A stretch of 64,000 nucleotides of DNA from Sphingobacteriales bacterium 44-15 (GTDB lineage Bacteria; Bacteroidota; Bacteroidia; Chitinophagales; Chitinophagaceae). Positions 1-64,000 of the stretch are shown piece after piece. The notes beneath the pieces are model-generated. The model made no database searches and was not told the DNA's origin. It saw only the letters and a program-made list of their open reading frames with translations. The stretch is taken from assembly GCA_001899685.1 (NCBI GenBank), contig MKWG01000003.1, positions 248,001-312,000 on the forward strand, in the 5' to 3' direction. The translations under genes were made by a program, and so were the position numbers. Each line of letters starts with the position of its first letter. Position 1 is the stretch's first letter.

Positions 1-48
1 TACTTTAATGACTATTAATTACGCATCAGACTTTAATACAACAACGAT

Positions 49-2202
49 ATGTCTCGTGTAAACAGAAGAGAATTCATCCGGATGTCTGCCGGCGCCACTG
101 CCCTGTGGACGCCATTACTGCAGAAAGCGCTTGCCGTGCAGGCGTATAACCGCAACCGTTCTATTAAGGATGTGCAGCATATAGTCATCCTCATGCAGGA
201 AAACCGCTCTTTTGATCACTACTTCGGCGCCATGAAAGGAGTAAGGGGGTTTGGAGACCGGTTTCCTATACCGCTTGAAAGCGGGAAAAGAGCTTTTCAC
301 CAATCCGACGGGAAAAGGATCATTCCCCCTTATCGTGCGGACGGGAAAAAAAGTAATGCGGCGCTCGTTACCGGTACGCCGCATAATTTCCCGGATACAC
401 AGGCAGCCTGGAACCAGGGGAAATATGGTTTCTGGCCTATGTTCAAGACGCCATATTCCATGGCTTATTATACGCGTGAAGAAATCCCATTCCAGTATGC
501 GCTTGCCGAATCATTTACAATATGTGATGCCTATCATTGTTCTGTCGCCACAGGCACTGATCCCAACCGTATCGTGTTTTTTTCCGGTTCAAATTTTGAT
601 CCCGGAAAAAGAGCGGCAGGCATTAACTGCAGGGATACAGATTCGGAACCGGTGAACGACAGGTGCTGGATCACAGGCGCTATGCCGGAACCCGGTTATA
701 CCTATAAATTGAACGGATTCAAATGGCCCACTATACCCGATGTACTGCAGGAGGCAGGTATCAGTTGGCGCATCTACCAGGACCCTAACAACAACTGGAC
801 AGGAGCAATGCATGGTTGTCTCGCATTTGACAGCTTCAGAAATGCAAAGCCGGGCTCGCCTGTCTATGAAAATGGTATGAGACACTGGTCGCTGGATGAC
901 CTTACCAATGATGTGAAGAATAAAACGCTACCGCAGGTAAGCTGGGTGCTTCCATCCCAGGATGATTCTGAGCACCCCGGGGCGCCATCGAGTCCTTACC
1001 GTGCTTCGGATTTTACACATAAAGTATTAACGGCTATCACATCCAACCCGGAAGTATGGGCTAAAACCGTGTTCTTCCTTACGTTTGACGAAAACGATGG
1101 TTTATTTGATCACGCCCCTGCGCCGGCAGTACCGTCATACAATATTGATAATACGCTTGCAGGTAAATCAACGATTGATGTAGCGGGAATGTATTTTCAC
1201 AACGACAAAGGCATGGAAAAGTTCCCGAGCCCTTCCAACCCGAAAGAGCACCGGATATACCAGGATCCCAGGGACACCATATCCGGTAATATACGTCCCT
1301 GGGGATTAGGCCCGCGTGTGCCCATGTATATCATTTCCCCGTGGAGTAAAGGAGGATGGGTGCATTCCGAGGTCGCAGATCATACTTCCGTTGCGCAGTT
1401 CATTGAAAAACGTTTTGGCGTTGTTGTTCCGGCAATCTCTCCCTGGCATCGTGCCATAAGCAGCGATCTCACTGCCGCATTTGATTTTGAAACACCCAAT
1501 GACCCCGTGTTTCCTGATATGCCTGATACTTCACAATATGCAGTGAAGGAAGCGCTGTCAAAAAAACTGCCCAAAGCAGTAGCGCCCGAAGAGCCTTCTC
1601 TGCTATACCAGGAAAAGGGAATGCGCTTTTCAAGAGCGCTCCCTTACCAACTGCATTGCAGCATGCAATACCTGAAAGATCAACGGCGGGTGCAACTGCT
1701 GTTCAACAATGAAGGCAGCAAAGGCGCCGTATACCATGTGTACAATATGCATCGCCTTGAGGCAATACCGCGGCGCTATACCGTGGAAGCAGGCAGATCG
1801 CTTTCTGATGAATGGGAGGTAACTGCGGATGGCGCTTACAACCTGGAAGTATATGGGCCTAATGGGTATTTTCAAAAATTCAGTGGCAACATCAATGCAG
1901 AGGAGCCTTTGATCACCCTGGAATATCATCATAAAAAAGGGCGCCTGACCATCATCATTCACAATAGTACCATGAACCCTGTTGAAGCGGGTATTGTATC
2001 TAACGCGTATGGATATGCGCCATCCGGGCAATTAATTATCCAGGCAGGAAAAACGGAAAAATATAAATACCAACTGGAGGCAAGCGCGCACTGGTACGAC
2101 TTTACAGTTACTGCCGGTAGCGGGTTCTCTCACCGGTTTGCAGGGAGGCTGGAAACAGGTAAGCATAGCACAAGCGATCCGGCAATGGCAACGGAGATTT
2201 AG
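49..2202 (+). CDS. Phosphocholine-specific phospholipase C
   Basis: Exported phospholipase C of the bacterial acid-phosphatase/phosphoesterase superfamily, expected to hydrolyse phosphatidylcholine or sphingomyelin to phosphocholine and a diglyceride or ceramide. The 717-residue product starts with a twin-arginine-like leader (NRREF at residues 5-9, then a short hydrophobic stretch). The family's catalytic block ENRSFDHYFG is at 51-60, and later blocks FDENDGLFDH and PWSKGGWVHSE are present. The region after about residue 500 fits the two small C-terminal beta domains of this family, so length and architecture look complete. The start is an ATG. The gene is monocistronic, followed by 180 bases containing word-like repeats and then a plus-strand oxidoreductase. 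Family assignment is strong; substrate preference is inferred from the family. Confidence 0.93.
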   Translation: MSRVNRREFIRMSAGATALWTPLLQKALAVQAYNRNRSIKDVQHIVILMQENRSFDHYFGAMKGVRGFGDRFPIPLESGKRAFHQSDGKRIIPPYRADGKKSNAALVTGTPHNFPDTQAAWNQGKYGFWPMFKTPYSMAYYTREEIPFQYALAESFTICDAYHCSVATGTDPNRIVFFSGSNFDPGKRAAGINCRDTDSEPVNDRCWITGAMPEPGYTYKLNGFKWPTIPDVLQEAGISWRIYQDPNNNWTGAMHGCLAFDSFRNAKPGSPVYENGMRHWSLDDLTNDVKNKTLPQVSWVLPSQDDSEHPGAPSSPYRASDFTHKVLTAITSNPEVWAKTVFFLTFDENDGLFDHAPAPAVPSYNIDNTLAGKSTIDVAGMYFHNDKGMEKFPSPSNPKEHRIYQDPRDTISGNIRPWGLGPRVPMYIISPWSKGGWVHSEVADHTSVAQFIEKRFGVVVPAISPWHRAISSDLTAAFDFETPNDPVFPDMPDTSQYAVKEALSKKLPKAVAPEEPSLLYQEKGMRFSRALPYQLHCSMQYLKDQRRVQLLFNNEGSKGAVYHVYNMHRLEAIPRRYTVEAGRSLSDEWEVTADGAYNLEVYGPNGYFQKFSGNINAEEPLITLEYHHKKGRLTIIIHNSTMNPVEAGIVSNAYGYAPSGQLIIQAGKTEKYKYQLEASAHWYDFTVTAGSGFSHRFAGRLETGKHSTSDPAMATEI

Positions 2203-2209
2203 AAAACAG

Positions 2210-2280
2210 TGACAAACGATAGACGATAGAGGATAAACTCCTTTGTGAAACTTCGTGCGTCGTGTCTTTGTGGTTCAAAA
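2210..2280. repeat. Composite intergenic repeat words after phospholipase C gene
   Basis: Two repeat words lie end to end. At 2210-2232 is a GTGAAACG-type word (GTGACAAACGATAGACG), matching the copy at 56615-56640. At 2239-2280 is a CTTCGTGC...CTTTGTGGTTCAAA word, matching 58919-58960. Neither encodes anything recognisable. Confidence 0.6.
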
Positions 2281-2382
2281 CAATCAATCATGCCTGTTAA
2301 CAAATGATCAGGGCAATTCTCACCGGAGGTCTATTATTTTAAAGTAAATTCGGCATTGATTAATAATTTTTAAAACAGCGTA

Positions 2383-3510
2383 ATGAAAGGACAATTATTC
2401 AACAGAAGACGATTTATTGCAGACGGATCAAAAGCGGTTGCAGGCATTACCCTGCTATCTTCCTTAACTAACAATACCTGGGCTTATACCCGTAAACCGC
2501 CGAGGATCAGGTTTTCCGTTATCAGTATTAATCATCCGCATATCTATGGTATGATAGAGTCCGTAATAAAAGGAGGAGGTGAATTGGTATCCGTTTACGC
2601 AAAAGAGCCTGAACTGGTCGTGGCATTTTCAAAAAAGTACCCCCAGGCAAAACCGGCCCGCACGTATAAGGAAATACTTGAAGACCATTCCATACAACTG
2701 GTGCTGAGCTCCGGTATACCGGCAGACAGGGCGCCATTGGGCATAGAAGTAATGCAGCATGGCAAGGACTTCCTGGTAGATAAACCCGGCATCACAACTT
2801 TGGAACAGTTGGCCGAGGTACGACGCGTGCAGAAAGAAACCCGTCGTTCCTATACCATTTTCATCGAGCGGCTGGAGAGCAGCACTATTCCAAAAGCAGG
2901 GGCGCTGATCAAAGCGGGAGCGATCGGAAAGGTGATCCAGACCATCGGCCTTGGACCGCACCGTATTAACCCGCAGAGCCGGCCGGCATGGTTTTTTGAT
3001 AAAAAATATTTTGGCGGTGTTATTACAGATCTTGCCTCCCATCAGTTTGATCAGTTCATTTATTTTACCGGGTCTACAGAAGTTGAAATTATAGCCGCCC
3101 AGGTGGGTAACCTGAATCATCCGCAGTATCCCGCCTTCGAAGATTTCGGAGATGTAATGCTTAAGGGAGATAAGGGCACAGGATACATACGCGTGGATTG
3201 GTTTTCACCTGATGGGTTAAAATCATTTGGCGATGGCCGGCAGACGATTCTGGGCACTGAGGGATATATTGAATTGCGCAAAACAGTTGATCTCTCCGGG
3301 CGGCAGGGCGGAGATCATCTTTTCCTGGTGAACCAGAAAGAGAACCTGTATATTGACTGCAGCAAAGAGCCGTTGCTGTTCAGTGAGCGGTTTGTAAATG
3401 ATATCCTAAACCGTACCGAAACGGCTATTAAGCAGGAAGAAGTTTTTCTGGCAGCAGAGTTGGGACTGAAAGCCCAGGCGAAAGCAACGGAATTGAAGCT
3501 GAAGGGATAG
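2383..3510 (+). CDS. Exported Gfo/Idh/MocA-family oxidoreductase
   Basis: NAD(P)-dependent sugar oxidoreductase of the Gfo/Idh/MocA family, 375 residues, near usual length. A twin-arginine-type leader is visible (NRRRFI at 7-12 followed by a hydrophobic stretch to about 33), which suggests export already folded with its cofactor. The catalytic lysine motif appears as DKPG at 133-136 (EKP in most members), and the C-terminal alpha/beta domain carries D216 and H220 in the block ITDLASHQFDQF. The usual glycine-rich GxGxxG of the Rossmann fold is not recognisable: the first strand reads FSVISINHPHIYG. Family members oxidise or epimerise sugars and polyols, and some exported ones act on 3-keto sugars. 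The substrate here is unknown. It is convergent with the FAD oxidoreductase gene ending at 3665. Confidence 0.88.
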   Translation: MKGQLFNRRRFIADGSKAVAGITLLSSLTNNTWAYTRKPPRIRFSVISINHPHIYGMIESVIKGGGELVSVYAKEPELVVAFSKKYPQAKPARTYKEILEDHSIQLVLSSGIPADRAPLGIEVMQHGKDFLVDKPGITTLEQLAEVRRVQKETRRSYTIFIERLESSTIPKAGALIKAGAIGKVIQTIGLGPHRINPQSRPAWFFDKKYFGGVITDLASHQFDQFIYFTGSTEVEIIAAQVGNLNHPQYPAFEDFGDVMLKGDKGTGYIRVDWFSPDGLKSFGDGRQTILGTEGYIELRKTVDLSGRQGGDHLFLVNQKENLYIDCSKEPLLFSERFVNDILNRTETAIKQEEVFLAAELGLKAQAKATELKLKG

Positions 3511-3519
3511 CGGGAAGAA

Positions 3520-3664
3520 TTTTTCACGCAAAGCGCGCAGAGGAGCAACGGCGCAAAGAAATACCGTAGCGATCTCTGCACCGCTGCTATCGCTGCGAGA
3601 AATCGTGTGTCACGCAAAGGAGCAAAACAGAAAGCTGAAGGCTGATAGCTCATAGCTGCCAGCC
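3520..3664. repeat. Composite repeat words between convergent genes
   Basis: This intergenic stretch contains TTCACGCAAAG...GCGCAAAG words at 3520-3561 and 3609-3631, then a GCTGATAGCTCATAGCTG word at 3631-3664 that abuts the stop codon of the minus-strand gene ending at 3665. Related words recur at 58875-59040 and at 40064-40129 and 58182-58213. No gene is seen here. Confidence 0.6.
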
Positions 3665-5392
3665 TTATCCCCTGTATATTTCTTCCGGCCACTGCGTGGC
3701 TATCCCCTGCGAACGGATAAATTGCTGAAAATCCTCTAATGTTTTCCTGTTTGCCCTTACGGCGTGCGGTTGCATTTTTTTTGTGAGTGAATAAGCGATA
3801 AGCATTCCGGCAGATTCTCCAATGTTCCATTCTACAGGATGTAGCCGATAGCAACCGTTGGTAATATGAGTAGTACCGATATTTTTATTTGCCGGTATCA
3901 GGTTTTGCACACGTTGCGGTAAAAGTGCACCTAATGGTATCTGGAAAGGCAGGGAACCAAAATCAATATAGTTGTTGCCGCCGGTGCCGGGATGAAGATC
4001 AATATGATAATACCCTGTTCCCACACTATCAAAAAAGTCTGCAGCTTTAGTGCCGTTCTTGCTTCCCGCAACAAGTTCCCTGTTTTCTTTGCCTACATGT
4101 TCTTCAAGCACCCTAAATACAGGATTAATGCGCCGGGACTCACGTATATAGGGATATTTCGCCAAACCATCTGTGGTACCCAGCACATCAGGTCTTAAAC
4201 GGAGCCCGGGCCATCCCTGTCCACCGTCGGCGCGGGGCGCTTCGGTTTGCAACCAGTAAAAAAGAGACAGGCTTAATTGTTTACCCTGTTCCACAAAACG
4301 ATTAAAATCGCTTTCGTTCGCATCAATAATATTATGAAGGAAATAGTCATTCTGCGGCCAGTTTACAATAGTGATATCCCCTCTGTAGAATCCTGCGTCA
4401 AAATTATTCTTATCAATGATCCTGCGATAGTTCCATAAATTAAGTGCTTTATCAGTAGGCTTCCCCGTTGGGTCAAACCCCAGTGCTTTGGGTTGCAGTG
4501 TGGAAGGGCTGGAATAATACAATGATAATAGTTTCCCTGGCCATGCAGGCGCCATAGCCGGTATAAGCTTCTGCCAGAATTCATAATCTTTTGGCCTATC
4601 AATAATATGATTTTCACCCGGTAAATAATCCATGGCAAAACAACAGGTAAAGGCCTGGTTATTGCTTGGATCTGCTTTTTCGGATGCATGCAGCTCATGC
4701 GTATCCCTCCGGGATTCTGCTCCGGTCACATACTCTGTTTGCGTCAGTGGTAACAGATCACCGAGCTCGGTGGCATCAATAAAGTAGGGAGCGCTGAGCA
4801 CAATTTCATTTCCTGTTTGCAGGCAGCGCGCTTTCAGTGCCTTTACTTTATCGCCACTGGTATCGGCGCTTATTATCTTATGCTGTAATAGCAGGGTCAG
4901 TTTGCCGGCACCCAGGTAAGACGAGAGCATATTATACAATACGGCTACTGCTACCCGCGGCTCGTGACATAATCTTGAAACGGCGCCGGAACCCGGGTTA
5001 AGGTTTTTAGCTGCTTTAGCAGTATCTGTAAGCGGGTAATTACGGATATAATATTCCCGGATAGCTATCCGTAAATCGAGGTACGATCTCGTTGCTCCAA
5101 AAGATTCAATCCAGGGATGTTCATCGGGGCAACTCACTCCCTGCTGGGTAAGCTGACCTCCTATCCAGTCTGTTTCCTCAGTCATGATCACATGCAAACC
5201 ATTGCGTAAAGCCGCAATAGCAGCAGCACAGCCACCCATACCGCCACCGGCTATCATTATATCGGCTATCTTTTCATTAGTCGCTTCATTTTTATTGAGG
5301 TTACTGGCAATAAGTGGCGCACTGAAAGAAGGTGAAGCAATAATAGCGCTACTGCTTATACTTAATGACCTGATAAAATTTCTTCTTTTCAC
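3665..5392 (-). CDS. Exported FAD-dependent oxidoreductase
   Basis: FAD-dependent oxidoreductase of the FAD_oxidored type, 575 residues. The leader has a twin-arginine-like motif (KRRNFI at 2-7) and hydrophobic core to about residue 25. The dinucleotide-binding glycine motif is GGGMGG at 49-54 and a second conserved block, GTTHITNGCYRLHP, lies near the C terminus. Homologues in polysaccharide loci are often labelled xanthan lyase, but no lyase fold is visible. The start codon is GTG, with no in-frame ATG at the leader. It is the last gene of locus 1, 76 bases after the Rpn gene. Substrate and electron acceptor are unknown; with the two related genes upstream it probably oxidises a sugar or polyol outside the cytoplasm. 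Confidence 0.85.
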   Translation of the reverse strand: MKRRNFIRSLSISSSAIIASPSFSAPLIASNLNKNEATNEKIADIMIAGGGMGGCAAAIAALRNGLHVIMTEETDWIGGQLTQQGVSCPDEHPWIESFGATRSYLDLRIAIREYYIRNYPLTDTAKAAKNLNPGSGAVSRLCHEPRVAVAVLYNMLSSYLGAGKLTLLLQHKIISADTSGDKVKALKARCLQTGNEIVLSAPYFIDATELGDLLPLTQTEYVTGAESRRDTHELHASEKADPSNNQAFTCCFAMDYLPGENHIIDRPKDYEFWQKLIPAMAPAWPGKLLSLYYSSPSTLQPKALGFDPTGKPTDKALNLWNYRRIIDKNNFDAGFYRGDITIVNWPQNDYFLHNIIDANESDFNRFVEQGKQLSLSLFYWLQTEAPRADGGQGWPGLRLRPDVLGTTDGLAKYPYIRESRRINPVFRVLEEHVGKENRELVAGSKNGTKAADFFDSVGTGYYHIDLHPGTGGNNYIDFGSLPFQIPLGALLPQRVQNLIPANKNIGTTHITNGCYRLHPVEWNIGESAGMLIAYSLTKKMQPHAVRANRKTLEDFQQFIRSQGIATQWPEEIYRG

Positions 5393-5468
5393 AATTGATA
5401 AGAAACAACTTTAACCAACAATATCTGTAGCTGAATACTAACAGTTTTTCATATACTGTGTTGGAACC

Positions 5469-6518
5469 TTATTTTTTCTTTTTTAATGAGAGACGCAATT
5501 TTTTTACATAATCTACGGATACTCCGGCTATATCTGATATCTGGGCATCTGTAAATCCAGGTCTGCTGATAAGTTTTTTCACTACTTCATGACTTTTTTG
5601 TTCTACTCCCTTCTCCATACCTTTTTTTTCCGAAATCTTTGCTTTTTCTGCCGCAATTTTTACCTCTTCTTTCGCAATCTTTGCCTCTTCTTTTGCAGTC
5701 TTTGCCTCTTCTTTCGCAATCTTTGTCTCTTCTTTCGCGGTCTTTGCCTCTTCTTTCGCGGTCTTGATTTTTTCTTTCGCGGTCTCCCTTACCGCATAAT
5801 CAGTCCATTTATCTAAAAGGGCTTTTTCGTATAGCATATATTCCGTTTTTTTTAAGTTAGCTACTTCAGCTATATCAAACAATTTCTGAAATATCTTCTT
5901 GTGTAAAATTACAGGAATTTTTTCCATTTTTGCCATGTTGCGCAGCACGTACATCCATCGTTCAAGGTCAGTCTTTATGTCTTTTTCTTCTATGTTAAAA
6001 TTAGGCAACTCTAAAAAAATAAATCCCAGTTTGTTGTAAAAAGTTTGACCGGTTTCTTCCTCTGCCAGTCGCACCCGGTGCAGGTATTTTCCAGGCTGAA
6101 CATTCTCAAAGTTAAAATCCATTACAGCGATCAGATACACTTCTTTTAACTCAAAATCCCAGTTCTTTTTACCTTTTGGTCCCTGCTCGTATAATTTGCT
6201 CGCAGTGTAAAAAACAGCCCTGTCGGTAAAGAACTTCTGATCGGCTCTCTGTACCTCAATAATAAAAATTTCTCCGTCTTTCCCTGTGCAGATAAGGTCA
6301 AAAATGGTTTTGCGGTAATGCTGAACCGGACCATTATTTTCCTGCGGGTTATATACCAGGTCTTTTATTACCTTGCGTCCTTTAAATAATTCATTCAGGA
6401 AGGCAATCAGTAAGTCTTTATTAGGCTCAGATCCAAAGATCCTTTTGAAACCGAAATCGGTGAGCGGATCAATAAAACGGCCAATAAGCGGTGCGGTGTT
6501 TTTGCGGGTGTTTTTCAT
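5469..6518 (-). CDS. Rpn-family recombination-promoting nuclease / putative transposase (PD-(D/E)XK)
   Basis: 349-residue cytoplasmic protein of the Rpn (RpnA-like) family. The N-terminal signature TDFGFKRIFG is at 20-29 and the PD-(D/E)XK nuclease core is recognisable as FDLICTGKDGEIFIIEVQ, with D74, E88 and Q90 as likely catalytic positions. Residues 248-298 form a lysine/glutamate-rich coiled coil made of heptads of the AKEEAKT type, encoded by 21-base tandem repeats (5663-5788). A small helical tail follows. Family members cleave DNA and promote RecA-independent recombination, and are often found as mobile or multi-copy genes. It sits inside locus 1 between two oxidoreductase genes (62 and 76 bases away), with no terminal inverted repeats seen. 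A frameshifted relative lies at 22588-22650. Confidence 0.9.
   Translation of the reverse strand: MKNTRKNTAPLIGRFIDPLTDFGFKRIFGSEPNKDLLIAFLNELFKGRKVIKDLVYNPQENNGPVQHYRKTIFDLICTGKDGEIFIIEVQRADQKFFTDRAVFYTASKLYEQGPKGKKNWDFELKEVYLIAVMDFNFENVQPGKYLHRVRLAEEETGQTFYNKLGFIFLELPNFNIEEKDIKTDLERWMYVLRNMAKMEKIPVILHKKIFQKLFDIAEVANLKKTEYMLYEKALLDKWTDYAVRETAKEKIKTAKEEAKTAKEETKIAKEEAKTAKEEAKIAKEEVKIAAEKAKISEKKGMEKGVEQKSHEVVKKLISRPGFTDAQISDIAGVSVDYVKKLRLSLKKKK
5663..5788 (-). repeat. 21-base tandem repeat encoding coiled-coil heptads
   Basis: Six contiguous 21-base units lie inside the Rpn gene, with boundaries at 5663, 5684, 5705, 5726, 5747 and 5768. The first five differ by only a few bases; the sixth is more diverged. 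Each unit encodes one heptad of the AKEEAKT type. Confidence 0.9.
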
Positions 6519-6580
6519 AAACCAAAGATAATATAAAAGTGATCAGGCTGATTATACCTCAATCAACAACGCATTTCATA

Positions 6581-8251
6581 TCATTCAAGCCGCTGATCCT
6601 GCTTTAACAACTGTTTTTTCAGCTCGTCATAATTTACTTTCTGCACACTTACGCGGTTATCTATAGCAGTGGCTGCAGCAGTGGCTGCCGATTCTGCAAG
6701 GATCATAAATACAGGTTCCATACGGATAGAACCGTAAGCAACATGCGAGCTTGACAGGCAAACCGGCACCAGCAGATTCTCACATTCATTTTCTTTTGGA
6801 AGAACAGACCTGTAAGATATGCTGTACGGTTTGGAAACATGCACACCAAAGTCACCTTCATTTTGCACATAACCTTCCGGCGTGACATATCGCTGAATAT
6901 TGTGAGAGTCTAATGTATACGAGCCCATTCCGATGGAATCCGTAACTGCGTTAGTTCCCAAAATTTCATGCTCTGTCATTACCGAGTGCCCTACCATCCT
7001 GCGGGCCTCCCTTACATATAACTGGTGAGGCCAGTTATCATTATCCGTAAACTCATCTTTTGCAAGACCCCATATATTAAATTCATCCTGCACTTCGCGG
7101 GGTATACGCGGGTCAGTGGCTATAAAATACATCAGCCCTTTCTGGTAGGTTTTATGTTCTTCAATAATTTGTTGCCGCAAACGGTAAGATGCATCCGGGT
7201 ATGCATAGTTCATCCCTATATTGTCGGTGCTGAATGGGCCGTGGTTATTGGTATCTGTTTTCAGGTTAGGTATCGGGTCAAACTTTTGAAAAAGCTCATC
7301 CCATCCTGCGTTAAATACCCGCACTAATAATTCATACTGGTAGGGGTCATAGCCTACAGGCTTTGAGTATGGCACTTTGTTTTCAGAATGCTTTGATAAG
7401 CACATGCGATAGCAATAAGCCTGTACTTTTTTATCACCTGCGCCATTAATTCCGGGGGGATTCGATGAAATGCGGGGTAATAATCCGCTCGAAGGGTTGC
7501 CGGGTATTTTGTATGGATCAATATTCTTCTTAAAATGATGCCCGTGATGAAATACCCCGGTGATCACTCCTCCCCATTTCTCATTATACTCACTGGCAGC
7601 TTCACGCCCTACAACATATTTTACTTTAGCTGCTGCCATCAGGTCGCCTTCATACGTGGCATCAATGAACATCTTCCCGGCATAAACATTCCCGCTTAAC
7701 GTTTTAAAAGAAGTGATCCTGCTGTTCTTCATCTCTACTCCTTTTTGACGATCCAGCCATTCATTGCGTAATACCTGTATATTATTCTCCTTCACAAAAT
7801 CTTCAAACACTTTTTCCGCTGCATGCGGCTCAAAGATCCACATAGTCCTGTTCTCACCGTCTACAGCCGGTGTGCCCTGTCCTTTATTCCCGTAAGCATC
7901 CTTCCTCTGCCACTTCCAGGATTCCTGACGATCGTAATGCAGGTAGATGCGATGGTAAAACTCCCTGGCTAATCCTCCGATCACTGTTTTATTGCCGGTG
8001 TCAGTAAACCCCAGCCCTCCCGATGTCATCCCGCCGAGGTGCTTATCAGGTGAAACTATAATTACCGATTTTCCCATTCTCTTTGCCTGCACTGCCGCGG
8101 TAACGGCTGCCGCTGTGCCTCCGTAAATGACAATATCAGCATTGTAATTTTTTTTATTGCCCGGCGATGTAAATGCCAGCGCAGGAACTCCTGCGGACAC
8201 AGCCACGCCGCTGCCGACGGTGAGCGATTTTATAAAGCTTCTTCTTTTCAT
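6581..8251 (-). CDS. Exported FAD-dependent oxidoreductase
   Basis: FAD-dependent oxidoreductase of 556 residues in the same broad family as its two neighbours. It has a twin-arginine-like leader (KRRSFI at 2-7, hydrophobic to about 27). The FAD-binding loop is YGGTAAAV around 43-50, followed by HLGGMTSGGLG at 71-81. A central FIDATYEGDLMAAA block and a C-terminal LLVPVCLSSSHVAYGSIRMEP block are shared with the paralogues at 8288-9910 and 47639-49261. ATG start. It is 36 bases downstream of the paralogue at 8288-9910, so co-transcription is likely. The substrate is unknown; oxidation of a sugar or polyol in the periplasm is an inference from the signal peptide and the susCD context. Confidence 0.87.
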   Translation of the reverse strand: MKRRSFIKSLTVGSGVAVSAGVPALAFTSPGNKKNYNADIVIYGGTAAAVTAAVQAKRMGKSVIIVSPDKHLGGMTSGGLGFTDTGNKTVIGGLAREFYHRIYLHYDRQESWKWQRKDAYGNKGQGTPAVDGENRTMWIFEPHAAEKVFEDFVKENNIQVLRNEWLDRQKGVEMKNSRITSFKTLSGNVYAGKMFIDATYEGDLMAAAKVKYVVGREAASEYNEKWGGVITGVFHHGHHFKKNIDPYKIPGNPSSGLLPRISSNPPGINGAGDKKVQAYCYRMCLSKHSENKVPYSKPVGYDPYQYELLVRVFNAGWDELFQKFDPIPNLKTDTNNHGPFSTDNIGMNYAYPDASYRLRQQIIEEHKTYQKGLMYFIATDPRIPREVQDEFNIWGLAKDEFTDNDNWPHQLYVREARRMVGHSVMTEHEILGTNAVTDSIGMGSYTLDSHNIQRYVTPEGYVQNEGDFGVHVSKPYSISYRSVLPKENECENLLVPVCLSSSHVAYGSIRMEPVFMILAESAATAAATAIDNRVSVQKVNYDELKKQLLKQDQRLE

Positions 8252-8287
8252 GTTCTGCTGAATTTTAAAATTGATTTACAGGAAAGG

Positions 8288-9910
8288 TTAATGGTTAATG
8301 CTTCCTTTTTCTAAGTAAGGATCATCATGAAGCCACCGCTGCAACTCTGCCGCATTCACGTTTTGGACAGGAATATCTTTTGCGATAGCCAGAGAGGCCG
8401 CCATGGCAGCAGATTGACCCAATACCATAAAAACAGGTTCCATGCGTATGGACCCATACGCTATATGGCTTGAAGAAAGACAAACCGGCACCAGCAGGTT
8501 GGTACACTCTTTCTGTTGGGGAGTAACAGAGCGATAAGAAACCGCATAAGGATGTTCTACCCTCACTTCCACATTTCCTTCATTCTTCACCATGCCATTC
8601 ACTACTATCCTGTCGCAGTTGTGACTGTCCATGCCATAAGAAGCAAAGCCTATCCCGTCATCTACTTTTGCTTCGCCGCGGCAGTTATGCTCTGTCATTA
8701 CGTACGATCCTATCATCCGACGACCTTCTCTTACGTAGAGCTGCGGGGTGAAATGATCAAACTGCTCATACTCATCTTTGGGATATCCCCATTGCTTTAT
8801 GAATGCCTGTAGTGTATCAGGCACTCTTTTATCTGTAGTCATGAAGTATAACAGCCCTTTGGTATAAGAAAGCGCTTCCTTAAGCATTTTTTCTCTTTTC
8901 TTATAGCCAGCTTCCGGCCAGTCATAATTCATTGCCATCATGTCCGTGGAAAAACCGCCGCGGTTATTGATATCCGTTTTGCGGTTCGGCATGAGGCTCC
9001 AGATAAAATAATGATTGATCCCTCTCATATTCGGCTGCGCTTCAAAAAGGCGCGCCATTAACTCATACCTGGCGGAATCATAATCATCCGGGCGGGTTAT
9101 GGGTATCCTGTTTTCAGCACTATCGGTAAGGCATATCCTAAAGTTATAAGCCTGTACTTTTTTATCGCCTGTGCCGGCAGGTTCAGTCTTATGTTTGGTT
9201 ATGCCCCATACCAGGCCGCTGGAAGGATCCCCGGGAATTTTATAAGGGCTTACTCCGTCGGGAAACTGGTGATAACCGGATTGCTTATGATATTCCGGCA
9301 GTTGAAATCCGTTAAGCGTTTCATTGTATACGCTGTTATCTTCACGTCCTACAAAATAGGAAACGCCTGACATAGCCATCAGGTCACCTTCATAGGTGCA
9401 GTCAAGAAATTGTTTTGCAGTAATGCTGACAGCACTTCCGTCGCGTGCATCCTTAAGCTTAACCGAACGGATAACGGTACCTTCCTTTTTAACTTTCGAC
9501 AGTTGTGTTTCCATCAGCAATGTTACTTTTCCTTCACGGATATAGTCCTGCATCACTTCCTGTGCTATACGTGGTTCGAACGTCCATTGCTCTCCTGAGC
9601 TGAGCCCGTATTTTTGGGCTACCTGTTGGTAAAAGCGTAATGATAACCCTGTGATGGCTTCCTTTATACCTGCATCAGTTTTTCCAAGCCCGCCTGTAGT
9701 CAGTCCACCTATCATTTTGCCTGGCTCAATAAGTATAACACTGTTACCACATTTTGCTGCAGCATAGGCAGCGACTACCCCGGCGGAACTGGCGCCATAA
9801 ATACAGATATCTACAGTATAGGCAGCCGTTCTGACGGATTGGGCTGAGACGGTATAATTCATTAGTACAAATAAAGATAACAGGAGGTGATTAATGCTTT
9901 TATATTTCAT
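8288..9910 (-). CDS. Secreted FAD-dependent oxidoreductase
   Basis: 540-residue FAD-dependent oxidoreductase with a Sec-type signal peptide (hydrophobic residues 8-23, cleavage probably after VSAQ). The nucleotide-binding loop is YGASSAGVVAA at 38-48, then GKMIGGLTTGGLG. It shares the FLDCTYEGDLMAMSGVSYFVG block and the C-terminal LVPVCLSSSHIAYGSIRMEP block with its paralogues. The closest relative in the window is the equally long protein at 47639-49261 in locus 3; the two are near-identical over many blocks (for example the stretch around GYHQFPDG and PYKIPGDPSSGL). It lies 262 bases downstream of the sulfatase, with a small GTTACAGGTTACA-type repeat in the gap. Confidence 0.88.
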   Translation of the reverse strand: MKYKSINHLLLSLFVLMNYTVSAQSVRTAAYTVDICIYGASSAGVVAAYAAAKCGNSVILIEPGKMIGGLTTGGLGKTDAGIKEAITGLSLRFYQQVAQKYGLSSGEQWTFEPRIAQEVMQDYIREGKVTLLMETQLSKVKKEGTVIRSVKLKDARDGSAVSITAKQFLDCTYEGDLMAMSGVSYFVGREDNSVYNETLNGFQLPEYHKQSGYHQFPDGVSPYKIPGDPSSGLVWGITKHKTEPAGTGDKKVQAYNFRICLTDSAENRIPITRPDDYDSARYELMARLFEAQPNMRGINHYFIWSLMPNRKTDINNRGGFSTDMMAMNYDWPEAGYKKREKMLKEALSYTKGLLYFMTTDKRVPDTLQAFIKQWGYPKDEYEQFDHFTPQLYVREGRRMIGSYVMTEHNCRGEAKVDDGIGFASYGMDSHNCDRIVVNGMVKNEGNVEVRVEHPYAVSYRSVTPQQKECTNLLVPVCLSSSHIAYGSIRMEPVFMVLGQSAAMAASLAIAKDIPVQNVNAAELQRWLHDDPYLEKGSINH

Positions 9911-9928
9911 TATGATCTTGTTTGGCTT

Positions 9929-9956
9929 GTTGCAAGTTACAGGTTACAAGCTGTAC
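9929..9956. repeat. GTTACAGGTTACA-type intergenic word
   Basis: A short internally repetitive word (GCAAGTTACAGGTTACAAG) lies between the sulfatase and FAD oxidoreductase genes. A related word, built on CCTGAAAC, is at 58149-58183. The rest of the 262-base gap shows nothing recognisable. Confidence 0.4.
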
Positions 9957-10172
9957 CCGAAAACATTCAGGCGCAGAGATTAATCGCACTGTTACCAGTA
10001 TCCGAATAAGCCACCTTTTTTTGCGTGAGATTTGTATTACCGCCGATCAAAGGGATAGATGAACAATGATAAGCATCACAGGGTTGCCAAACGGTTGGAG
10101 AGCTTTTTTTAAACTCCTGCTGTTCAGCAACCATTCTTTGTGAATGGAAAGAGCTTCCATGTGTGTTTAAAT

Positions 10173-11744
10173 CTACCGGCTGTGCCCCTGTTTTACATAT
10201 TCATTGAGCAAATCTTTCAAAAAATTCGCCTTTTCGGGGTACTGCTCAAAAAGATTTTGGCTCTCTAAAGGGTCAGACTTAAGATTATACAGTTGCGCTG
10301 CTGGTCCCCCCTTCACACTTTCTAAAGTTGCTGGATCCGTAAAGCCTCCGGAACCCAGGCAGTCAATGTATTTCCAGTCACCCGCTTTTATAGCCAGCCT
10401 GCCCATGGACGATTCATAGATAATGTCTTTGCGCTTTAAAGGGGCAGATGGGTGAAGTAACGTTCTAAGAAAGCTGAAACTGTCTTCTGCGCTGGAATCA
10501 CTTATCGCCTGGGAAGTCATTTCGGCAAAAGTAGCCATGAGATCAACTAAGCTCATGGTACTCTTAACCGTAAAAGGCTTCTTAATCTTTGACGGCCAGG
10601 TGATAATCAATGGAACATGATGTCCGCCATCATAAATATCCCCCTTTTGCCCTCGTCTTCCGGCGTTACATTTATGATTATAGACCTGTATATCATCTTC
10701 AGCCCATCCGGCCCCATTATCACTGGCAAATACCACCATGGTGTTGTCCGAGATGTCCAGGCGTTGAAGCATTGCATTCACCTGTTGTACTGCATCATCC
10801 ACTTCTAAAATAAAATCACCATAGCTGCCTAAAGGAGACGTTCCCACGAACACTTTATCCGCCAGCCACGGTGTATGTGGTCCGGTTAAGGAAAGATAGA
10901 GCATAAATGGCTGCTTCGGTTCTCTGGTAACATGTGCAGCGATAAAAGACAATCCTTTTGCCACAATTGTGTCAAAGCATCCTTCCATTTTAAAAGATCT
11001 CGACATTTCTCCATTTCGCCACCAGATACCGCGTTCCCAATAAATGTCATCGGCATTGGTATATTTTCTGTCCCACACCGGTTTAGTGGACTGTAATGTG
11101 CGCGGATAGGCATCAGCCGTAAATATTATATCAGGGTCTATGACCCTGTTATTCTCAATAAATACATACGGGGGCATGTCAAGCGAGGCTGGCAAAATAT
11201 AACTATAATCAAATCCTAAAGCGTTTGGCCCGCCAGTCACGCTTTTAGTAAAATCTGTATTGGTTGATCGTTTATCATCGCCTAATGGTATTTGAGGCTT
11301 GTCAGGACTCTTCAGTCCCCAATCCAATCCCAAATGCCATTTACCAACACAGGCCGTCTCGTATCCTGCTTTCTGCATAAGCGAACCAATGGTTTCGCGG
11401 TTGCGGTCTATCAGGGGTTTTAAATACCCCAGGTAGTCAAACTTTTTTTCTGCACGAAAATAATATCGCCCTGTAATCAAACCATATCTGGATGGTGTAC
11501 ATACCGCCCCTCCTGAATGGGCATCCGTAAAATTTACGCCCTTTTTTATCATTTGATCAATGTTGGGAGTATGAGTGCGGGCATGTATATTCAGACCCGA
11601 CACATCTCCATAACCCATATCATCAGCCAGAATGATCACAATATTTGGCATCAAAGCAGCTTCCTGGGCAAAAACAGTCGTGGCCGGAAAGCAAAAAACA
11701 GACAAAATATACAGGTTAAGGAAAATGATTTTTTGACGCTTCAT
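10173..11744 (-). CDS. Secreted sulfatase (arylsulfatase type)
   Basis: Type I sulfatase of 523 residues with a Sec signal peptide (cleavage probably near FAQ at 25-27). Metal-binding aspartates are at 41-42 (ILADDMGYGD). The formylglycine site is CTPSR at 82-86, with Cys82 as the residue to be matured. A second metal block, FASDNGAGW, lies in the C-terminal half. It should hydrolyse sulfate esters, here probably on a glycan taken up by the locus 1 SusCD pair. A sulfatase-maturing enzyme is needed but none is encoded in the window. It starts with ATG, 226 bases after the DUF3823 gene, so it may have its own promoter. The sulfatase subfamily was not determined. Confidence 0.93.
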   Translation of the reverse strand: MKRQKIIFLNLYILSVFCFPATTVFAQEAALMPNIVIILADDMGYGDVSGLNIHARTHTPNIDQMIKKGVNFTDAHSGGAVCTPSRYGLITGRYYFRAEKKFDYLGYLKPLIDRNRETIGSLMQKAGYETACVGKWHLGLDWGLKSPDKPQIPLGDDKRSTNTDFTKSVTGGPNALGFDYSYILPASLDMPPYVFIENNRVIDPDIIFTADAYPRTLQSTKPVWDRKYTNADDIYWERGIWWRNGEMSRSFKMEGCFDTIVAKGLSFIAAHVTREPKQPFMLYLSLTGPHTPWLADKVFVGTSPLGSYGDFILEVDDAVQQVNAMLQRLDISDNTMVVFASDNGAGWAEDDIQVYNHKCNAGRRGQKGDIYDGGHHVPLIITWPSKIKKPFTVKSTMSLVDLMATFAEMTSQAISDSSAEDSFSFLRTLLHPSAPLKRKDIIYESSMGRLAIKAGDWKYIDCLGSGGFTDPATLESVKGGPAAQLYNLKSDPLESQNLFEQYPEKANFLKDLLNEYVKQGHSR

Positions 11745-11970
11745 ATATGCAGAGTTTCATCAACTTATTGCCGGCCAAAACGTTATTTTTTGCTGCCAGG
11801 CGATCGCATGACAACAGGCTTACGTTACCCCCTCAAAAGTAGCTATTTTGTGAAAAGAGAACACCCTGAATACCGATCCAGTTAGGAGTATCCAGTTAAA
11901 ATAGCTGTACACAAGCGATACAAATGAGGCGAGCAGCACAAAAATCTGTAAACCGGTATAACCCGCAACG

Positions 11971-12648
11971 TTAAGGCACAGTGATCTGTATTATCTCACT
12001 GTAGTTATATTTATTATTGCTGTTATTGGTTTTAGCAGCTACCCGTACATAATAGGTCTTACCAGATTCGAGACCGGTAATAGTATCTGTAAATTCCGTG
12101 TCAAGTATATCCTCGTCGGGAATGGCAGAAAGATTAGTGGTCACCTGTGCATTAAATACGGTGCTGCTCACCTTGTCCGACTGGAATGCTACAGCCTTAC
12201 GTTCCATGATCTTACCCGATGCTGCAGATCTGGAAATTTTATATTTTAACACTACTCCTCCCGACACCGTCGTCGCCGTTGCATCAACCCTCAGAAAAGG
12301 AGTAACTGTAAAATCCACTGTGGTCACCCCGGAGACATTAACAATAGCTGTATCGGGTGTAAAAAAGGCCCCATTTATTGGTAACACTTTATACGATCCG
12401 GCAAAAACTGCCGTATTCTGAAAAGTGCCATCCGCCTTTCCGCTAAAATTCCTAGGAGTAGCATTACTGTGATTTTCCTCAATCCTGATAAAAAAACCAT
12501 TGGGTGCTTCGGTCTGTATTGGCTTGTTAGTCAGATTATCAATGACACTGCCTTTAATAGCTGCATTGGGGCCGCTATAGTTATCTATTTTAGAACAGGC
12601 CGAAAGAAAAAACACAAAAAGCAAACTGTATATAGAAACTATTTTCAT
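11971..12648 (-). CDS. DUF3823-type lipoprotein
   Basis: 225-residue lipoprotein (lipobox FLSAC, Cys18) that directly follows susD with 17 bases between. The first half resembles a carboxypeptidase-regulatory-like beta domain (AIKGSVIDNLTNKPI), and the C-terminal half resembles a fibronectin-type fold ending with a TYYVRVAAKTNN strand. This arrangement fits the DUF3823 proteins commonly encoded after susD in Bacteroidota. Such proteins are thought to be surface glycan-binding partners of the SusCD complex, comparable to SusE/SusF, but that role is inferred from position. ATG start, usual length. Confidence 0.78.
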   Translation of the reverse strand: MKIVSIYSLLFVFFLSACSKIDNYSGPNAAIKGSVIDNLTNKPIQTEAPNGFFIRIEENHSNATPRNFSGKADGTFQNTAVFAGSYKVLPINGAFFTPDTAIVNVSGVTTVDFTVTPFLRVDATATTVSGGVVLKYKISRSAASGKIMERKAVAFQSDKVSSTVFNAQVTTNLSAIPDEDILDTEFTDTITGLESGKTYYVRVAAKTNNSNNKYNYSEIIQITVP

Positions 12649-12665
12649 TGTGCTGCTATTTGAAA

Positions 12666-14444
12666 TTAATAATTAGGATTTTGGATCAGCTTTGAATCTT
12701 TGGCTATTTCAGCCGGATCTATTCTTTCATAATAGAGCTGTGGCAAAAATGTTCTGGCATAACCAACTTTAGCTATTTTGAAAATATAGGCGTTAGCCTG
12801 CATATCATAGTAAGGCATTAGTGCCGTAAACTGCGTGTTATTCATCAACCCGTCCGCAATACGCCAGCGGCGGATATCCCAGTAATGCTGCCTTTCAAAG
12901 GCCATCTCCACTGTTCTCTCGTTACGGACCTTACCAGCCGTGATATCCCCATCCGAAAGCGAAGCTACCCCGGCGCGGCTGCGCAACTGGTTCAGCGCCC
13001 ATGCGGCATCGGGATTCTCCCCCAATTCAAAAGCCGCTTCGGCATAATTCAGCAGGATCTCGCCCAGACGGAATTCAATATATTGGGTAGACGAGGTCCA
13101 GGTATCGATGGTGGCCGGATCGTAGGATGGGTTCATATACTTACGTACATAAAACCCCGTCTGGGAAACTTCGTTGCTCCCCCCGATGCCGCTGCTTCCT
13201 ATCACTTTCATCCCTTTATATTCGTCGTCGAAGCTGCCGGAGGTAACAGTGTTTGCACCATCTATGATGCCTGCCCTGACATCAACCGCAGTTCCACGCC
13301 AATCGGCGAAAGGCACGATAATGGAAGCACCCAGGCGTGGATCTTTGTCCCTGAACAGATCCAGGGGATTGGCGTATTTGATCGGATTACCCGAGCCATC
13401 GGTCAATTTTAATTTCCCCTGCGAACCATCCTTGTAATCATACGTTTCTACCAATTCCAGGGTAGGATTGATGCGACCGCCCGATCCTTCGGGTGATCTT
13501 TGTCCGAAAGGAAGATTACGGTAGTCCCAGGAATGTCCCTTTTCGGGAAAATGATAGCTTTTTACAAAAATGAGCTCCGGATTATCGGGATCCAGGAACA
13601 AATTTGTAAAGTTTAATTCCTTATCGGCTTCTTTATTATATAAGCTGTATTTATGGCTGTCAATAATTGCCTTTGCTGCATCATAGGAAAGCTGGAAGTA
13701 GTGATCGGCGTCGGCAGCAGGGATACCTACCACTCCATTCAGATTAACATTGCCGTATCTTGCGATGGAGCCCGCAAATAGCATAGCCCGCGATTTGAGC
13801 GCATAGGCCGTGTATTTGTTCACCTTTTCTTTAATGCTTGTTTCCGGCAGCAGGCTAATTGCCTCATCAAGATCGGAAGCAATAAAGTCATACACTTCCT
13901 TCTCGGTATTACGGGGGATCTGCAATTCTTCCAGGTTGTCGCCGGTATAATTTTGCACCTCCTTTACGATAGGAATGCCACCATAGCGTTTGACCATTCC
14001 GAAGTAGTAGTGCGCCCGGATGTATTTTGCCTCTCCCATCCATTCATTTTTCTGCTGTTCGGAAAAGGAGGACTTTTCAATCTGATCCATAAAGTGATTG
14101 ACATTCCTTACTACGGTATAGTTCCACCAGGATACCCAGGTACCGTCTCCGATAGAGTTTTTATCGTCGGCAATATTAAGGATAGCTTCTCCATCCAGTT
14201 GCTCAAGAAAGCAGGTGCCCGATTTGTCAAATCCGTTCTGAACAATGTAGGTGAAATCTTCAATCGGCAGATCATAATACAGGGTGGCCAGGTAGATATT
14301 TACAGCACTTTCGTCGGAAAATACTGTTTCATCCTGCAGGATATTTTCCGGCTGAACATCCAGCACTTTTTTGCAGGATGTGAATGACAACGGCAACGCC
14401 AGAGTCAGTACCAGCACCGGCATATATATGTGAATTCGTTTCAT
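12666..14444 (-). CDS. RagB/SusD-family outer-membrane lipoprotein (locus 1)
   Basis: 592-residue SusD-like nutrient uptake lipoprotein. The lipobox is SFTSC with Cys24. The N-terminal SusD-like region contains EAKYIRAHYYFGMVKRYGGI, and the RagB/SusD domain contains EFRLGEILLNYAEAA and the helix ending RRWRIAD. It would sit as a lid on the SusC channel at the cell surface and bind the substrate oligomer. It lies 60 bases downstream of susC and 17 bases upstream of the DUF3823 gene, consistent with one operon. No oddities were seen. Substrate unknown; the downstream sulfatase suggests a sulfated glycan. Confidence 0.95.
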   Translation of the reverse strand: MKRIHIYMPVLVLTLALPLSFTSCKKVLDVQPENILQDETVFSDESAVNIYLATLYYDLPIEDFTYIVQNGFDKSGTCFLEQLDGEAILNIADDKNSIGDGTWVSWWNYTVVRNVNHFMDQIEKSSFSEQQKNEWMGEAKYIRAHYYFGMVKRYGGIPIVKEVQNYTGDNLEELQIPRNTEKEVYDFIASDLDEAISLLPETSIKEKVNKYTAYALKSRAMLFAGSIARYGNVNLNGVVGIPAADADHYFQLSYDAAKAIIDSHKYSLYNKEADKELNFTNLFLDPDNPELIFVKSYHFPEKGHSWDYRNLPFGQRSPEGSGGRINPTLELVETYDYKDGSQGKLKLTDGSGNPIKYANPLDLFRDKDPRLGASIIVPFADWRGTAVDVRAGIIDGANTVTSGSFDDEYKGMKVIGSSGIGGSNEVSQTGFYVRKYMNPSYDPATIDTWTSSTQYIEFRLGEILLNYAEAAFELGENPDAAWALNQLRSRAGVASLSDGDITAGKVRNERTVEMAFERQHYWDIRRWRIADGLMNNTQFTALMPYYDMQANAYIFKIAKVGYARTFLPQLYYERIDPAEIAKDSKLIQNPNY

Positions 14445-14504
14445 CTGAATAAATTTGTCTTTTAAATGTCTGGTTAAATACTACGGTTATACGCTCACAA
14501 CAGG

Positions 14505-17500
14505 TTAGAAAGTAACATTTACCCCGATGTTATAATTTTTAACGATCGGGTATTCCTTGCCATCCTCTCCGGGCGAATGCTCAGGGTCAACAAATTTCAG
14601 CTTGGACCACGTTAACGGATTAAATGCGTTCACGTATACCCGTACTCTTTTAATGCCGGCTTTTCTCAGCATTTGTCCGGGCAGGCTGTAGCCGACTTCA
14701 AGGCTCTTTAAGCGAACATAGCTGGCATTGTATCTCCAAAACAGGGAAGGTCTGCCATTATAGGCTTTCGATAAAGTAGAAGGGTATTTTCCCGGAACCC
14801 ATGCGCTGGTTTTATCAAAAATGTCTTCCTTGTGCCACCTGTCCATAAATATATCCAGTCCGTTGCGGCCAAATGGTAAAGGATTTGTCCAGGATTCTGT
14901 GTACTCAACCCAATATTGAGATATGCCCTGAAACAGCATATTCAGATCAAATGCCTTCCATGACAAGCTGATGGTGGTGCCAAAATTGACTCCCGGGATC
15001 TGGTTATTGCGTGCAAGCGGATGGATATCATTATCGTCAATTCGGCCATCCTTATTATAGTCTTCATAAATAAGATCACCCGGCGACAAAGTAGTGTTTC
15101 CTACCTGATCCTGCAGAGGCGCTTTATCAATTTGTTCCTGCGAAGTAAATTGCCCCAATACACCGAATCCCCAGAACACATCGTTCCAGCGATTGGCCTG
15201 GTTGTTCCTCCAGTTATCGTATTGTGAAGAATAGTCCGCCTGCTCAAGGTATATATTCTTGGTGCGGGTAAAGGAGATATTCCCGGAAATGTTATAGCGT
15301 AACTTGCCAATGTTATTGGAATGGCTCAATGACACTTCGATACCCCTTGTCAGATCGCTGTTCAGGTTTTCCTGCGGTAAATAAGCGCCCACAGTGCCCG
15401 GAAGGCTTAACAGGCGATTAGCCAGCAGGCCTTTTCTCTTGCGCTGAAAAAAGTCAACCGAAAAACCAAGCTTTCCCATCCACAGGCTTCCATCCATACC
15501 GATATTGGAGGTAGAAGAAGTAAACCAGGTGATATTGGGATTGGCGATACCCGGCGGCGACAGCAGCGTCATTGGGATATTGTCGAAAACATAGTACAAA
15601 AGATCGCCATTGCCATTGCGGTCGTTCGGAGCAGGGTAGATATAACCCGAGAGGAACTGGAACGTACTGGCAGCGTCGTCACCCAGCTTGCCTTGCGATA
15701 CCCTGAGTTTCAAATTGGTGATCTGTGGGATATTATCTTTTATAAACGGTTCTTCAGAGATCCTCCATCCTGCGGAAATAGCCGGGAAGAATCCCCAGCG
15801 ATGCCCCGGGGCAAACTTTGATGAACCATCGTAGCGGAAACTGCCTTCCACCAGGTATTTGCCACGATAGTCGTAGTTCAACCTGCCCACATAGCCCTGA
15901 TTTGCGATCTTATTGACCGGTGTGCCATTCACGGTGAAAGTGGGGGATGAAGGAGAAGAGCCTATCTGCTGGCCAGCCGAGTTACCTGCATATAATTGAT
16001 CAAGTACACTCAGCGAAAACATCCTGCTGCCACTAAGATTTTCGAGGTTATATTGTGACTGTTCAAAAAGCCCCAGCAATTTAAAATTATGTTTTCCGCC
16101 GAAGGTCCTGCTATAATTCAACGATACCTGTACGTTGGAAAGCGATATTTCGTCGTACAACTCCGAAAGATTTCCCGGTGAATTCATCGTAACAGGCTCA
16201 TATATATCGTCTGCACTGTTGTAATTGTAGAGCAGGTATTGCTTTTGCCAGGTCTTCTGGAACAGGTATTTCAAGTCATAGCCATACATGAGTTTTGCAG
16301 TTAGCCCCTCGATAAAGGGAACTTCGTAAGTCAATCCAAAGTTTCCTTTGAAAGATTTGATGGCTTTTTTCTTATACCCGGATATTGACGCATTGGTTGC
16401 CGCCAGGGGATTGGATACATCACCTTCCACCTGATTTAAATAATCAGGATTGTTATTGGCGTATGCCGGAATGTTAGGTCTTGTTGTCCATAAAGATTTT
16501 AATATCAGCCATGTTTCCTGCCCCGGCTCCATCTTCTGGTCCCACATTCCGCTGAGCAGGATTTCTGCCTGCAGGCTTTTGGTAATATTCGCAGTAATAT
16601 TTGAACGGAGGTTGAATCTTTTGTAATTGAGATCGCCCGTCTTCCATACACCATCTTCTTTATAATATCCCAGAGAGGTAAAGTATTTGACCTTTTCATT
16701 TCCACCTGTTGCTATAAGGGTTTGCTGAGTCTGCGGAGCCAATTTGCGCATCACAAGGCTTTGCCAGTCTGTAGTGGGCAATGTCCCATCTTTATATTTT
16801 TCCAGTGTTTCCTGCGAATATACCGGCGGAAGGGTGCTACCCTGGTTTATATTAGCTTCGTCGGTAAGCAGTGCAAACTGATAGGCGTTCATTGGGGTAG
16901 GCTTGTCTATCGATGTTCCTCCAAAAGTGCCACTATAGCTCAGCTCTGTGGTTCCGGTCTTGCCTCTTTTGGTAGTGACCAGCAGTACGCCATTGGCAGC
17001 CCTTACTCCATATACAGCGGCTGAGGCGTCCTTGAGTATGGAAATGCTTTCAATTTCGTTGGGGTCAAGCCTGTTGAAATCGTCCCGGGGCACACCGTCT
17101 ACTATTATAAGCGGGCTTCCCAGTCCGCGGATATCAAAAGAGGTATTATAGTCACCAGGCTCAGCCGTTCTTTGTATGGCGCGAAAGCCCGGTAGCTTAC
17201 CGGTAAGCATATTCGTAATATTGCTGTTGGTAGTCGTTGTCAGTTCCTTACTACTAATGGATGACACTGCACCCGTAAGGTTTACTTTTTTCTCTTTTCC
17301 ATATCCCACTACTACCACATCACTCAAATCGGAAACCGCTTCCTCCATTACAATATTAAACACCTGTTGGCTTCCTGTTCTTATTGTTTGTGTGATATAT
17401 CCCACAAAAGAAAAAATCAGCTCTACCTTATTAGCAGAAGGTACAGATAACTGAAACCGGCCATCAGCATTGGTAGTGGTGCCCGTCTGCATACCTTTAA

Positions 17501-17972
17501 CCGTTACACTCACGCCTTCCAGTGGTTCATTTTTTGTATTTGTGACCCTGCCGGTAATATCAACAGGCGGCGGCATAGCCTTCATAATATTCTCTGCCGG
17601 CGGTGCAATTTCCGTCTCCTGCCTTATAACGATTATTTTCCCGACGATCTGGTAAACGAGGAACTGGTCTTTAAGACAAAGATCCATTACCTCGGGAACG
17701 GAGGCATTCTTTACATTGATGTCAACCGGGTGGGTTCCTTTCAATGCTGGTTCATCCCATATAAATGAAAATCCCGTTTGCAGCTTCACCTGGTTGAACA
17801 CCTGCTCCAGCGAAGCATTTTTAAGCGACAGGTTTACTTTCTGGGCAAGTCCCTCGGCATTGGCACAGAGGCTTGCAGCAATCAATAATACTGTTAATTT
17901 CATTGTCAACAGCGTTTGTTTTGGTATCCGGGTCAGTAAATGCCCGGCATTACAAAGAGCTTTAAAATGCAT
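14505..17972 (-). CDS. SusC/RagA-family TonB-dependent receptor with STN domain (locus 1)
   Basis: 1155-residue outer-membrane transporter. A 23-residue N-terminal extension precedes the typical signal peptide (MKLTVLLIAASLCANAEG). Next come an STN signalling domain at about 46-115, a carboxypeptidase-regulatory-like domain at about 135-215 (GRVTNTKNEPLEGVSVTVKG), the plug at about 225-345 (KVNLTGAVSSI), and the beta barrel ending in NVTF. The STN domain and the neighbouring sigma/fecR pair imply trans-envelope signalling as in FecARI. The ATG at 17972 was kept because the extension is open and similar extensions occur in the other two susC genes. A predicted antisense RNA lies just upstream. 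Confidence 0.95.
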   Translation of the reverse strand: MHFKALCNAGHLLTRIPKQTLLTMKLTVLLIAASLCANAEGLAQKVNLSLKNASLEQVFNQVKLQTGFSFIWDEPALKGTHPVDINVKNASVPEVMDLCLKDQFLVYQIVGKIIVIRQETEIAPPAENIMKAMPPPVDITGRVTNTKNEPLEGVSVTVKGMQTGTTTNADGRFQLSVPSANKVELIFSFVGYITQTIRTGSQQVFNIVMEEAVSDLSDVVVVGYGKEKKVNLTGAVSSISSKELTTTTNSNITNMLTGKLPGFRAIQRTAEPGDYNTSFDIRGLGSPLIIVDGVPRDDFNRLDPNEIESISILKDASAAVYGVRAANGVLLVTTKRGKTGTTELSYSGTFGGTSIDKPTPMNAYQFALLTDEANINQGSTLPPVYSQETLEKYKDGTLPTTDWQSLVMRKLAPQTQQTLIATGGNEKVKYFTSLGYYKEDGVWKTGDLNYKRFNLRSNITANITKSLQAEILLSGMWDQKMEPGQETWLILKSLWTTRPNIPAYANNNPDYLNQVEGDVSNPLAATNASISGYKKKAIKSFKGNFGLTYEVPFIEGLTAKLMYGYDLKYLFQKTWQKQYLLYNYNSADDIYEPVTMNSPGNLSELYDEISLSNVQVSLNYSRTFGGKHNFKLLGLFEQSQYNLENLSGSRMFSLSVLDQLYAGNSAGQQIGSSPSSPTFTVNGTPVNKIANQGYVGRLNYDYRGKYLVEGSFRYDGSSKFAPGHRWGFFPAISAGWRISEEPFIKDNIPQITNLKLRVSQGKLGDDAASTFQFLSGYIYPAPNDRNGNGDLLYYVFDNIPMTLLSPPGIANPNITWFTSSTSNIGMDGSLWMGKLGFSVDFFQRKRKGLLANRLLSLPGTVGAYLPQENLNSDLTRGIEVSLSHSNNIGKLRYNISGNISFTRTKNIYLEQADYSSQYDNWRNNQANRWNDVFWGFGVLGQFTSQEQIDKAPLQDQVGNTTLSPGDLIYEDYNKDGRIDDNDIHPLARNNQIPGVNFGTTISLSWKAFDLNMLFQGISQYWVEYTESWTNPLPFGRNGLDIFMDRWHKEDIFDKTSAWVPGKYPSTLSKAYNGRPSLFWRYNASYVRLKSLEVGYSLPGQMLRKAGIKRVRVYVNAFNPLTWSKLKFVDPEHSPGEDGKEYPIVKNYNIGVNVTF

Positions 17973-17983
17973 AACTTTGTCTG

Positions 17984-18080
17984 AGTTTGGTTAATAAATA
18001 AGCGGTCTTACACGATTGTTATTATTGAGTTAGCCTGAACTTCCGGCCAGGAGTGGTAGTGACACTTCTGGCTTTTTATT
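17984..18080 (+). ncRNA. Predicted antisense RNA over the susC leader, locus 1
   Basis: A Bacteroidota-type -7 box, TAACTTTG (17972-17979), begins exactly at the base complementary to the first base of the susC start codon and points away from susC. About 60 bases later a strong hairpin (18046-18072) is followed by TTTTTATT. Between them lies a block, GGTTAATAAATAAGCGGTC, shared with loci 2 and 3. The implied transcript is about 95 nt and antisense to the susC 5' leader. No clear -33 TTTG element is visible here. The 5' end is an estimate. Antisense RNAs linked to polysaccharide loci (DonS type) are known in Bacteroides; the assignment here is inference. Confidence 0.45.
18046..18080 (+). terminator. 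Intrinsic terminator of predicted antisense RNA, locus 1
   Basis: Ten-base stem GCCAGGAGTG / CACTTCTGGC (one G-T pair) with a 7-base loop, followed on the plus strand by TTTTTATT. On the minus strand the hairpin is not followed by a T run, so it is not a terminator for fecR. Confidence 0.7.
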
Positions 18081-18113
18081 CTGGTGTTAAATCAATCGGA
18101 TTATGTTTATTTA

Positions 18114-18184
18114 CCGTGAAAAGTGAAAAGACAAAAGTGAAAGAAGCACTTCACTTCTCACATCTCACGTCTCACGTTTGATAC
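18114..18184. repeat. GTGAAACG-type imperfect inverted repeat downstream of fecR, locus 1
   Basis: The left arm is made of GTGAAAAG/GTGAAAG words and the right arm of CTCACATCTCACGTCTCACG. The arms can fold back on each other imperfectly over about 30 bases. It sits between the fecR stop and the antisense RNA terminator. Related elements lie in the same position in loci 2 and 3. Confidence 0.7.
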
Positions 18185-18204
18185 AGCTCCATGCTATCCA
18201 TTAC

Positions 18205-19383
18205 TTACTGAACGATGACCTTACCATTATCAATCCTGGAATATATCCCGTACTGCTCAAGCGCTTTCAGCATATCCGGCAAACTGACGTCCCGGTTGAT
18301 CAAACCTCCAAAACTGGCTGCCGGCACTCCATTTTCATATTCCACCTGCACATCATACCACCTCGCTACCTGGCGCATCAGGGAGGCCAGGTCTGTGCCC
18401 TTCATCCGGAAATATCCTTCTTTCCATGACATCACCTGTTCCAGGTCAACACTGCCTTTCACGTCTATATTACCAGCTTTTACTATCGCCTGTTCGCCGG
18501 GCTTTATGGCTGCAGTGAATTGATAATTCGTTACCTGAACAGCGCCCTGCAGCAGTGTGATCCTGATATCCGCTTCATCATCGTAAGCATTTACATTAAA
18601 ACGCGTCCCTAATACCCTTACAGTCGTTTTCCCTTTACTCACCATAAAAGGCTTCGACGCATCGTGCGCTACCTCAAAATAAGCTTCACCCTCTACCGAA
18701 ACTCTTCTTTCATTTCCTGTAAAAGCAACAGGATAGGTAACCGACGATCCGGCATTCAGCCATACATGACTGCCATCAGCCAGTGTCATATCAATTACCC
18801 GGCTGCCACGGGGATTGAAAAGTGTATTGTAGCCCGCCGCTTCCTGCGGGGCGCCGGTTGCTTTATAAGCGATCTTCCCATCCTCCAGCTTCAGCAGCTT
18901 CACAGCTCCCTGAATAGTCAGCGATCCATTGGCAGCACTATCTAAATAGATCTTTTGCCCGTTGGCAAGCGTGATCATAGCCCGATTAATTCCCGGAGCC
19001 CCTATATCAGCAGGCAAAACGGACTTCACAATTTCCCGTGGTTGGCGCCCCTTATTGTATAAAAAAAAGTAGCCGCCCAACCCGATCACCAGCAAAACAG
19101 AGGCAGCAACTGCCAACCGTCTCCAAACAGTCCATCCCCTTTTGGCGGGCAGGCGATGCTCCGCTGCCTGCTTTTGCACTATCCGCTGAAAAATAGCATC
19201 AGCATCGCTCTCCGGCATATCCTTGTCTCCGGGCAACTCATCATAAAAGTCGTTAAGCATCTGAGCTTTCCTGCTTTCCAGTAAAGGATCCAGCCAAAGC
19301 TGAAACAGCTCTGTTTCTTCCGCATCAGTCAGGCCTTCGTACAGGTGCTTCCGGAATAGCTCTTCGAGGCGTTGCTCTTTCAT
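18205..19383 (-). CDS. FecR-family anti-sigma factor (locus 1)
   Basis: 392-residue inner-membrane anti-sigma regulator. The cytoplasmic N-terminal part begins MKEQRLEELF. One membrane segment is visible (LAVAASVLLVIGLGGYFFLY). The periplasmic FecR domain contains SHVWLNAGSSVTYP and EGEAYFEVAH, and a DUF4974-like C-terminal domain (LMRQVARWYDVQVEY) probably contacts the receptor's STN domain. The start is set at the ATG at 19383; the open frame extends 29 codons further upstream, but that part is unlike the family. It is preceded by the sigma gene with about 100 bases between and followed by susC. Confidence 0.93.
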   Translation of the reverse strand: MKEQRLEELFRKHLYEGLTDAEETELFQLWLDPLLESRKAQMLNDFYDELPGDKDMPESDADAIFQRIVQKQAAEHRLPAKRGWTVWRRLAVAASVLLVIGLGGYFFLYNKGRQPREIVKSVLPADIGAPGINRAMITLANGQKIYLDSAANGSLTIQGAVKLLKLEDGKIAYKATGAPQEAAGYNTLFNPRGSRVIDMTLADGSHVWLNAGSSVTYPVAFTGNERRVSVEGEAYFEVAHDASKPFMVSKGKTTVRVLGTRFNVNAYDDEADIRITLLQGAVQVTNYQFTAAIKPGEQAIVKAGNIDVKGSVDLEQVMSWKEGYFRMKGTDLASLMRQVARWYDVQVEYENGVPAASFGGLINRDVSLPDMLKALEQYGIYSRIDNGKVIVQ

Positions 19384-19485
19384 TAAGTAATTTAAATTTT
19401 CAGAATAAGGCAGGCTTGTACATTTTGTGCCTGCATACTTTAGACAAACGGGAAAACGCCCGGGGGCCATCAGGAAAAAAATAAT

Positions 19486-20076
19486 TCAGCGGAAACAAAT
19501 AGCAATAGCGAGCAATACAGCGGCGTCCATCCTGTGCTCCAGGAATATCCTGATGGAGCGAAGAGCGAGCTTCATATATTTTTTGGAAGTCAATACCGAT
19601 ATACCCAGTTGTTGGGCAATGGCTTCATGGCGCAATCCCTGCTGCCGGTAAAGAATATATACTTTTTGCTGCTGTGGCGGAAGCTGCCTGACGGCGGACT
19701 GCAATAGCAGGGAGTATTCCCTGTCGGCAACGTCGTTTTCTGTAAAGCAATTGCTGCTTTCCTGCGTTGGCAGGCGGTTAAGCCCCAATTTTTCCATTGC
19801 CCCGGCACGTATATAATTAATAGCGGTATTGCGGGCTATGGTACGGAGCCACGAATTGAAATAATCAACCTTTCGCAGTTGCTCCCGCTTTTCCCATATT
19901 CTCAGAAAGACATCCTGTACCAGCTCCTGTGCCTGGCTTTCAGATCTGGTGAGAAATAAACCCAGCGCATATATCTTTTTACGGTAATAGTCATACAGCA
20001 CCCTGAAAGCGGTTTCATCGCCTTCAGCTACCCGGAGCAACAGGTCTTTCTCATTATGCAGTGAATTCTGTTCCAA
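19486..20076 (-). CDS. FecI-type RNA polymerase sigma-70 factor (ECF, locus 1)
   Basis: 196-residue extracytoplasmic-function sigma factor. Region 2 is at about 25-90 (LVQDVFLRIWEKREQL, FNSWLRTIARNTAINY). Region 4 is at about 125-180 with the helix-turn-helix GLRHEAIAQQLGISVLTSKKYM. It should direct RNA polymerase to the susC promoter of locus 1 when released by FecR. The start codon appears to be TTG: no in-frame ATG lies near the N terminus, and an in-frame stop is five codons upstream. One copy of a 28-base direct repeat lies 69 bases upstream (20145-20172). Confidence 0.92.
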   Translation of the reverse strand: MEQNSLHNEKDLLLRVAEGDETAFRVLYDYYRKKIYALGLFLTRSESQAQELVQDVFLRIWEKREQLRKVDYFNSWLRTIARNTAINYIRAGAMEKLGLNRLPTQESSNCFTENDVADREYSLLLQSAVRQLPPQQQKVYILYRQQGLRHEAIAQQLGISVLTSKKYMKLALRSIRIFLEHRMDAAVLLAIAICFR

Positions 20077-20144
20077 AGCAAGCAGTCGCTAACGCTGAGA
20101 CAATGAAATTATCAAAAAATGAGTAAGATGCAAATTTATAATAT

Positions 20145-20172
20145 AAACTCCCCTAAAATAATTTCTGTCTAT
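20145..20172 (+). repeat. 28-base direct repeat, copy 1
   Basis: Begins AAACTCCCCTAAAATAA and matches 26 of 28 bases with 22563-22590 in the same orientation. The two copies flank the 750-residue cytochrome gene. Confidence 0.85.
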
Positions 20173-20213
20173 GGAAGAAGTGGGGAAGCATTGCAGGAAG
20201 AAAAGGGCTAAAA

Positions 20214-20234
20214 ACAATGAAATTTTTTCATTTG
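20214..20234 (-). terminator. AT-rich hairpin at the end of the cytochrome gene
   Basis: AATGAAA / TTTCATT stem overlapping the stop codon of the 20228-22480 gene, followed on the minus strand by GTTTTT. Weak stem, so only a tentative terminator. Confidence 0.35.
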
Positions 20235-22480
20235 TCCTTTATCTTGTCAGGCATATCCAATAAATCCTTTTCGGTTAGCGTTCCCTGCTTTTTATTTCTA
20301 AGTCCGTTTATTTCTTTAGCGCTGATACTTTTTACCGGAGTGGATACAAAACAATTTTGTAGATATTCAATGATATCGGATATGTCTTTATCACCAAAAT
20401 TATTTCCAAAATTGGGCATGCTACCATTAAAGTTGTATAGCTGTCCTTTCACATGCACAGGGCCTTCCAGACCATTTAAAATAATCATAGCTAATCTTTC
20501 CGGAGATCCTGCTACATATTCGGAACCTGTCAACGGCGGCGCAAGGTTCTCTATACCTTCCCCATCTACTCCATGACAGGTTGCACAAGTACTGCGAAAA
20601 ATAGCAAGCCCGTTTGTTCTTGAATCAACCGGAGCGGTATACGTAACAAAAATTGAATTCATTTTTCCTTCCTGCTTATTCTTAATAGTTACAGCTAATA
20701 AACTATCCAATGGCTTATAAGCATTTTTCTGATTGTTTGATTGAGCCATTACCTGGAATTTCTCTTCTAATCCTCTCAGGCTGTTAATTATCGCTTCATG
20801 GTAAATAGCCGTACCCGGATAAGTTTGAGATAATTTAAGAAGTACCGGAAAAAAAGCTTCATTGGAAACTTCTGCCCATGGACCTAATGAAAGTGCCAGG
20901 TACAGGTCAATAATACTATCTTTCCTGTTTAATAAATCATTTGCCAATGCTGCCATCGGCTTCACATTGTCTTTGGTATTATTCTTTTGCAGAAGAAGCA
21001 GGGCGTGCGCCGACAACATTGGATTTTGTGAAGCTGCTATTTTTTTTGTGAACTCAAAAGACAATGCATTAAGCCCGTCCAGTGTATGCAAGGCATGTAT
21101 GGCAGTTATGGGATTACTATTGTCCTGCGCCAGTTTCTCCAATTCAGGAACTACTGATTTTTGTTGTTTAAAGATCAATAATTGCTGAGCCCTGTCTCTC
21201 ACCCATCCATTCTTACTTTTTAATAATACAACCAATGCTTCTTCAGAGGCTTTATTAAGATCCGGAACCTTATCAAGCTTTTTGTCCTTGTACTTTACCC
21301 TTAATATACGCCCTTTGTGTAAGAGTGTATCAAGCTTTTTAACAGTTAATCCATTATTGTAATAAGGCGTTGAAAATGCGCCGTACTCCATAATGCCACG
21401 ATGCATATCTACCACATACATAGCGCCATCAGGGCCATTGTTTAGATTTACAGGACGAAAACCTTCATCCGTGGATGCAATAAATTCTTTATCATTCCAC
21501 GCCGGTTTTGCCGTTGTCTGGATAGCTCCAAATGTAAGGATATCCCGCTTCACAAGATTTGCCTGTGGTTCACACACAAAATAGTTTTGGTGGTAATCAT
21601 CAGGGAACTGATCGCCACGGTAAATTACGGGGCCGCAAGATGCGGTAACAGCTACCAGCAGGCTATCTTTATTCAATATCCCTTTTTCATAACCTCTGTT
21701 CACAGTAGTAGGATGTAAAGGATAAACGCTTTGGTCATTACTAAGCACTTTATTTATTGCTTCTTTGGGCTTTAGATAAGGATTGTTAATGATGGTATTG
21801 GGCAATACATAATCTCCTGCTATCTGTACTGAATTATAATTATAGTAAAGCCTTCCGTAATTATCCTGGCTGATTCCAAACTGACCACGAAATGAAGTAG
21901 GCTCTTTGATCCACTTGCCATCTCTCAGCTGGTACCTGAAGTTAGAATTTGCGCTGTAAATCCAATTGTCTATCCCCATCATAAGCCCATTAGGCTGAGC
22001 TTCAGGACTACCGCCTACAGCGTACAGCGAATCTACCAGAATTCTTTTGCCAGGTTTGTCATTGTTGATTTCTACAAACCAAAGATCGGGCGGAGCAGCA
22101 TATAAAAGGCCACCATAAACGAGTGACATAGCTCTCGGCAGTACCAGGCTATCTACAAACACTTTAGAATGGTCGGCCACGCCATCATCATCCCAATCTT
22201 CTAAAATACTGATCCTTCCATTAGGTATCGTATCTCCTATCCCTGATAGGTTTGGCATGAAGCCACGCATCTCAACCGCCCACATTCTACCCTCTCCATC
22301 AAAATCCATAGCCACCGGAGCTTCTATCAAGGGTTCTGCCGCAGCCAACTGTAACTCAAACCCATCCGCCACTTTATAGGTATCAAAAGATATAAAAGGA
22401 TTTTTATTAGAATTAGTATGACAACTAATAAGTAATACACTCATTGAAAAAAATAATATAAAAAAAACCTTAACCTGCAT
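20228..22480 (-). CDS. PVC-type beta-propeller / c-type cytochrome lipoprotein (750 aa)
   Basis: Lipoprotein (lipobox LLISC, Cys20) with an N-terminal beta-propeller of the membrane-bound dehydrogenase type (FELQLAAAEPLIEAPVAMDF; NNGPDGAMYVVDMHRG). A helical, HEAT-like middle part follows. The C-terminal cytochrome c domain has CATCH at 632-636 and a likely axial methionine in SMPN near 688. These proteins are usual in Planctomycetes/Verrucomicrobia and also occur in Bacteroidota; they probably oxidise sugars or alcohols and pass electrons to haem c, but activity is seldom proven. The base composition looks lower in GC than in the neighbouring 22718-25018 gene. The gene is flanked by a 28-base direct repeat and separated from locus 2 by 237 bases with an Rpn fragment, suggesting separate acquisition. 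Confidence 0.88.
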   Translation of the reverse strand: MQVKVFFILFFSMSVLLISCHTNSNKNPFISFDTYKVADGFELQLAAAEPLIEAPVAMDFDGEGRMWAVEMRGFMPNLSGIGDTIPNGRISILEDWDDDGVADHSKVFVDSLVLPRAMSLVYGGLLYAAPPDLWFVEINNDKPGKRILVDSLYAVGGSPEAQPNGLMMGIDNWIYSANSNFRYQLRDGKWIKEPTSFRGQFGISQDNYGRLYYNYNSVQIAGDYVLPNTIINNPYLKPKEAINKVLSNDQSVYPLHPTTVNRGYEKGILNKDSLLVAVTASCGPVIYRGDQFPDDYHQNYFVCEPQANLVKRDILTFGAIQTTAKPAWNDKEFIASTDEGFRPVNLNNGPDGAMYVVDMHRGIMEYGAFSTPYYNNGLTVKKLDTLLHKGRILRVKYKDKKLDKVPDLNKASEEALVVLLKSKNGWVRDRAQQLLIFKQQKSVVPELEKLAQDNSNPITAIHALHTLDGLNALSFEFTKKIAASQNPMLSAHALLLLQKNNTKDNVKPMAALANDLLNRKDSIIDLYLALSLGPWAEVSNEAFFPVLLKLSQTYPGTAIYHEAIINSLRGLEEKFQVMAQSNNQKNAYKPLDSLLAVTIKNKQEGKMNSIFVTYTAPVDSRTNGLAIFRSTCATCHGVDGEGIENLAPPLTGSEYVAGSPERLAMIILNGLEGPVHVKGQLYNFNGSMPNFGNNFGDKDISDIIEYLQNCFVSTPVKSISAKEINGLRNKKQGTLTEKDLLDMPDKIKDK

Positions 22481-22562
22481 ATAATAATTGTAGCTTTTTT
22501 TAAAATTAAGGATTCATTTTCTACATAAGCCCATTACGTTTTTGTTTTTTTATTATCTGCTG

Positions 22563-22590
22563 AAACTCCCCTAAAATAACTTCTCTCTAT
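22563..22590 (+). repeat. 28-base direct repeat, copy 2
   Basis: Begins AAACTCCCCTAAAATAA; two mismatches to 20145-20172. It is joined directly to the Rpn gene fragment at 22588-22650. Confidence 0.85.
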
Positions 22591-22650
22591 CTAAAAGTGC
22601 TTTTTCGTACAACATACTCCGCTTTTAAGTTGCCTATTTCAGCTATTATA
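22588..22650 (-). pseudogene. Frameshifted fragment of an Rpn-family nuclease gene
   Basis: Reading the minus strand, this stretch encodes AEIGNLKAE in one frame and then MLYEKALLD in another. Together they match AEVANLKKTEYMLYEKALLD, residues 218-237 of the intact Rpn protein at 5469-6518. The shift corresponds to a two-base loss around the tyrosine codon. Nucleotide similarity to 5813-5880 is obvious by eye. Nothing else of the gene is left here, so it is a decayed remnant. Confidence 0.8.
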
Positions 22651-22717
22651 ACAACAACTGTAATTGTGTGAAGATTGCTCCGGCACATGAGATACGTGCC
22701 GAGACGATCGATGGGTC

Positions 22718-25018
22718 TCACTTCTTCAGCTCCTCCGCCGTAAAAGGTTGCTGCCGGTTACCCCAGCGCTGCCGGACCTTCAGCACATCTTCTTTGGTAA
22801 CACCAGACGCATTGTTATTCCAGTTCCTGCGGATATAGCTCAACGTCTGTGCAATATCGTCTTCATTCAGTTCATCACTATTGAGCAACCCCGGCATTTC
22901 ACCGCTTACTTCCGGGGCTTTATACACTTTGTTATTTACCGTTACCGGGCCTATTAAGCCATACAGCACAATAGCGATCAGCTTCCGCTTATCGCCCGTT
23001 ACCCAGGAAGACTGGTTTAAGGGAGGCGCAAGAGAAACAATGCCATTGCCATCGCTGCCATGGCAGGATCTACATACAACCCGGTACACCTGCGCCGCCC
23101 TGGGATATTGTGCATTGAGCTGCGCCATATTTTTGCCGGACTCATTTTTTTTGATGTCGTCGAGTGTTTTTTCAAACTGCCGGTTAATAGCCAGGTTGGT
23201 ATCAGGCTCAATGAAGCGGATCTTTTTGTAAAAAATATTTTCTTTCTTTTCAATAGTGCTGATCAGTGCATCTGCAACATAGCGGTTATCCGGGTATTTT
23301 TTGGCGATATCCATCCACAACGTGTCTGCCATCGGCTGATCAAAAGCGCCGATGCAATGCAGTTGAAACGAAATATAAGGAGCTGTCAGCGTATCCTGCC
23401 GCTCCATGATTTGTCTTATCTCAGCAGCGAACCGCCGGTAATTATCGCCATTGATGACAGAAGAGGCTGCAGTCAATGCTGATGCGCGCACTTTCCAGTT
23501 GGGATGCCTGAATAGGGGAACAATATCTTCATACTGCAGGATGCCGAGTCCTTCGAGAGTCCACATGGCATGAACAACCCTAACCGGGTCACTGGATTCT
23601 TTTAAATATTTCCTCAGCTCCGGTTGAACCGATATCATTTTCCCGTCTACCAGCATTTGTTGCGCTTTATCTCTTATCCATCCGTTTTTATCTTTAAGCA
23701 GGTTAACGAGCGCTAAAGGTTCATGCGGCATTAAAACAGGCTTAACCGTTTTTCCTGCAGGCGCCACTTTGTATATACGTCCGCAGTTGAGGGGAGTTGT
23801 AAGTCCTCTTTTTTCAATTTCCTTTTTGAGATAACTGGTAAGATAAGTACGATGCTGTATGATCCCCCTGTACATATCCACCACATATATGGCGCCATCG
23901 GGGCCATTATGGAGGTTAACAGGTCTGAAGCGCTCGTCAATGCTGGCGAGGAACTCCCTGCCGGCATAAGCTTGTTTCCCTTCTGTGCTGTACCCTTTTT
24001 CCCTGAGGGCATTTCTTTTTACCAGGTTGGCAGAAGGCTCGGCAACAAATACGTTTTCATGATAGGCACTATCAAACAAGCCTCCCCGGTATACTAATGG
24101 TCCGCAGGCTGCCGTAAAATTCACAAGCCGCAAGCTGCTATCCAGCTCACCTTCCCGGTATCCCCTGTTTACGCCGGTTGTAGGGCGAATGGGATATACC
24201 CTGTTGTCTTTAACCATATCCACGCTATACCCGGCCACGCTCCGCTGGCTTTCATTCCAGGCGCCCAGCGCGGGCAAAAAATAATCTCCTAACAGGTTTT
24301 GAGAGTTATTGTTGTAATACAGCCGCCCGAAGTCGTCCTGGGAGATACCCCATTGTCCGCGAAAATGGGTTCGTTCTGTCAGCCATTGATCGCCCTTTTT
24401 CCGGTAGCGTTTGGCAGATTTGGCATTGTATATCCAGTTGTCTATCCCCCGGAGCAATCCGTTGGGCTGATGTTCTGCATTCCCTCCAGGTGCATAAGCA
24501 GAATCAACCAGTATTTTTTTTCCGGCACGATCATTATTAATTTCTATATACCACAAATTGGGTGGTTCGGCAACAAGCAATCCGTTTTCTATCAGGCATA
24601 AGGCTCGCGGTAAAACCAAAGAATCTAAAAACACCTTCCGGTCATCCATTATACCATCACCATCCTTATCCTCAAGAATAATGATCTTCCCGTTCGGGAT
24701 ATTTTCACCACGTCCAACCGTATCAGGCATAAATCCCTGCATTTCCACCGCCCAGATACGTCCTTTGTCATCAAAATTTAACGCTACGGGTGTAGAGATC
24801 AGCGGCTCTGAAGCAACCAGCCTTACTTCAAATCCATTTTCGACTTTCATGGCCGGGATGGATTCCTGCGGCGTCAGCACCGGCGCCTCTGCAATGATCT
24901 TCTTTTGTGTGGCTTCATCTATTTTCAGCCCGTTAATAAGAGTTGTTTTGTCTTCGCCGCAGCCTGTGAAAAAGAAAGAGATCGCTGCTGCCAGGAAAAA
25001 ATCAATTATCTTCTTCAT
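22718..25018 (-). CDS. PVC-type beta-propeller / c-type cytochrome lipoprotein (766 aa)
   Basis: Lipoprotein (lipobox FFTGC, Cys20). The beta-propeller of the membrane-bound dehydrogenase type spans about 55-420 (FEVRLVASEPLISTPVALNF; HNGPDGAIYVVDMYRG). A HEAT-like helical region follows (KNGWIRDKAQQMLVDG). The C-terminal cytochrome c domain has the haem site CRSCH at 649-653 and a likely axial Met708 (GEMPG). It is closely related in layout to the 750-residue protein downstream. It lies 47 bases after the exported isomerase gene, inside the locus 2 operon. Expected to oxidise a substrate outside the cytoplasm with haem c as first acceptor; substrate unknown. Confidence 0.9.
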   Translation of the reverse strand: MKKIIDFFLAAAISFFFTGCGEDKTTLINGLKIDEATQKKIIAEAPVLTPQESIPAMKVENGFEVRLVASEPLISTPVALNFDDKGRIWAVEMQGFMPDTVGRGENIPNGKIIILEDKDGDGIMDDRKVFLDSLVLPRALCLIENGLLVAEPPNLWYIEINNDRAGKKILVDSAYAPGGNAEHQPNGLLRGIDNWIYNAKSAKRYRKKGDQWLTERTHFRGQWGISQDDFGRLYYNNNSQNLLGDYFLPALGAWNESQRSVAGYSVDMVKDNRVYPIRPTTGVNRGYREGELDSSLRLVNFTAACGPLVYRGGLFDSAYHENVFVAEPSANLVKRNALREKGYSTEGKQAYAGREFLASIDERFRPVNLHNGPDGAIYVVDMYRGIIQHRTYLTSYLKKEIEKRGLTTPLNCGRIYKVAPAGKTVKPVLMPHEPLALVNLLKDKNGWIRDKAQQMLVDGKMISVQPELRKYLKESSDPVRVVHAMWTLEGLGILQYEDIVPLFRHPNWKVRASALTAASSVINGDNYRRFAAEIRQIMERQDTLTAPYISFQLHCIGAFDQPMADTLWMDIAKKYPDNRYVADALISTIEKKENIFYKKIRFIEPDTNLAINRQFEKTLDDIKKNESGKNMAQLNAQYPRAAQVYRVVCRSCHGSDGNGIVSLAPPLNQSSWVTGDKRKLIAIVLYGLIGPVTVNNKVYKAPEVSGEMPGLLNSDELNEDDIAQTLSYIRRNWNNNASGVTKEDVLKVRQRWGNRQQPFTAEELKK

Positions 25019-25065
25019 TATTACTGCCCGTAGTTTTGGGGTAAGGTGAATGAATTATAAAAATA

Positions 25066-25989
25066 TTATTTAGGATCAATGGACCTGTACGCCTTTAAGG
25101 CAGACAGCTCACCATTCCTGCCTGGTTGTTTTATCCCATGCTCCAGTCCCATAAAGCCTCTATAGCCTTTATCATAGATGTGCTGAAGCACATTCACGAA
25201 ATTGATCTCCCCGGTAGTGGGCTCTTTTCGTCCGGGAGTATCACCGATCTGCATATAGGCAATTTCATCCCAGGCGTAATCGAGTGTGGGGATCAGGTTC
25301 CCTTCTTCGATCTGCACGTGGTAAAAATCAAAAAGTATTTTTATGCAGGGACTTCCAACGGCTTTTGCCAGTGCGTATGCCTGGGGTATTGTATGCAAAA
25401 ACATGCCGGGGTGATTGATCTTATGGTTCATGCTTTCCATGACCATGGTGATGCCATGCGGCTCATATATTTCGGCTATACGTTTCAGTAATTCAATGGC
25501 GTTGGCCATCTGAAAGTCGTGCGGAAGCTTCGGATCGGCCATGCCCAGCACATTGTGAATGAATTTTGTATTCATCCGTTTGGCAATCTCCACCGACGCG
25601 CGCACCTCGCTCAGTACCTGCTCACGCAATTCCCTGTCCCTTCCCGCAAAAGTGACATCTTTGAAGGTATACGTACCTACAAACTGACCAAATTCCATCC
25701 CCTTTTGCCCAAGCAGTTTACTGATGCGTTCCTGTTCCTCTACCGGTCTCTTCTTCAAAAATGTACTCTCCCAGGCTCGGAAACCCTGGTCGTATCCCCA
25801 TCTGATCTGGTCTTCCACCTCTTTACCAGACAGGTTGGGAAAGATGTCAAAGTCGGGCGAAAATTTCATTTTGAAGGGTGGTACTGCATACAGTCTTTCC
25901 TTAGCGGTTGCAGCCAGAACAGATGCCGGTGCAGCAGTCAGCGCAGCGGAGCCGGCAAGGAGCCTGTTCATGAATTTGCGTCTTTGCAT
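25066..25989 (-). CDS. Exported hydroxypyruvate isomerase-like TIM-barrel protein
   Basis: 307-residue sugar phosphate isomerase/epimerase-family protein. It has a twin-arginine-like leader (QRRKFMN, hydrophobic to about 27), although cytoplasmic relatives lack one. Metal ligands line up with those of hydroxypyruvate isomerase (Hyi): E185 (MVMES), D221 and H224 (DFYHV), Q247 (MQIGD) and E283 (GLEHG). The signature DTPGRKEPTTGEINF is present. Such exported proteins in glycan loci probably isomerise, epimerise or beta-eliminate an oxidised sugar rather than hydroxypyruvate; that is inference from the neighbours. It sits six bases after the 1014-residue cytochrome gene. ATG start. Confidence 0.88.
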   Translation of the reverse strand: MQRRKFMNRLLAGSAALTAAPASVLAATAKERLYAVPPFKMKFSPDFDIFPNLSGKEVEDQIRWGYDQGFRAWESTFLKKRPVEEQERISKLLGQKGMEFGQFVGTYTFKDVTFAGRDRELREQVLSEVRASVEIAKRMNTKFIHNVLGMADPKLPHDFQMANAIELLKRIAEIYEPHGITMVMESMNHKINHPGMFLHTIPQAYALAKAVGSPCIKILFDFYHVQIEEGNLIPTLDYAWDEIAYMQIGDTPGRKEPTTGEINFVNVLQHIYDKGYRGFMGLEHGIKQPGRNGELSALKAYRSIDPK

Positions 25990-25995
25990 TTTTAT

Positions 25996-28900
25996 TTACT
26001 TTAAGGTCTTAATATATTCCAACAGGTCGGCCATTTCTTCTTTATTGATCGAGGCTTCCAGCCCTTCAGGCATTAAAGAGATCGGCATGGACGTCATGGA
26101 CCGGATATCGCTTTTTACAATGGTCTGTTCTGTTCCGCCCTGCATCCGCAGCAGCAGGCTGTTATCATTTTCATTAGATACAATACCTGCCAGCGCCATT
26201 CCGTCTGTCTTTTCAATAATATACCCTTCATACCCCGCAGCTATATCCTTATTCGGGTTCAGGATCATAGTGAGCAAATTAATTTTTGTCTGGTGACTTA
26301 CACTATGCAGGTCGGGACCAAAATTTGCCCCTGCACCCTCTAATGAATGGCACACGCTGCATGTCTTTAGAAATACCGCTTTCCCTTTCTCCCGGTCACC
26401 CGATACCGTGGTGGACTCATTATATTCCAGGATCACTTTTTCCCTGCTCCCCACATTTTTAAACAGTTCCCTGGCTTTTGCACTGATGGCAGTATCAGAA
26501 TACCTCGTCAGCCGGTTTTGCATGTTCCTGCTGATGCGTTCCGGGCTGATCTTATTATTCTCAATTTCCTTCAATAAAGCAGCCAGGCGTTCCCTGTTAG
26601 ACAAAAAGCCTGCTTCTGCTTTTTCGTGCACTCTCGGGCTTAACGCCTCCCAGTTGCTCAACAACAGGCGGGTAGCAGGCTCCTCCCTACTGCGCAAAAG
26701 CATATCTGCTGCGGCAAGCTGTACCTCTGCCGCCGTACCTGTACCCAGCAACTGCCCCAGCAGGGAGAAAGGCAATCCTTTCGGGTCTAACCCTAATATT
26801 TGTATGGCCAGTGCACGGTTTTCTGCAGAGGCCTTATCATCACCTGCTATAGTTTTGGAGCTATTGAGTACAGCGCCAAGTTCAGCCGAAGGTACTAAGT
26901 TAAGTTCCAGCGCGGCTTCAATGGCCGCTTTTTTTACTGCGGGTAACGGGTCATTAATTAAGGTAATTAATCCCTGCTGACCTTCGGGCGTTAACCCTGT
27001 TTTGTTCGTATTGCTTTTCATGCCGGTGGTCATGCCTTTCAACCCGGAAGCCACCACCCCTGTGTCTTTTGCCGATGCTATTATTTTTACTAATGCCGAC
27101 ATCTCATCTGTTTTATACCGGGCGCCTGCGATCGAAGAAGCTTTCTTTAAGAATTCTTTTTTCCCCAGGTTTGCGCTGTCTGTTGCGGCTGCAAAATCTT
27201 TATAGGCAGCAAACCACTGGTTGCTGTTCTCTGATGCGCCAAGCAGCACGGCTGTTTGAAACCAGGGATCTTCTATACGTGTATTGATAATACCGCTTAA
27301 TGCCTGAAATACTTCCGGGCTCGTGGTATGCGCATTACTTAAGGTGAGCGCTACCTGGAACTGAACATGCGGATCATTGTCTGATGCAGCCTGCAGGATA
27401 TGCTGAAAAATGGTTTTGTTGTCCATCCGTCTTTCTGCCAGCAAAACGGCTTGTTCTCTTACCATAGCATCTGCATCCTGCAGGGCGCCGGTCAGCAAAC
27501 TGTCGTCTAAGCCTCCCAATGCTTCCAGCGTCCACAACCCGTGGATCTTTCCTTCAGGGCGCAGGCTGATTGATAAATAATCCCTGATGAGCGGAACAGC
27601 GCTTTGATCTTTCCGGTCCACCAGCAACCGCTGCGCATTCAGCCGCCACCAGCTGTTCGGATCGTTCAGGTATGCCACCAGCGTTTTGGTATCCGCTTTG
27701 CTCAATCCGTTTTTTTCCTGGTCGCCGGACTTATATGTTTTGGGAACAATCCTGTAGATCCTGCCCCGGTCGTTCCCTTCCAGGAAGTCGGATTCTTTGA
27801 TCTTACCGGCATGGGTATAGAAACCGCTGCTGTCGGTCATCCCTATCCAGTCGGGATGCTCTACCAGCTTCCTGTAAAAATCCACTACATACAGGGCGCC
27901 GTCCGGGCCAATAGTTGTATTTACCGGGCGGAACCAACTGTCGGAAGACGCCAGGAATTCTTTTCCCTTTTCTGCTCTTGCAGCGCTAAAAGTGGCTCCT
28001 TTTGTAGTAAGAATATCTGCATGTACCAGGTTGGATACCGGCTCGCATACAAATGAGGCATGGGCATATTTTCCCCCGAAAAGCCCGCCGGTATATGCAC
28101 AAACACCGCAGGCAGAAGTAAAATGACCTACCTCATCTTCACGAAGATATTTTACCTGGGTTATGGGGTAAACGGTAGCGGCTTTTTCATGATCGGAAAT
28201 ATCTTCCATTACTTTCTTTATACTTAGAAAGGGGTTATTGGAAAGATACCTGTTGTTGATCACAACATGCCTGATATGATTGTTGTTCCAAACGGTAAAC
28301 TGGTTCCCGGAAGCATCAAAAGATAAACCAAACTGCGACATGCCGCCGGATGATTCCAGTTTGTACGCATCGGGCTGAAACCTGAAATTAGCGCCGGGAA
28401 AAATCTTCTCCAGGTTCAATTCCGGCTTTTCCGGAAACTGTAAAGGGTTGCCTTTATCTTTAAATTCTTTACGCCAGTCGCCTCCTCCTGTATGGGAATA
28501 GGCGCCGTATATCCAGTTATCCAGTCCGTACCTTAAACTACCCATTCTTAGCTGGGGATTGGTTTTGGCAAAACCTGTAAGCACTACCTGCTTCACATCT
28601 GCTTTACCGTCTCCATCCGTGTCTTTTAAAAAAAGGATATCCGGCGCTGAAGTAACCAATACCCCGCCTTTCCACGGCATAACGCCGTTGGCATACGATA
28701 GTCCGTCGGCAAATACGGTCCCCGATTCGTAAAAGCCGTCGCCATCTTTATCTTCCAGCCGCATAATTTTACTTTTAGGCTCGTACCCGGCGCTATAATC
28801 ATCCATCTTATCTGAGGGGTAATCGTCCATCTGCGCCACATACATTCTCCCGTCTTCGTCGAATACCGCTTCCACCGGGTTGGTCACTAACGGCTCTGAG

Positions 28901-29040
28901 GCAACCAACTCAATCCTGTAACCTTCCGGAAGCTGAAACGTGGACAGAACTTCCTGAGGCTCAATGGGGGATTGGAGACGCTTTTGTTCGCAGGAGGATA
29001 ACAAAAGCAATAAACCTGTTGTGATATATGTTATTTTCAT
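25996..29040 (-). CDS. PVC-type beta-propeller / HEAT / haem-binding lipoprotein (1014 aa)
   Basis: The longest of the three cytochrome proteins. It is a lipoprotein (lipobox LLSSC, Cys17) with the beta-propeller at about 30-450 (YRIELVASEPLVTNPVEAVF; TIGPDGALYVVDFYRK). A long array of HEAT-like helices follows (about 460-860), where the two shorter paralogues have much less. The C-terminal haem-binding domain has CSVCH at 894-898 and the family end motif SLMPEGL, with Met990 as probable second haem ligand. It is 20 bases downstream of the metallophosphoesterase gene and six bases upstream of the isomerase gene, hence co-transcribed. A periplasmic sugar or polyol dehydrogenase role is inferred. 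Confidence 0.9.
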   Translation of the reverse strand: MKITYITTGLLLLLSSCEQKRLQSPIEPQEVLSTFQLPEGYRIELVASEPLVTNPVEAVFDEDGRMYVAQMDDYPSDKMDDYSAGYEPKSKIMRLEDKDGDGFYESGTVFADGLSYANGVMPWKGGVLVTSAPDILFLKDTDGDGKADVKQVVLTGFAKTNPQLRMGSLRYGLDNWIYGAYSHTGGGDWRKEFKDKGNPLQFPEKPELNLEKIFPGANFRFQPDAYKLESSGGMSQFGLSFDASGNQFTVWNNNHIRHVVINNRYLSNNPFLSIKKVMEDISDHEKAATVYPITQVKYLREDEVGHFTSACGVCAYTGGLFGGKYAHASFVCEPVSNLVHADILTTKGATFSAARAEKGKEFLASSDSWFRPVNTTIGPDGALYVVDFYRKLVEHPDWIGMTDSSGFYTHAGKIKESDFLEGNDRGRIYRIVPKTYKSGDQEKNGLSKADTKTLVAYLNDPNSWWRLNAQRLLVDRKDQSAVPLIRDYLSISLRPEGKIHGLWTLEALGGLDDSLLTGALQDADAMVREQAVLLAERRMDNKTIFQHILQAASDNDPHVQFQVALTLSNAHTTSPEVFQALSGIINTRIEDPWFQTAVLLGASENSNQWFAAYKDFAAATDSANLGKKEFLKKASSIAGARYKTDEMSALVKIIASAKDTGVVASGLKGMTTGMKSNTNKTGLTPEGQQGLITLINDPLPAVKKAAIEAALELNLVPSAELGAVLNSSKTIAGDDKASAENRALAIQILGLDPKGLPFSLLGQLLGTGTAAEVQLAAADMLLRSREEPATRLLLSNWEALSPRVHEKAEAGFLSNRERLAALLKEIENNKISPERISRNMQNRLTRYSDTAISAKARELFKNVGSREKVILEYNESTTVSGDREKGKAVFLKTCSVCHSLEGAGANFGPDLHSVSHQTKINLLTMILNPNKDIAAGYEGYIIEKTDGMALAGIVSNENDNSLLLRMQGGTEQTIVKSDIRSMTSMPISLMPEGLEASINKEEMADLLEYIKTLK

Positions 29041-29060
29041 TCTCTAAAGCTTTTAAATTG

Positions 29061-30545
29061 CTAACGGTGATATAATATTGACCCCTGAACGGCTTTTTCG
29101 TCAGCGTCCAAACTCATAAAGCTCACTGACAACTGCTTTTTAGGTCTTGTATTAAAATACAGCAACTTCAAATCATGGTACCCTTCTTCCAGCGCTATAA
29201 ATCCTTCTACCTTTTGTATCTTGTGCAACCCGTCATTGTTGGCTACCAACTTTCCATTGATAAAAAGCTGCGCGCCATCTCCGCTTGAGAGAAAGAACCT
29301 GTAAATGCTTTTGGAAGGGATCTTTATCAACCCGGTGAACGCCATCCCGAAATTTTCTTCAGTTTCAATGATATCCGCAGCTATCTCTTTTGCAATCCCC
29401 GTTTTTTCAGGCTGACCTGCAGCCATCTCCTGCACAGATTTATATGCACCTTTATAATACAGGTACTGTAGTCCCGGGGCATACCGCTTTGTCTTTTGTG
29501 CCGCATGAAATTGATAATCTTCATCCCTGAAAGAACTGCCCAGCGGGTAATTGTAGTATAATGCGTCTCCTTTATCTGACCTGATCCAGGTGTTATATCC
29601 CCGTTTACCTTCCTGCAATTCAATGATGCGGGCTCCTTTCCCTATATCCCCATAGCCGCTATATCCCGAGCTCTGCCCATAATTCAACCCGATCCCTTTA
29701 TACATCCCGCTGTAATTGTTGTTGTGATCATGCCCTGCAAAAATTCCCATTACATCCTTCATTTCGATAAATGAGGTAAACAAACCGGAATTGATCAAAG
29801 GAGAATATACTTTTTCACTTCTTTCGCCAATGGTTGTTGGTTGTTCCCTGATCTCCTTGTATTCCGGCAAGGGAATATGAAAAAATGCAAGGGCAGGATA
29901 AGGCTTTCTGCCGTTCTTCAGCGTGTAGCGCTTACTTTGTTCCCGGTACCAGGCTATCTGGTCAAACCTGATCCAGTCATAATCGCTCACCACATCCCTA
30001 CTGAAGGAATAGTCGTGACTATCCAAAAAATATAACAGGGCGACAACATTACCGGAGCCGGGAGACCTTAGCTCAAGCATATAATTACCCACACCGGTAA
30101 GATGCTCCGGTCCCTTTTCCCCAACAAAACCCGAAAGCGTTTCCAGGTAGTCAAATATTTCCTGCCTCGTCCGGTTTGATTCATGATCATGATTCCCCAT
30201 AGTTACCGTAAAAGGAATGCCTGACTGTGTAAAAACCGGCATCAGCGCTTTCCAGCCTTCATCTGCAGGGTCATTCACAATATCTCCGGTAATTACAACT
30301 AAGTCCGGTTGTTCCGCCTGCAATATTTCCCGGATCAGCTTAGCTGTTCTGTCACTTTTTTCAACCTCTTTTACTTTCCAGTGAATGTCGGTGAACTGTA
30401 CAATTTTAAACCTGCGTTCTTTGTTAAAATACAAAGCTTTCGCCCCTTCCCTGCCGGATTGCTGGGAAAAAACTCCCGGCGCAGTAATAACCCCGAGCGT
30501 CAGGATAATAAACAGCACATAACTCCTTTTTTTCCATACCTTCAT
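29061..30545 (-). CDS. Secreted metallophosphoesterase with C-terminal PA14-like domain
   Basis: 494-residue calcineurin-like phosphoesterase. A signal peptide is visible (KKRSYVLFIILTLGVI, cleavage near VFSQ). The metal-binding motifs occur in order: FTDIH at about 51-55, GDIVND, GNHDHE and GHDHN. After the catalytic domain (to about 340) a beta domain with RFFLSSGDGAQLFINGKL resembles a PA14 carbohydrate-binding module. The start is the ATG at 30545; a TTG 21 bases earlier is also in frame but gives a poorer leader. It lies between the (alpha/alpha)-barrel-like gene (40 bases) and the 1014-residue cytochrome gene (20 bases). It probably removes phosphate from a glycan or phosphodiester substrate; the substrate is unknown. 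Confidence 0.88.
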   Translation of the reverse strand: MKVWKKRSYVLFIILTLGVITAPGVFSQQSGREGAKALYFNKERRFKIVQFTDIHWKVKEVEKSDRTAKLIREILQAEQPDLVVITGDIVNDPADEGWKALMPVFTQSGIPFTVTMGNHDHESNRTRQEIFDYLETLSGFVGEKGPEHLTGVGNYMLELRSPGSGNVVALLYFLDSHDYSFSRDVVSDYDWIRFDQIAWYREQSKRYTLKNGRKPYPALAFFHIPLPEYKEIREQPTTIGERSEKVYSPLINSGLFTSFIEMKDVMGIFAGHDHNNNYSGMYKGIGLNYGQSSGYSGYGDIGKGARIIELQEGKRGYNTWIRSDKGDALYYNYPLGSSFRDEDYQFHAAQKTKRYAPGLQYLYYKGAYKSVQEMAAGQPEKTGIAKEIAADIIETEENFGMAFTGLIKIPSKSIYRFFLSSGDGAQLFINGKLVANNDGLHKIQKVEGFIALEEGYHDLKLLYFNTRPKKQLSVSFMSLDADEKAVQGSILYHR

Positions 30546-30585
30546 TTCTGCCAATTTTATAATCAAAAACTAATTTTAACAACAG

Positions 30586-32652
30586 TTATTTCTTCCGGGC
30601 GATCCTCAGTGTGCAAAGCTTACGTGATGGTATTGAAAAAGAAATATCTCTTTTTTCTGTCGTAAAAGCAGCCTCACCTGTTTTCACATCATCCAGCCAT
30701 ACATTATAAACGCCATTGCCCAACTGGTAAAACTTCCCGCCCATTTTTCTTGTTCCTTTTCCGAAATGGAACAGCTTTGCCCGGAACTCATTTGCTGTAT
30801 TCACCTCCGTTAGTATTGCTATTTCAGTGGCATTGGTAAGCCATTTCACTCCCGTCAGCGGCATTGTCTTATATTCCCCCAGGTTGCCTGTCAGGCTGCC
30901 AAATAATTCCACAGGAGAAAAGTGCGGAGGAGACTGGGGATGTGCATACGCGAAGAATCTGTCGAAGGAAAACAAACGATCCGTCCATCTTACTTCCGTG
31001 GTATAAAAAGCTTCCGGCAACGAAAGCGAGCGCCTCAATATATCGAAGTGAGTAGTGAGAATGTTCGCATCGCCTTTTTTCAGGAAAAGGGCATAACCGC
31101 CGGCAGGGGTATTCAGCAACTTATCAAAGCGATCGTCTCCGGTCAATACCCGGTATTTGGCAAAGGGGTTTGTCAACGCGGTTTTGAGCATTGACAGGCT
31201 CCAGTCCAGGCTGCCTTCCCGGTAACCGGCAGGCGTTTCCTTTCCGGCGCCGGCGAGCAGCTTTTCTCCTGCGAACCGGATCGGGCGTAAAAAATATTCA
31301 TCCCCTGTTATTGCATAGGTTTGTAAAAAACATTCGTACATCACTTCCTGCTGTTCGGGAAAATCGTAAGAAGTCTCCGTATTTTCAGGATGCCACCAGT
31401 TCCTCCCAGCACCTGCAGGCTTCCCGTCGGGCCAGTGAATGGCAGCAGGTATAATTCCCGCCGGCTTTCCGCATTCTTCCGTAAGAGTAGCTTCTACCCA
31501 GGTTTTCATCCATTTGATGAGAAAATCTCCGGCTCTTTTGTTACCGGTCCGTTGCCAGATCAGCATTAACGGCTGGATAAGACGCGTGTGGTAAGGAGTA
31601 TCGCAGGCGCCTTGCGGATCGGTACCCACTTTATCAACGCTGAACCAGGTTGATTTGAACTGAAGCATTCCTCTTTCATTGATCCCTGCCCATAACTGTT
31701 CCATATAATCCATCGCCTTCAGTGCCCGCTCTTCCCAGACCGGATTTTCCGGTTCCAGCATGATCATGCAGGTCAGCGGGTCGGAGTATTCTTCCGAAGT
31801 ATGCTCTACATCATTGAACTCGGAAGTGTATCCTTTTTTCATTTTAGACAACCGGAACAATCCATTGAAGAGCTCCCGCTGGCTATCTACCACTTTCTCA
31901 TCCCTGAAAGCAAGCAGCACGGGGATCCAGCTTCTCCACATCTCCACATCATCGCCCCATCCTCCTCCAAACTGCCCTCCGGTGATCTGCCGGCGGTCTA
32001 TCCACCAGTGAATGAGATAATGCAGTTTCTCCAGCACCATCCGCTGGGAGTTGGCCCAGCCGGGCGCCAGCGGATCCGGCGTTACCAGATCGCCCCAGCT
32101 TTGGTAATCGCCGAGGTAAGCTTTGACCAGTTGATTATCCGGGAAGGACTTGTGCGCTATACGCATCAGGCGTGATATTTCAGCGAGATACCGTTTGCGG
32201 GTTTCTTCCACTTCAATTACGCTTCCGTTCTGGATCAGGAGAGCTGCCAGAATCCGGCTCCAGCTCAGCCCCACCAGCGGAAAAAGCCGGTTCGTTTCAT
32301 CCAGCGGCAGGAAAATATGCTTGTCGATATTGTAACGGGAAAAGAAACCGCATAAATAACCGCTGCCTTCATTGCCCTCGGCTTCAGGATTGGCATATTT
32401 TTCAAAGCCGTATCCCCATCTGTCCGACACATCAAAGAGCACTTTTACCACTTCTTTTTCCTGTGCGCTGAAACCAGGATGATTCAGCAGCTTGTGCAGC
32501 AGATCCGCACGCTTTTTTTCATCAGTGGCATTTCCGGCTTCCCGTATCAGGCGATCAATCGGATCGTTGCCGGTATTTGCGATAGCGGCGCTAACCAGTA
32601 AAGGATTTACTAAAACAGCCAGCAGGCTTTGTATAAACTGATTTCTTTTCAT
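30586..32652 (-). CDS. Uncharacterised exported protein, (alpha/alpha)-barrel glycosidase-like
   Basis: 688-residue protein with a signal peptide (KRNQFIQSLLAVLVNPLLVSAAIA). I do not recognise the family with certainty. The middle part is rich in amphipathic helices and aromatic/acidic loops (HWWIDRRQITGGQFGGGWGDDVEMW; NDVEHTSEEYSDP), as in (alpha/alpha)6-barrel glycoside hydrolases and polysaccharide lyases. The last 150 residues look beta-rich (LLTGVKWLTNATEIAIL; KFYQLGNGVYNVWLDDV), as in the C-terminal beta sandwich of such enzymes. It lies eight bases after the isomerase gene in locus 2. It could be the main polymer-cleaving enzyme of the locus, which otherwise lacks one. A candidate for an undescribed glycan-active family. 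Confidence 0.7.
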   Translation of the reverse strand: MKRNQFIQSLLAVLVNPLLVSAAIANTGNDPIDRLIREAGNATDEKKRADLLHKLLNHPGFSAQEKEVVKVLFDVSDRWGYGFEKYANPEAEGNEGSGYLCGFFSRYNIDKHIFLPLDETNRLFPLVGLSWSRILAALLIQNGSVIEVEETRKRYLAEISRLMRIAHKSFPDNQLVKAYLGDYQSWGDLVTPDPLAPGWANSQRMVLEKLHYLIHWWIDRRQITGGQFGGGWGDDVEMWRSWIPVLLAFRDEKVVDSQRELFNGLFRLSKMKKGYTSEFNDVEHTSEEYSDPLTCMIMLEPENPVWEERALKAMDYMEQLWAGINERGMLQFKSTWFSVDKVGTDPQGACDTPYHTRLIQPLMLIWQRTGNKRAGDFLIKWMKTWVEATLTEECGKPAGIIPAAIHWPDGKPAGAGRNWWHPENTETSYDFPEQQEVMYECFLQTYAITGDEYFLRPIRFAGEKLLAGAGKETPAGYREGSLDWSLSMLKTALTNPFAKYRVLTGDDRFDKLLNTPAGGYALFLKKGDANILTTHFDILRRSLSLPEAFYTTEVRWTDRLFSFDRFFAYAHPQSPPHFSPVELFGSLTGNLGEYKTMPLTGVKWLTNATEIAILTEVNTANEFRAKLFHFGKGTRKMGGKFYQLGNGVYNVWLDDVKTGEAAFTTEKRDISFSIPSRKLCTLRIARKK

Positions 32653-32660
32653 GACATATT

Positions 32661-33479
32661 TTATAATGCAGCTAACATTCCTTTTATATACCCGAGCGAC
32701 TCCATCATTCCCGGCAGTGGGTCGCGCGGGCTTTCTTCGTATTCAAGGGCTAAATAGCCCCGGTAGCCGGTATACCTCACCGCTTTTAAAAACGAGCGGA
32801 AATCAATCACACCCCGGCCAATGATACAGTTGCGCCCCTCTGCCGTGGCGGCAGTTACATCCTTAAGATGGATATCGAAGATCCTGTCTGAAAATTCACG
32901 AAGATCCTGACCCGGATCCCGCCCTATTCTTTTGGTATGCCCTATGTCCATGCACAGCCCCATCCGCCGATCCATCTTTACTATCAGCTCATACGCGCTT
33001 TGCACGCTGGGATAGCTCTGGTCTCCCGGCCCGTGATTGTGAATGGCTATACGGATATTATACCGCTTCACCTTTTCCTCCACATAGCGAAGAAGCTCTT
33101 TGGCTGGTTTGGCAACCATCAGTTCCACTCCTGCAGTCCCCGCATATTCAAAAGCCTGATCTATTGCCGCAGTTGTTTTCATGTAAACAACACCCACGGC
33201 GTAGGTGGCCACACCTTTTTCCGTGCATCTTTTTATGGACTGCTCAATTACTTCTTTCGAGGAGCTTAAAGGCAGGTGCAGGTCTTTCAGGGCTATCTGC
33301 TTTATTCCGCAGCGCAGGCATATGTCAAGCATGTCATCCAATGAAAATTCGCGCATGGAGAAAGAGGCAATAGCAAGCGGTGAGCCGGGGTTGAGCGGCT
33401 TCTGCTTTGCCTGTAATGTAAAGGGAGCGACCGAAAGCCCGGTCACTCCCGTTTTTAAAAATATTCGTCTGTTCATCAT
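32661..33479 (-). CDS. Exported sugar phosphate isomerase/epimerase-family TIM-barrel protein
   Basis: 272-residue TIM-barrel protein with a leader MMNRRIFLKTG and hydrophobic core to about 20. Metal-site motifs are IHNHG at 146-150, MDIGH at 177-181, IHLKD at 203-207 and E246 (LALEYE). These fit the xylose isomerase-like/IolE-type family. The open frame reaches an ATG at 33530 that overlaps the susD stop codon as TAATG. That start would add 17 residues before the leader and offers translational coupling, so the start is uncertain. The second exported isomerase of locus 2; it probably acts on an oxidised or keto sugar made outside the cytoplasm (inference). Confidence 0.85.
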   Translation of the reverse strand: MMNRRIFLKTGVTGLSVAPFTLQAKQKPLNPGSPLAIASFSMREFSLDDMLDICLRCGIKQIALKDLHLPLSSSKEVIEQSIKRCTEKGVATYAVGVVYMKTTAAIDQAFEYAGTAGVELMVAKPAKELLRYVEEKVKRYNIRIAIHNHGPGDQSYPSVQSAYELIVKMDRRMGLCMDIGHTKRIGRDPGQDLREFSDRIFDIHLKDVTAATAEGRNCIIGRGVIDFRSFLKAVRYTGYRGYLALEYEESPRDPLPGMMESLGYIKGMLAAL

Positions 33480-33529
33480 AATATGATCATTCCGGCAAGA
33501 GGAAAGACCGGTTTTAAAAGCAACTTTCA

Positions 33530-35227
33530 TTAATCGTAACCGGGAGTCTGAGGCATGGTCGCCGTGAGGTTAGCATCAATCACTACCTGCGGGATTGGCA
33601 GCAGCGTATCCCTCGCCGCGGCGGTCTGTCCGCCGTTCTTGTTATATTTCCGTACCCTCTCCAGCCATTTCCCGGTGCGCAGCAGCGTGTATCTCCGCTG
33701 CTCCTCAAATATCAGCTCTCTGGAACGTTCATCAAGAATAAAATCCATGTTCACCTGACTTGCATCTATGAGGCTGGCATTGGAACGGGTACGCAGGATA
33801 TTGATTGTCTCTGCTGCTCCTTCCAGGTCTCCCAGCTTATATAAAGCTTCTGCTTTAAGCAGGTAAGTATCTGCAAGTCTCAGATAAACCTGATCATTAT
33901 ACTGACCACTATTGGAGGGATTGTTCGGCAGAGTTGATTCAAATTTTCTCATAAACGGCCAGTCGTAAACAGCTCCGCTGTTGGCAGGTGTAATATCCTG
34001 ATCCAGATTGAGTTTGATGGTATCGCCATAGTGATATCCCGGAGGCAGGATATCCGCAATATTTGGGGTATTCTGGCTTGCATCGTTCAGAATGAAATAT
34101 TTCCTGATAACATAATTTGAAAATCGGTCGTCCTGGGGCTCATATACATCCAGCGCATACCTTGTAATCGTGATTTTCGATACTCCGCGTCCGCCCCTTT
34201 CCAGGGTGAGCTGCAGGGGTCTTACGCCCCCGACGGTCATCAGTTCGTAGCTGTTGTGCGCTACCCTGCGCATAACACTGTGCTCGCCACCTGTGATCTG
34301 GTAGGCAAATTCAAAAGACCAGAGCGATTCTGTATTCCCCTGTGTCCGTAATGCATTTCCGTCGTAGAACATATCGGCAAAAGGCACGCCGGGTTCCGAA
34401 GCACGTACGCCAAACCTTTCGGTAATCAATTTGTAATTAGGTGTATTGATACACTTATTCGCCCAATATAAAGCGCTATCCGGCTTGTTTTGCACCAGGT
34501 ACAATTCGGCGAGATAATGCTCAACGGCTCCCCTGGTGATTTTTCCGGGGTCTGCCGGCTCAATACCCAGGTACTGCTCAGCAAACAGCCAATCTGATTT
34601 CATTTGCGCTCTTACCTCATTTACGGGAGTTCTTGTCCAATCTGTCCTGATATTAGATCCCTTAGATTCCTCCAGCGCAAGTGGAACATCTCCCCACAGA
34701 AAAGTGAGATGCCGGTAGGCGTGGGCTCTTATCGCCTTGGCTTCCGCTATTACCCGGTTTTTGTTCTCTTCAACCGTACCGGGTCCGTCGGTCCAGTTCA
34801 CATCTGTCCGGTTTTCGGCCTGTGAGATCACTGTATTGGCCGCATTCACAATATTATACAACCAGGAGAAATTCAGGCTGTAATCGCCCACCAAAGAATT
34901 ATTGCGGTTTGCCCAGTCTCTGGTTGCCTGGCCGAATCCGCTCGGAGAAGTATTCGCACAAAAATTGTCTGTCCCGTTGAAATACATTTCGGCCCGCAGC
35001 TCCAGGTTTGAATACAGACCACCCGGGTATCCGGAATTCCCCGACCGCTCAGCCCGGACCATATTGTAGAGTCCGTTAATACCTGCCTGAAAGCCTGCAT
35101 AGCTGCTATATACTGTTGATGTTGTGGCAAGGTGTTCGGGTTTTTCATTTAACAGATCCCTGGAACAAGCGGCCAGAAACAAGGCCATAAGCAATACCGG
35201 GATTCTAACTTTATTTATCGTCTTCAT
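33530..35227 (-). CDS. RagB/SusD-family outer-membrane lipoprotein (locus 2)
   Basis: 565-residue SusD-like surface lipoprotein with lipobox FLAAC (Cys21). Typical blocks are AIRAHAYRHLTFLWGDVPL in the N-terminal half, then VYLRLADTYLLKAEALYKLG and the helix ERSRELIFEEQRRYTLLRTG. The ATG at 35227 is chosen over one 45 bases upstream because it starts the lipoprotein signal peptide. It lies 31 bases after susC. The stop codon overlaps a possible start of the isomerase gene. It pairs with the SusC of locus 2 for capture of an unknown substrate. Confidence 0.94.
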   Translation of the reverse strand: MKTINKVRIPVLLMALFLAACSRDLLNEKPEHLATTSTVYSSYAGFQAGINGLYNMVRAERSGNSGYPGGLYSNLELRAEMYFNGTDNFCANTSPSGFGQATRDWANRNNSLVGDYSLNFSWLYNIVNAANTVISQAENRTDVNWTDGPGTVEENKNRVIAEAKAIRAHAYRHLTFLWGDVPLALEESKGSNIRTDWTRTPVNEVRAQMKSDWLFAEQYLGIEPADPGKITRGAVEHYLAELYLVQNKPDSALYWANKCINTPNYKLITERFGVRASEPGVPFADMFYDGNALRTQGNTESLWSFEFAYQITGGEHSVMRRVAHNSYELMTVGGVRPLQLTLERGGRGVSKITITRYALDVYEPQDDRFSNYVIRKYFILNDASQNTPNIADILPPGYHYGDTIKLNLDQDITPANSGAVYDWPFMRKFESTLPNNPSNSGQYNDQVYLRLADTYLLKAEALYKLGDLEGAAETINILRTRSNASLIDASQVNMDFILDERSRELIFEEQRRYTLLRTGKWLERVRKYNKNGGQTAAARDTLLPIPQVVIDANLTATMPQTPGYD

Positions 35228-35258
35228 TGCAATTTTTTTTGATAAGGAACTTATTTTA

Positions 35259-38200
35259 CTAAAAGCCCACACTTAACCCTACAACCAGTTCTTTTTGTAA
35301 AGGAATGATCGCTATTTGCTCGTCAAATTCGGGATCAATTCCTGTCCACCTGGTGAAAGTAAACTGGTTCCGCCCGGTCACATATACCCGTATCCGGTCA
35401 AAGCTCAACCTGGGGAGGAGTCTCCCGGGCAGATCGTAGGACAATGTGATGTCTTTGATACGAACAAATCCTGCTTTTTCCAATGCCATCGGCGATATTC
35501 CCTGTTGTAAATGGCCTTGCCAATCGTTGATCGGATCAGGAGCACCGGGATTTTCCGGCGTCCAGAAATCCTTTCTTGTAAAATTTTCTCTAACCGTCTG
35601 ACCTGCATCCGCAGCATCGGCAAAAATTGTCCTGTTAACCTTGGTCAGGCCATGTACGCCGTGGATAAATACAGAAAGTGTGAATTGCCGGTATGTGAGC
35701 GTATTGGTCAGCCCCCACAAAACCTTTGGATCTGTCTGTCCTACAATGCTGCGGTCATCAGATGTGATCTTACCATCCCCATTGATATCCTTCACTTTCA
35801 CAAAACCAGGCTTTGTCCCAAATTTTGCGGCTTCTTCAGCTTCATTCAGTTGCCACATTCCATCCCATACATAACCATAATTTATACGGATAGGCTTGCC
35901 GATAAACCATGCGCTGGCGACATCGTCAACCTCTTTTCCGTCTTTATCTAATTCGCCGTAGAGGGATACGATTTTGTTTCGTGTATAAGAGATATTAGTA
36001 TAAGTTTTCCATTGAAAATTTTTCCCTGATACGTTTTTAGAATTCAGCGACAATTCCCATCCTTTGTTCTGGGTTTTACCGATATTTTGCGTGATAGATC
36101 CAAAGCCCTGTACCGGAGAAATAGTACGATTGAGCAGCAAGTCGAAAGTATTGGTACGGTAGAAATTGATATCGCCGGTCAGCCTGTCGTTGAGTATGCC
36201 AAAATCAAGCCCGATATTCAGCGTTTTGGAGGATTCCCATCCAAGATTATCCATACCGAGCGTGGAAGGTCTGTAGCCCGCTAAAGCCGAAGTACCGTTG
36301 ATATAGTTGCTTTCTGTCAGCCGGGCTATAGTTTGATAGGCTCCGATGGCCTGGTTGCCATTTAGCCCATAGGATACCCGGAGCTTCAGCTCACTGATTG
36401 TCTCTTTATAGGGGCGGAAAAAACCTTCACGGGATATATTCCATCCCAATGCGAGCGATGGGAAAGTACCCCACTTTGTTTTCGCTCCAAAACCGGAGAA
36501 CCCGTCTCTTCGTCCCGTAAGCGTAAGCAGGTAGCGGCTGTTATAAGTATAGTTTAAACGGAGCATTTGCGAAAGCAACACTGTTTCCGAATAGGAATAC
36601 TGGGGATTTCTGCTTGAAGCCTGGGCTGCAGCATACCAAGACAGAAAATCGTTGGGAAATCCTTTCGACACTAATTTATCAGTGCTGTTTTTTTGAGACT
36701 CGTAGCTATATACACCGGTCAAGAACAGACTGTGCTTTCCGAATCTCCTTGTATAGCTCAATATATTCTCAATAATGGTGCTGTTGCTGCGGTCTCTGCC
36801 TGTAGTGGCGGATCCCTGCGATGCAAACCCCGAAGTAGTGTTACGCCCCCAATAAGAGTTGGCATCGTGAAACCTGGCTTTTATGCCGCTCTCAAACCGG
36901 TATTGCAATCCGGGAATGAAAGGCACAGCAACAGTAGCATAGTTATTGGCAAGCACCTGGAAGGATTTATCCATGTTTTTGGCCAAAATATTTTGTAACG
37001 GGTTGGCAAAGTAGTGGTCTTCCGGCCACGGATAGAGCGTAAGATTATCTTTCTCGTCATAAGCCTGGGTAAGCGGATTGATCCAAAAGATCTCTTCGCC
37101 GGGAGGGATCCCCGCTAAGTTGTCATACGAAAGTTGAGTGCGGGTACCTATAGATAACCAGTTCGTAATTTTTGTATCCAGGTTGATGCGGGAAGTGAGC
37201 CGGGAATAATCGTCCTTCACGGCCAGCCCCTGTACTTTTAAATACGCGCCGGAAAAATAATATTTAGTATTCTGGGTGCCCCCCGAAACAGACACATTAT
37301 GCTCCGTATTTTGTCCCTTCCGTAAAGCCAGGTTGATCCAGTCAGAATACTTACCCGACTCATAGGTGTCCTTTTCTGTCTGAGTGATATATTGAGGCCC
37401 ACGTTCCAGCTTCATCTCATAAAACTCTTTGCCACTCATTAAATCCGGAAATTTCACAAAGTCCTGCTGCGAATAATAGCCGGTGTATGATATTTTCGGT
37501 TTCCCTTCCTTGCCCAATTTAGAAGTGATCAGGATTACACCATTGGCTCCCCTGGAACCATAAATAGCTGCTGCTGATGCATCTCTCAGCACCTCAATTG
37601 ATGCAATATCATTCGGATTCAGGTCTTTCAATTCACCGGTATACGCTACCCCGTCCAGCACAATCAATGGAGAATTATCTGCCAGTATTGAATTACGACC
37701 CCGGATCATGATGGACTGTTCGCTAACGGCTCCTCCTGCAGAAGTCTGCACCATTACTCCCGGAAGCGCTCCCTGTATAGCTTGTGCAATATTCAGATTC
37801 GGCACCATTTCCAGGCGTTCTTTTCCTATCGAAGCTACCGCTCCTGTCAGGTCACTCTTCTTTTGAGTGCCATACCCTACTTCTACTACCACATCATCCA
37901 ATACCGTGGATAATGCTTCCATCACAATATTCAAACTGGTGCCGCCGCCGATGGTCACTTCTTTTTGCTCATATCCTATGGAACTGAACACCAGGATATC
38001 TCCCCGTTTCGCTTCGATCGAAAAATTTCCTGAAGCATCTGTCTGGGTACCCTTACCCGTGGCTTTAACTATTACTGTTACTCCTGCAAGCGGATTCCCT
38101 TTTCCATCTTTCACCACGCCTGTTATTCCTATAGCCTGCTCCTCCTCAATTGTTTCTTCCGGTGGTATCCCGTCTTTCTTTGGGCGATTACCCGCTATGG

Positions 38201-38588
38201 TAATAAAAATAGTTTTACCCTGTATGCTGTATCGCAGGGGCTGCCCTTTTAATATTTCCTGCAGGGCTGTTGCAAGGGGTGTATTCCTGAAAGAAACGGA
38301 AACAGCCGGCAAACCAGTGAGGTCTTCCTCACGGTAGAAGAATACATACCCCGTCTGTTGCTTGATAATAACAAAAACCTTTTCCAGGCTGACGGATTCT
38401 GCAGCATAAGTAATCGTCTGCGCATTGGATTTCGCTGCCGTTTGCAATATGGCAGCAAGCAGTAAAACAATCGTTAGCTTCATAACTAACAGTATCCTGC
38501 GTAACCCTGCAGGACAGGTTTTGGTAAAGATCTCTGCTGCGCCCGTCCCAAAAGACACGGAGGGCTTGTAAAGAGATTTAATTTGCAT
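35259..38588 (-). CDS. SusC/RagA-family TonB-dependent receptor with STN domain (locus 2)
   Basis: 1109-residue outer-membrane transporter. A 35-residue N-terminal extension precedes a signal peptide (MKLTIVLLLAAILQTAAKS). Then come an STN domain at about 60-130 (VSLEKVFVIIKQQTGYVFFY), a carboxypeptidase-regulatory-like domain at about 155-230, the plug (QKKSDLTGAVASIGKE), and a barrel ending LSVGF. The STN domain couples it to the FecR/sigma pair upstream. It is more divergent from the other two receptors than they are from each other in the regulatory-like domain. ATG start at 38588, at the edge of a predicted antisense RNA promoter. Confidence 0.95.
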   Translation of the reverse strand: MQIKSLYKPSVSFGTGAAEIFTKTCPAGLRRILLVMKLTIVLLLAAILQTAAKSNAQTITYAAESVSLEKVFVIIKQQTGYVFFYREEDLTGLPAVSVSFRNTPLATALQEILKGQPLRYSIQGKTIFITIAGNRPKKDGIPPEETIEEEQAIGITGVVKDGKGNPLAGVTVIVKATGKGTQTDASGNFSIEAKRGDILVFSSIGYEQKEVTIGGGTSLNIVMEALSTVLDDVVVEVGYGTQKKSDLTGAVASIGKERLEMVPNLNIAQAIQGALPGVMVQTSAGGAVSEQSIMIRGRNSILADNSPLIVLDGVAYTGELKDLNPNDIASIEVLRDASAAAIYGSRGANGVILITSKLGKEGKPKISYTGYYSQQDFVKFPDLMSGKEFYEMKLERGPQYITQTEKDTYESGKYSDWINLALRKGQNTEHNVSVSGGTQNTKYYFSGAYLKVQGLAVKDDYSRLTSRINLDTKITNWLSIGTRTQLSYDNLAGIPPGEEIFWINPLTQAYDEKDNLTLYPWPEDHYFANPLQNILAKNMDKSFQVLANNYATVAVPFIPGLQYRFESGIKARFHDANSYWGRNTTSGFASQGSATTGRDRSNSTIIENILSYTRRFGKHSLFLTGVYSYESQKNSTDKLVSKGFPNDFLSWYAAAQASSRNPQYSYSETVLLSQMLRLNYTYNSRYLLTLTGRRDGFSGFGAKTKWGTFPSLALGWNISREGFFRPYKETISELKLRVSYGLNGNQAIGAYQTIARLTESNYINGTSALAGYRPSTLGMDNLGWESSKTLNIGLDFGILNDRLTGDINFYRTNTFDLLLNRTISPVQGFGSITQNIGKTQNKGWELSLNSKNVSGKNFQWKTYTNISYTRNKIVSLYGELDKDGKEVDDVASAWFIGKPIRINYGYVWDGMWQLNEAEEAAKFGTKPGFVKVKDINGDGKITSDDRSIVGQTDPKVLWGLTNTLTYRQFTLSVFIHGVHGLTKVNRTIFADAADAGQTVRENFTRKDFWTPENPGAPDPINDWQGHLQQGISPMALEKAGFVRIKDITLSYDLPGRLLPRLSFDRIRVYVTGRNQFTFTRWTGIDPEFDEQIAIIPLQKELVVGLSVGF

Positions 38589-38599
38589 ACTTTTACATT

Positions 38600-38689
38600 G
38601 TTTAGGTTAAGTAATAAGCAGTCATGCCCGTTAATCATTAGCCTGAATAAAGCCGGGTAAGGGTCCAATCTTCTCCCGGTTTTTATTTT
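38600..38689 (+). ncRNA. Predicted antisense RNA over the susC leader, locus 2
   Basis: The -7-like box TACTTTTA (38588-38595, one mismatch to TAnnTTTG) starts at the base opposite the A of the susC ATG. A TTG lies 19 bases before it (38566-38568), suitable as a -33 element. The conserved block GGTTAAGTAATAAGCAGTC and TAGCCTGA follow. A hairpin (38653-38679) with TTTTTATTTT ends it. The predicted length is about 90 nt. The layout is the same as at loci 1 and 3. Confidence 0.48.
38653..38689 (+). terminator. Intrinsic terminator of predicted antisense RNA, locus 2
   Basis: CCGGG / CCCGG stem with an inner AAG / CTT extension, followed on the plus strand by TTTTTATTTT. The stem is shorter than at loci 1 and 3. 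Confidence 0.6.
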
Positions 38690-38732
38690 CCGCCAGACTT
38701 TTTATTTAGTGTATCGTTGTTTTCCCTGTTAA

Positions 38733-38804
38733 TCGTGAAACGTCAGAAGTCAACCGTGAAAATCTCACCTTTCACTTCTCAAGTCTCACGTTTCACGTTT
38801 GACA
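38733..38804. repeat. GTGAAACG-type imperfect inverted repeat downstream of fecR, locus 2
   Basis: GTGAAACGTCAGAAGTC on the left and CTCACGTTTCACGTTTGAC on the right form an imperfect hairpin. It ends five bases from the fecR stop codon at 38809. Same position and vocabulary as 18114-18184 and 56615-56768. Confidence 0.7.
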
Positions 38805-38808
38805 CAGC

Positions 38809-39987
38809 CTATTCCGGCAAAATAGTGATCCTGTTCCCGCTTTCCATTGTAAAATGGATCCTCGTTGCCGTTAGTCCGTTCAATACCTGCGACAGGCTCA
38901 GATCTTTTGATATTTCGCCTTTAAACGTACCCTTCGGAACTTCCCCTGTGTAGTGCACATCCAGGTCGTACCAGCGCGCCAGTTGCCGCATCACATCCCG
39001 GATATCCGCCCTGTCAAACACAAATAAGCCGTTCTTCCACGCCATTACCTGTTCTACATCTATATTGCTGATTATTTTTATCCCTGCTGCGACCTGTGCC
39101 TGCTGACCCGGTTGCAGCATACTTTCTTTTTTACCATTATTTACTTTTACAGACCCCTGCAGCAGGGTTATCCGGGTATCGCTCTCATCCTCGTATGTAT
39201 TTATATTGAACCGGGTGCCCAATACCTGCACCCGCAGATCTCCTTTGCTTACAATAAATGGTTTTGTCCTGTCATGCGCTACTTCAAAATAGGCTTCCCC
39301 GGTAATGGATACGGCTCTTTCGTCGCCGATAAAAGCAACCGGGTAGGTGACAGATGAACCTGCGTTCAGCCAGACCTGGCTGCCATCAGACAAAGTCATA
39401 TTAATCACTTTACTGCCCCGCGGGTTAGTAAGTGTATTATAGATCAATTCTTTGGACGAACCACGGTAGGCTATCTGGCCATCATTCAGTCTGATCACCT
39501 GTATATTGCCCTGCACCGCCAGCGTTCCATTGACGGTGCTGTCTAAATACAAAGTTTTGCCACCAGCCATCGTAATGGTTGCCCGGTTGGTTTGAGGCGG
39601 TTTTACATCTGCAGGAAGCTCAGGTACTTTTACTATTTCAGCAGGATTGCCTGACTTGTGGATAACTGCATAATATGCTCCTGCCCCTATTACGGTTACA
39701 ATTGCCGCTGCCGCTGCCATACTTCGCCACCTGGTTCTTTTGACGACAGGTGCCGGTCCGGCATCGGTTTTCGGGTTTTCTCCAAAGATCTTTTGCATCA
39801 GTTCCCCGGCTTTGGTATCCGTAATATCTTCTTCTTCCCCCGTCTGTTCCCAGGCGTCTTTGATGACCTGCTTCAGCTCATCCTGCAAGCCGGTCTCCAG
39901 CGCCATTCCCATTAGCTCCTTTTTCTCTTCAGGCGAAATATTATTTTCAAGGAAGCGCTTGAATAATTCTTTTAATCTGTTCGGCAT
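38809..39987 (-). CDS. FecR-family anti-sigma factor (locus 2)
   Basis: 392-residue inner-membrane anti-sigma regulator. The N-terminal cytoplasmic part is acidic (EQTGEEEDITDTKAGEL). One membrane segment follows (SMAAAAAIVTVIGAGAYYAV). The FecR domain contains SQVWLNAGSSVTYPVAF and TGEAYFEVAH. The C-terminal DUF4974-like part contains VMRQLARWYDLDVHY and ends RITILPE. It should hold the locus 2 sigma factor inactive until the receptor signals. The sigma gene lies upstream, and susC follows after 220 bases with a hairpin repeat and a predicted antisense RNA. Confidence 0.94.
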   Translation of the reverse strand: MPNRLKELFKRFLENNISPEEKKELMGMALETGLQDELKQVIKDAWEQTGEEEDITDTKAGELMQKIFGENPKTDAGPAPVVKRTRWRSMAAAAAIVTVIGAGAYYAVIHKSGNPAEIVKVPELPADVKPPQTNRATITMAGGKTLYLDSTVNGTLAVQGNIQVIRLNDGQIAYRGSSKELIYNTLTNPRGSKVINMTLSDGSQVWLNAGSSVTYPVAFIGDERAVSITGEAYFEVAHDRTKPFIVSKGDLRVQVLGTRFNINTYEDESDTRITLLQGSVKVNNGKKESMLQPGQQAQVAAGIKIISNIDVEQVMAWKNGLFVFDRADIRDVMRQLARWYDLDVHYTGEVPKGTFKGEISKDLSLSQVLNGLTATRIHFTMESGNRITILPE

Positions 39988-40063
39988 AAAGCGGGTGTTA
40001 ACGAACAGTAAGAGTAAAAAAAGAAGAGATGGGAGAAGATGAAATCAATTTTTTTTGGGCGGT

Positions 40064-40129
40064 GGGCTTGGGGCGATGGGCTTTGAGCAATGAGCTTGGG
40101 GCTGCAAACCGGTGGCTCATAGCTGATGC
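40064..40129. repeat. GCTCATAGCTG-type word at the end of the locus 2 sigma gene
   Basis: Degenerate repeats of GGGCTTGGGGCGATGGGC and GCTCATAGCTGATGC run up to and into the 3' end of the sigma gene. The last residues HQL and the stop codon are read from the repeat. Confidence 0.55.
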
Positions 40130-40701
40130 ACAACAATCAGCGCAGTTGCATACAGGCTATAGTTCTGCCGGATCTCTTCCCGGAGAAAAGCCAGGGCGTC
40201 AACCATATGTTTTTTAACTGTGGAGATAGAAATATTGAGCCGACTGGCAATTTCTTCCTGTTTCAAACCGTCCTCCCGGCTCAGGAGGAAGACTTTGCGT
40301 TGCTGGGGGGTGAGCCGGTCAACGAGGCCTTGAATATAGGCTGCTACTTCCTTCGACTGTAACTCCTGTACCGGGCTGCGCGTGTAGCCCTCTTCCTGCT
40401 TGCTCAGATGATCCAGGAGCAATGTTTCTTTTGCCAGCCGCCGGAACCCCTGGTAAGCATAATTATGCGCCATCCGGTGCAGGTAAGCATTCATATTACC
40501 AATAGCGGGCAGGGTTTTGCGGACAGACCAAAGCTTCAGGAAAATCTCCTGGACGGTATCTTCAGCAATTTCCCTTGATGACGTTGTTTTAAAAATATAA
40601 GTGAACAGTTTCCTGCGATAGGCCTGGAACAATTCCCTGAATGCAGGTTCACTTCCTGATGCGATCTCCAGCAGCAATTCCTGTTCTCTGTTTGCAAGCA
40701 T
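40117..40701 (-). CDS. FecI-type RNA polymerase sigma-70 factor (ECF, locus 2)
   Basis: 194-residue ECF sigma factor. Region 2 includes IAEDTVQEIFLKLWSVRKTL and NMNAYLHRMAHNYAYQ; region 4 includes the helix-turn-helix GLKQEEIASRLNISISTVKKHM. The start is set at the ATG at 40701; an in-frame TTG nine bases earlier is possible. The extreme C terminus (HQL and stop) lies in a GCTCATAGCTG-type repeat word shared with intergenic regions. It is the first gene of the locus 2 regulatory pair and is followed after 129 bases by fecR. Confidence 0.93.
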   Translation of the reverse strand: MLANREQELLLEIASGSEPAFRELFQAYRRKLFTYIFKTTSSREIAEDTVQEIFLKLWSVRKTLPAIGNMNAYLHRMAHNYAYQGFRRLAKETLLLDHLSKQEEGYTRSPVQELQSKEVAAYIQGLVDRLTPQQRKVFLLSREDGLKQEEIASRLNISISTVKKHMVDALAFLREEIRQNYSLYATALIVVHQL

Positions 40702-40917
40702 TTGGGGCAATGAAACGTTTTTGAGGCTTGAAATTATGGAAAATTAATGACTATCAGAGATTGGGATTATGCCAGGATGAACGAGCGCTTTTCAAATTAG
40801 TCAGGCAGGCGTGCCTGCAAAACATGGAATACCCATTGGACTTCAACGAGAGAATGGATTGTTTGTAAATATAGATTATCATGAGCGTTACAAAATCATC
40901 AGCCTGTTGTAGTAATT

Positions 40918-41008
40918 CGATCCCAACCGAAGGTCGGGAGAGAAACCTGCCGGGCTTTTGTACCAATGCCTCCCGGAGACTGCTTCTCCCGACCTTCGGT
41001 TGGGATCG
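40918..41008. repeat. Perfect 23-base inverted repeat with 45-base loop
   Basis: The arms 40918-40940 and 40986-41008 are exact reverse complements (left arm begins CGATCCCAACCGAAGG). Each arm also contains a short internal palindrome (CCGAAGGTCGG). It could form a long RNA hairpin or cruciform, as in REP-like intergenic elements. Confidence 0.9.
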
Positions 41009-41015
41009 CAGTGAC
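40975..41015 (-). repeat. Mosaic intergenic repeat GTCACTGCGA...GAAGCAGTCTCC, copy 1
   Basis: Read on the minus strand, the ends are GTCACTGCGA and GAAGCAGTCTCC with an 18-19-base inner part. The same ends bracket a different, longer interior at 61935-62001. The right end lies inside the 23-base inverted repeat. Confidence 0.7.
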
Positions 41016-41283
41016 AAAAGCATTGATAATTTTCGCGCTTTCATTATCGTTAAAATTACAGGATAATCAGCCCCTTTCACCGGGCGACGAGAGCACCCCG
41101 AACGTTCGGTTTGGATCGCAGAATACGTGCTAAGGTCGGGAGAAACAATCTCCACATCATTCATTCTTCCGGCACGTGGAGACAAGTGCCACCGGCAGGA
41201 ATTCTTTTCTACTTAATTCGCTTCACTCATCAGGGCTGGCTCCACAGACGATGACAGTAGCACCACAGCCCGTCCCCCAAAAT

Positions 41284-41385
41284 CCCAATCCTTCTCCATA
41301 CATATCCCACAATTCCCAATATCCCATCATCCCAATCCTTCTCCACACATATCCCACAATTCCCAACATCCCATCATCCCAATCT
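41284..41385. repeat. 47-base tandem duplication
   Basis: Two adjacent 47-base units (41284-41330 and 41331-41377) differ at two positions, followed by the first bases of a third unit (41378-41385). The unit begins CCCAATCCTTCTCC. It ends next to the stop codon of the ceramidase-like gene. Confidence 0.92.
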
Positions 41386-41387
41386 CA

Positions 41388-42881
41388 TTACTGTTTTGCT
41401 TTGTCGGGCCAAAAGCTATTCATTATTTCAACCGTCTTTTCCACTAAGACCACTCCTCCTTCTGCGCCTACCACATTGCTCTGGCAGACTGCACTATAGC
41501 CGCCGCCACGAATAGCCTTTTCCGTTGGCAAATAGGTACCCGGGCCTGCCAGTTGAATGACAAAGGTCTGCACAGCTTTGCTCCTTGCCTGGATCTGGAT
41601 GCCATAATCTGTAAAGAGCTCAAACTGGTTGGTGCAAACAGCCGCATCGCCTATCCTGAGCACATGGATCTCAGTTTCATATAAGGACTCATTCCGGCTT
41701 TGTTGTTTTTCATAGCGTTTCCATACATCGCCAAACCAGGTCATTTTAGCATAAAGCTGGGGAGCTTTTTGGGCATCCGCAGCAATTTGCGCAGCACAAT
41801 CATCCCGTACCCGTCTTGACGAGTCAGCTTCTTCTCTGGTAATGATACGCATAGGCAATTGCAGCTTTTCGGCCCTGTGCATAAAAGCAATATCAGCATG
41901 CTTGTCATTTTTTACAACCTGGTAGGTTCTCTCCACTGCCTCCACAACGCGTTGCGCAATATCATCCATCCGCGATTTTTGGGAGAGCTGTTGCATCCTG
42001 GCATCCGCAGTTTTTCTATACATGATATGCGGCGACTGGTCACCGGCAGCTCCGATCCAGGTCAGCACGTTCAATTGTGAGCCAAACTTTTGTTGTAGTG
42101 CTACGCGCACCGGATGCCAGTAATCGGCATTAACGGTATGCAGGTGTTCAAATTCCTGTGCCGGGCAAACTACATCTACGCTCATAGCAATAAGCCTGTT
42201 TTTGGAATCCCAGAAAAACATGGAATTGATGTCGTGGTCTTCATATCCTTCCAGGCTTTGAAAATCCTGTCTGTCCGTTTTACCATACATAACTGCAGTA
42301 CCATCCTTATACACGGCCCTTCGGTTATAGCCTATTGCTGCGCGGTACACTCCCCATGTAACGCTTCCCCGGTCCCTGCTATTCCAGGCCTTTACAATGG
42401 CATCTGCCACCCTTTGAGTAAATAGCTTCCGGTAGTCGTTTACCTTTGTCACCCCTTCGGGGATAGGGTAAAGAAACGAAGCTTCATCAGGATCATCCTC
42501 CAGCACCGGGGCAGTATGTGTATGGATAGCGCTCAGGATTATTTTATGGGTACTGAAATTCGGAATACGTTTTGCCACTTCTGCTCTCAATTCATTGCGC
42601 AGCCTTGCAGAAATATATACCAGGTCACAGGACACAAAAACAGCTGTATCCAAAGACATATTCCCATTCTTTGATTCAATGGCTAATACCTCTGCAAACA
42701 ACGGAGTATCCGCTTTTTCGGCAACACGCAGGTAAAATTGACCCATCAGGGCCACAGGAAGAGCAGGGCTGATATCGGCAGTAGCAGCCCCAATATAAAC
42801 TTGTTGTGCTTTTCCTGAACTTATACTTAAACAGTTCAATAAAAGCAGCCATAGAGATAATAGAAATGAATAGTTTTTCAT
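41388..42881 (-). CDS. Secreted neutral/alkaline ceramidase-like protein
   Basis: 497-residue protein with a signal peptide (SFLLSLWLLLLNCLSISSGKAQ). It matches the N-terminal domain of neutral/alkaline non-lysosomal ceramidases: GAATADISPA at 31-40 and the zinc-site-like SAIHTHTAP with H120 and H122. A WIGAAGDQSPH block is also present. True ceramidases are longer and have a C-terminal beta domain, absent here, so amidase activity on another substrate is possible. It is the last gene of locus 3, 78 bases after the sialate O-acetylesterase gene. The stop codon lies beside a 47-base tandem repeat. Confidence 0.82.
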   Translation of the reverse strand: MKNYSFLLSLWLLLLNCLSISSGKAQQVYIGAATADISPALPVALMGQFYLRVAEKADTPLFAEVLAIESKNGNMSLDTAVFVSCDLVYISARLRNELRAEVAKRIPNFSTHKIILSAIHTHTAPVLEDDPDEASFLYPIPEGVTKVNDYRKLFTQRVADAIVKAWNSRDRGSVTWGVYRAAIGYNRRAVYKDGTAVMYGKTDRQDFQSLEGYEDHDINSMFFWDSKNRLIAMSVDVVCPAQEFEHLHTVNADYWHPVRVALQQKFGSQLNVLTWIGAAGDQSPHIMYRKTADARMQQLSQKSRMDDIAQRVVEAVERTYQVVKNDKHADIAFMHRAEKLQLPMRIITREEADSSRRVRDDCAAQIAADAQKAPQLYAKMTWFGDVWKRYEKQQSRNESLYETEIHVLRIGDAAVCTNQFELFTDYGIQIQARSKAVQTFVIQLAGPGTYLPTEKAIRGGGYSAVCQSNVVGAEGGVVLVEKTVEIMNSFWPDKAKQ

Positions 42882-42959
42882 GAGTTATGTCTTAATAAAA
42901 CTATATTTTGCGATGAGTAACATGTATTGACACTTCCAATGAAAAAATGAAATGCACCC

Positions 42960-44933
42960 CTATTTAAACCGTGCTTCTTCGGTAATGCCTTTCCAGGTAT
43001 CTGTACGGAAGGGTGCAGCAGGTAATCCTTCTTTATTAAACAGGTTGGCTTCCATATTGTCATCAGCCCAGCCATAATGCACCGCTACCGGATCGGCAAC
43101 AGCATCGCTCCAAACAATTACTTTATCACCACGTATTTCCGCTTTAGCCCAATGAAATAGCTTGTCGGCGCCGGCCACTTCAAAACCATCCAGGTACCCA
43201 TATTTACTATGAGCTTCCAAACCGCTGCCGGTGTTGGTAAAGCTGATCGTTATTTTGTTCCCTTCTTTTTGCATGGACTGGTAGCGTGGTCCCCCCGCAA
43301 TCACATTTTGTCTGTATGCTATCTGCAGCGCCTGGAGTGCCAGTCTTCTTCCTACTTCCTGCTTATTGGTGGGGTGGATATTCTTAGGGTTACCGATATC
43401 GTGTATAACCGCCATACCTGTTTTAGGAGAAGCCTGAAGCGTCATATCCTGCGCTTCCCGGAGCTCGGCCCAACTGCTTCCCTTGGCGCTGTTGCCACCC
43501 GCAGCATCAAAGCTGGCCAATTGTACAAATAAAAAAGGAAAAGTTTCCTTCCAGCGGTCGCGCCAATCCCTGATCATAAGAGGAAAAGATTTTTGATATT
43601 GATAGGCTCGCCCGGCATTCGATTCGCCCTGGTACCAGATAACGCCCTGCATAGCGTAAGGAATGAGCGGAGCGATCATGGTATTATACAATAGAGTGCC
43701 TGCATCGTTAGGTCCCGCAAACTGCTGATGGTCAACCGAAGATTCTATCCTGTGCTTCCAGGTCCCGGCAAGCGATTGCTCATACATATTCCGGCTGATC
43801 TTCATGTCTTCCGGCTTACCGGTAAATCCATTTCTTCCACCCGGATCTTCAATGCGGATAGCAATGCTGTTTTTTTGCGCACGCAGTTGTGAGGGTTCAA
43901 GTATATAAGTTCGTTCCGCTGAAGTTTTCACAGAAGTGCGTCCTATCTTAACGCCGTTAACGTAGGTGTCATCTAAACCATCAATGGTACCGAGCGAAAG
44001 CAGCAGGCGCTGCCCGGCAAGCGAATCAGGCAAGTCAAACTCACGACGAAACCATACCGCTCCGTCATGAAGTATGAAATTGCCACGGTCGAAGTGACGG
44101 GGCAGCTCAATCGTTTTCCAGTTGCTGTCGTCAAATGAAGCAGCCGACCAGGATTGTGCTTCAGCAGGTGTGGGAAGCCCGCCCTGCAACTCGTTAATGG
44201 CATTGGTAAGTTTTGCTTTGCGTTTTTCGCCAAGCGCTTCTATGGATGAAGGCATCGTGTTTACCACATCTGAAAACTCGCTAAAGCTTTTCATCGCTTC
44301 TTTGCTGATCCAGGTTTCCACGATGGTACCACCCCAGGAAGAATGAATCAGTCCGACAGGAACACCTAACTGACGATACAGCTCTCTTCCAAAAAAATAA
44401 CCTACAGCGGTAAAATTCCCAACATTTTCGGGGGTTGCCGGCTTCCATTTCCCTCCCGACAAATCGTCTTTTGGTGTCAGCCCGATTTCCCGGGGCACTT
44501 CAAAATGACGGATCAAAGGGTAATTGGCCGCAGCTATTTCTTCTTTTGCATTATCAGCACCCTGAACGGTCCATTGCATATTGGATTGACCGGAACATAT
44601 CCAGACCTCACCGATCAATACATCGTCAAGGGTTATCGTATTTTTCTTTCCTTTTACTATCAAACTGTAGGGGCCTCCTTCATTTTCCGCATCCAGCCGG
44701 AGCATCCATTTACCATCTTTCCCTGCTTTTACTGTTTTGATCTTCCCGGCAATGCCACTGCCCGACAGCTCAACAGTTACTTTTTCACCGGCATCTGCCC
44801 AGCCCCATACAGGAATGGGCTTATGGCGCTGAAGCACCATGTGGTCATTAAAAATTTTTGGAAGGTGAACATCCGCATGCGCCGGGCAAACAAATAGCAG
44901 CAATAAAAAAGAAAGGGATATCAGGGACTTCAT
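42960..44933 (-). CDS. Secreted sialate O-acetylesterase-family esterase
   Basis: 657-residue SGNH-type carbohydrate esterase with a signal peptide (SLISLSFLLLLFVCPAHA). The catalytic block GQSNMQW begins at 115 (Ser117). Further family blocks are IHSSWGGT, GVIWYQGESNAG and the C-terminal histidine region NPKNIHPTNKQEVGRRLA. Between them is an inserted jelly-roll-like domain (WFRREFDLPDSLAGQRLLLS), common in Bacteroidota members. It removes O-acetyl groups from sialic acid or other sugars. Without a sialidase in the window the acetylated sugar cannot be named. It lies 226 bases downstream of the sulfatase gene and may have its own promoter. Confidence 0.92.
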   Translation of the reverse strand: MKSLISLSFLLLLFVCPAHADVHLPKIFNDHMVLQRHKPIPVWGWADAGEKVTVELSGSGIAGKIKTVKAGKDGKWMLRLDAENEGGPYSLIVKGKKNTITLDDVLIGEVWICSGQSNMQWTVQGADNAKEEIAAANYPLIRHFEVPREIGLTPKDDLSGGKWKPATPENVGNFTAVGYFFGRELYRQLGVPVGLIHSSWGGTIVETWISKEAMKSFSEFSDVVNTMPSSIEALGEKRKAKLTNAINELQGGLPTPAEAQSWSAASFDDSNWKTIELPRHFDRGNFILHDGAVWFRREFDLPDSLAGQRLLLSLGTIDGLDDTYVNGVKIGRTSVKTSAERTYILEPSQLRAQKNSIAIRIEDPGGRNGFTGKPEDMKISRNMYEQSLAGTWKHRIESSVDHQQFAGPNDAGTLLYNTMIAPLIPYAMQGVIWYQGESNAGRAYQYQKSFPLMIRDWRDRWKETFPFLFVQLASFDAAGGNSAKGSSWAELREAQDMTLQASPKTGMAVIHDIGNPKNIHPTNKQEVGRRLALQALQIAYRQNVIAGGPRYQSMQKEGNKITISFTNTGSGLEAHSKYGYLDGFEVAGADKLFHWAKAEIRGDKVIVWSDAVADPVAVHYGWADDNMEANLFNKEGLPAAPFRTDTWKGITEEARFK

Positions 44934-45159
44934 AAAATTGATATAAAAAATGAATGAATTAATAGAATATTACTCAGGGTTTTGGCAAATATATTATTGT
45001 ATCCTGAAGAATCGCGGGAAAAAATCTACAGTAATGTAATGGTTTTATACAGCATCCTCTTCAGGGCAAACAGGTTTTGACAATAAAGAATAGAGCAGGT
45101 GATTGTACCCAACAGATACCTGTAGCTTTTTATGAGCATATATAAAGTCGAATTAAATC

Positions 45160-46710
45160 TTAAGGAATAATTAGGCTATCCCTCGTTTTTAAATGCCTGT
45201 AAAGTTTTTCCCGGAGCGCTTTGATCAGCTTTTTATTTTCTGGTTTGTCAGCAATATTTTCATTTTCTTCAGGGTCGCTTCGGTGATCATACAACATCCG
45301 TGCATAAGGCTGTCCTGTTTTGTCATTGATCCATTCGGTATAGGCGTGGGTTTCTGTAATTATGGTTTCACCTCCTGATCTACAAAAAACATTGTCTTTC
45401 CATGGCTGTCCTGGATCATCCAGTAACGAAGCAAAACTTTTCCCCTGAAGGTGAATAGGCAAGCTAAGATTCGCAATTTCGCACAAAGAAGGGTAAATGT
45501 CCAAAAAATCAACTAATGCTTTTGTCTCTGCCCCGTGAACTTTCCCTGGCACTTTTATTATTAGTGGGACATGGAAGGCCTTTTCAAAATTGGTACTTTT
45601 ACACCATAAATTATGCTCTCCTAAAAACCATCCATGATCTCCTAAAACAACAATTATTGTATTACTCGCCAAACCAAGATTTTCCAATTCGTTTAAAATC
45701 AAACCAATTTGTGCATCTACGTAACTCACACAAGCATAGTATCCGTGGATAAGCGTCAAAGCAGTGTTTGTGTCCAGCTGACCTTCTTTGGGAATACCAT
45801 TATATCCTCGTAATTCGCTCCAATTCGACATAGCTGCGTCCGGTGCATCTTTAGGAAAGAAACAATTTGAAGACAATAGGATATCTTTTTTATTATACAT
45901 ATCCCAGTATTTTTGGGGAGCATTAAACGGAAGATGGGGTTTATGAAAACCCACTGCAAGAAAAAAGGGTTTTGAACTACTTTTTAAATCCTGCAATTCT
46001 TCCAATGCACGGTTTGCAATTCTTCCATCCATGTAAGTTAAATCTGAAACATCAGGTTTTTCAAAAGCAGGGCCTCTTTTATGTGGTAAGTTATCAAAGT
46101 TACGAATACTTGTATCCTTTGCCCATTCCATACTCCTTTCCTCATGAATCTTAATACTTTCAGATGATTGATAATCCCAAAATTGAGTTGTTGTAGTTGG
46201 AGGTCTCCATTCTTTATCCCAACTTCCTTTCCCATCTCCGAAATTATTATATATCTTACCTAAAGAAATTGTAAGATAACCATTGTTTTTAAAGTGCATT
46301 GGCAAACTCACAATACCAGGCACTGCTTCATCCTGTGAACAGTTCCACCCAATAAATCTCTTTTGAGAAGGATAAACTCCACTCAAGAGGGAAGCCCTTG
46401 ACGGCCCACATACAGGATAATTGCAATAAGCATTTTTAAAAACCATTCCAGTTTTAGCCAACCGATCAATATTCGGAGATTTGATTTTATTTTTTCCATA
46501 ACAACCAAGTTCCGGGCGAAGATCATCAACGACAATTAATAATATATTGGGACTGTTTTCTTTTCTTACAGTATTATTTTGAGCTTCTGCCGAAAATATA
46601 GACATTAACAAAACAATAAACAAAGAGCTAATTTTTGATATATAGTAAATTCCCCTCTCACAAAATGAAGTCAACTTAATAAGCATAAATAAATTTATCA
46701 TTCTTTCCAT
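45160..46710 (-). CDS. Secreted sulfatase (iduronate-2-sulfatase-like)
   Basis: Type I sulfatase. It has metal-binding aspartates in LLIVVDDLRPELGCYG and the formylglycine site CGPSR in the block CNYPVCGPSRASLLSG. Further blocks are GFHKPHLPFNAP and VVLGDHGWFLGEHNLW. These resemble iduronate-2-sulfatase and related subfamilies. The start is uncertain: the frame opens at a GTG (46767) overlapping the esterase stop codon, with ATGs at 46710, 46701 and 46686. I chose 46710; the signal peptide (ISSLFIVLLMSIFSAEAQ) is downstream of all of them. A sulfated substrate for locus 3 is likely. Composition is AT-rich compared with locus 2. Confidence 0.9.
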   Translation of the reverse strand: MERMINLFMLIKLTSFCERGIYYISKISSLFIVLLMSIFSAEAQNNTVRKENSPNILLIVVDDLRPELGCYGKNKIKSPNIDRLAKTGMVFKNAYCNYPVCGPSRASLLSGVYPSQKRFIGWNCSQDEAVPGIVSLPMHFKNNGYLTISLGKIYNNFGDGKGSWDKEWRPPTTTTQFWDYQSSESIKIHEERSMEWAKDTSIRNFDNLPHKRGPAFEKPDVSDLTYMDGRIANRALEELQDLKSSSKPFFLAVGFHKPHLPFNAPQKYWDMYNKKDILLSSNCFFPKDAPDAAMSNWSELRGYNGIPKEGQLDTNTALTLIHGYYACVSYVDAQIGLILNELENLGLASNTIIVVLGDHGWFLGEHNLWCKSTNFEKAFHVPLIIKVPGKVHGAETKALVDFLDIYPSLCEIANLSLPIHLQGKSFASLLDDPGQPWKDNVFCRSGGETIITETHAYTEWINDKTGQPYARMLYDHRSDPEENENIADKPENKKLIKALREKLYRHLKTRDSLIIP

Positions 46711-46763
46711 TTTAATGCAACTTGCAGTTTTAAATGATTCTTTTTCATATATCGTTACTATTA

Positions 46764-47642
46764 TCACTTAATTTCAATTACAGGTTCCTTATTTAAATAT
46801 CTCAATGATTGTAAAAAAATATCGGATTCAAATAATGTACTTTTATAATTGTCAAAATGGGAATAATTAAAGAATCCATGACCTTGCCCGTCATATAATT
46901 TTAACACGCAAATACTTTTAAGTTTTTCCATCACTTTTTTATAATACTGAATTGTTTCTACAGGTATCAATACATCATTCGTCCCAAGAAAAATAATTGT
47001 TGGCGGTGCACCTTTAGTAATATTATGCAAAGGGGAAAAGCTTTTATATTTATCCCCAATTCTTTCATATCCATAGCCACCGGGACCATTATCAATAACC
47101 GGATTAAATAGTATTAACGCATCCGGTTTGCAGCTAATAGATAAATCGTCAGAGGCTTCATTATAATCATTGATTAATGCCGTAGCTGCAGCAAGTTGCC
47201 CACCTGCAGAACCGCCAGAAGCTACTATTTTTGCAGGATCAACACCAAAATCGTATGCATTCTTCCTTATAAATCGAATCGAAGATTTAGCATCTTTAAG
47301 CGATTCGAAAGGCGTTGTATGGTTTTTGTCCTCTGTTCGATAGTCAACTAAAAAGCATACCAATCCTCTTTTTGAAAAGTATTGCGCTTGGTTATAGAAC
47401 TGATTTTTTGTTCCACCTTGCCATCCTCCGCCATGAAAGAATACTATTGCTGGATAGTTTCCTAGTTTATTCATAGTATCAGGAAAAAAAACTTTCATAA
47501 ACAATGTTGAAGAATCAACCCTTTTGTATAAAACTTCTTTTTGCGCAAAACAAGTCAAGAACCCCAACATTAATCCTACTGTTGTAGCTATAAAACGATT
47601 TATTAAGCTATTTTGAGCTATCCTATTGTCCATAAGCATCAT
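46764..47642 (-). CDS. Secreted alpha/beta-hydrolase esterase
   Basis: 292-residue alpha/beta hydrolase of the hormone-sensitive lipase/acetyl-xylan-esterase-like group. The signal peptide is FIATTVGLMLGFLTCFAQ. The oxyanion motif HGGGW is at 70-74, the nucleophile elbow GGSAGG at 143-148 (Ser145), an acid in LGTNDVLIPVE, and the catalytic histidine in DGQGHGFFN. It probably removes acyl groups from a glycan. The start codon overlaps the stop of the FAD oxidoreductase gene by four bases (ATGA), so translational coupling is likely. Downstream lies the sulfatase gene. Confidence 0.9.
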   Translation of the reverse strand: MMLMDNRIAQNSLINRFIATTVGLMLGFLTCFAQKEVLYKRVDSSTLFMKVFFPDTMNKLGNYPAIVFFHGGGWQGGTKNQFYNQAQYFSKRGLVCFLVDYRTEDKNHTTPFESLKDAKSSIRFIRKNAYDFGVDPAKIVASGGSAGGQLAAATALINDYNEASDDLSISCKPDALILFNPVIDNGPGGYGYERIGDKYKSFSPLHNITKGAPPTIIFLGTNDVLIPVETIQYYKKVMEKLKSICVLKLYDGQGHGFFNYSHFDNYKSTLFESDIFLQSLRYLNKEPVIEIK

Positions 47643-49261
47643 CTTGATTTATTTTCTAAATAAGGATCATCCTGAAGCCATTGTTGCAACTTGCTAATAT
47701 CAATTTTTTGTACAGTCACTTTGCTGTCAATAGCCATAGAAGCAGCCATAGCTGCAGATTGCGCCAGAACCATAAAAACCGGTTCCATTCGAATAGAGCC
47801 ATAAGCGATATGGCTTGCGGACAAGCATACCGGTACCAATAAATTAGTACACTCATCCTGCTTTGGCGTAAGCGAACGATAAGAAACAGGATAGGGAGGA
47901 AATCCGCCTACTTCTACATTTCCTTCATTTTTTACCATCCCGTTTTCAGCGATGCGCTGGCAATTGTGGCTATCCATTGTATAGGCCGCCATGCCTATTC
48001 CATCAGCAACTTTCTTCCCGCCGCGGCAGTTATGCTCTGTCATTATATAATCACCTATCATTCTGCGTGCTTCTCTCACATACAACTGAGGGGTAAAATT
48101 TCCATATTGTTGATATTCATCTTTAGGATATCCCCAATTGTTCACAAATTCGCGCAATTCTTCAGGCACTCTTTTATCTGTTTGTAAAAAATACAAGAGT
48201 CCTTTGGTATAGGAAACATGCTCATCAAATATTTTTTTTCGTTGTTCAAAAGTGCCTTCCGGCCATCCATAGTTCATGCCGATCATGTCAGTTGAAAATC
48301 CTCCCCTATTGTTAATATCTGTCTTGCGGTTGGGCATACGGCTCCAGATAAAATATTGATTTATTTGTCTCATAGAAGGCTGCGCTTCAAAAAGACGAAC
48401 CAGCAATTCATATTTAGAAGGATCATAACCGCGCGGACGGGTAATAGGTATCTTGTTTTCCAGACTATCGGTGAGGCATATACGAAAGTTATAAGCCTGT
48501 ATTCTTTTATCTCCGGTGCCCGTAAATACAGGCTTGCCATTACTAATACCCCAAAGTAAGCCACTGGAAGGATCGCCCGGAATCTTATAAGGGCTTATCC
48601 CGTCAGGAAACTGATGGTATCCTGATTGCTTAGAGTATTCAGCTAAAAGATAACCATTCACTGTTTCATTATATTGATTATTGTCTTCTCGTCCTACGGT
48701 ATAAGATACGCCACTCATACCTAATAAGTCGCCTTCATAAGTGCAGTCTATAAATTCCTTTGCACTTATTTCTACAGATCGTGATTTTGCTTTGGATGGG
48801 TCTTTAACCAGGATAGACTGAATTGCTTTTCCTGACTTATTCAACTTATATATTTGCTGTTGCATCAGCACTTTTATTTTTCCGCTTTTAATATAACTCT
48901 GCAAGACTTCCATAGCCACGTGAGGCTCAAAAGTCCATTGTTCTTCTACGTTATATTTTTCCCCAACATTTCTGTAAAACTGGCGGGATAAACCGGTAAT
49001 CGCCTGTTTATTCCCAATGTCAGTTTGTCCCAGGCCACCGGTGGTCATTCCGCCTAACATTTTTCCCGGCTCAATAAGTATAACTGTTTTATCACATTTC
49101 CATGCAGCATAAGCTGCTATTATTCCTGCTGCGGTACCACCGTAAACACAAATATCTACTGTATATTTTTCAGGTTTAGATGCATAAAAGGGTTCAGATG
49201 CAGCCCATAAAGCATTACTGCAGAGCAGTAATAGGACATAGTAGATTATTTTTATTTTCAT
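47639..49261 (-). CDS. Secreted FAD-dependent oxidoreductase (locus 3)
   Basis: 540-residue FAD-dependent oxidoreductase with a Sec signal peptide (IIYYVLLLLCSNALWA). The FAD-binding loop is YGGTAAGIIAA at 40-50, followed by GKMLGGMTTGGLG. It has the same length and block order as the locus 1 protein at 8288-9910, including FIDCTYEGDLLGMSG and LVPVCLSASHIAYGSIRMEP. The two genes look like a duplicated or separately recruited pair, each in a locus with susCD and a sulfatase. The stop codon overlaps the start of the esterase gene. Upstream are 177 bases containing an orphan leader remnant. Confidence 0.88.
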   Translation of the reverse strand: MKIKIIYYVLLLLCSNALWAASEPFYASKPEKYTVDICVYGGTAAGIIAAYAAWKCDKTVILIEPGKMLGGMTTGGLGQTDIGNKQAITGLSRQFYRNVGEKYNVEEQWTFEPHVAMEVLQSYIKSGKIKVLMQQQIYKLNKSGKAIQSILVKDPSKAKSRSVEISAKEFIDCTYEGDLLGMSGVSYTVGREDNNQYNETVNGYLLAEYSKQSGYHQFPDGISPYKIPGDPSSGLLWGISNGKPVFTGTGDKRIQAYNFRICLTDSLENKIPITRPRGYDPSKYELLVRLFEAQPSMRQINQYFIWSRMPNRKTDINNRGGFSTDMIGMNYGWPEGTFEQRKKIFDEHVSYTKGLLYFLQTDKRVPEELREFVNNWGYPKDEYQQYGNFTPQLYVREARRMIGDYIMTEHNCRGGKKVADGIGMAAYTMDSHNCQRIAENGMVKNEGNVEVGGFPPYPVSYRSLTPKQDECTNLLVPVCLSASHIAYGSIRMEPVFMVLAQSAAMAASMAIDSKVTVQKIDISKLQQWLQDDPYLENKSR

Positions 49262-49316
49262 GATAAGCTTTTACTATGCTTAAAATTGTCGATTTTAATT
49301 CTGAATTGATATAATT

Positions 49317-49385
49317 TTATCCATAGCCATAAATACGCCTGATATAGCCTGCTGCCGTCGTTTTTATAAAACTTCTTCGTTTCAT
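49317..49385 (-). pseudogene. Orphan signal-peptide leader, remnant of a lost exported enzyme
   Basis: A short frame reads MKRRSFIKTTAAGYIRRIYG, then two more residues and a stop. MKRRSFIKTTAAG is a typical twin-arginine-like leader, near-identical to MKRRSFIKSL at the start of the 6581-8251 protein. No mature domain follows. It lies between two intact genes of locus 3 and looks like the stub left after deletion of an exported oxidoreductase-type gene. It could still be translated as a 22-residue peptide. Confidence 0.6.
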
Positions 49386-49438
49386 TAAGGCAAAATATTA
49401 AGGCAATGTTTTGAAAGAGTTTGCCTTTCTTAGCCGGA

Positions 49439-51523
49439 TCATGGCTTTTTTATAAGTTTTAATATAATCGGATTCATTAAAATCAATTTTTCATTGATTT
49501 TAATGGAACTATTATTCTTTTCACTTCGCATGGATGACCATTCTCCGGCACTATTCAAAAGTTGAATTCTGCAATTGATCCATTCGTGAGAGAGATCCAA
49601 AGAAAATGAATTAAAGGGATCAGAACATAAACTAATAATTACAACAACAGCGTAATCATTTGACTTAGAACGATTAAATATACAAAAGACATTGGGTAGC
49701 TCTTTAACATAAACCGGAAGGGGTTCTCTGCCCAGCCATTCAATTGTTTGGCGCATTATTTCTTTCTTCTTATAATTAATAATAGCGGATGAGCTATTAT
49801 TATCAAGATCAAATGCAGTTATGGCCACACGCCCGCCAAGTCTATTTTCAAAACGGATCATACCCGGCGTAACAGGTTTCTCTTCCCCATCAAGAAAGTC
49901 TGTTAAAATTTTAGCCTCATCCAATGGTTTCAACTGAAAATAACTACCTCCTTCTGTTGCAACAACGAACAAGAGAAAGTTATACATTATTTTACCCCTT
50001 ATATCTTTAAAATCTGTATCATTATGAATACTTTCATATAAAAATTTTGGTGGCTCTCCAGAGAAAACTTCTGCACCAATCAGATCACCAAACCCTCTCT
50101 CATACAGTAACTGGGCGGCATAGCCATCAAGAAAAGTACTGCCACTTAGAAGTTTCGATATCGCTTCATCACTCATTACTCCAACAGTACTGCCAGAAAG
50201 CATTTTTACTTTTCCATTCACAGATGTATGGGGTATACCCAACCGCCCGGTGACATTTGCCCAGGCATAACGCTTCTTATCACCTTTTCCATAAGCATTA
50301 ACTATATGTTCAAATGGCTCATACATAATTTCACATCCATCTACTGAACAGTCCCTTACAGCCCTTTTAAGAGCATTAAACCGGTTTACCTCCTTCTTAA
50401 ACATATTTGCATAACCAACATCTTCTAAAGGACTGTCAGTATTCTGAACCGGATGAAACCTTGAGTCATCCATCCCATAAGCAAATGCCGCTGTCATCAG
50501 GCTTTTTATTTTTGCACCTGACATGAAAAAGCGGGTGTGAGGAAAAGTATCTGACTCGTGATACAATTCAAAATCAGGTGGTAATCTTTGAGAATTATAT
50601 AAAGCATGAAAAATTATTTCAGGTAATCTTTCTGCATTATCATGGCCGTAATCGGTTCCATATAGCCGGACAGCAGGACGGGTTTTTCCCGCGAAAGCCC
50701 TGGTTACCGGTTCAGTAAAATCCCCATAAAAGTCAGCCCCTCCGGATTGTAACAAACATATTCTTGTTTCCGGGGCAATTTTGTCAACATCTTCCCGGAC
50801 AAAAGCAGCAAGTTCCGTAAGAGAATCGCGGCACAATTCCGCCCATACCTTACGTAGTCTTATACTTTCTGGGGTTATCTGACCAAATATCTTATACAGA
50901 TCTTCCCTCGAGTAAGTATGTTGTTGCCGTTTAGCGAACGCTGCAAGATGCAAAGGACAAAAACAGCCGAAGCCCGCATGCCCCAAAGTGTAATCATCCT
51001 CCATATTGATCAGGAAAGGACGGGCAACAGATACAACTGTACTGATATTGTCACTAAATACTTTTTTAAAATCTTGGTCTAAAGGACAAAAAGATATTTC
51101 AGAAACTTTACCATCAATTCCAGTAAGTTTCTGATAAGGAACACCAGGCCCTTGCTTTATGGTTGCAAGATTTTCCCACCCTATTTCAACATCGTAAGAT
51201 GACAGGCTCCTTTTGACCTTTAGAATTAATTCCCCTATATTCTGGTACACCTGGCGTTCAGGGAATCCTAAAAAACGAATAATCTTCTCAGGTCCTAATA
51301 TCATAAAACGCCGGAATCCATAATTAGTTCTCAACCTAATCAACGCAGACAATATCCCTTCATAATCATTTTTAAAAAATTTGACGGGGATAACAGGGTC
51401 AATCAAGTCTTGGGTACCAGGAACAAGTCTCTGTACATTTTGAAATGCAAACAAATTCTCTTTGGTTAGAAGAATTGAGCCCGTTGCAGCAGCTACATTC
51501 ATAATAAAATTCTTCCGTCTCAT
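49439..51523 (-). CDS. Uncharacterised exported protein, possibly TIM-barrel glycosidase-like
   Basis: 694-residue protein with a leader (RRKNFIMNVAAATGSILLT) and no family I can name with confidence. Blocks such as YGFRRFMILGPEKIIRFLG, DVEIGWENLATIKQGPG, FLINMEDDYTLGHAGFGCFC and FELYHESDTFPHTRFFMSG suggest a beta/alpha barrel like GH42-type or related glycosidases. The C-terminal 150 residues look beta-rich. Acidic residues in INMEDD and YHESDTFPH are possible catalytic positions. It directly follows susD (13 bases), the usual place for the main enzyme of a glycan locus. A good candidate for a new glycan-active family. Confidence 0.68.
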   Translation of the reverse strand: MRRKNFIMNVAAATGSILLTKENLFAFQNVQRLVPGTQDLIDPVIPVKFFKNDYEGILSALIRLRTNYGFRRFMILGPEKIIRFLGFPERQVYQNIGELILKVKRSLSSYDVEIGWENLATIKQGPGVPYQKLTGIDGKVSEISFCPLDQDFKKVFSDNISTVVSVARPFLINMEDDYTLGHAGFGCFCPLHLAAFAKRQQHTYSREDLYKIFGQITPESIRLRKVWAELCRDSLTELAAFVREDVDKIAPETRICLLQSGGADFYGDFTEPVTRAFAGKTRPAVRLYGTDYGHDNAERLPEIIFHALYNSQRLPPDFELYHESDTFPHTRFFMSGAKIKSLMTAAFAYGMDDSRFHPVQNTDSPLEDVGYANMFKKEVNRFNALKRAVRDCSVDGCEIMYEPFEHIVNAYGKGDKKRYAWANVTGRLGIPHTSVNGKVKMLSGSTVGVMSDEAISKLLSGSTFLDGYAAQLLYERGFGDLIGAEVFSGEPPKFLYESIHNDTDFKDIRGKIMYNFLLFVVATEGGSYFQLKPLDEAKILTDFLDGEEKPVTPGMIRFENRLGGRVAITAFDLDNNSSSAIINYKKKEIMRQTIEWLGREPLPVYVKELPNVFCIFNRSKSNDYAVVVIISLCSDPFNSFSLDLSHEWINCRIQLLNSAGEWSSMRSEKNNSSIKINEKLILMNPIILKLIKKP

Positions 51524-51536
51524 TATTAAACTATAA

Positions 51537-53051
51537 TTAATTATATCCCGGATTTTGTTCTAAATTCGGATTTAAATCAATCTCTGACTGTGGAAATGGC
51601 CAAATGTATTGATTGGGTAACATCTTTAATGTGCCTATTCCCTGCCCTGGTTCGTCCACGCTTCTTAACACTGAATCAGCAATTCCCCATCGTTTTATAT
51701 CGAACCAACGATATCCTTCTCCAGCTAATTCAATCCGTCTCTCAAGTCGTATCGCTTTTCTCATTTCATCCGCTGACAAGCCCTGCACGACAGGAGGCAT
51801 ATTTGACCTTGACCGTACTTTATTGATTGCAGAATAAACAGTCTCATCCGGTCCAACAGCCTCATTTTGAGCCTCCGCGTACATTAATAAAACATCCGCA
51901 TAACGGAGGTGTATGATATCATAGTCATCCAAATCAGTTATACGTTGAAAATAAGTCATATTATCCTCAATAAACTTGTTCCACAAAAGTCCGGTTTCTC
52001 TAAGAGGATAAGTATAGAGTACTCCATTAACTACCCGAGTCTGTGTCGGATTAATCGTTTGAAGAAGGCGTGGATCCCTGTTTAAATAGGGGTGAGCAGG
52101 GTCAAAAAGCGTTGATTCGTTGGTGGGAAGTCCATCACTGCACAGATACGCAGCCAACAGCTCTTGTCTTGGACTGGTAGTACCATAAACGATGTGATCA
52201 TTACCACCGGTATGTGACCTGTTTGGAAGTGCATAAACCGTTGAGAAGAGGATTTCATCTGGATTGGATTTTTGTGCGTTAGATAAAAAAAGATCACGAT
52301 AATTGGGATATAAACTACATAATCCAGAAGCTATCACTTTATTTGCCGCCGCAGCCGCATCATTCCATTTTCCGGTATACAAAAGGACTTTGGCTTTTAA
52401 TGCATAAGCGGTATTTTTTACAATCCTTCCTGAATATTTGGTATCGGGAAGATTAGGAATTGCATCATTGATATCCTCTAATATGAAATTTATAACTTCA
52501 TCACTTGTGCTTTTCTTTATTTTTGCCCCTTCGATCGTTGGCGTTGTCTTATAAATTATCACCCCACCATAAGTTTGCTGGAGGAAAAAATAAAACCATG
52601 CTCTGAGAAATTTAACTTCTGCGATTTCCTGATTTTTTAATGTTGGATCAATTTTATTTATCCTATCAATATTATCAAGAAAAAAATTGCAAGATCCAAT
52701 CCCCGTATACATGCCATTATACCATTGAGATACCGAACCACCAGTTGTAGGGTTCAATATCCCTAAAGAAATTTGATTATACTCAGTTTCCAATTGAGTA
52801 AAATGACGGGCATTATCAGTGAGGTCTTCAAGTCTAAAGCGCGTTGCAAAAGGTTCCAGATATAACCGGCTATACACTCCCATTAAAGCTGCTGCGGCAT
52901 CTTGTTCAGTCTTCCAGAAAGTTTCACTCGTAGCCTGGTCAGTAGGATTCTTTTCAAGCAACTCTTTATTACATCCGAAGAATGGCAAAGACAAAACAAT
53001 ACTCACTGATATTGATATCAATCTATATTGATTCATTATTTTATTCATCAT
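51537..53051 (-). CDS. RagB/SusD-family outer-membrane lipoprotein (locus 3)
   Basis: 504-residue SusD-like lipoprotein with lipobox PFFGC (Cys27 from the first ATG). Typical blocks are EVKFLRAWYYFFLQQTYGGV, DIIHLRYADVLLMYAEAQNE and the helix RLERRIELAGEGYRWFDIKRWG. It binds the substrate of locus 3 at the cell surface with SusC. Two ATGs in a row occur at the start, and a third five codons in. It lies 15 bases after susC and 13 bases before the uncharacterised 694-residue protein. Confidence 0.95.
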   Translation of the reverse strand: MMNKIMNQYRLISISVSIVLSLPFFGCNKELLEKNPTDQATSETFWKTEQDAAAALMGVYSRLYLEPFATRFRLEDLTDNARHFTQLETEYNQISLGILNPTTGGSVSQWYNGMYTGIGSCNFFLDNIDRINKIDPTLKNQEIAEVKFLRAWFYFFLQQTYGGVIIYKTTPTIEGAKIKKSTSDEVINFILEDINDAIPNLPDTKYSGRIVKNTAYALKAKVLLYTGKWNDAAAAANKVIASGLCSLYPNYRDLFLSNAQKSNPDEILFSTVYALPNRSHTGGNDHIVYGTTSPRQELLAAYLCSDGLPTNESTLFDPAHPYLNRDPRLLQTINPTQTRVVNGVLYTYPLRETGLLWNKFIEDNMTYFQRITDLDDYDIIHLRYADVLLMYAEAQNEAVGPDETVYSAINKVRSRSNMPPVVQGLSADEMRKAIRLERRIELAGEGYRWFDIKRWGIADSVLRSVDEPGQGIGTLKMLPNQYIWPFPQSEIDLNPNLEQNPGYN

Positions 53052-53066
53052 TCAGCAGTTTTAAGT

Positions 53067-56000
53067 TTATTTAAGATTTAAGATTACACCAAAAGTAAAA
53101 GTCTTCACATTGGGATAAGATCCAGCCTCCGTTTGACCACTATATTGAACGTCCTCATCTCTTTCAGGATCGTTAATTGTATATGGTGCATAAGTAAGCC
53201 AGTTGTCAGCGGATATGTACATTCTCAAATTTTCAATACCAATTTTGCCGGTAATTTTAGGAGGTAAGGTATATCCTAATTGCATATTCTTCAAGCGGAC
53301 ATATGAGGTGTTTTTTAGAAAATAGGAATTATCAGTACCTGATACCGGGTTATACGGCCAGGCATAAAGAGCAGGCATCTTATTTGTATGATTTTCGGGA
53401 GTCCACGCCTGTCTCCATTCCTCCGTTGGCGGTGCCATTCTAAGGAATGGCCATTCTCCCCGCCTGGTTATATAATGTCTTGTTCCTGAAACGCCCTGGA
53501 TAAAAACAGACAAGTCCAAACTCCGCCAGTTTAGGCGTATATTCCCACCGTAAATAAATTTAGGGTACCTGCCAGGAAGGATAACTCTATCATCTGCAGT
53601 AATTTTGCCATCTTTGCTTTGGTCTTTAAATTTAAGGTCTCCGGGTTGAGAATTATACTGTGGAGTCGGACCTGAACTAATTTCTTCCCCAGATTGATAT
53701 ATTCCAATCCATTCCAACATATAGTAAGCACCATATTCGTACCCCACCTGGTTGGAATTCAGACCATAGGATGGAGTTATCAGCTTGGTAATTTTATTAC
53801 GGTTATGAGAAAAATTCACATCAACAGAATAACCCAATTTCCTTATCTTACCACGATGCCCTATAGTAAACTCAAAACCTTTATTATTCAGGGAACCATA
53901 ATTTATGGTCGGCGCTGACAACCCGACTGAGGCAGGTATTTCGGCCGTATTTAAAATACCGGATGTGTTTTTGTCATAGATATCGAAAACAAGAGAAAAT
54001 AATCCCTGTTTTATATCCAGATCAATGCCTAAATTTTGAATAGTGGTAATTTCCCATTTCAGGTTCGGATCAGATAAAGCAGATCTTAAAACTCCTTGTT
54101 GAACACCGGTACCCTGCGCATAATTGGTTGTTGTTAAAAGAGATTGGTATGGATAGGTGCCAATATTCTGATTTCCCAATTGGCCCCAGGAGGCTCTTAC
54201 TTTCAAGTTATCCAACCAATCGCTTGACTTCAAAAAATTTTCTTCAGATATCCTCCATCCCAAAGAAAATGAAGGAAATAATCCCCATCTGTTATTTTTC
54301 TGAATCCTTGAGGTGCCATCATATCTTGCGTTAGCCTCAAATAAATACTTCCCATTATAATTGTATCCTAATCTTCCAAAAAATGATTGAATTGACCATT
54401 CTGATGAGGTTCCGTTTAACGTTTGAACGGAAGGGTCTCCCGCATTTAATTCAGAAAGATTTGGAAAACTATAATCCCTCCGTTGTCCATAAAGACTTCT
54501 TATTTTATACTGCTCTTGACTATACCCTACCAACGCTGACATATTATGCGATCCAGGCAAAACTTTTGTATAGTTTAAAGTTGAATAAACCGAAGGCATA
54601 ATAAACCTCGACCAGGAATCTTCAACGCCAAGTTTTGTTACCGCCATAACTTTCGCAAAATTCCTCGATTGAAAATAATACTCATTGCCATCTGCAGGTA
54701 TTCGCTGATGAATTTTTCCGAAGCTCTCATTATAAGCGTAAGAACCTGTTACATTCCATAATAATTCAGGTAATAGCTTAATATTCACAAAACCATTTGC
54801 GGTAATCGAATATTTTTCATCAATAGCTGTACCCCCATCTCCATCAGTATCAGTTAACCTCATGGGATTTCCTGTCATAAAGTAAGGAGCACTCACAGAT
54901 CCAACTGACCATCTTCCATCAGGTAAATGTGGGGATGTGGTCGGATTCATGTCATAAATAGTCTGTATCAGGGCTATAGAATTTGTTGCAGGTCCGTGTT
55001 TTTTTCCAAAAAGCATATTAATATTGGTACCAAAAGTTATCCAATCCGTTATTTTGGTATCCAAGTTAAATTGTGCATTATACCTCTTATAAGATTGCCC
55101 TCTTACAATTGCATCCTGATCATAATAACTAACATCTGTGAAATACTTAGTCTTATCATTTCCTCCCCTAATGCCTATACTGTGCCTCTGACCCCAACCA
55201 GGATTAAATATTGCATCTCTCCAATCAAAGTTTGGATATTGAGGATCGCCTGGAGTGGCATTTTTATATGCGCTGATTAATGCCTCGGGAAACTTTTGAC
55301 CAGTACCTTGCCTATCCACGGTATAATTCCACATTTCCATATATTCTGCAGAATTAGATATAAACTTAGGAATAAAAGTAGGGGTTTGAAAACCAATACT
55401 GCCGTTATAACTAATACTACGTTTATCAATAATGCCCTTTTTTGTAGTAACAAGAATAACTCCGTTTGCAGCCCTTGCGCCATAGATAGAAGCCGAAGCG
55501 GCATCTTTTAAAATATCTATGGTTTCAATATTTCCGGGATCAAGATTGTCTAACCCATCCCATGATGGATATGCAATTCCATCAACAACTACTAATGGAT
55601 TACTTCCAGCCGAACTAAAAGTCCCCTGTCCACGAATTGCAATTTTAAGTTTTTCGTTCCCGGGCTCACCTGATTGCTGGATGATTTGTACGCCTGAAGC
55701 TCTACCCTGAATTAAACTTGTAACAGAGTAACTCGGGCGCTTTGTTAATTCTTCAGCTTTAATACTTGATATTGCCCCTGTTAAATTGACCTTTTTCTGA
55801 GTTCCATACCCAACCACCACTACATCCGTTAAATCAGCGATCGCCTCCTCCAATACGATATTAAACACAGTCCGGATCCCTGCTTTTATCGTTTGTGCTG
55901 CATATCCCACAAAAGAAAAAACCAGTTCGACATTAGCTGAAGGTACAGACAACCGGAACCGCCCGTCCGCATCAGTAGTAGTCCCTGTCTGGGTACCTTT

Positions 56001-56471
56001 GACGGTCACGCTCACCCCTTCCAGCGGTTCTTTCCTTGCATTGGTCACCCTACCGCTAAGGTTGATATCTGTGGGAGGAGGAGGCACAGGTACTGCATCA
56101 GGTACTGCTGCTGTTGCCGCTTTCACTACGATCAGCCGCTTATCTATAGTATAAGTTAAGGATTGATTGCGCAGGCACTCACTCATTACATCTTCAATAC
56201 TTGCATCTTTTACGGTAAAAGACACTGTTTTGGCTTTTCTCAAAATTCCTTCGTCCCACAGGAAGGAATAGCCGGTTTGTTTCTTGATCTCACTAAAGAC
56301 GCGCTTCAGCGTACTGTTTTTGACGGAAAGACTGATCTGCTGAGCGTAAACATTGGCACTCGCCTGTAGACATGTTGCAAAAAGCAAAATGACGATCAAC
56401 TTCATAATTAACAGTGTTTTGGCCATAATCTTCCCCGATGGCAGGGGAAGGTCACAAAAGAAAATTTGCAT
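53067..56471 (-). CDS. SusC/RagA-family TonB-dependent receptor with STN domain (locus 3)
   Basis: 1134-residue outer-membrane transporter. A 22-residue extension precedes the signal peptide (MKLIVILLFATCLQASANV). The STN domain is at about 45-115 (STLKRVFSEIKKQTGYSFLW), the carboxypeptidase-regulatory-like domain at about 135-215 (GRVTNARKEPLEGVSVTVKG), then the plug (KKVNLTGAISSIKAEEL) and a barrel ending GVILNLK. The regulatory-like domain is strikingly similar to that of locus 1. The DNA changes from moderate GC in the first 600 bases to AT-rich in the remainder, suggesting a mosaic gene. ATG start. Confidence 0.95.
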   Translation of the reverse strand: MQIFFCDLPLPSGKIMAKTLLIMKLIVILLFATCLQASANVYAQQISLSVKNSTLKRVFSEIKKQTGYSFLWDEGILRKAKTVSFTVKDASIEDVMSECLRNQSLTYTIDKRLIVVKAATAAVPDAVPVPPPPTDINLSGRVTNARKEPLEGVSVTVKGTQTGTTTDADGRFRLSVPSANVELVFSFVGYAAQTIKAGIRTVFNIVLEEAIADLTDVVVVGYGTQKKVNLTGAISSIKAEELTKRPSYSVTSLIQGRASGVQIIQQSGEPGNEKLKIAIRGQGTFSSAGSNPLVVVDGIAYPSWDGLDNLDPGNIETIDILKDAASASIYGARAANGVILVTTKKGIIDKRSISYNGSIGFQTPTFIPKFISNSAEYMEMWNYTVDRQGTGQKFPEALISAYKNATPGDPQYPNFDWRDAIFNPGWGQRHSIGIRGGNDKTKYFTDVSYYDQDAIVRGQSYKRYNAQFNLDTKITDWITFGTNINMLFGKKHGPATNSIALIQTIYDMNPTTSPHLPDGRWSVGSVSAPYFMTGNPMRLTDTDGDGGTAIDEKYSITANGFVNIKLLPELLWNVTGSYAYNESFGKIHQRIPADGNEYYFQSRNFAKVMAVTKLGVEDSWSRFIMPSVYSTLNYTKVLPGSHNMSALVGYSQEQYKIRSLYGQRRDYSFPNLSELNAGDPSVQTLNGTSSEWSIQSFFGRLGYNYNGKYLFEANARYDGTSRIQKNNRWGLFPSFSLGWRISEENFLKSSDWLDNLKVRASWGQLGNQNIGTYPYQSLLTTTNYAQGTGVQQGVLRSALSDPNLKWEITTIQNLGIDLDIKQGLFSLVFDIYDKNTSGILNTAEIPASVGLSAPTINYGSLNNKGFEFTIGHRGKIRKLGYSVDVNFSHNRNKITKLITPSYGLNSNQVGYEYGAYYMLEWIGIYQSGEEISSGPTPQYNSQPGDLKFKDQSKDGKITADDRVILPGRYPKFIYGGNIRLNWRSLDLSVFIQGVSGTRHYITRRGEWPFLRMAPPTEEWRQAWTPENHTNKMPALYAWPYNPVSGTDNSYFLKNTSYVRLKNMQLGYTLPPKITGKIGIENLRMYISADNWLTYAPYTINDPERDEDVQYSGQTEAGSYPNVKTFTFGVILNLK

Positions 56472-56482
56472 ACTTTTGTACA

Positions 56483-56575
56483 GTTTTGGGTTAAAGAATA
56501 AACAGTTCAGACAATTGTTTTTACCTGACTCAAATCCTGCCGGATCCCGGAGCGAACGGAATCCGGCTTTTTATT
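56483..56575 (+). ncRNA. Predicted antisense RNA over the susC leader, locus 3
   Basis: An exact -7 box, TACTTTTG (56471-56478), starts at the base opposite the A of the susC ATG. The block GGGTTAAAGAATAAACAGTT and CCTGA follow as in loci 1 and 2. A strong hairpin (56539-56567) and TTTTTATT end it, giving about 93 nt. No clear -33 TTTG is visible. The rest of the argument is as for the other two loci. Confidence 0.47.
56539..56575 (+). terminator. Intrinsic terminator of predicted antisense RNA, locus 3
   Basis: GCCGGAT / ATCCGGC stem extended by TCC / GGA with a one-base bulge, followed on the plus strand by TTTTTATT. No T run follows it on the minus strand. Confidence 0.75.
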
Positions 56576-56614
56576 GGCCCGGTGTTATGGTTTTTCCAGT
56601 TTAGTTTTATATTA

Positions 56615-56768
56615 TCGTGAAACGTCAAACGATAGACGTGAAACCACAGGCGTGCAGCCTCTCATGTCTCACGTTTCACCTCTCACGTCTGACTTCCCGT
56701 GAAACGTGAAACGATAAATGTGAGACCTCAGGCTTGCAGCCTCTCACGTCTCTCTTCTCACGTCTGAC
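56615..56768. repeat. Two tandem GTGAAACG-type inverted repeats downstream of fecR, locus 3
   Basis: Copies at 56615-56693 and 56698-56768. Both start CGTGAAACGT, share a central GCAGCCTCTCA segment and end with CTCACGTCTGAC. They are more similar to each other than to the copies in loci 1 and 2, which suggests local duplication. Confidence 0.75.
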
Positions 56769-56773
56769 CTCCA

Positions 56774-57976
56774 TCACCTCTGACCTCCCTCACTTCCTCC
56801 CACAATCACCTTCCCCCCCTCAAGCCGGCAGTTGACCTCATTTTCCCTAAGTGCGTCGAGCATTCTTGACAAAGGAACATTCCGGTCAATACTACCGCCA
56901 AATGCCTTGTTTGTGATCTTCGTTGTGTAAACAACTTCTACATTATACCAGCGGCTTATCTGGTTCATCAGGCTTGTCAACCGGGTGCCGTCCAATACAA
57001 ACTGACCATTCAGCCAGGCTGTAACATCGTCAGTGTCAATGTTACCGGCAACATCTATTTTCCCATCACTCCGGCTGATTATCGCCTGCTGACCCGGCAT
57101 CAGAAAAGCTGACTTACCATCATGTTTTACAGATACCTTTCCTTCCAGCAGGGTTATTTTTAAAGAGGGCTCCTCTTCATAGGTATTGATATTGAACCGC
57201 GTGCCTAATACAGTAACTTCCGTATTTTCTTTCATAACAATGAAGGGCTGTTTTGCATTATGCGCCACTTCCAGATAGGCTTCGCCTGTTATCTGCACTT
57301 TCCTCTCCTTTCCTGAAAAATACGTGGGATACCTGAGCGTACTTTCCGAATTCAACCATATTTTCGTTCCGTCCGAGAGTGTAATACCAACGATCTTGCT
57401 TCCCCGGGGATTCTCAAGCATATTAAACGCAGGAGCCTCTCCTGCTCCGGTTCCGCTTGCGTTATATTCAATTTGCCCGTCTTCTGATTTTACCAGGTGT
57501 ACCTGCCCCTGCATTGCCATTACGCCATTATGTACGCTGTCTAATACTATTTTTTCGCCGTTGGCAAGGGTAAGCACCGCATTGCTGACACTGGGAGCGG
57601 CAATATCAGCAACCTGCGCAACTACTGCTTCATGAGGATTAAGATTAGTTAAGCTTCTGTATGCCCAATAACCCCCGATAAGGAAAAGTACAGATGCCGC
57701 AACGCTCCAGTACAGCCTGCGGAGGTACTCAGGTTGTCGCTCTTTTTTCCTGATACTTGCCTGAAGCCTTCGACTACCCTTTTCCTGGTTAATATCCAGG
57801 AAAACATTAAACTCCTGCGTCAGTTGAATGTCGTCAGTCAGCTCAGCAAATAATTTTTCATTCTCCGGCAACTCCTGTCTCCAATCCCTCAGTAATCTGT
57901 TTTCCTCCTCTGTTAGTTCGCCTTTCAGATATTTTATTATTAATGCTTCTATACCGTCGTAATGATCAGGCTTCAT
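56774..57976 (-). CDS. FecR-family anti-sigma factor (locus 3)
   Basis: 400-residue inner-membrane anti-sigma regulator. The N-terminal domain contains LIIKYLKGELTEEENRLL. One membrane segment is visible (LYWSVAASVLFLIGGYWAY). The FecR domain has TKIWLNSESTLRYPTYF and TGEAYLEVAH, and the DUF4974-like part has LMNQISRWYNVEVVY. Compared with the locus 1 protein, which ends at KVIVQ, this one continues past KVIV by eight residues (GGSEGGQR). These are encoded by the edge of the GTGAAACG-type repeat, as is the stop codon. ATG start. Confidence 0.93.
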   Translation of the reverse strand: MKPDHYDGIEALIIKYLKGELTEEENRLLRDWRQELPENEKLFAELTDDIQLTQEFNVFLDINQEKGSRRLQASIRKKERQPEYLRRLYWSVAASVLFLIGGYWAYRSLTNLNPHEAVVAQVADIAAPSVSNAVLTLANGEKIVLDSVHNGVMAMQGQVHLVKSEDGQIEYNASGTGAGEAPAFNMLENPRGSKIVGITLSDGTKIWLNSESTLRYPTYFSGKERKVQITGEAYLEVAHNAKQPFIVMKENTEVTVLGTRFNINTYEEEPSLKITLLEGKVSVKHDGKSAFLMPGQQAIISRSDGKIDVAGNIDTDDVTAWLNGQFVLDGTRLTSLMNQISRWYNVEVVYTTKITNKAFGGSIDRNVPLSRMLDALRENEVNCRLEGGKVIVGGSEGGQR

Positions 57977-58102
57977 GAAAAATGATTATAGCAAATAACA
58001 ATACAAATTCTCCCTGTATATTCCTCTCTTCATATAAGACGGGGAATAATACGTTTTGTCAAAAAGAAAACCTGTTTTTTTTGAAAACGCGGCTGCCGTT
58101 AG

Positions 58103-58213
58103 GTGAATGGTGAAAATGTCAAACGTCAGAAGTGAGACGTGAGAGGATGCAACCTGAAACTACAAACCTGAAACTTGAAATTGACTGCTGATAGCTCACA
58201 GCCCATAGCCGAT
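58103..58213. repeat. Composite of three repeat words at the end of the locus 3 sigma gene
   Basis: A GTGAGACGTGAGAGG word (58103-58146), a CCTGAAACTACAAACCTGAAAC word (58149-58183) and a GCTGATAGCTCACAGCCC word (58182-58213) follow one another. The last runs into the sigma gene and supplies its final codons and stop. Confidence 0.65.
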
Positions 58214-58771
58214 AAAAAAATGGATCATTCTTTTTACCAGTGCTGTCCGTAACAGTTGGACGGCGCGTGACTTTTGCGAAGTGACGTTCGAAACGGAAAT
58301 ATTCAGCTTGTTGGCAATGTCCCTGCTTTTTAACCCTTTTATTACACTCAGTTTAAAAATATTCCTGCATTGCTTTGGCAGCTTTTCCATTTCCTCATAA
58401 ATATGCCGGAGTGTTTCGGCGCGGGTAGTGTCAATGTCTATATCCGCAATAATTGGATCGGCTAAGATTTGAAGCTCCTTTTGAATATCCCGGAACTTTC
58501 TTTGCGCTCTTAAATGATCGACACATGCATTTCGTGTTGTCAGGTACAGGAAGCCTTTTATATTCTGCAGGCTCTCCATTTTTTCCCTGTTATTCCAGAG
58601 CCTGGAGAAACTTTCGACAACAATATCTTCCGCTTCTTCCTGGCTTTTTATGATGCGCATCGCAAAATAGACAAGCGCCCTGTAATATTGGGCAAACAAC
58701 CCGTCAAGAGCCCGTTGCTGTCCATCTCTCAGGCTCTCAATAATAGCAGTATTATTTTGGGGCAAGTCCAT
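58196..58771 (-). CDS. FecI-type RNA polymerase sigma-70 factor (ECF, locus 3)
   Basis: 191-residue ECF sigma factor. Region 2 includes EAEDIVVESFSRLWNNREKM and GFLYLTTRNACVDHLR; region 4 includes GLKSRDIANKLNISVSNVTS. It probably activates the locus 3 susC promoter after release by FecR. The C-terminal residues GYGL and the stop codon lie in a GCTGATAGCTCACAGCCC-type repeat word. ATG start, with a good Bacteroidota-type promoter 28-59 bases upstream. It is followed after 219 bases by fecR. Confidence 0.93.
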   Translation of the reverse strand: MDLPQNNTAIIESLRDGQQRALDGLFAQYYRALVYFAMRIIKSQEEAEDIVVESFSRLWNNREKMESLQNIKGFLYLTTRNACVDHLRAQRKFRDIQKELQILADPIIADIDIDTTRAETLRHIYEEMEKLPKQCRNIFKLSVIKGLKSRDIANKLNISVSNVTSQKSRAVQLLRTALVKRMIHFFIGYGL

Positions 58772-58798
58772 ATATCAAAATGGCAAGGTATAACTTTT

Positions 58799-58830
58799 CA
58801 AAAATAGGTTAAAAATCCTTAACCCTGCAA
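58799..58830 (-). promoter_or_regulatory. Predicted promoter of the locus 3 sigma gene
   Basis: Minus strand: TTG (58828-58830), 21 bases, then TATTTTTG (58799-58806), an exact TAnnTTTG match. It would give a leader of about 20 bases before the ATG at 58771. Confidence 0.5.
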
Positions 58831-58874
58831 TAAGGGGCATTTCAAATTAAAAGAACCGGATGACAGCAAAACAT

Positions 58875-59040
58875 TTTCACGCAAAAACTACAAAGAAAGC
58901 AAAGTCCGCAAAGAAAATCCTTCGTGCAACTTTGTGCCTCCGTGCCTTTGTGGTTCAAACGATTTCATGAAAGACCCCCAAAGAAAATATTGAACATAAA
59001 CCTTTGCTGCTTTGCCCTCTTTGCTGCTTTGCGTGAAATA
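58875..59040. repeat. Composite CGCAAAG / CTTTGCG repeat words
   Basis: TTCACGCAAA...GTCCGCAAAG at 58875-58918 and its near complement CTTTGCTGCTTTGCGTGAAA at 59001-59040 flank a CTTCGTGC...TTTGTGGTTCAAA word (58919-58960). The outer words could pair as a long imperfect stem. The same words occur at 2239-2280 and 3520-3631. Confidence 0.65.
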
Positions 59041-59050
59041 ACTACTTTTA
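59020..59050 (+). promoter_or_regulatory. Predicted promoter of the beta-propeller/phosphoesterase gene
   Basis: TTTG (59020-59023), 19 bases, then TACTTTTA (59043-59050, one mismatch to TAnnTTTG). The TTTG comes from the CTTTGCTGCTTTGCG repeat word, so the repeat supplies half of the promoter. Confidence 0.4.
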
Positions 59051-59085
59051 AAGCCTCTTTTTAACCCTTTTTATATCTGATCATA

Positions 59086-61806
59086 ATGATAAGTAAAAAT
59101 TCAGGCTACGTAATTAAGTTGTTGCTATTGTTATTTGTAGTATCCTGCCGTTACCCGGCATCAAGAAAACAACAGCTCAGCAATGAACAGGCCAGCCAAC
59201 ATTCTCCCTATGACGACAGCACTTTGAATAACAACCTCCTGCCTGTACTTATGCCTTTTAACCGTATCATCAGCCCGGCAGGAACAGTGGTGTCATGGGG
59301 TGATAAGAACCTCGAACAACACAGCCTCGATGTGAAATTAATTCCGGGAACTGACTTGCTGGCTGTGGAGGAAAGAAACGGGATTGTGATCATTGACCCT
59401 CAAAGGAAAGAAGTGATCGCCAAATGGAATTTCCGGGATAACAAGCCATTCAGCAAACTTAAAAGTACTTATTCGGGAATACAGGTCTGGCAAAGCAATA
59501 ACAAGACCTACATATTCTGGAGCGCCGCCAACGGCAAAGAATCGTATGTACTACAGGCTGAATGGGACGGGAAAAAAATTTCCATCAAAAATTCCTTCCA
59601 ATTCAATGCGGAAGGAAAATCACCGCTCGCATTGCCCAACGAGGTAGCTGTCAACACGGAAAATGGCCGTAACTATCTCTATGTGGTTTTAAACGGCAAT
59701 AATCAAATCGTAAAAACGGACTTAGACAGCAGGGAAGTAGTTTGGGCAAAACCCACAGGAGTAGCGCCTTACGGCATTACTCTTGCAGACAATCATATAT
59801 ATGTCAGCAACTGGGCCGGTCCTCAGCCTCCTGCAGGCGCTACGGAAGAAACTGCCGGCGTCCCTTATGGCGATGCTTATATTAATCCGGTAACCGGTGC
59901 GCTAAGCCGTGGCTCTGTATCAGTATATGACCTGGATGGCTCACCCGTTACAGAAATTGAAGCAGGGCTTCACCCCAATGATATTATCCATAGCAGCGAT
60001 AATCATTTTGTATATGTTTCCAATGCCAACAGTGATAACATAACGGTAATTGACACACGTAGTAATAAAGTAACAGAAGAAATACCTGTAAAATTATTTC
60101 CCGGCACGGAAGGCTTTATCGGCGATTCGCCCGGCGCTTTGGCGCTGGATGAGAGCGGCACTACTTTATATGTTACCAACGGGTTGGATAATGCGGTGGC
60201 TGTAGTGAGCCTGGGAAATAAAGCTTCCTCTGGTGGTACCGGAGAAAGCGCCCTCAGAGGTTTCATTCCTACAGAAGCTTATCCTTCTGGAATAACCATT
60301 AAAAACAATACATTATTCATCACCAATCTTGAAGGGGAAGGCTCACGGACCAACAGCATGGATATTAAAAAGGAATCTCCCGGGGCAGATGTGCCTGATA
60401 CAAAAGGGGGCGCATACAATAGTCATAAGCAAGCCACTACCCTATCCATTATTCCTGTACCGGATAACGAACAATTGGCTTCGCATACTGAAAGGGTTAA
60501 GCAGCTCAATCTTGCATTCCGGGCGCAATTAGCGAGGTTGCTTCCGCGGAAAGGCATTGCGCCCAAACCTGTGCCTGAGCGGATAGGCGAGCCTTCCGTA
60601 TTCAAACATGTGATCTATATCATCAAAGAAAACCGAACCTACGACCAGGTGCTTGGTGATATGAAAGAAGGTGACGGACGTGAAGATCTTTGCGTATTCG
60701 GCAACAACGTAACACCCAATGAACACCAGTTGGCAAGGGATTTTTTATTACTCGATAACTATCATGTATCAGGCAAATCTTCTGCCGAAGGGCATCAATG
60801 GACGGATGCCGCCATGGTTACCGATTACCTCGAAAGAAATGTGGGCGCATGGTTCCGCAGTTATCCCCATGTACAGACTGATGCGCTGGTGTATAATAAA
60901 AAAGGATTTATCTGGAACAATGCTACAGAACATGGAAAAAGCGTAAGGATATATGGCGAGGCATGCACTCCTCACTTTGGTAAAGAAATGACCTGGTCTG
61001 CCATCTATGATGATTATGTAAACGGCAGGCCTTTTGAATTTACGAACACGAGCACTATATCAGCAGTGCGGCCATTATTATCACCCAGCTATCCGGGATA
61101 TGACAGCCATAAGATCAATGACCAGCTAAGAGCATCTGCATTTATAAAAGAACTGAAAGCGTATGAAGATAAGCCCGGGGACCAGTTGCCTCAATTGATG
61201 ATCCTTGCACTCCCCGCAGATCATACCGGCGGTACCAATCCTGCCCTGCCTACCCCGCGTGCCATGGTTGCGGATAATGACCTGGCATTGGGAAGAATTA
61301 TCGAGGCGCTGACCCAAAGCAGGTTCTGGAAAAACACCGTTGTTTTTGTTACGGAAGATGATTCACAGGCGGGATGGGATCATGTGTCTGCCTACAGGAC
61401 AACAGGATTTGTAATGAGTCCTTACAGCAGGTTGCAGCAAACTGTCCATACCAACTATAACCAAACCTGCATCGTACGGACCATTGAGCAGATACTGGGT
61501 ATTCCCCCGATGAATGCCATTGATGCAACAGCCCTTCCCATGTTCACCTGCTTTAATGACAAGCCTTCTGATTTTGTTTATCATGCCATTCCCAACAATA
61601 TACCATTGAATGAAATGAACCCTCAGATGTCTTCCCTGACCGGTAAAGACCTGTATTACGCAAAACAGTCTTTAAGACCGGAATTCGATCATATTGACGG
61701 AGGGAATGACGGCTTAATGAACCGCATTATATGGCATGCAACAAAAGGGAACCAGCGTTACCCGGCAAAATTTGCAGGCAAGGATGATGATGACGATGAT
61801 GATTGA
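59086..61806 (+). CDS. Lipoprotein fusion of YncE-like beta-propeller and phosphoesterase domains
   Basis: 906-residue lipoprotein (lipobox FVVSC, Cys21). Residues about 80-430 form a YncE-like beta-propeller (VAVNTENGRNYLYVVLNGNN; NHFVYVSNANSDNITVIDTR; TTLYVTNGLDNAVAVVSLG). From about 505 to the end is a phosphoesterase-superfamily domain with the ENRSFD-like site as KENRTYDQVLG and a second metal block VVFVTEDDSQAGWDHV. It is therefore distantly related to the phospholipase C at the other end of the window. The substrate is unknown. The C terminus is odd: seven consecutive aspartates just before the stop. ATG start. Confidence 0.9.
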   Translation: MISKNSGYVIKLLLLLFVVSCRYPASRKQQLSNEQASQHSPYDDSTLNNNLLPVLMPFNRIISPAGTVVSWGDKNLEQHSLDVKLIPGTDLLAVEERNGIVIIDPQRKEVIAKWNFRDNKPFSKLKSTYSGIQVWQSNNKTYIFWSAANGKESYVLQAEWDGKKISIKNSFQFNAEGKSPLALPNEVAVNTENGRNYLYVVLNGNNQIVKTDLDSREVVWAKPTGVAPYGITLADNHIYVSNWAGPQPPAGATEETAGVPYGDAYINPVTGALSRGSVSVYDLDGSPVTEIEAGLHPNDIIHSSDNHFVYVSNANSDNITVIDTRSNKVTEEIPVKLFPGTEGFIGDSPGALALDESGTTLYVTNGLDNAVAVVSLGNKASSGGTGESALRGFIPTEAYPSGITIKNNTLFITNLEGEGSRTNSMDIKKESPGADVPDTKGGAYNSHKQATTLSIIPVPDNEQLASHTERVKQLNLAFRAQLARLLPRKGIAPKPVPERIGEPSVFKHVIYIIKENRTYDQVLGDMKEGDGREDLCVFGNNVTPNEHQLARDFLLLDNYHVSGKSSAEGHQWTDAAMVTDYLERNVGAWFRSYPHVQTDALVYNKKGFIWNNATEHGKSVRIYGEACTPHFGKEMTWSAIYDDYVNGRPFEFTNTSTISAVRPLLSPSYPGYDSHKINDQLRASAFIKELKAYEDKPGDQLPQLMILALPADHTGGTNPALPTPRAMVADNDLALGRIIEALTQSRFWKNTVVFVTEDDSQAGWDHVSAYRTTGFVMSPYSRLQQTVHTNYNQTCIVRTIEQILGIPPMNAIDATALPMFTCFNDKPSDFVYHAIPNNIPLNEMNPQMSSLTGKDLYYAKQSLRPEFDHIDGGNDGLMNRIIWHATKGNQRYPAKFAGKDDDDDDD

Positions 61807-61934
61807 TCTTGTTCAGGTGCATTTCAATTTTTTGCAGCCGGGATGTCAGTGTTAAGGTCGCCAGCTGCTAAGGAATGTTTTCTTAAAAATCAAGACGATC
61901 TTGCTTCACTGTAAGTCCGTCTTCCTCCAGCAAC

Positions 61935-62001
61935 GTCACTGCGAGCCGCCTGCAGGACGCTTCATTATGAAGAGTTACCTTACCGTGGCGAAGCAGTCTC
62001 C
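61935..62001 (+). repeat. Mosaic intergenic repeat GTCACTGCGA...GAAGCAGTCTCC, copy 2
   Basis: The same end sequences as at 40975-41015 enclose a different 45-base interior (GCCGC...GTGGC arms). It lies between convergent genes. The rest of the 225-base gap (61807-62031) shows nothing recognisable. Confidence 0.65.
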
Positions 62002-62031
62002 ATTTGAAATATGCACTCAAACAATCCTTCA

Positions 62032-63291
62032 TCATTCCATTCCATAAGCCCCAATGTAAGCAGCGGGTGCAGGCGATGTATAGGTAACGCCGTTAACGAC
62101 TATTCCATCCGCAAAGTGCCTGGTAAAATCCGTTTTACCTTTATTCAAAGCAGGTGAAGTTGACTGAAGATGAAAATCCCATGAGATATTAAAATCAGCA
62201 TTATACAGGTCAGTGCTTAGCGGATAATTCACAAACTTAGGATCGTTATCCCCCGCATGTGTGCCGATAATATCATCTATACCTGCAATAATTTCATCAC
62301 CTGGCTGAAACTGGTCCACGGCCTGCTGCGTATAACCATAATAGAAAGTGTTATAAAATTTGGAACGGTTATCCTCGGGATTCCCCTTATCTCTTTTAAT
62401 ACCAAAACGGTCATTGACCAAAAGATTATTATAAAGGTCTGCATGAACGCCGTTCTCTACCCAGATAGATCCTCCCTTGATAGTAGGCCTGCGCCAGCCC
62501 CCATTGATGATAGTATTGTTGTAACCGATCACGTACAACTGGGGAGAACGCTCTCCTTCATTGGAAAGCTTGAGACCACTGGTATTGGGGCTGTAGATCA
62601 GATTAAACGCTACATCGGCAAGTACCCCGGATTTTAGATTAACCGCATCATCCGCAGGCGCTCCTATTGCATAAAATACATCGTTTGCAATAATTGTCTT
62701 ACCGCCTTCCACATATAACGCATCATCATAAAAATTACGGATAATGCTGTTGACCACTACAAATTTGCCGTTAACATTACCATAGTATAATGCAGGAAGA
62801 TGCTTGCCTGCTGTGGCTTTATATAGTCCGGCCTTTACCGATGGCGATTCTTCGGTAGTAGCTGTACCTCCATATTCCAGTATGGTATGTTGCAGCAAAA
62901 CTTCCTGCGAAGTAGGAGCCGACACCATTCCTCCCCAGAGATTACCAAACAAATGATCTTCGGTTTTCCATGCATCGGGAACAGTAAATAGTACCGGATT
63001 GACTTCAGTGCCTAAACAATAGAGATTACCTTTAATAATGATCTCCGGCGCTATTACAGAGTCGCTCATCACCACTTTTACCCCTTCCTGTATAGTAAGG
63101 GATTTGCCTTCAGGGATTTCCAGATGACCGGTCACTTCATATGTTTTGCCGGTGCTCCATACTCCTGATACCTGCCCCGAGATGCCTTTTTCCACAGGAT
63201 CAGGATCACTACCTGTATTGTCATCTTTTTTACAGCCTGTCGTCAACAAAATAAATGCTACCGGATAAATAAGGAAAGGACTGATCTTCAC
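62032..63291 (-). CDS. Predicted right-handed beta-helix lipoprotein
   Basis: 419-residue lipoprotein (lipobox LTTGC, Cys20, followed by a KKDDNTGSDPDP linker). The body has repeated short strand-turn units typical of parallel beta-helices (KSLTIQEGVKVVMSDS; IIIKGNLYCLGTEVNPVLF; LQHTILEYGGTATTEES; IRNFYDDALYVEGGKTIIANDVFY). No catalytic motif is recognised, so polysaccharide lyase and binding roles are equally open. The start codon is GTG. It follows the partial TonB-dependent receptor by 28 bases and is probably its surface partner. Confidence 0.75.
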   Translation of the reverse strand: MKISPFLIYPVAFILLTTGCKKDDNTGSDPDPVEKGISGQVSGVWSTGKTYEVTGHLEIPEGKSLTIQEGVKVVMSDSVIAPEIIIKGNLYCLGTEVNPVLFTVPDAWKTEDHLFGNLWGGMVSAPTSQEVLLQHTILEYGGTATTEESPSVKAGLYKATAGKHLPALYYGNVNGKFVVVNSIIRNFYDDALYVEGGKTIIANDVFYAIGAPADDAVNLKSGVLADVAFNLIYSPNTSGLKLSNEGERSPQLYVIGYNNTIINGGWRRPTIKGGSIWVENGVHADLYNNLLVNDRFGIKRDKGNPEDNRSKFYNTFYYGYTQQAVDQFQPGDEIIAGIDDIIGTHAGDNDPKFVNYPLSTDLYNADFNISWDFHLQSTSPALNKGKTDFTRHFADGIVVNGVTYTSPAPAAYIGAYGME

Positions 63292-63319
63292 GTTTTATTT
63301 TTAAAAATTAGAATAATAT

Positions 63320-64000
63320 TTACAACACATAGCGTACTCCCAGGTAATAGCTTCTCTGATAATAATCCCGGCGTATCAATGTCTTACCATTCAATGACTG
63401 GGCAGGAGCCTGAATATTCTTTGAGCTTGCATTTTTAAAATATACGGTCATCGGACTATTGAGCAGGTTATTTGATTTTGCAAAAATACTTAATCCGTTT
63501 TTGAATTTTTTTTCAAGAGAAGCATCCACCTGGATAAATGCTTTTTGCCACAGGTCATTACCCACAAATTGTGAAACGGAGTTAATACGATCCCCGGTAT
63601 ACTGAAGCGCCAGTTGTGCGTCCCATTTACTTTTGGGATCTTTATACAATACAGATACATTACCAATATGTGCCGACTGCCCGTATAGCGGCCGTGTTTG
63701 ATTTACAGCAATCGTTTTAAGGTCTCCGTTTTCATCCCTGATGCGCTTCGACTTGGTCGTTGTAATGCGCGAGTGTGTATAAGTATAATTAATTTTAATC
63801 CCGATTTTATTAAAGTATTTAATGAAATCTATTTCCGACCCATAATTGACAGCGTTTCCGAAATTGCCCGGCATATAATAAATATCCTGCCCACGGATGC
63901 TGTCAGGCTTTAAAATATATTCTACCGGGTTTTGCAGGTGTTTATAAAATACAGCAACCATGAGCTGCCCGGCAGGGCTGGGAAAACGCTCAAACCTGAT
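63320..64000 (-). CDS. TonB-dependent receptor, C-terminal part (runs off the window)
   Basis: The frame is open from the right edge to the stop at 63320, giving 226 residues of the 3' end of an outer-membrane receptor. The visible part begins IRFERFPSPAGQLMVAVFYK, the strand pattern typical of CarboxypepD_reg-type TonB receptors. It continues with barrel strands such as GIKINYTYTHSRI and ends YYLGVRYVL with the aromatic-rich last strand. An internal ATG at 63961 is not the start. Gene order suggests it is co-transcribed with the downstream beta-helix lipoprotein. Confidence 0.85.
   Translation of the reverse strand: MRFERFPSPAGQLMVAVFYKHLQNPVEYILKPDSIRGQDIYYMPGNFGNAVNYGSEIDFIKYFNKIGIKINYTYTHSRITTTKSKRIRDENGDLKTIAVNQTRPLYGQSAHIGNVSVLYKDPKSKWDAQLALQYTGDRINSVSQFVGNDLWQKAFIQVDASLEKKFKNGLSIFAKSNNLLNSPMTVYFKNASSKNIQAPAQSLNGKTLIRRDYYQRSYYLGVRYVL

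Follow-up and report, generated by a model that had tools for sequence, protein, structure and literature searches.

The element facing the start codon of susC genes in this genome is probably a DonS-type cis-antisense RNA gene that lowers basal susC expression, a reading to which we give a probability of roughly 0.8. DonS antisense RNAs were reportedly first described by Cao et al. in 2016, and an earlier note on this DNA had proposed a family of that type from three copies; some 40 copies are found in the genome. We use "the window" for the whole 64,000-nucleotide stretch of DNA that was analysed, and G000 for the 6.0-Mb assembly that contains it. The element opposite susC 1 comprises a predicted promoter box, a 5' hairpin and a terminator, arranged with the neighboring genes as follows (window coordinates).

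14505..17972, minus strand: susC 1, with Pfam domains STN, CarboxypepD_reg and Plug; its leader is complementary to the predicted RNA
17972..17979, plus strand: predicted antisense -7 box TAACTTTG, of the sigma-ABfr type TAnnTTTG (consensus from PMC7366714)
17983..18042, plus strand: 5' hairpin P1, from fold and covariation
17985..18080, plus strand: predicted antisense RNA of ~96 nt, its 5' end placed from the box and its 3' end from the T tail
18045..18080, plus strand: intrinsic terminator, a stem-loop at 18045-18073 and a T tail to 18080, from fold, terminator scan, covariance model R1 and covariation
18205..19470, minus strand: fecR 1, upstream of susC 1 (Pfam)
19486..20076, minus strand: ECF sigma factor gene 1 (Pfam)

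The first base of TAACTTTG lies opposite the A of the susC 1 ATG, in line with the earlier note, which had the box begin opposite the start codon, and the overlap between box and gene is this one base. P1 consists of an outer pairing of 17983-17995 with 18029-18035 and 18037-18042, and an inner stem formed by 17997-18007 and 18014-18026; its first two bases precede the predicted 5' end of the RNA. The terminator stem (18045-18055 with 18063-18073) contains 11 pairs including two G.U, or 10 pairs with one G.U once the outer G.U is excluded, in agreement with the 10-bp hairpin described previously, and the element ends with T5ATT at 18073-18080. The hairpin was considered as a terminator of fecR and ruled out, as the note had also argued, because no T run follows it on the fecR strand. 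In a scan of 14500-22500 for sigma-70 promoters and terminators, this antisense terminator scored best; overall, the scan yielded numbers at chance level, with 15 promoters versus 15.8 expected and 8 terminators versus 7.9.

Two further copies lie opposite the other susC genes of the window, and both were training sequences for R1.

35259..38588, minus strand: susC 2, STN-type (Pfam: STN, CarboxypepD_reg, Plug)
38588..38688, plus strand: second element copy, opposite susC 2, with box TACTTTTA at 38588-38595, terminator and TTTTTATT; R1 score 62.0 bits
38809-39987, minus strand: fecR upstream of susC 2 (Pfam)
40117-40710, minus strand: ECF sigma gene upstream of susC 2 (Pfam)
53067..56471, minus strand: susC 3, STN-type (Pfam: STN, CarboxypepD_reg, Plug)
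56471..56575, plus strand: third element copy, opposite susC 3, with box TACTTTTG at 56471-56478, terminator and TTTTTATT; R1 score 73.0 bits
56774-57976, minus strand: fecR upstream of susC 3 (Pfam)
58196-58771, minus strand: ECF sigma gene upstream of susC 3 (Pfam)

Each of the three susC genes is preceded by fecR and an ECF sigma gene in the same orientation (3/3), as judged from a Pfam domain search of the window proteins. The layout that the earlier note described as common to the three genes stands, while the boxes themselves read TACTTTTA and TACTTTTG at loci 2 and 3; likewise, the shared block is present across loci, with the locus 3 version reading GGTTAAAGAATAAACAGTT. The T5ATT tail occurs at all three genes, and the hairpin distances of 74, 65 and 68 bases from the ATG given there are accurate to 3 bases, the exact value varying with the choice of first pair. 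Fold z-scores at loci 1, 2 and 3 are -4.56, -4.92 and -2.98 on the plus strand and -1.00, -0.75 and -3.38 on the minus strand, so that locus 3 alone fails to separate the strands. Among the 36 window ORFs taken as likely genes, out of 45 listed, an in-frame ATG after [CT]AAAnnT, the complement of the box, is confined to the three susC genes, and this start context is therefore not a general translation-start motif. A known Rfam family was ruled out: Rfam 15 gave no match in the window at gathering scores and none for 9 element loci at E<=1.

The window also contains repeats. Degenerate GTGAGACGTGAGA repeats give 17 matches with up to 2 mismatches versus 0.46 expected by chance (sites at 18156-18175, 31048-31060, 38735-38796, 56660-56768 and 58125-58144); 14 of the 17 are intergenic, between a fecR gene and the nearby antisense RNA terminator, and the repeats look like a dispersed intergenic repeat. 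A tandem repeat with 21/42/63-base units occupies 5618-5785 within the minus-strand ORF 5469-6518, and about two near-identical tandem copies of 47 bases (96% matches) are found at 41282-41384 in a gap between ORFs.

A survey of SusC starts in G000 revealed that the element belongs to one kind of receptor gene. TIGR04056 scored 56 SusC genes among 160 candidates, so the genome total exceeds the 56 used here, and the start regions of all 56 were examined. Forty have an N-terminal extension of >100 aa before the family match and are termed STN-type; the remaining 16 lack it. The antisense box TAnnTTT[GA] is positioned at the start codon of 32/40 STN-type genes, being absent by this pattern from 8, versus 0/16 other susC genes, and a strict antisense terminator lies within 170 bases of the ATG in 31/40 versus 1/16; shuffled controls gave a mean of 0.75/40 terminators and at most 4 in 40 rounds. 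Eight of the nine STN loci without a strict terminator have a hairpin by eye, the exception being L048. A FecR-like ORF is found within 4 kb upstream of 37/40 STN-type and 0/16 other genes, with a median of 171 bases from its stop to the susC ATG. Given these contrasts in box, terminator and FecR, the element tracks the sigma/FecR/STN arrangement in this genome, not susC as such. Chance is ruled out by the shuffles, the other susC genes and the other window ORFs, and a hidden small protein by the scarcity of closed ORFs of >=15 aa, which occur in only 3/31 predicted RNAs. The terminators are also not of a generic kind, as 5 of the 6 places in the genome that match CCGGNAGTG..CACTNCCGG are family terminators, and an RTG..CAY apex is present in 16/31 family terminators versus 0/66 control hairpins (and in 0/6 B. 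fragilis terminators). Separately, the extension-less susC L044 (G000:C43:566125-566239) has a strong upstream antisense terminator and a weak R1 match (E 0.008), and may carry a decayed or displaced copy.

We built the covariance model R1 from the 28 copies of alignment A2. Searching G000 at E<=1 returned 35 matches, the 28 training copies plus 7 more, of which five start exactly across from an STN-type susC ATG, one is located at the end of a contig and the last at an extension-less susC (E 0.008). R1 misses all 12 STN loci of G000 that were left out of A2 (L032, L035, L047, L048, L052, L058, L059, L060, L071, L075, L079 and L081), so it models a subtype; most of these 12 still have an antisense hairpin and T run, and a second RNA subtype probably exists.

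Outside G000, the position of the element relative to the start codon is conserved. At E<=0.001, R1 matches 41/98 genomes of the family, G000 included; of the 40 others, loci were obtained for 29, one locus each, representing 28 other genera and one other species of the same genus. In all 29 loci, an ATG is located exactly opposite R1 base 1 and opens an STN-type N terminus, two with an early stop, STN type being judged by eye from the N terminus at R1-found loci outside the training set. In a sample of 395 genomes from the phylum, 22 match under a strict filter, and among 24 loci (10 from the same family and 14 from other families) the ATG is exactly opposite base 1 in 22 and four bases off in 2. 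STN-susC genes chosen by protein in 29 non-own genomes have the box at an in-frame ATG in 21/29, a strict terminator within 200 bases in 21/29 and both in 17/29, against 0.6/29 in a shuffle control; an in-frame ATG with a box was preferred here, which favours the box, and the start was moved at one locus (L372). Outside the window's family, the same set gives 17/21 for the box and 15/21 for the terminator, and both features are missing from the one locus sampled in each of families f2 and f11. At E<=0.001, R1 finds no match in 7 named Bacteroides, Phocaeicola, Chryseobacterium and Bergeyella genomes; six weak matches (E 0.007-0.66) in four of the named genomes all lie away from susC starts.

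The A2 alignment, 28 of the 40 STN loci chosen by hand for the shared block, supports two helices: a 5' stem formed by GTTTGGGTTAA with TTAACCCAAAC, and the terminator. Two-sided changes occur in 15/20 pairs, a number reached by 9/500 shuffles, and P1 on its own contributes 6/9. Paired cells amount to 83.1% versus 67.5% in shuffles (0/500 as high) and drop to 34-55% when the pairing partners are shifted. On the antisense strand, A2 contains 78 G.U versus 12 A.C cells, and in A3, a set of 29 held-out sequences, the antisense consensus contains 64 G.U versus 4 A.C cells. Folded singly, the A3 sequences have a mean z of -4.22 on the antisense and -1.95 on the sense strand (antisense lower in 28/29); for 14 loci of other families the values are -3.36 and -2.24 (antisense lower in 13/14). 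By the G.U versus A.C wobble asymmetry, the fold belongs to the antisense strand.

A similar layout is seen in B. fragilis Q1F2, where 50 of 56 SusC starts were taken and 49 counted, L323 having no ATG. Twenty-three genes, including near-identical copies on two replicons, have an N-terminal extension of >85 aa, and the box lies at the ATG in 11/23 of these versus 0/26 others. A strict terminator scan over 260 bases finds 8/23 versus 1/26, with two of the eight (L310 and L311) at distances above 220 bases. When folded, 12 copies selected by eye form a 5' hairpin and a terminal hairpin, 77-120 nt in total length, with the antisense z lower in 9/12 and the sense z lower in 3/12. R1 detects no B. 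fragilis copy at E<=0.001, and its one weak match (E 0.007) is located away from susC; because the model misses these copies, either they have diverged in sequence or the resemblance is in part convergent. No antisense box is present at six extended B. fragilis genes (L297, L310, L311, L321, L322 and L336), two of which belong to the second replicon, and five of them share the antisense-strand start context CATAAATACGATTAATTATTAG.

The predicted antisense promoter overlaps the beginning of the gene. TAnnTTTG is the sigma-ABfr -7 consensus according to PMC7366714. A TTG is found 22-23 bases before the box, close to the position expected of a -33 element, in 18/105 loci versus ~4.6 expected from other offsets, and offset 15 also has 8/105, so the -33 signal is weak. 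Because the -7 box faces the ATG and the -33 region lies on the susC side, the ATG and first codons fall inside the predicted promoter. The conserved block next to the ATG might have a role in susC translation as well. On the sense strand, an ECF-like promoter upstream of the antisense terminator gives a weak signal, at 10/40 STN-type versus 0/16 other genes and 3.7 +- 1.7 for shuffled sequence (at most 9 over 100 rounds); the three window loci are not among these ten.

Three other explanations compete with the antisense RNA gene. The conserved sequence could be a sense-strand element, combining a translation-start context, CAAAnnTATG, with a structured 5' leader of the susC mRNA. The locking of the element to the ATG (29/29) fits this, as do a somewhat structured sense strand with a mean z of about -2 and the three of 12 B. 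fragilis copies in which the sense z is lower. We nevertheless consider it highly improbable: the held-out wobble pairs fall on the antisense strand as given above, the A3 sense consensus has just 7 pairs with 4 G.U and 17 A.C cells, the T runs follow the hairpin on its antisense side, with strict sense-strand terminators in 0/40 STN-type and 0/16 other susC genes, and the start context is missing from the extension-less susC genes (0/16). A sense-leader structure as such was rejected on the wobble asymmetry and the lack of sense T runs.

Short head-on antisense transcription might instead hamper susC by interference only, with the RNA itself inert. In favour of this, a comparison of one locus in two congeneric species shows the box and terminator as the best-kept parts, 100% identical against 85-89% for the coding sequence and flanks other than the first 15 susC codons (93.3%). 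The RNA body is kept as well, at 92.7%, and P1 covaries in its own right, and the pure form of interference requires no folded product; we regard it as unlikely. An equally small likelihood attaches to a largely trans mode of action, in which the shared GUUUGGGUUAA..AAUAA block would pair with many susC leaders in a network arbitrating nutrient loci. Predicted duplexes of -18 kcal/mol or better form in 35% of 1560 pairs, compared with 17% of 240 for shuffled RNAs and 11% of 640 for leaders of other susC genes, and the shared terminator sequence hardly occurs outside the family, to which 5 of its 6 genomic sites belong. The excess is modest, however, the block is already paired inside P1, common descent accounts for its sharing, and cis pairing is far stronger, with a mean of -78.6 kcal/mol. 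The broadest version, in which the straddling antisense promoter and folded RNA are standard in the sigma/FecR/STN-SusC arrangement class-wide and ~40 loci cross-repress receptors via the shared block as a genome-wide network, is doubtful.

The DonS-type reading drew its support from the strand-specific covariation and the exact start-codon placement in held-out genomes, and it also fits the restriction to fecR-linked susC genes here and the matching arrangement found at some susC genes of B. fragilis. Conservation of the hairpin and T tail at homologous loci, which the earlier note had named as a test capable of refuting its proposal, was examined and left the reading standing.

Among known systems, CopA/CopT is a plasmid copy-control antisense RNA, and like the RNA predicted here, whose repressive role is presumed, it is short and folded and represses a gene to whose leader it is complementary. 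The same likeness reportedly extends to RNAII of pMV158 (PMC4485353). Unlike the plasmid copy-control RNAs, the present element is chromosomal, occurs at tens of paralogous loci and is tied to a trans-envelope signalling receptor.

The closest known counterparts are in Bacteroides. In PMC7366714, the class is described as 78-128 nt cis-antisense RNAs that are divergent to susC homologs and affect them negatively; such RNAs are reported for 15 PULs in B. fragilis (PMC9723704) and for 32 in B. thetaiotaomicron (PMC10994844), where some asRNA/susC pairs are anti-correlated and others positively correlated, the positive ones weighing against the present reading. Repression of the cognate susC locus by DonS is reported in B. 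fragilis (PMC7366714 and PMC11697453), the second source calling its mechanism unknown. The DonS type shares with the present element its placement facing the 5' region of a susC homolog and divergent from it, recognized here from sequence alone, and its length (box and T tail put the RNA predicted here at ~96 nt), as well as an ECF sigma/anti-sigma locus, an association pieced together from separate passages rather than taken from a printed definition. In B. fragilis Q1F2, the same box-at-ATG and two-hairpin layout is present at 11-12 susC genes, not matched singly to published RNAs; about half of the extended genes there have the element, unlike G000, where nearly all STN-type susC genes examined do. 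Expression has been shown for the Bacteroides RNAs, whereas the G000 element belongs to another lineage and is predicted from its DNA.

Rfam contains structured RNAs of the same phylum, such as Flavo-1 (named in PMC9723704), but none matches here. The same source describes 287 antisense-overlapping transcribed regions in Flavobacterium psychrophilum. Our search, which covered little subscription literature and not the F. psychrophilum antisense tables, found susC-leader antisense families described from no group other than Bacteroides, and nothing relevant in the literature on Chitinophaga. In the literature consulted, some of it in part, PUL-associated antisense RNAs are known in Bacteroides, and neither wider conservation nor a fixed start-codon geometry is mentioned.

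We propose that each element is a noncoding cis-antisense RNA gene of roughly 80-120 nt, expressed from a housekeeping (sigma-ABfr) promoter that would straddle the susC start codon, with the ATG between its -33 and -7 regions, and fire away from susC. The RNA would begin ~13 bases upstream of the ATG (sense view), fold into a 5' hairpin and a terminator hairpin, and end before fecR; with these ends, it would be complementary to the start-adjoining susC leader. By pairing with this leader, the RNA may keep basal susC expression low, and head-on transcription across ~90 bp would probably contribute. When the nutrient is present, a signal through the receptor, FecR and the ECF sigma factor would drive strong sense transcription. 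Sense transcription would read across the antisense promoter, so strong ECF-sigma induction should silence that promoter by occlusion and would also titrate the RNA; the outcome would be a switch with a threshold.

Such a switch suits STN-type TonB receptors, which signal for their own induction: protection from leaky feedback by a threshold would account for the presence of the element at their genes and its absence from the others. If the pattern holds, the device is old and nearly universal in this genome for FecR/ECF-sigma-linked receptors, with an antisense promoter that spans the susC start codon in a fixed register. The covariance model finds one subtype from sequence and predicts the positions of its 5' ends. 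If true, the arrangement would constitute a testable switch in which sense transcription turns off its own repressor.
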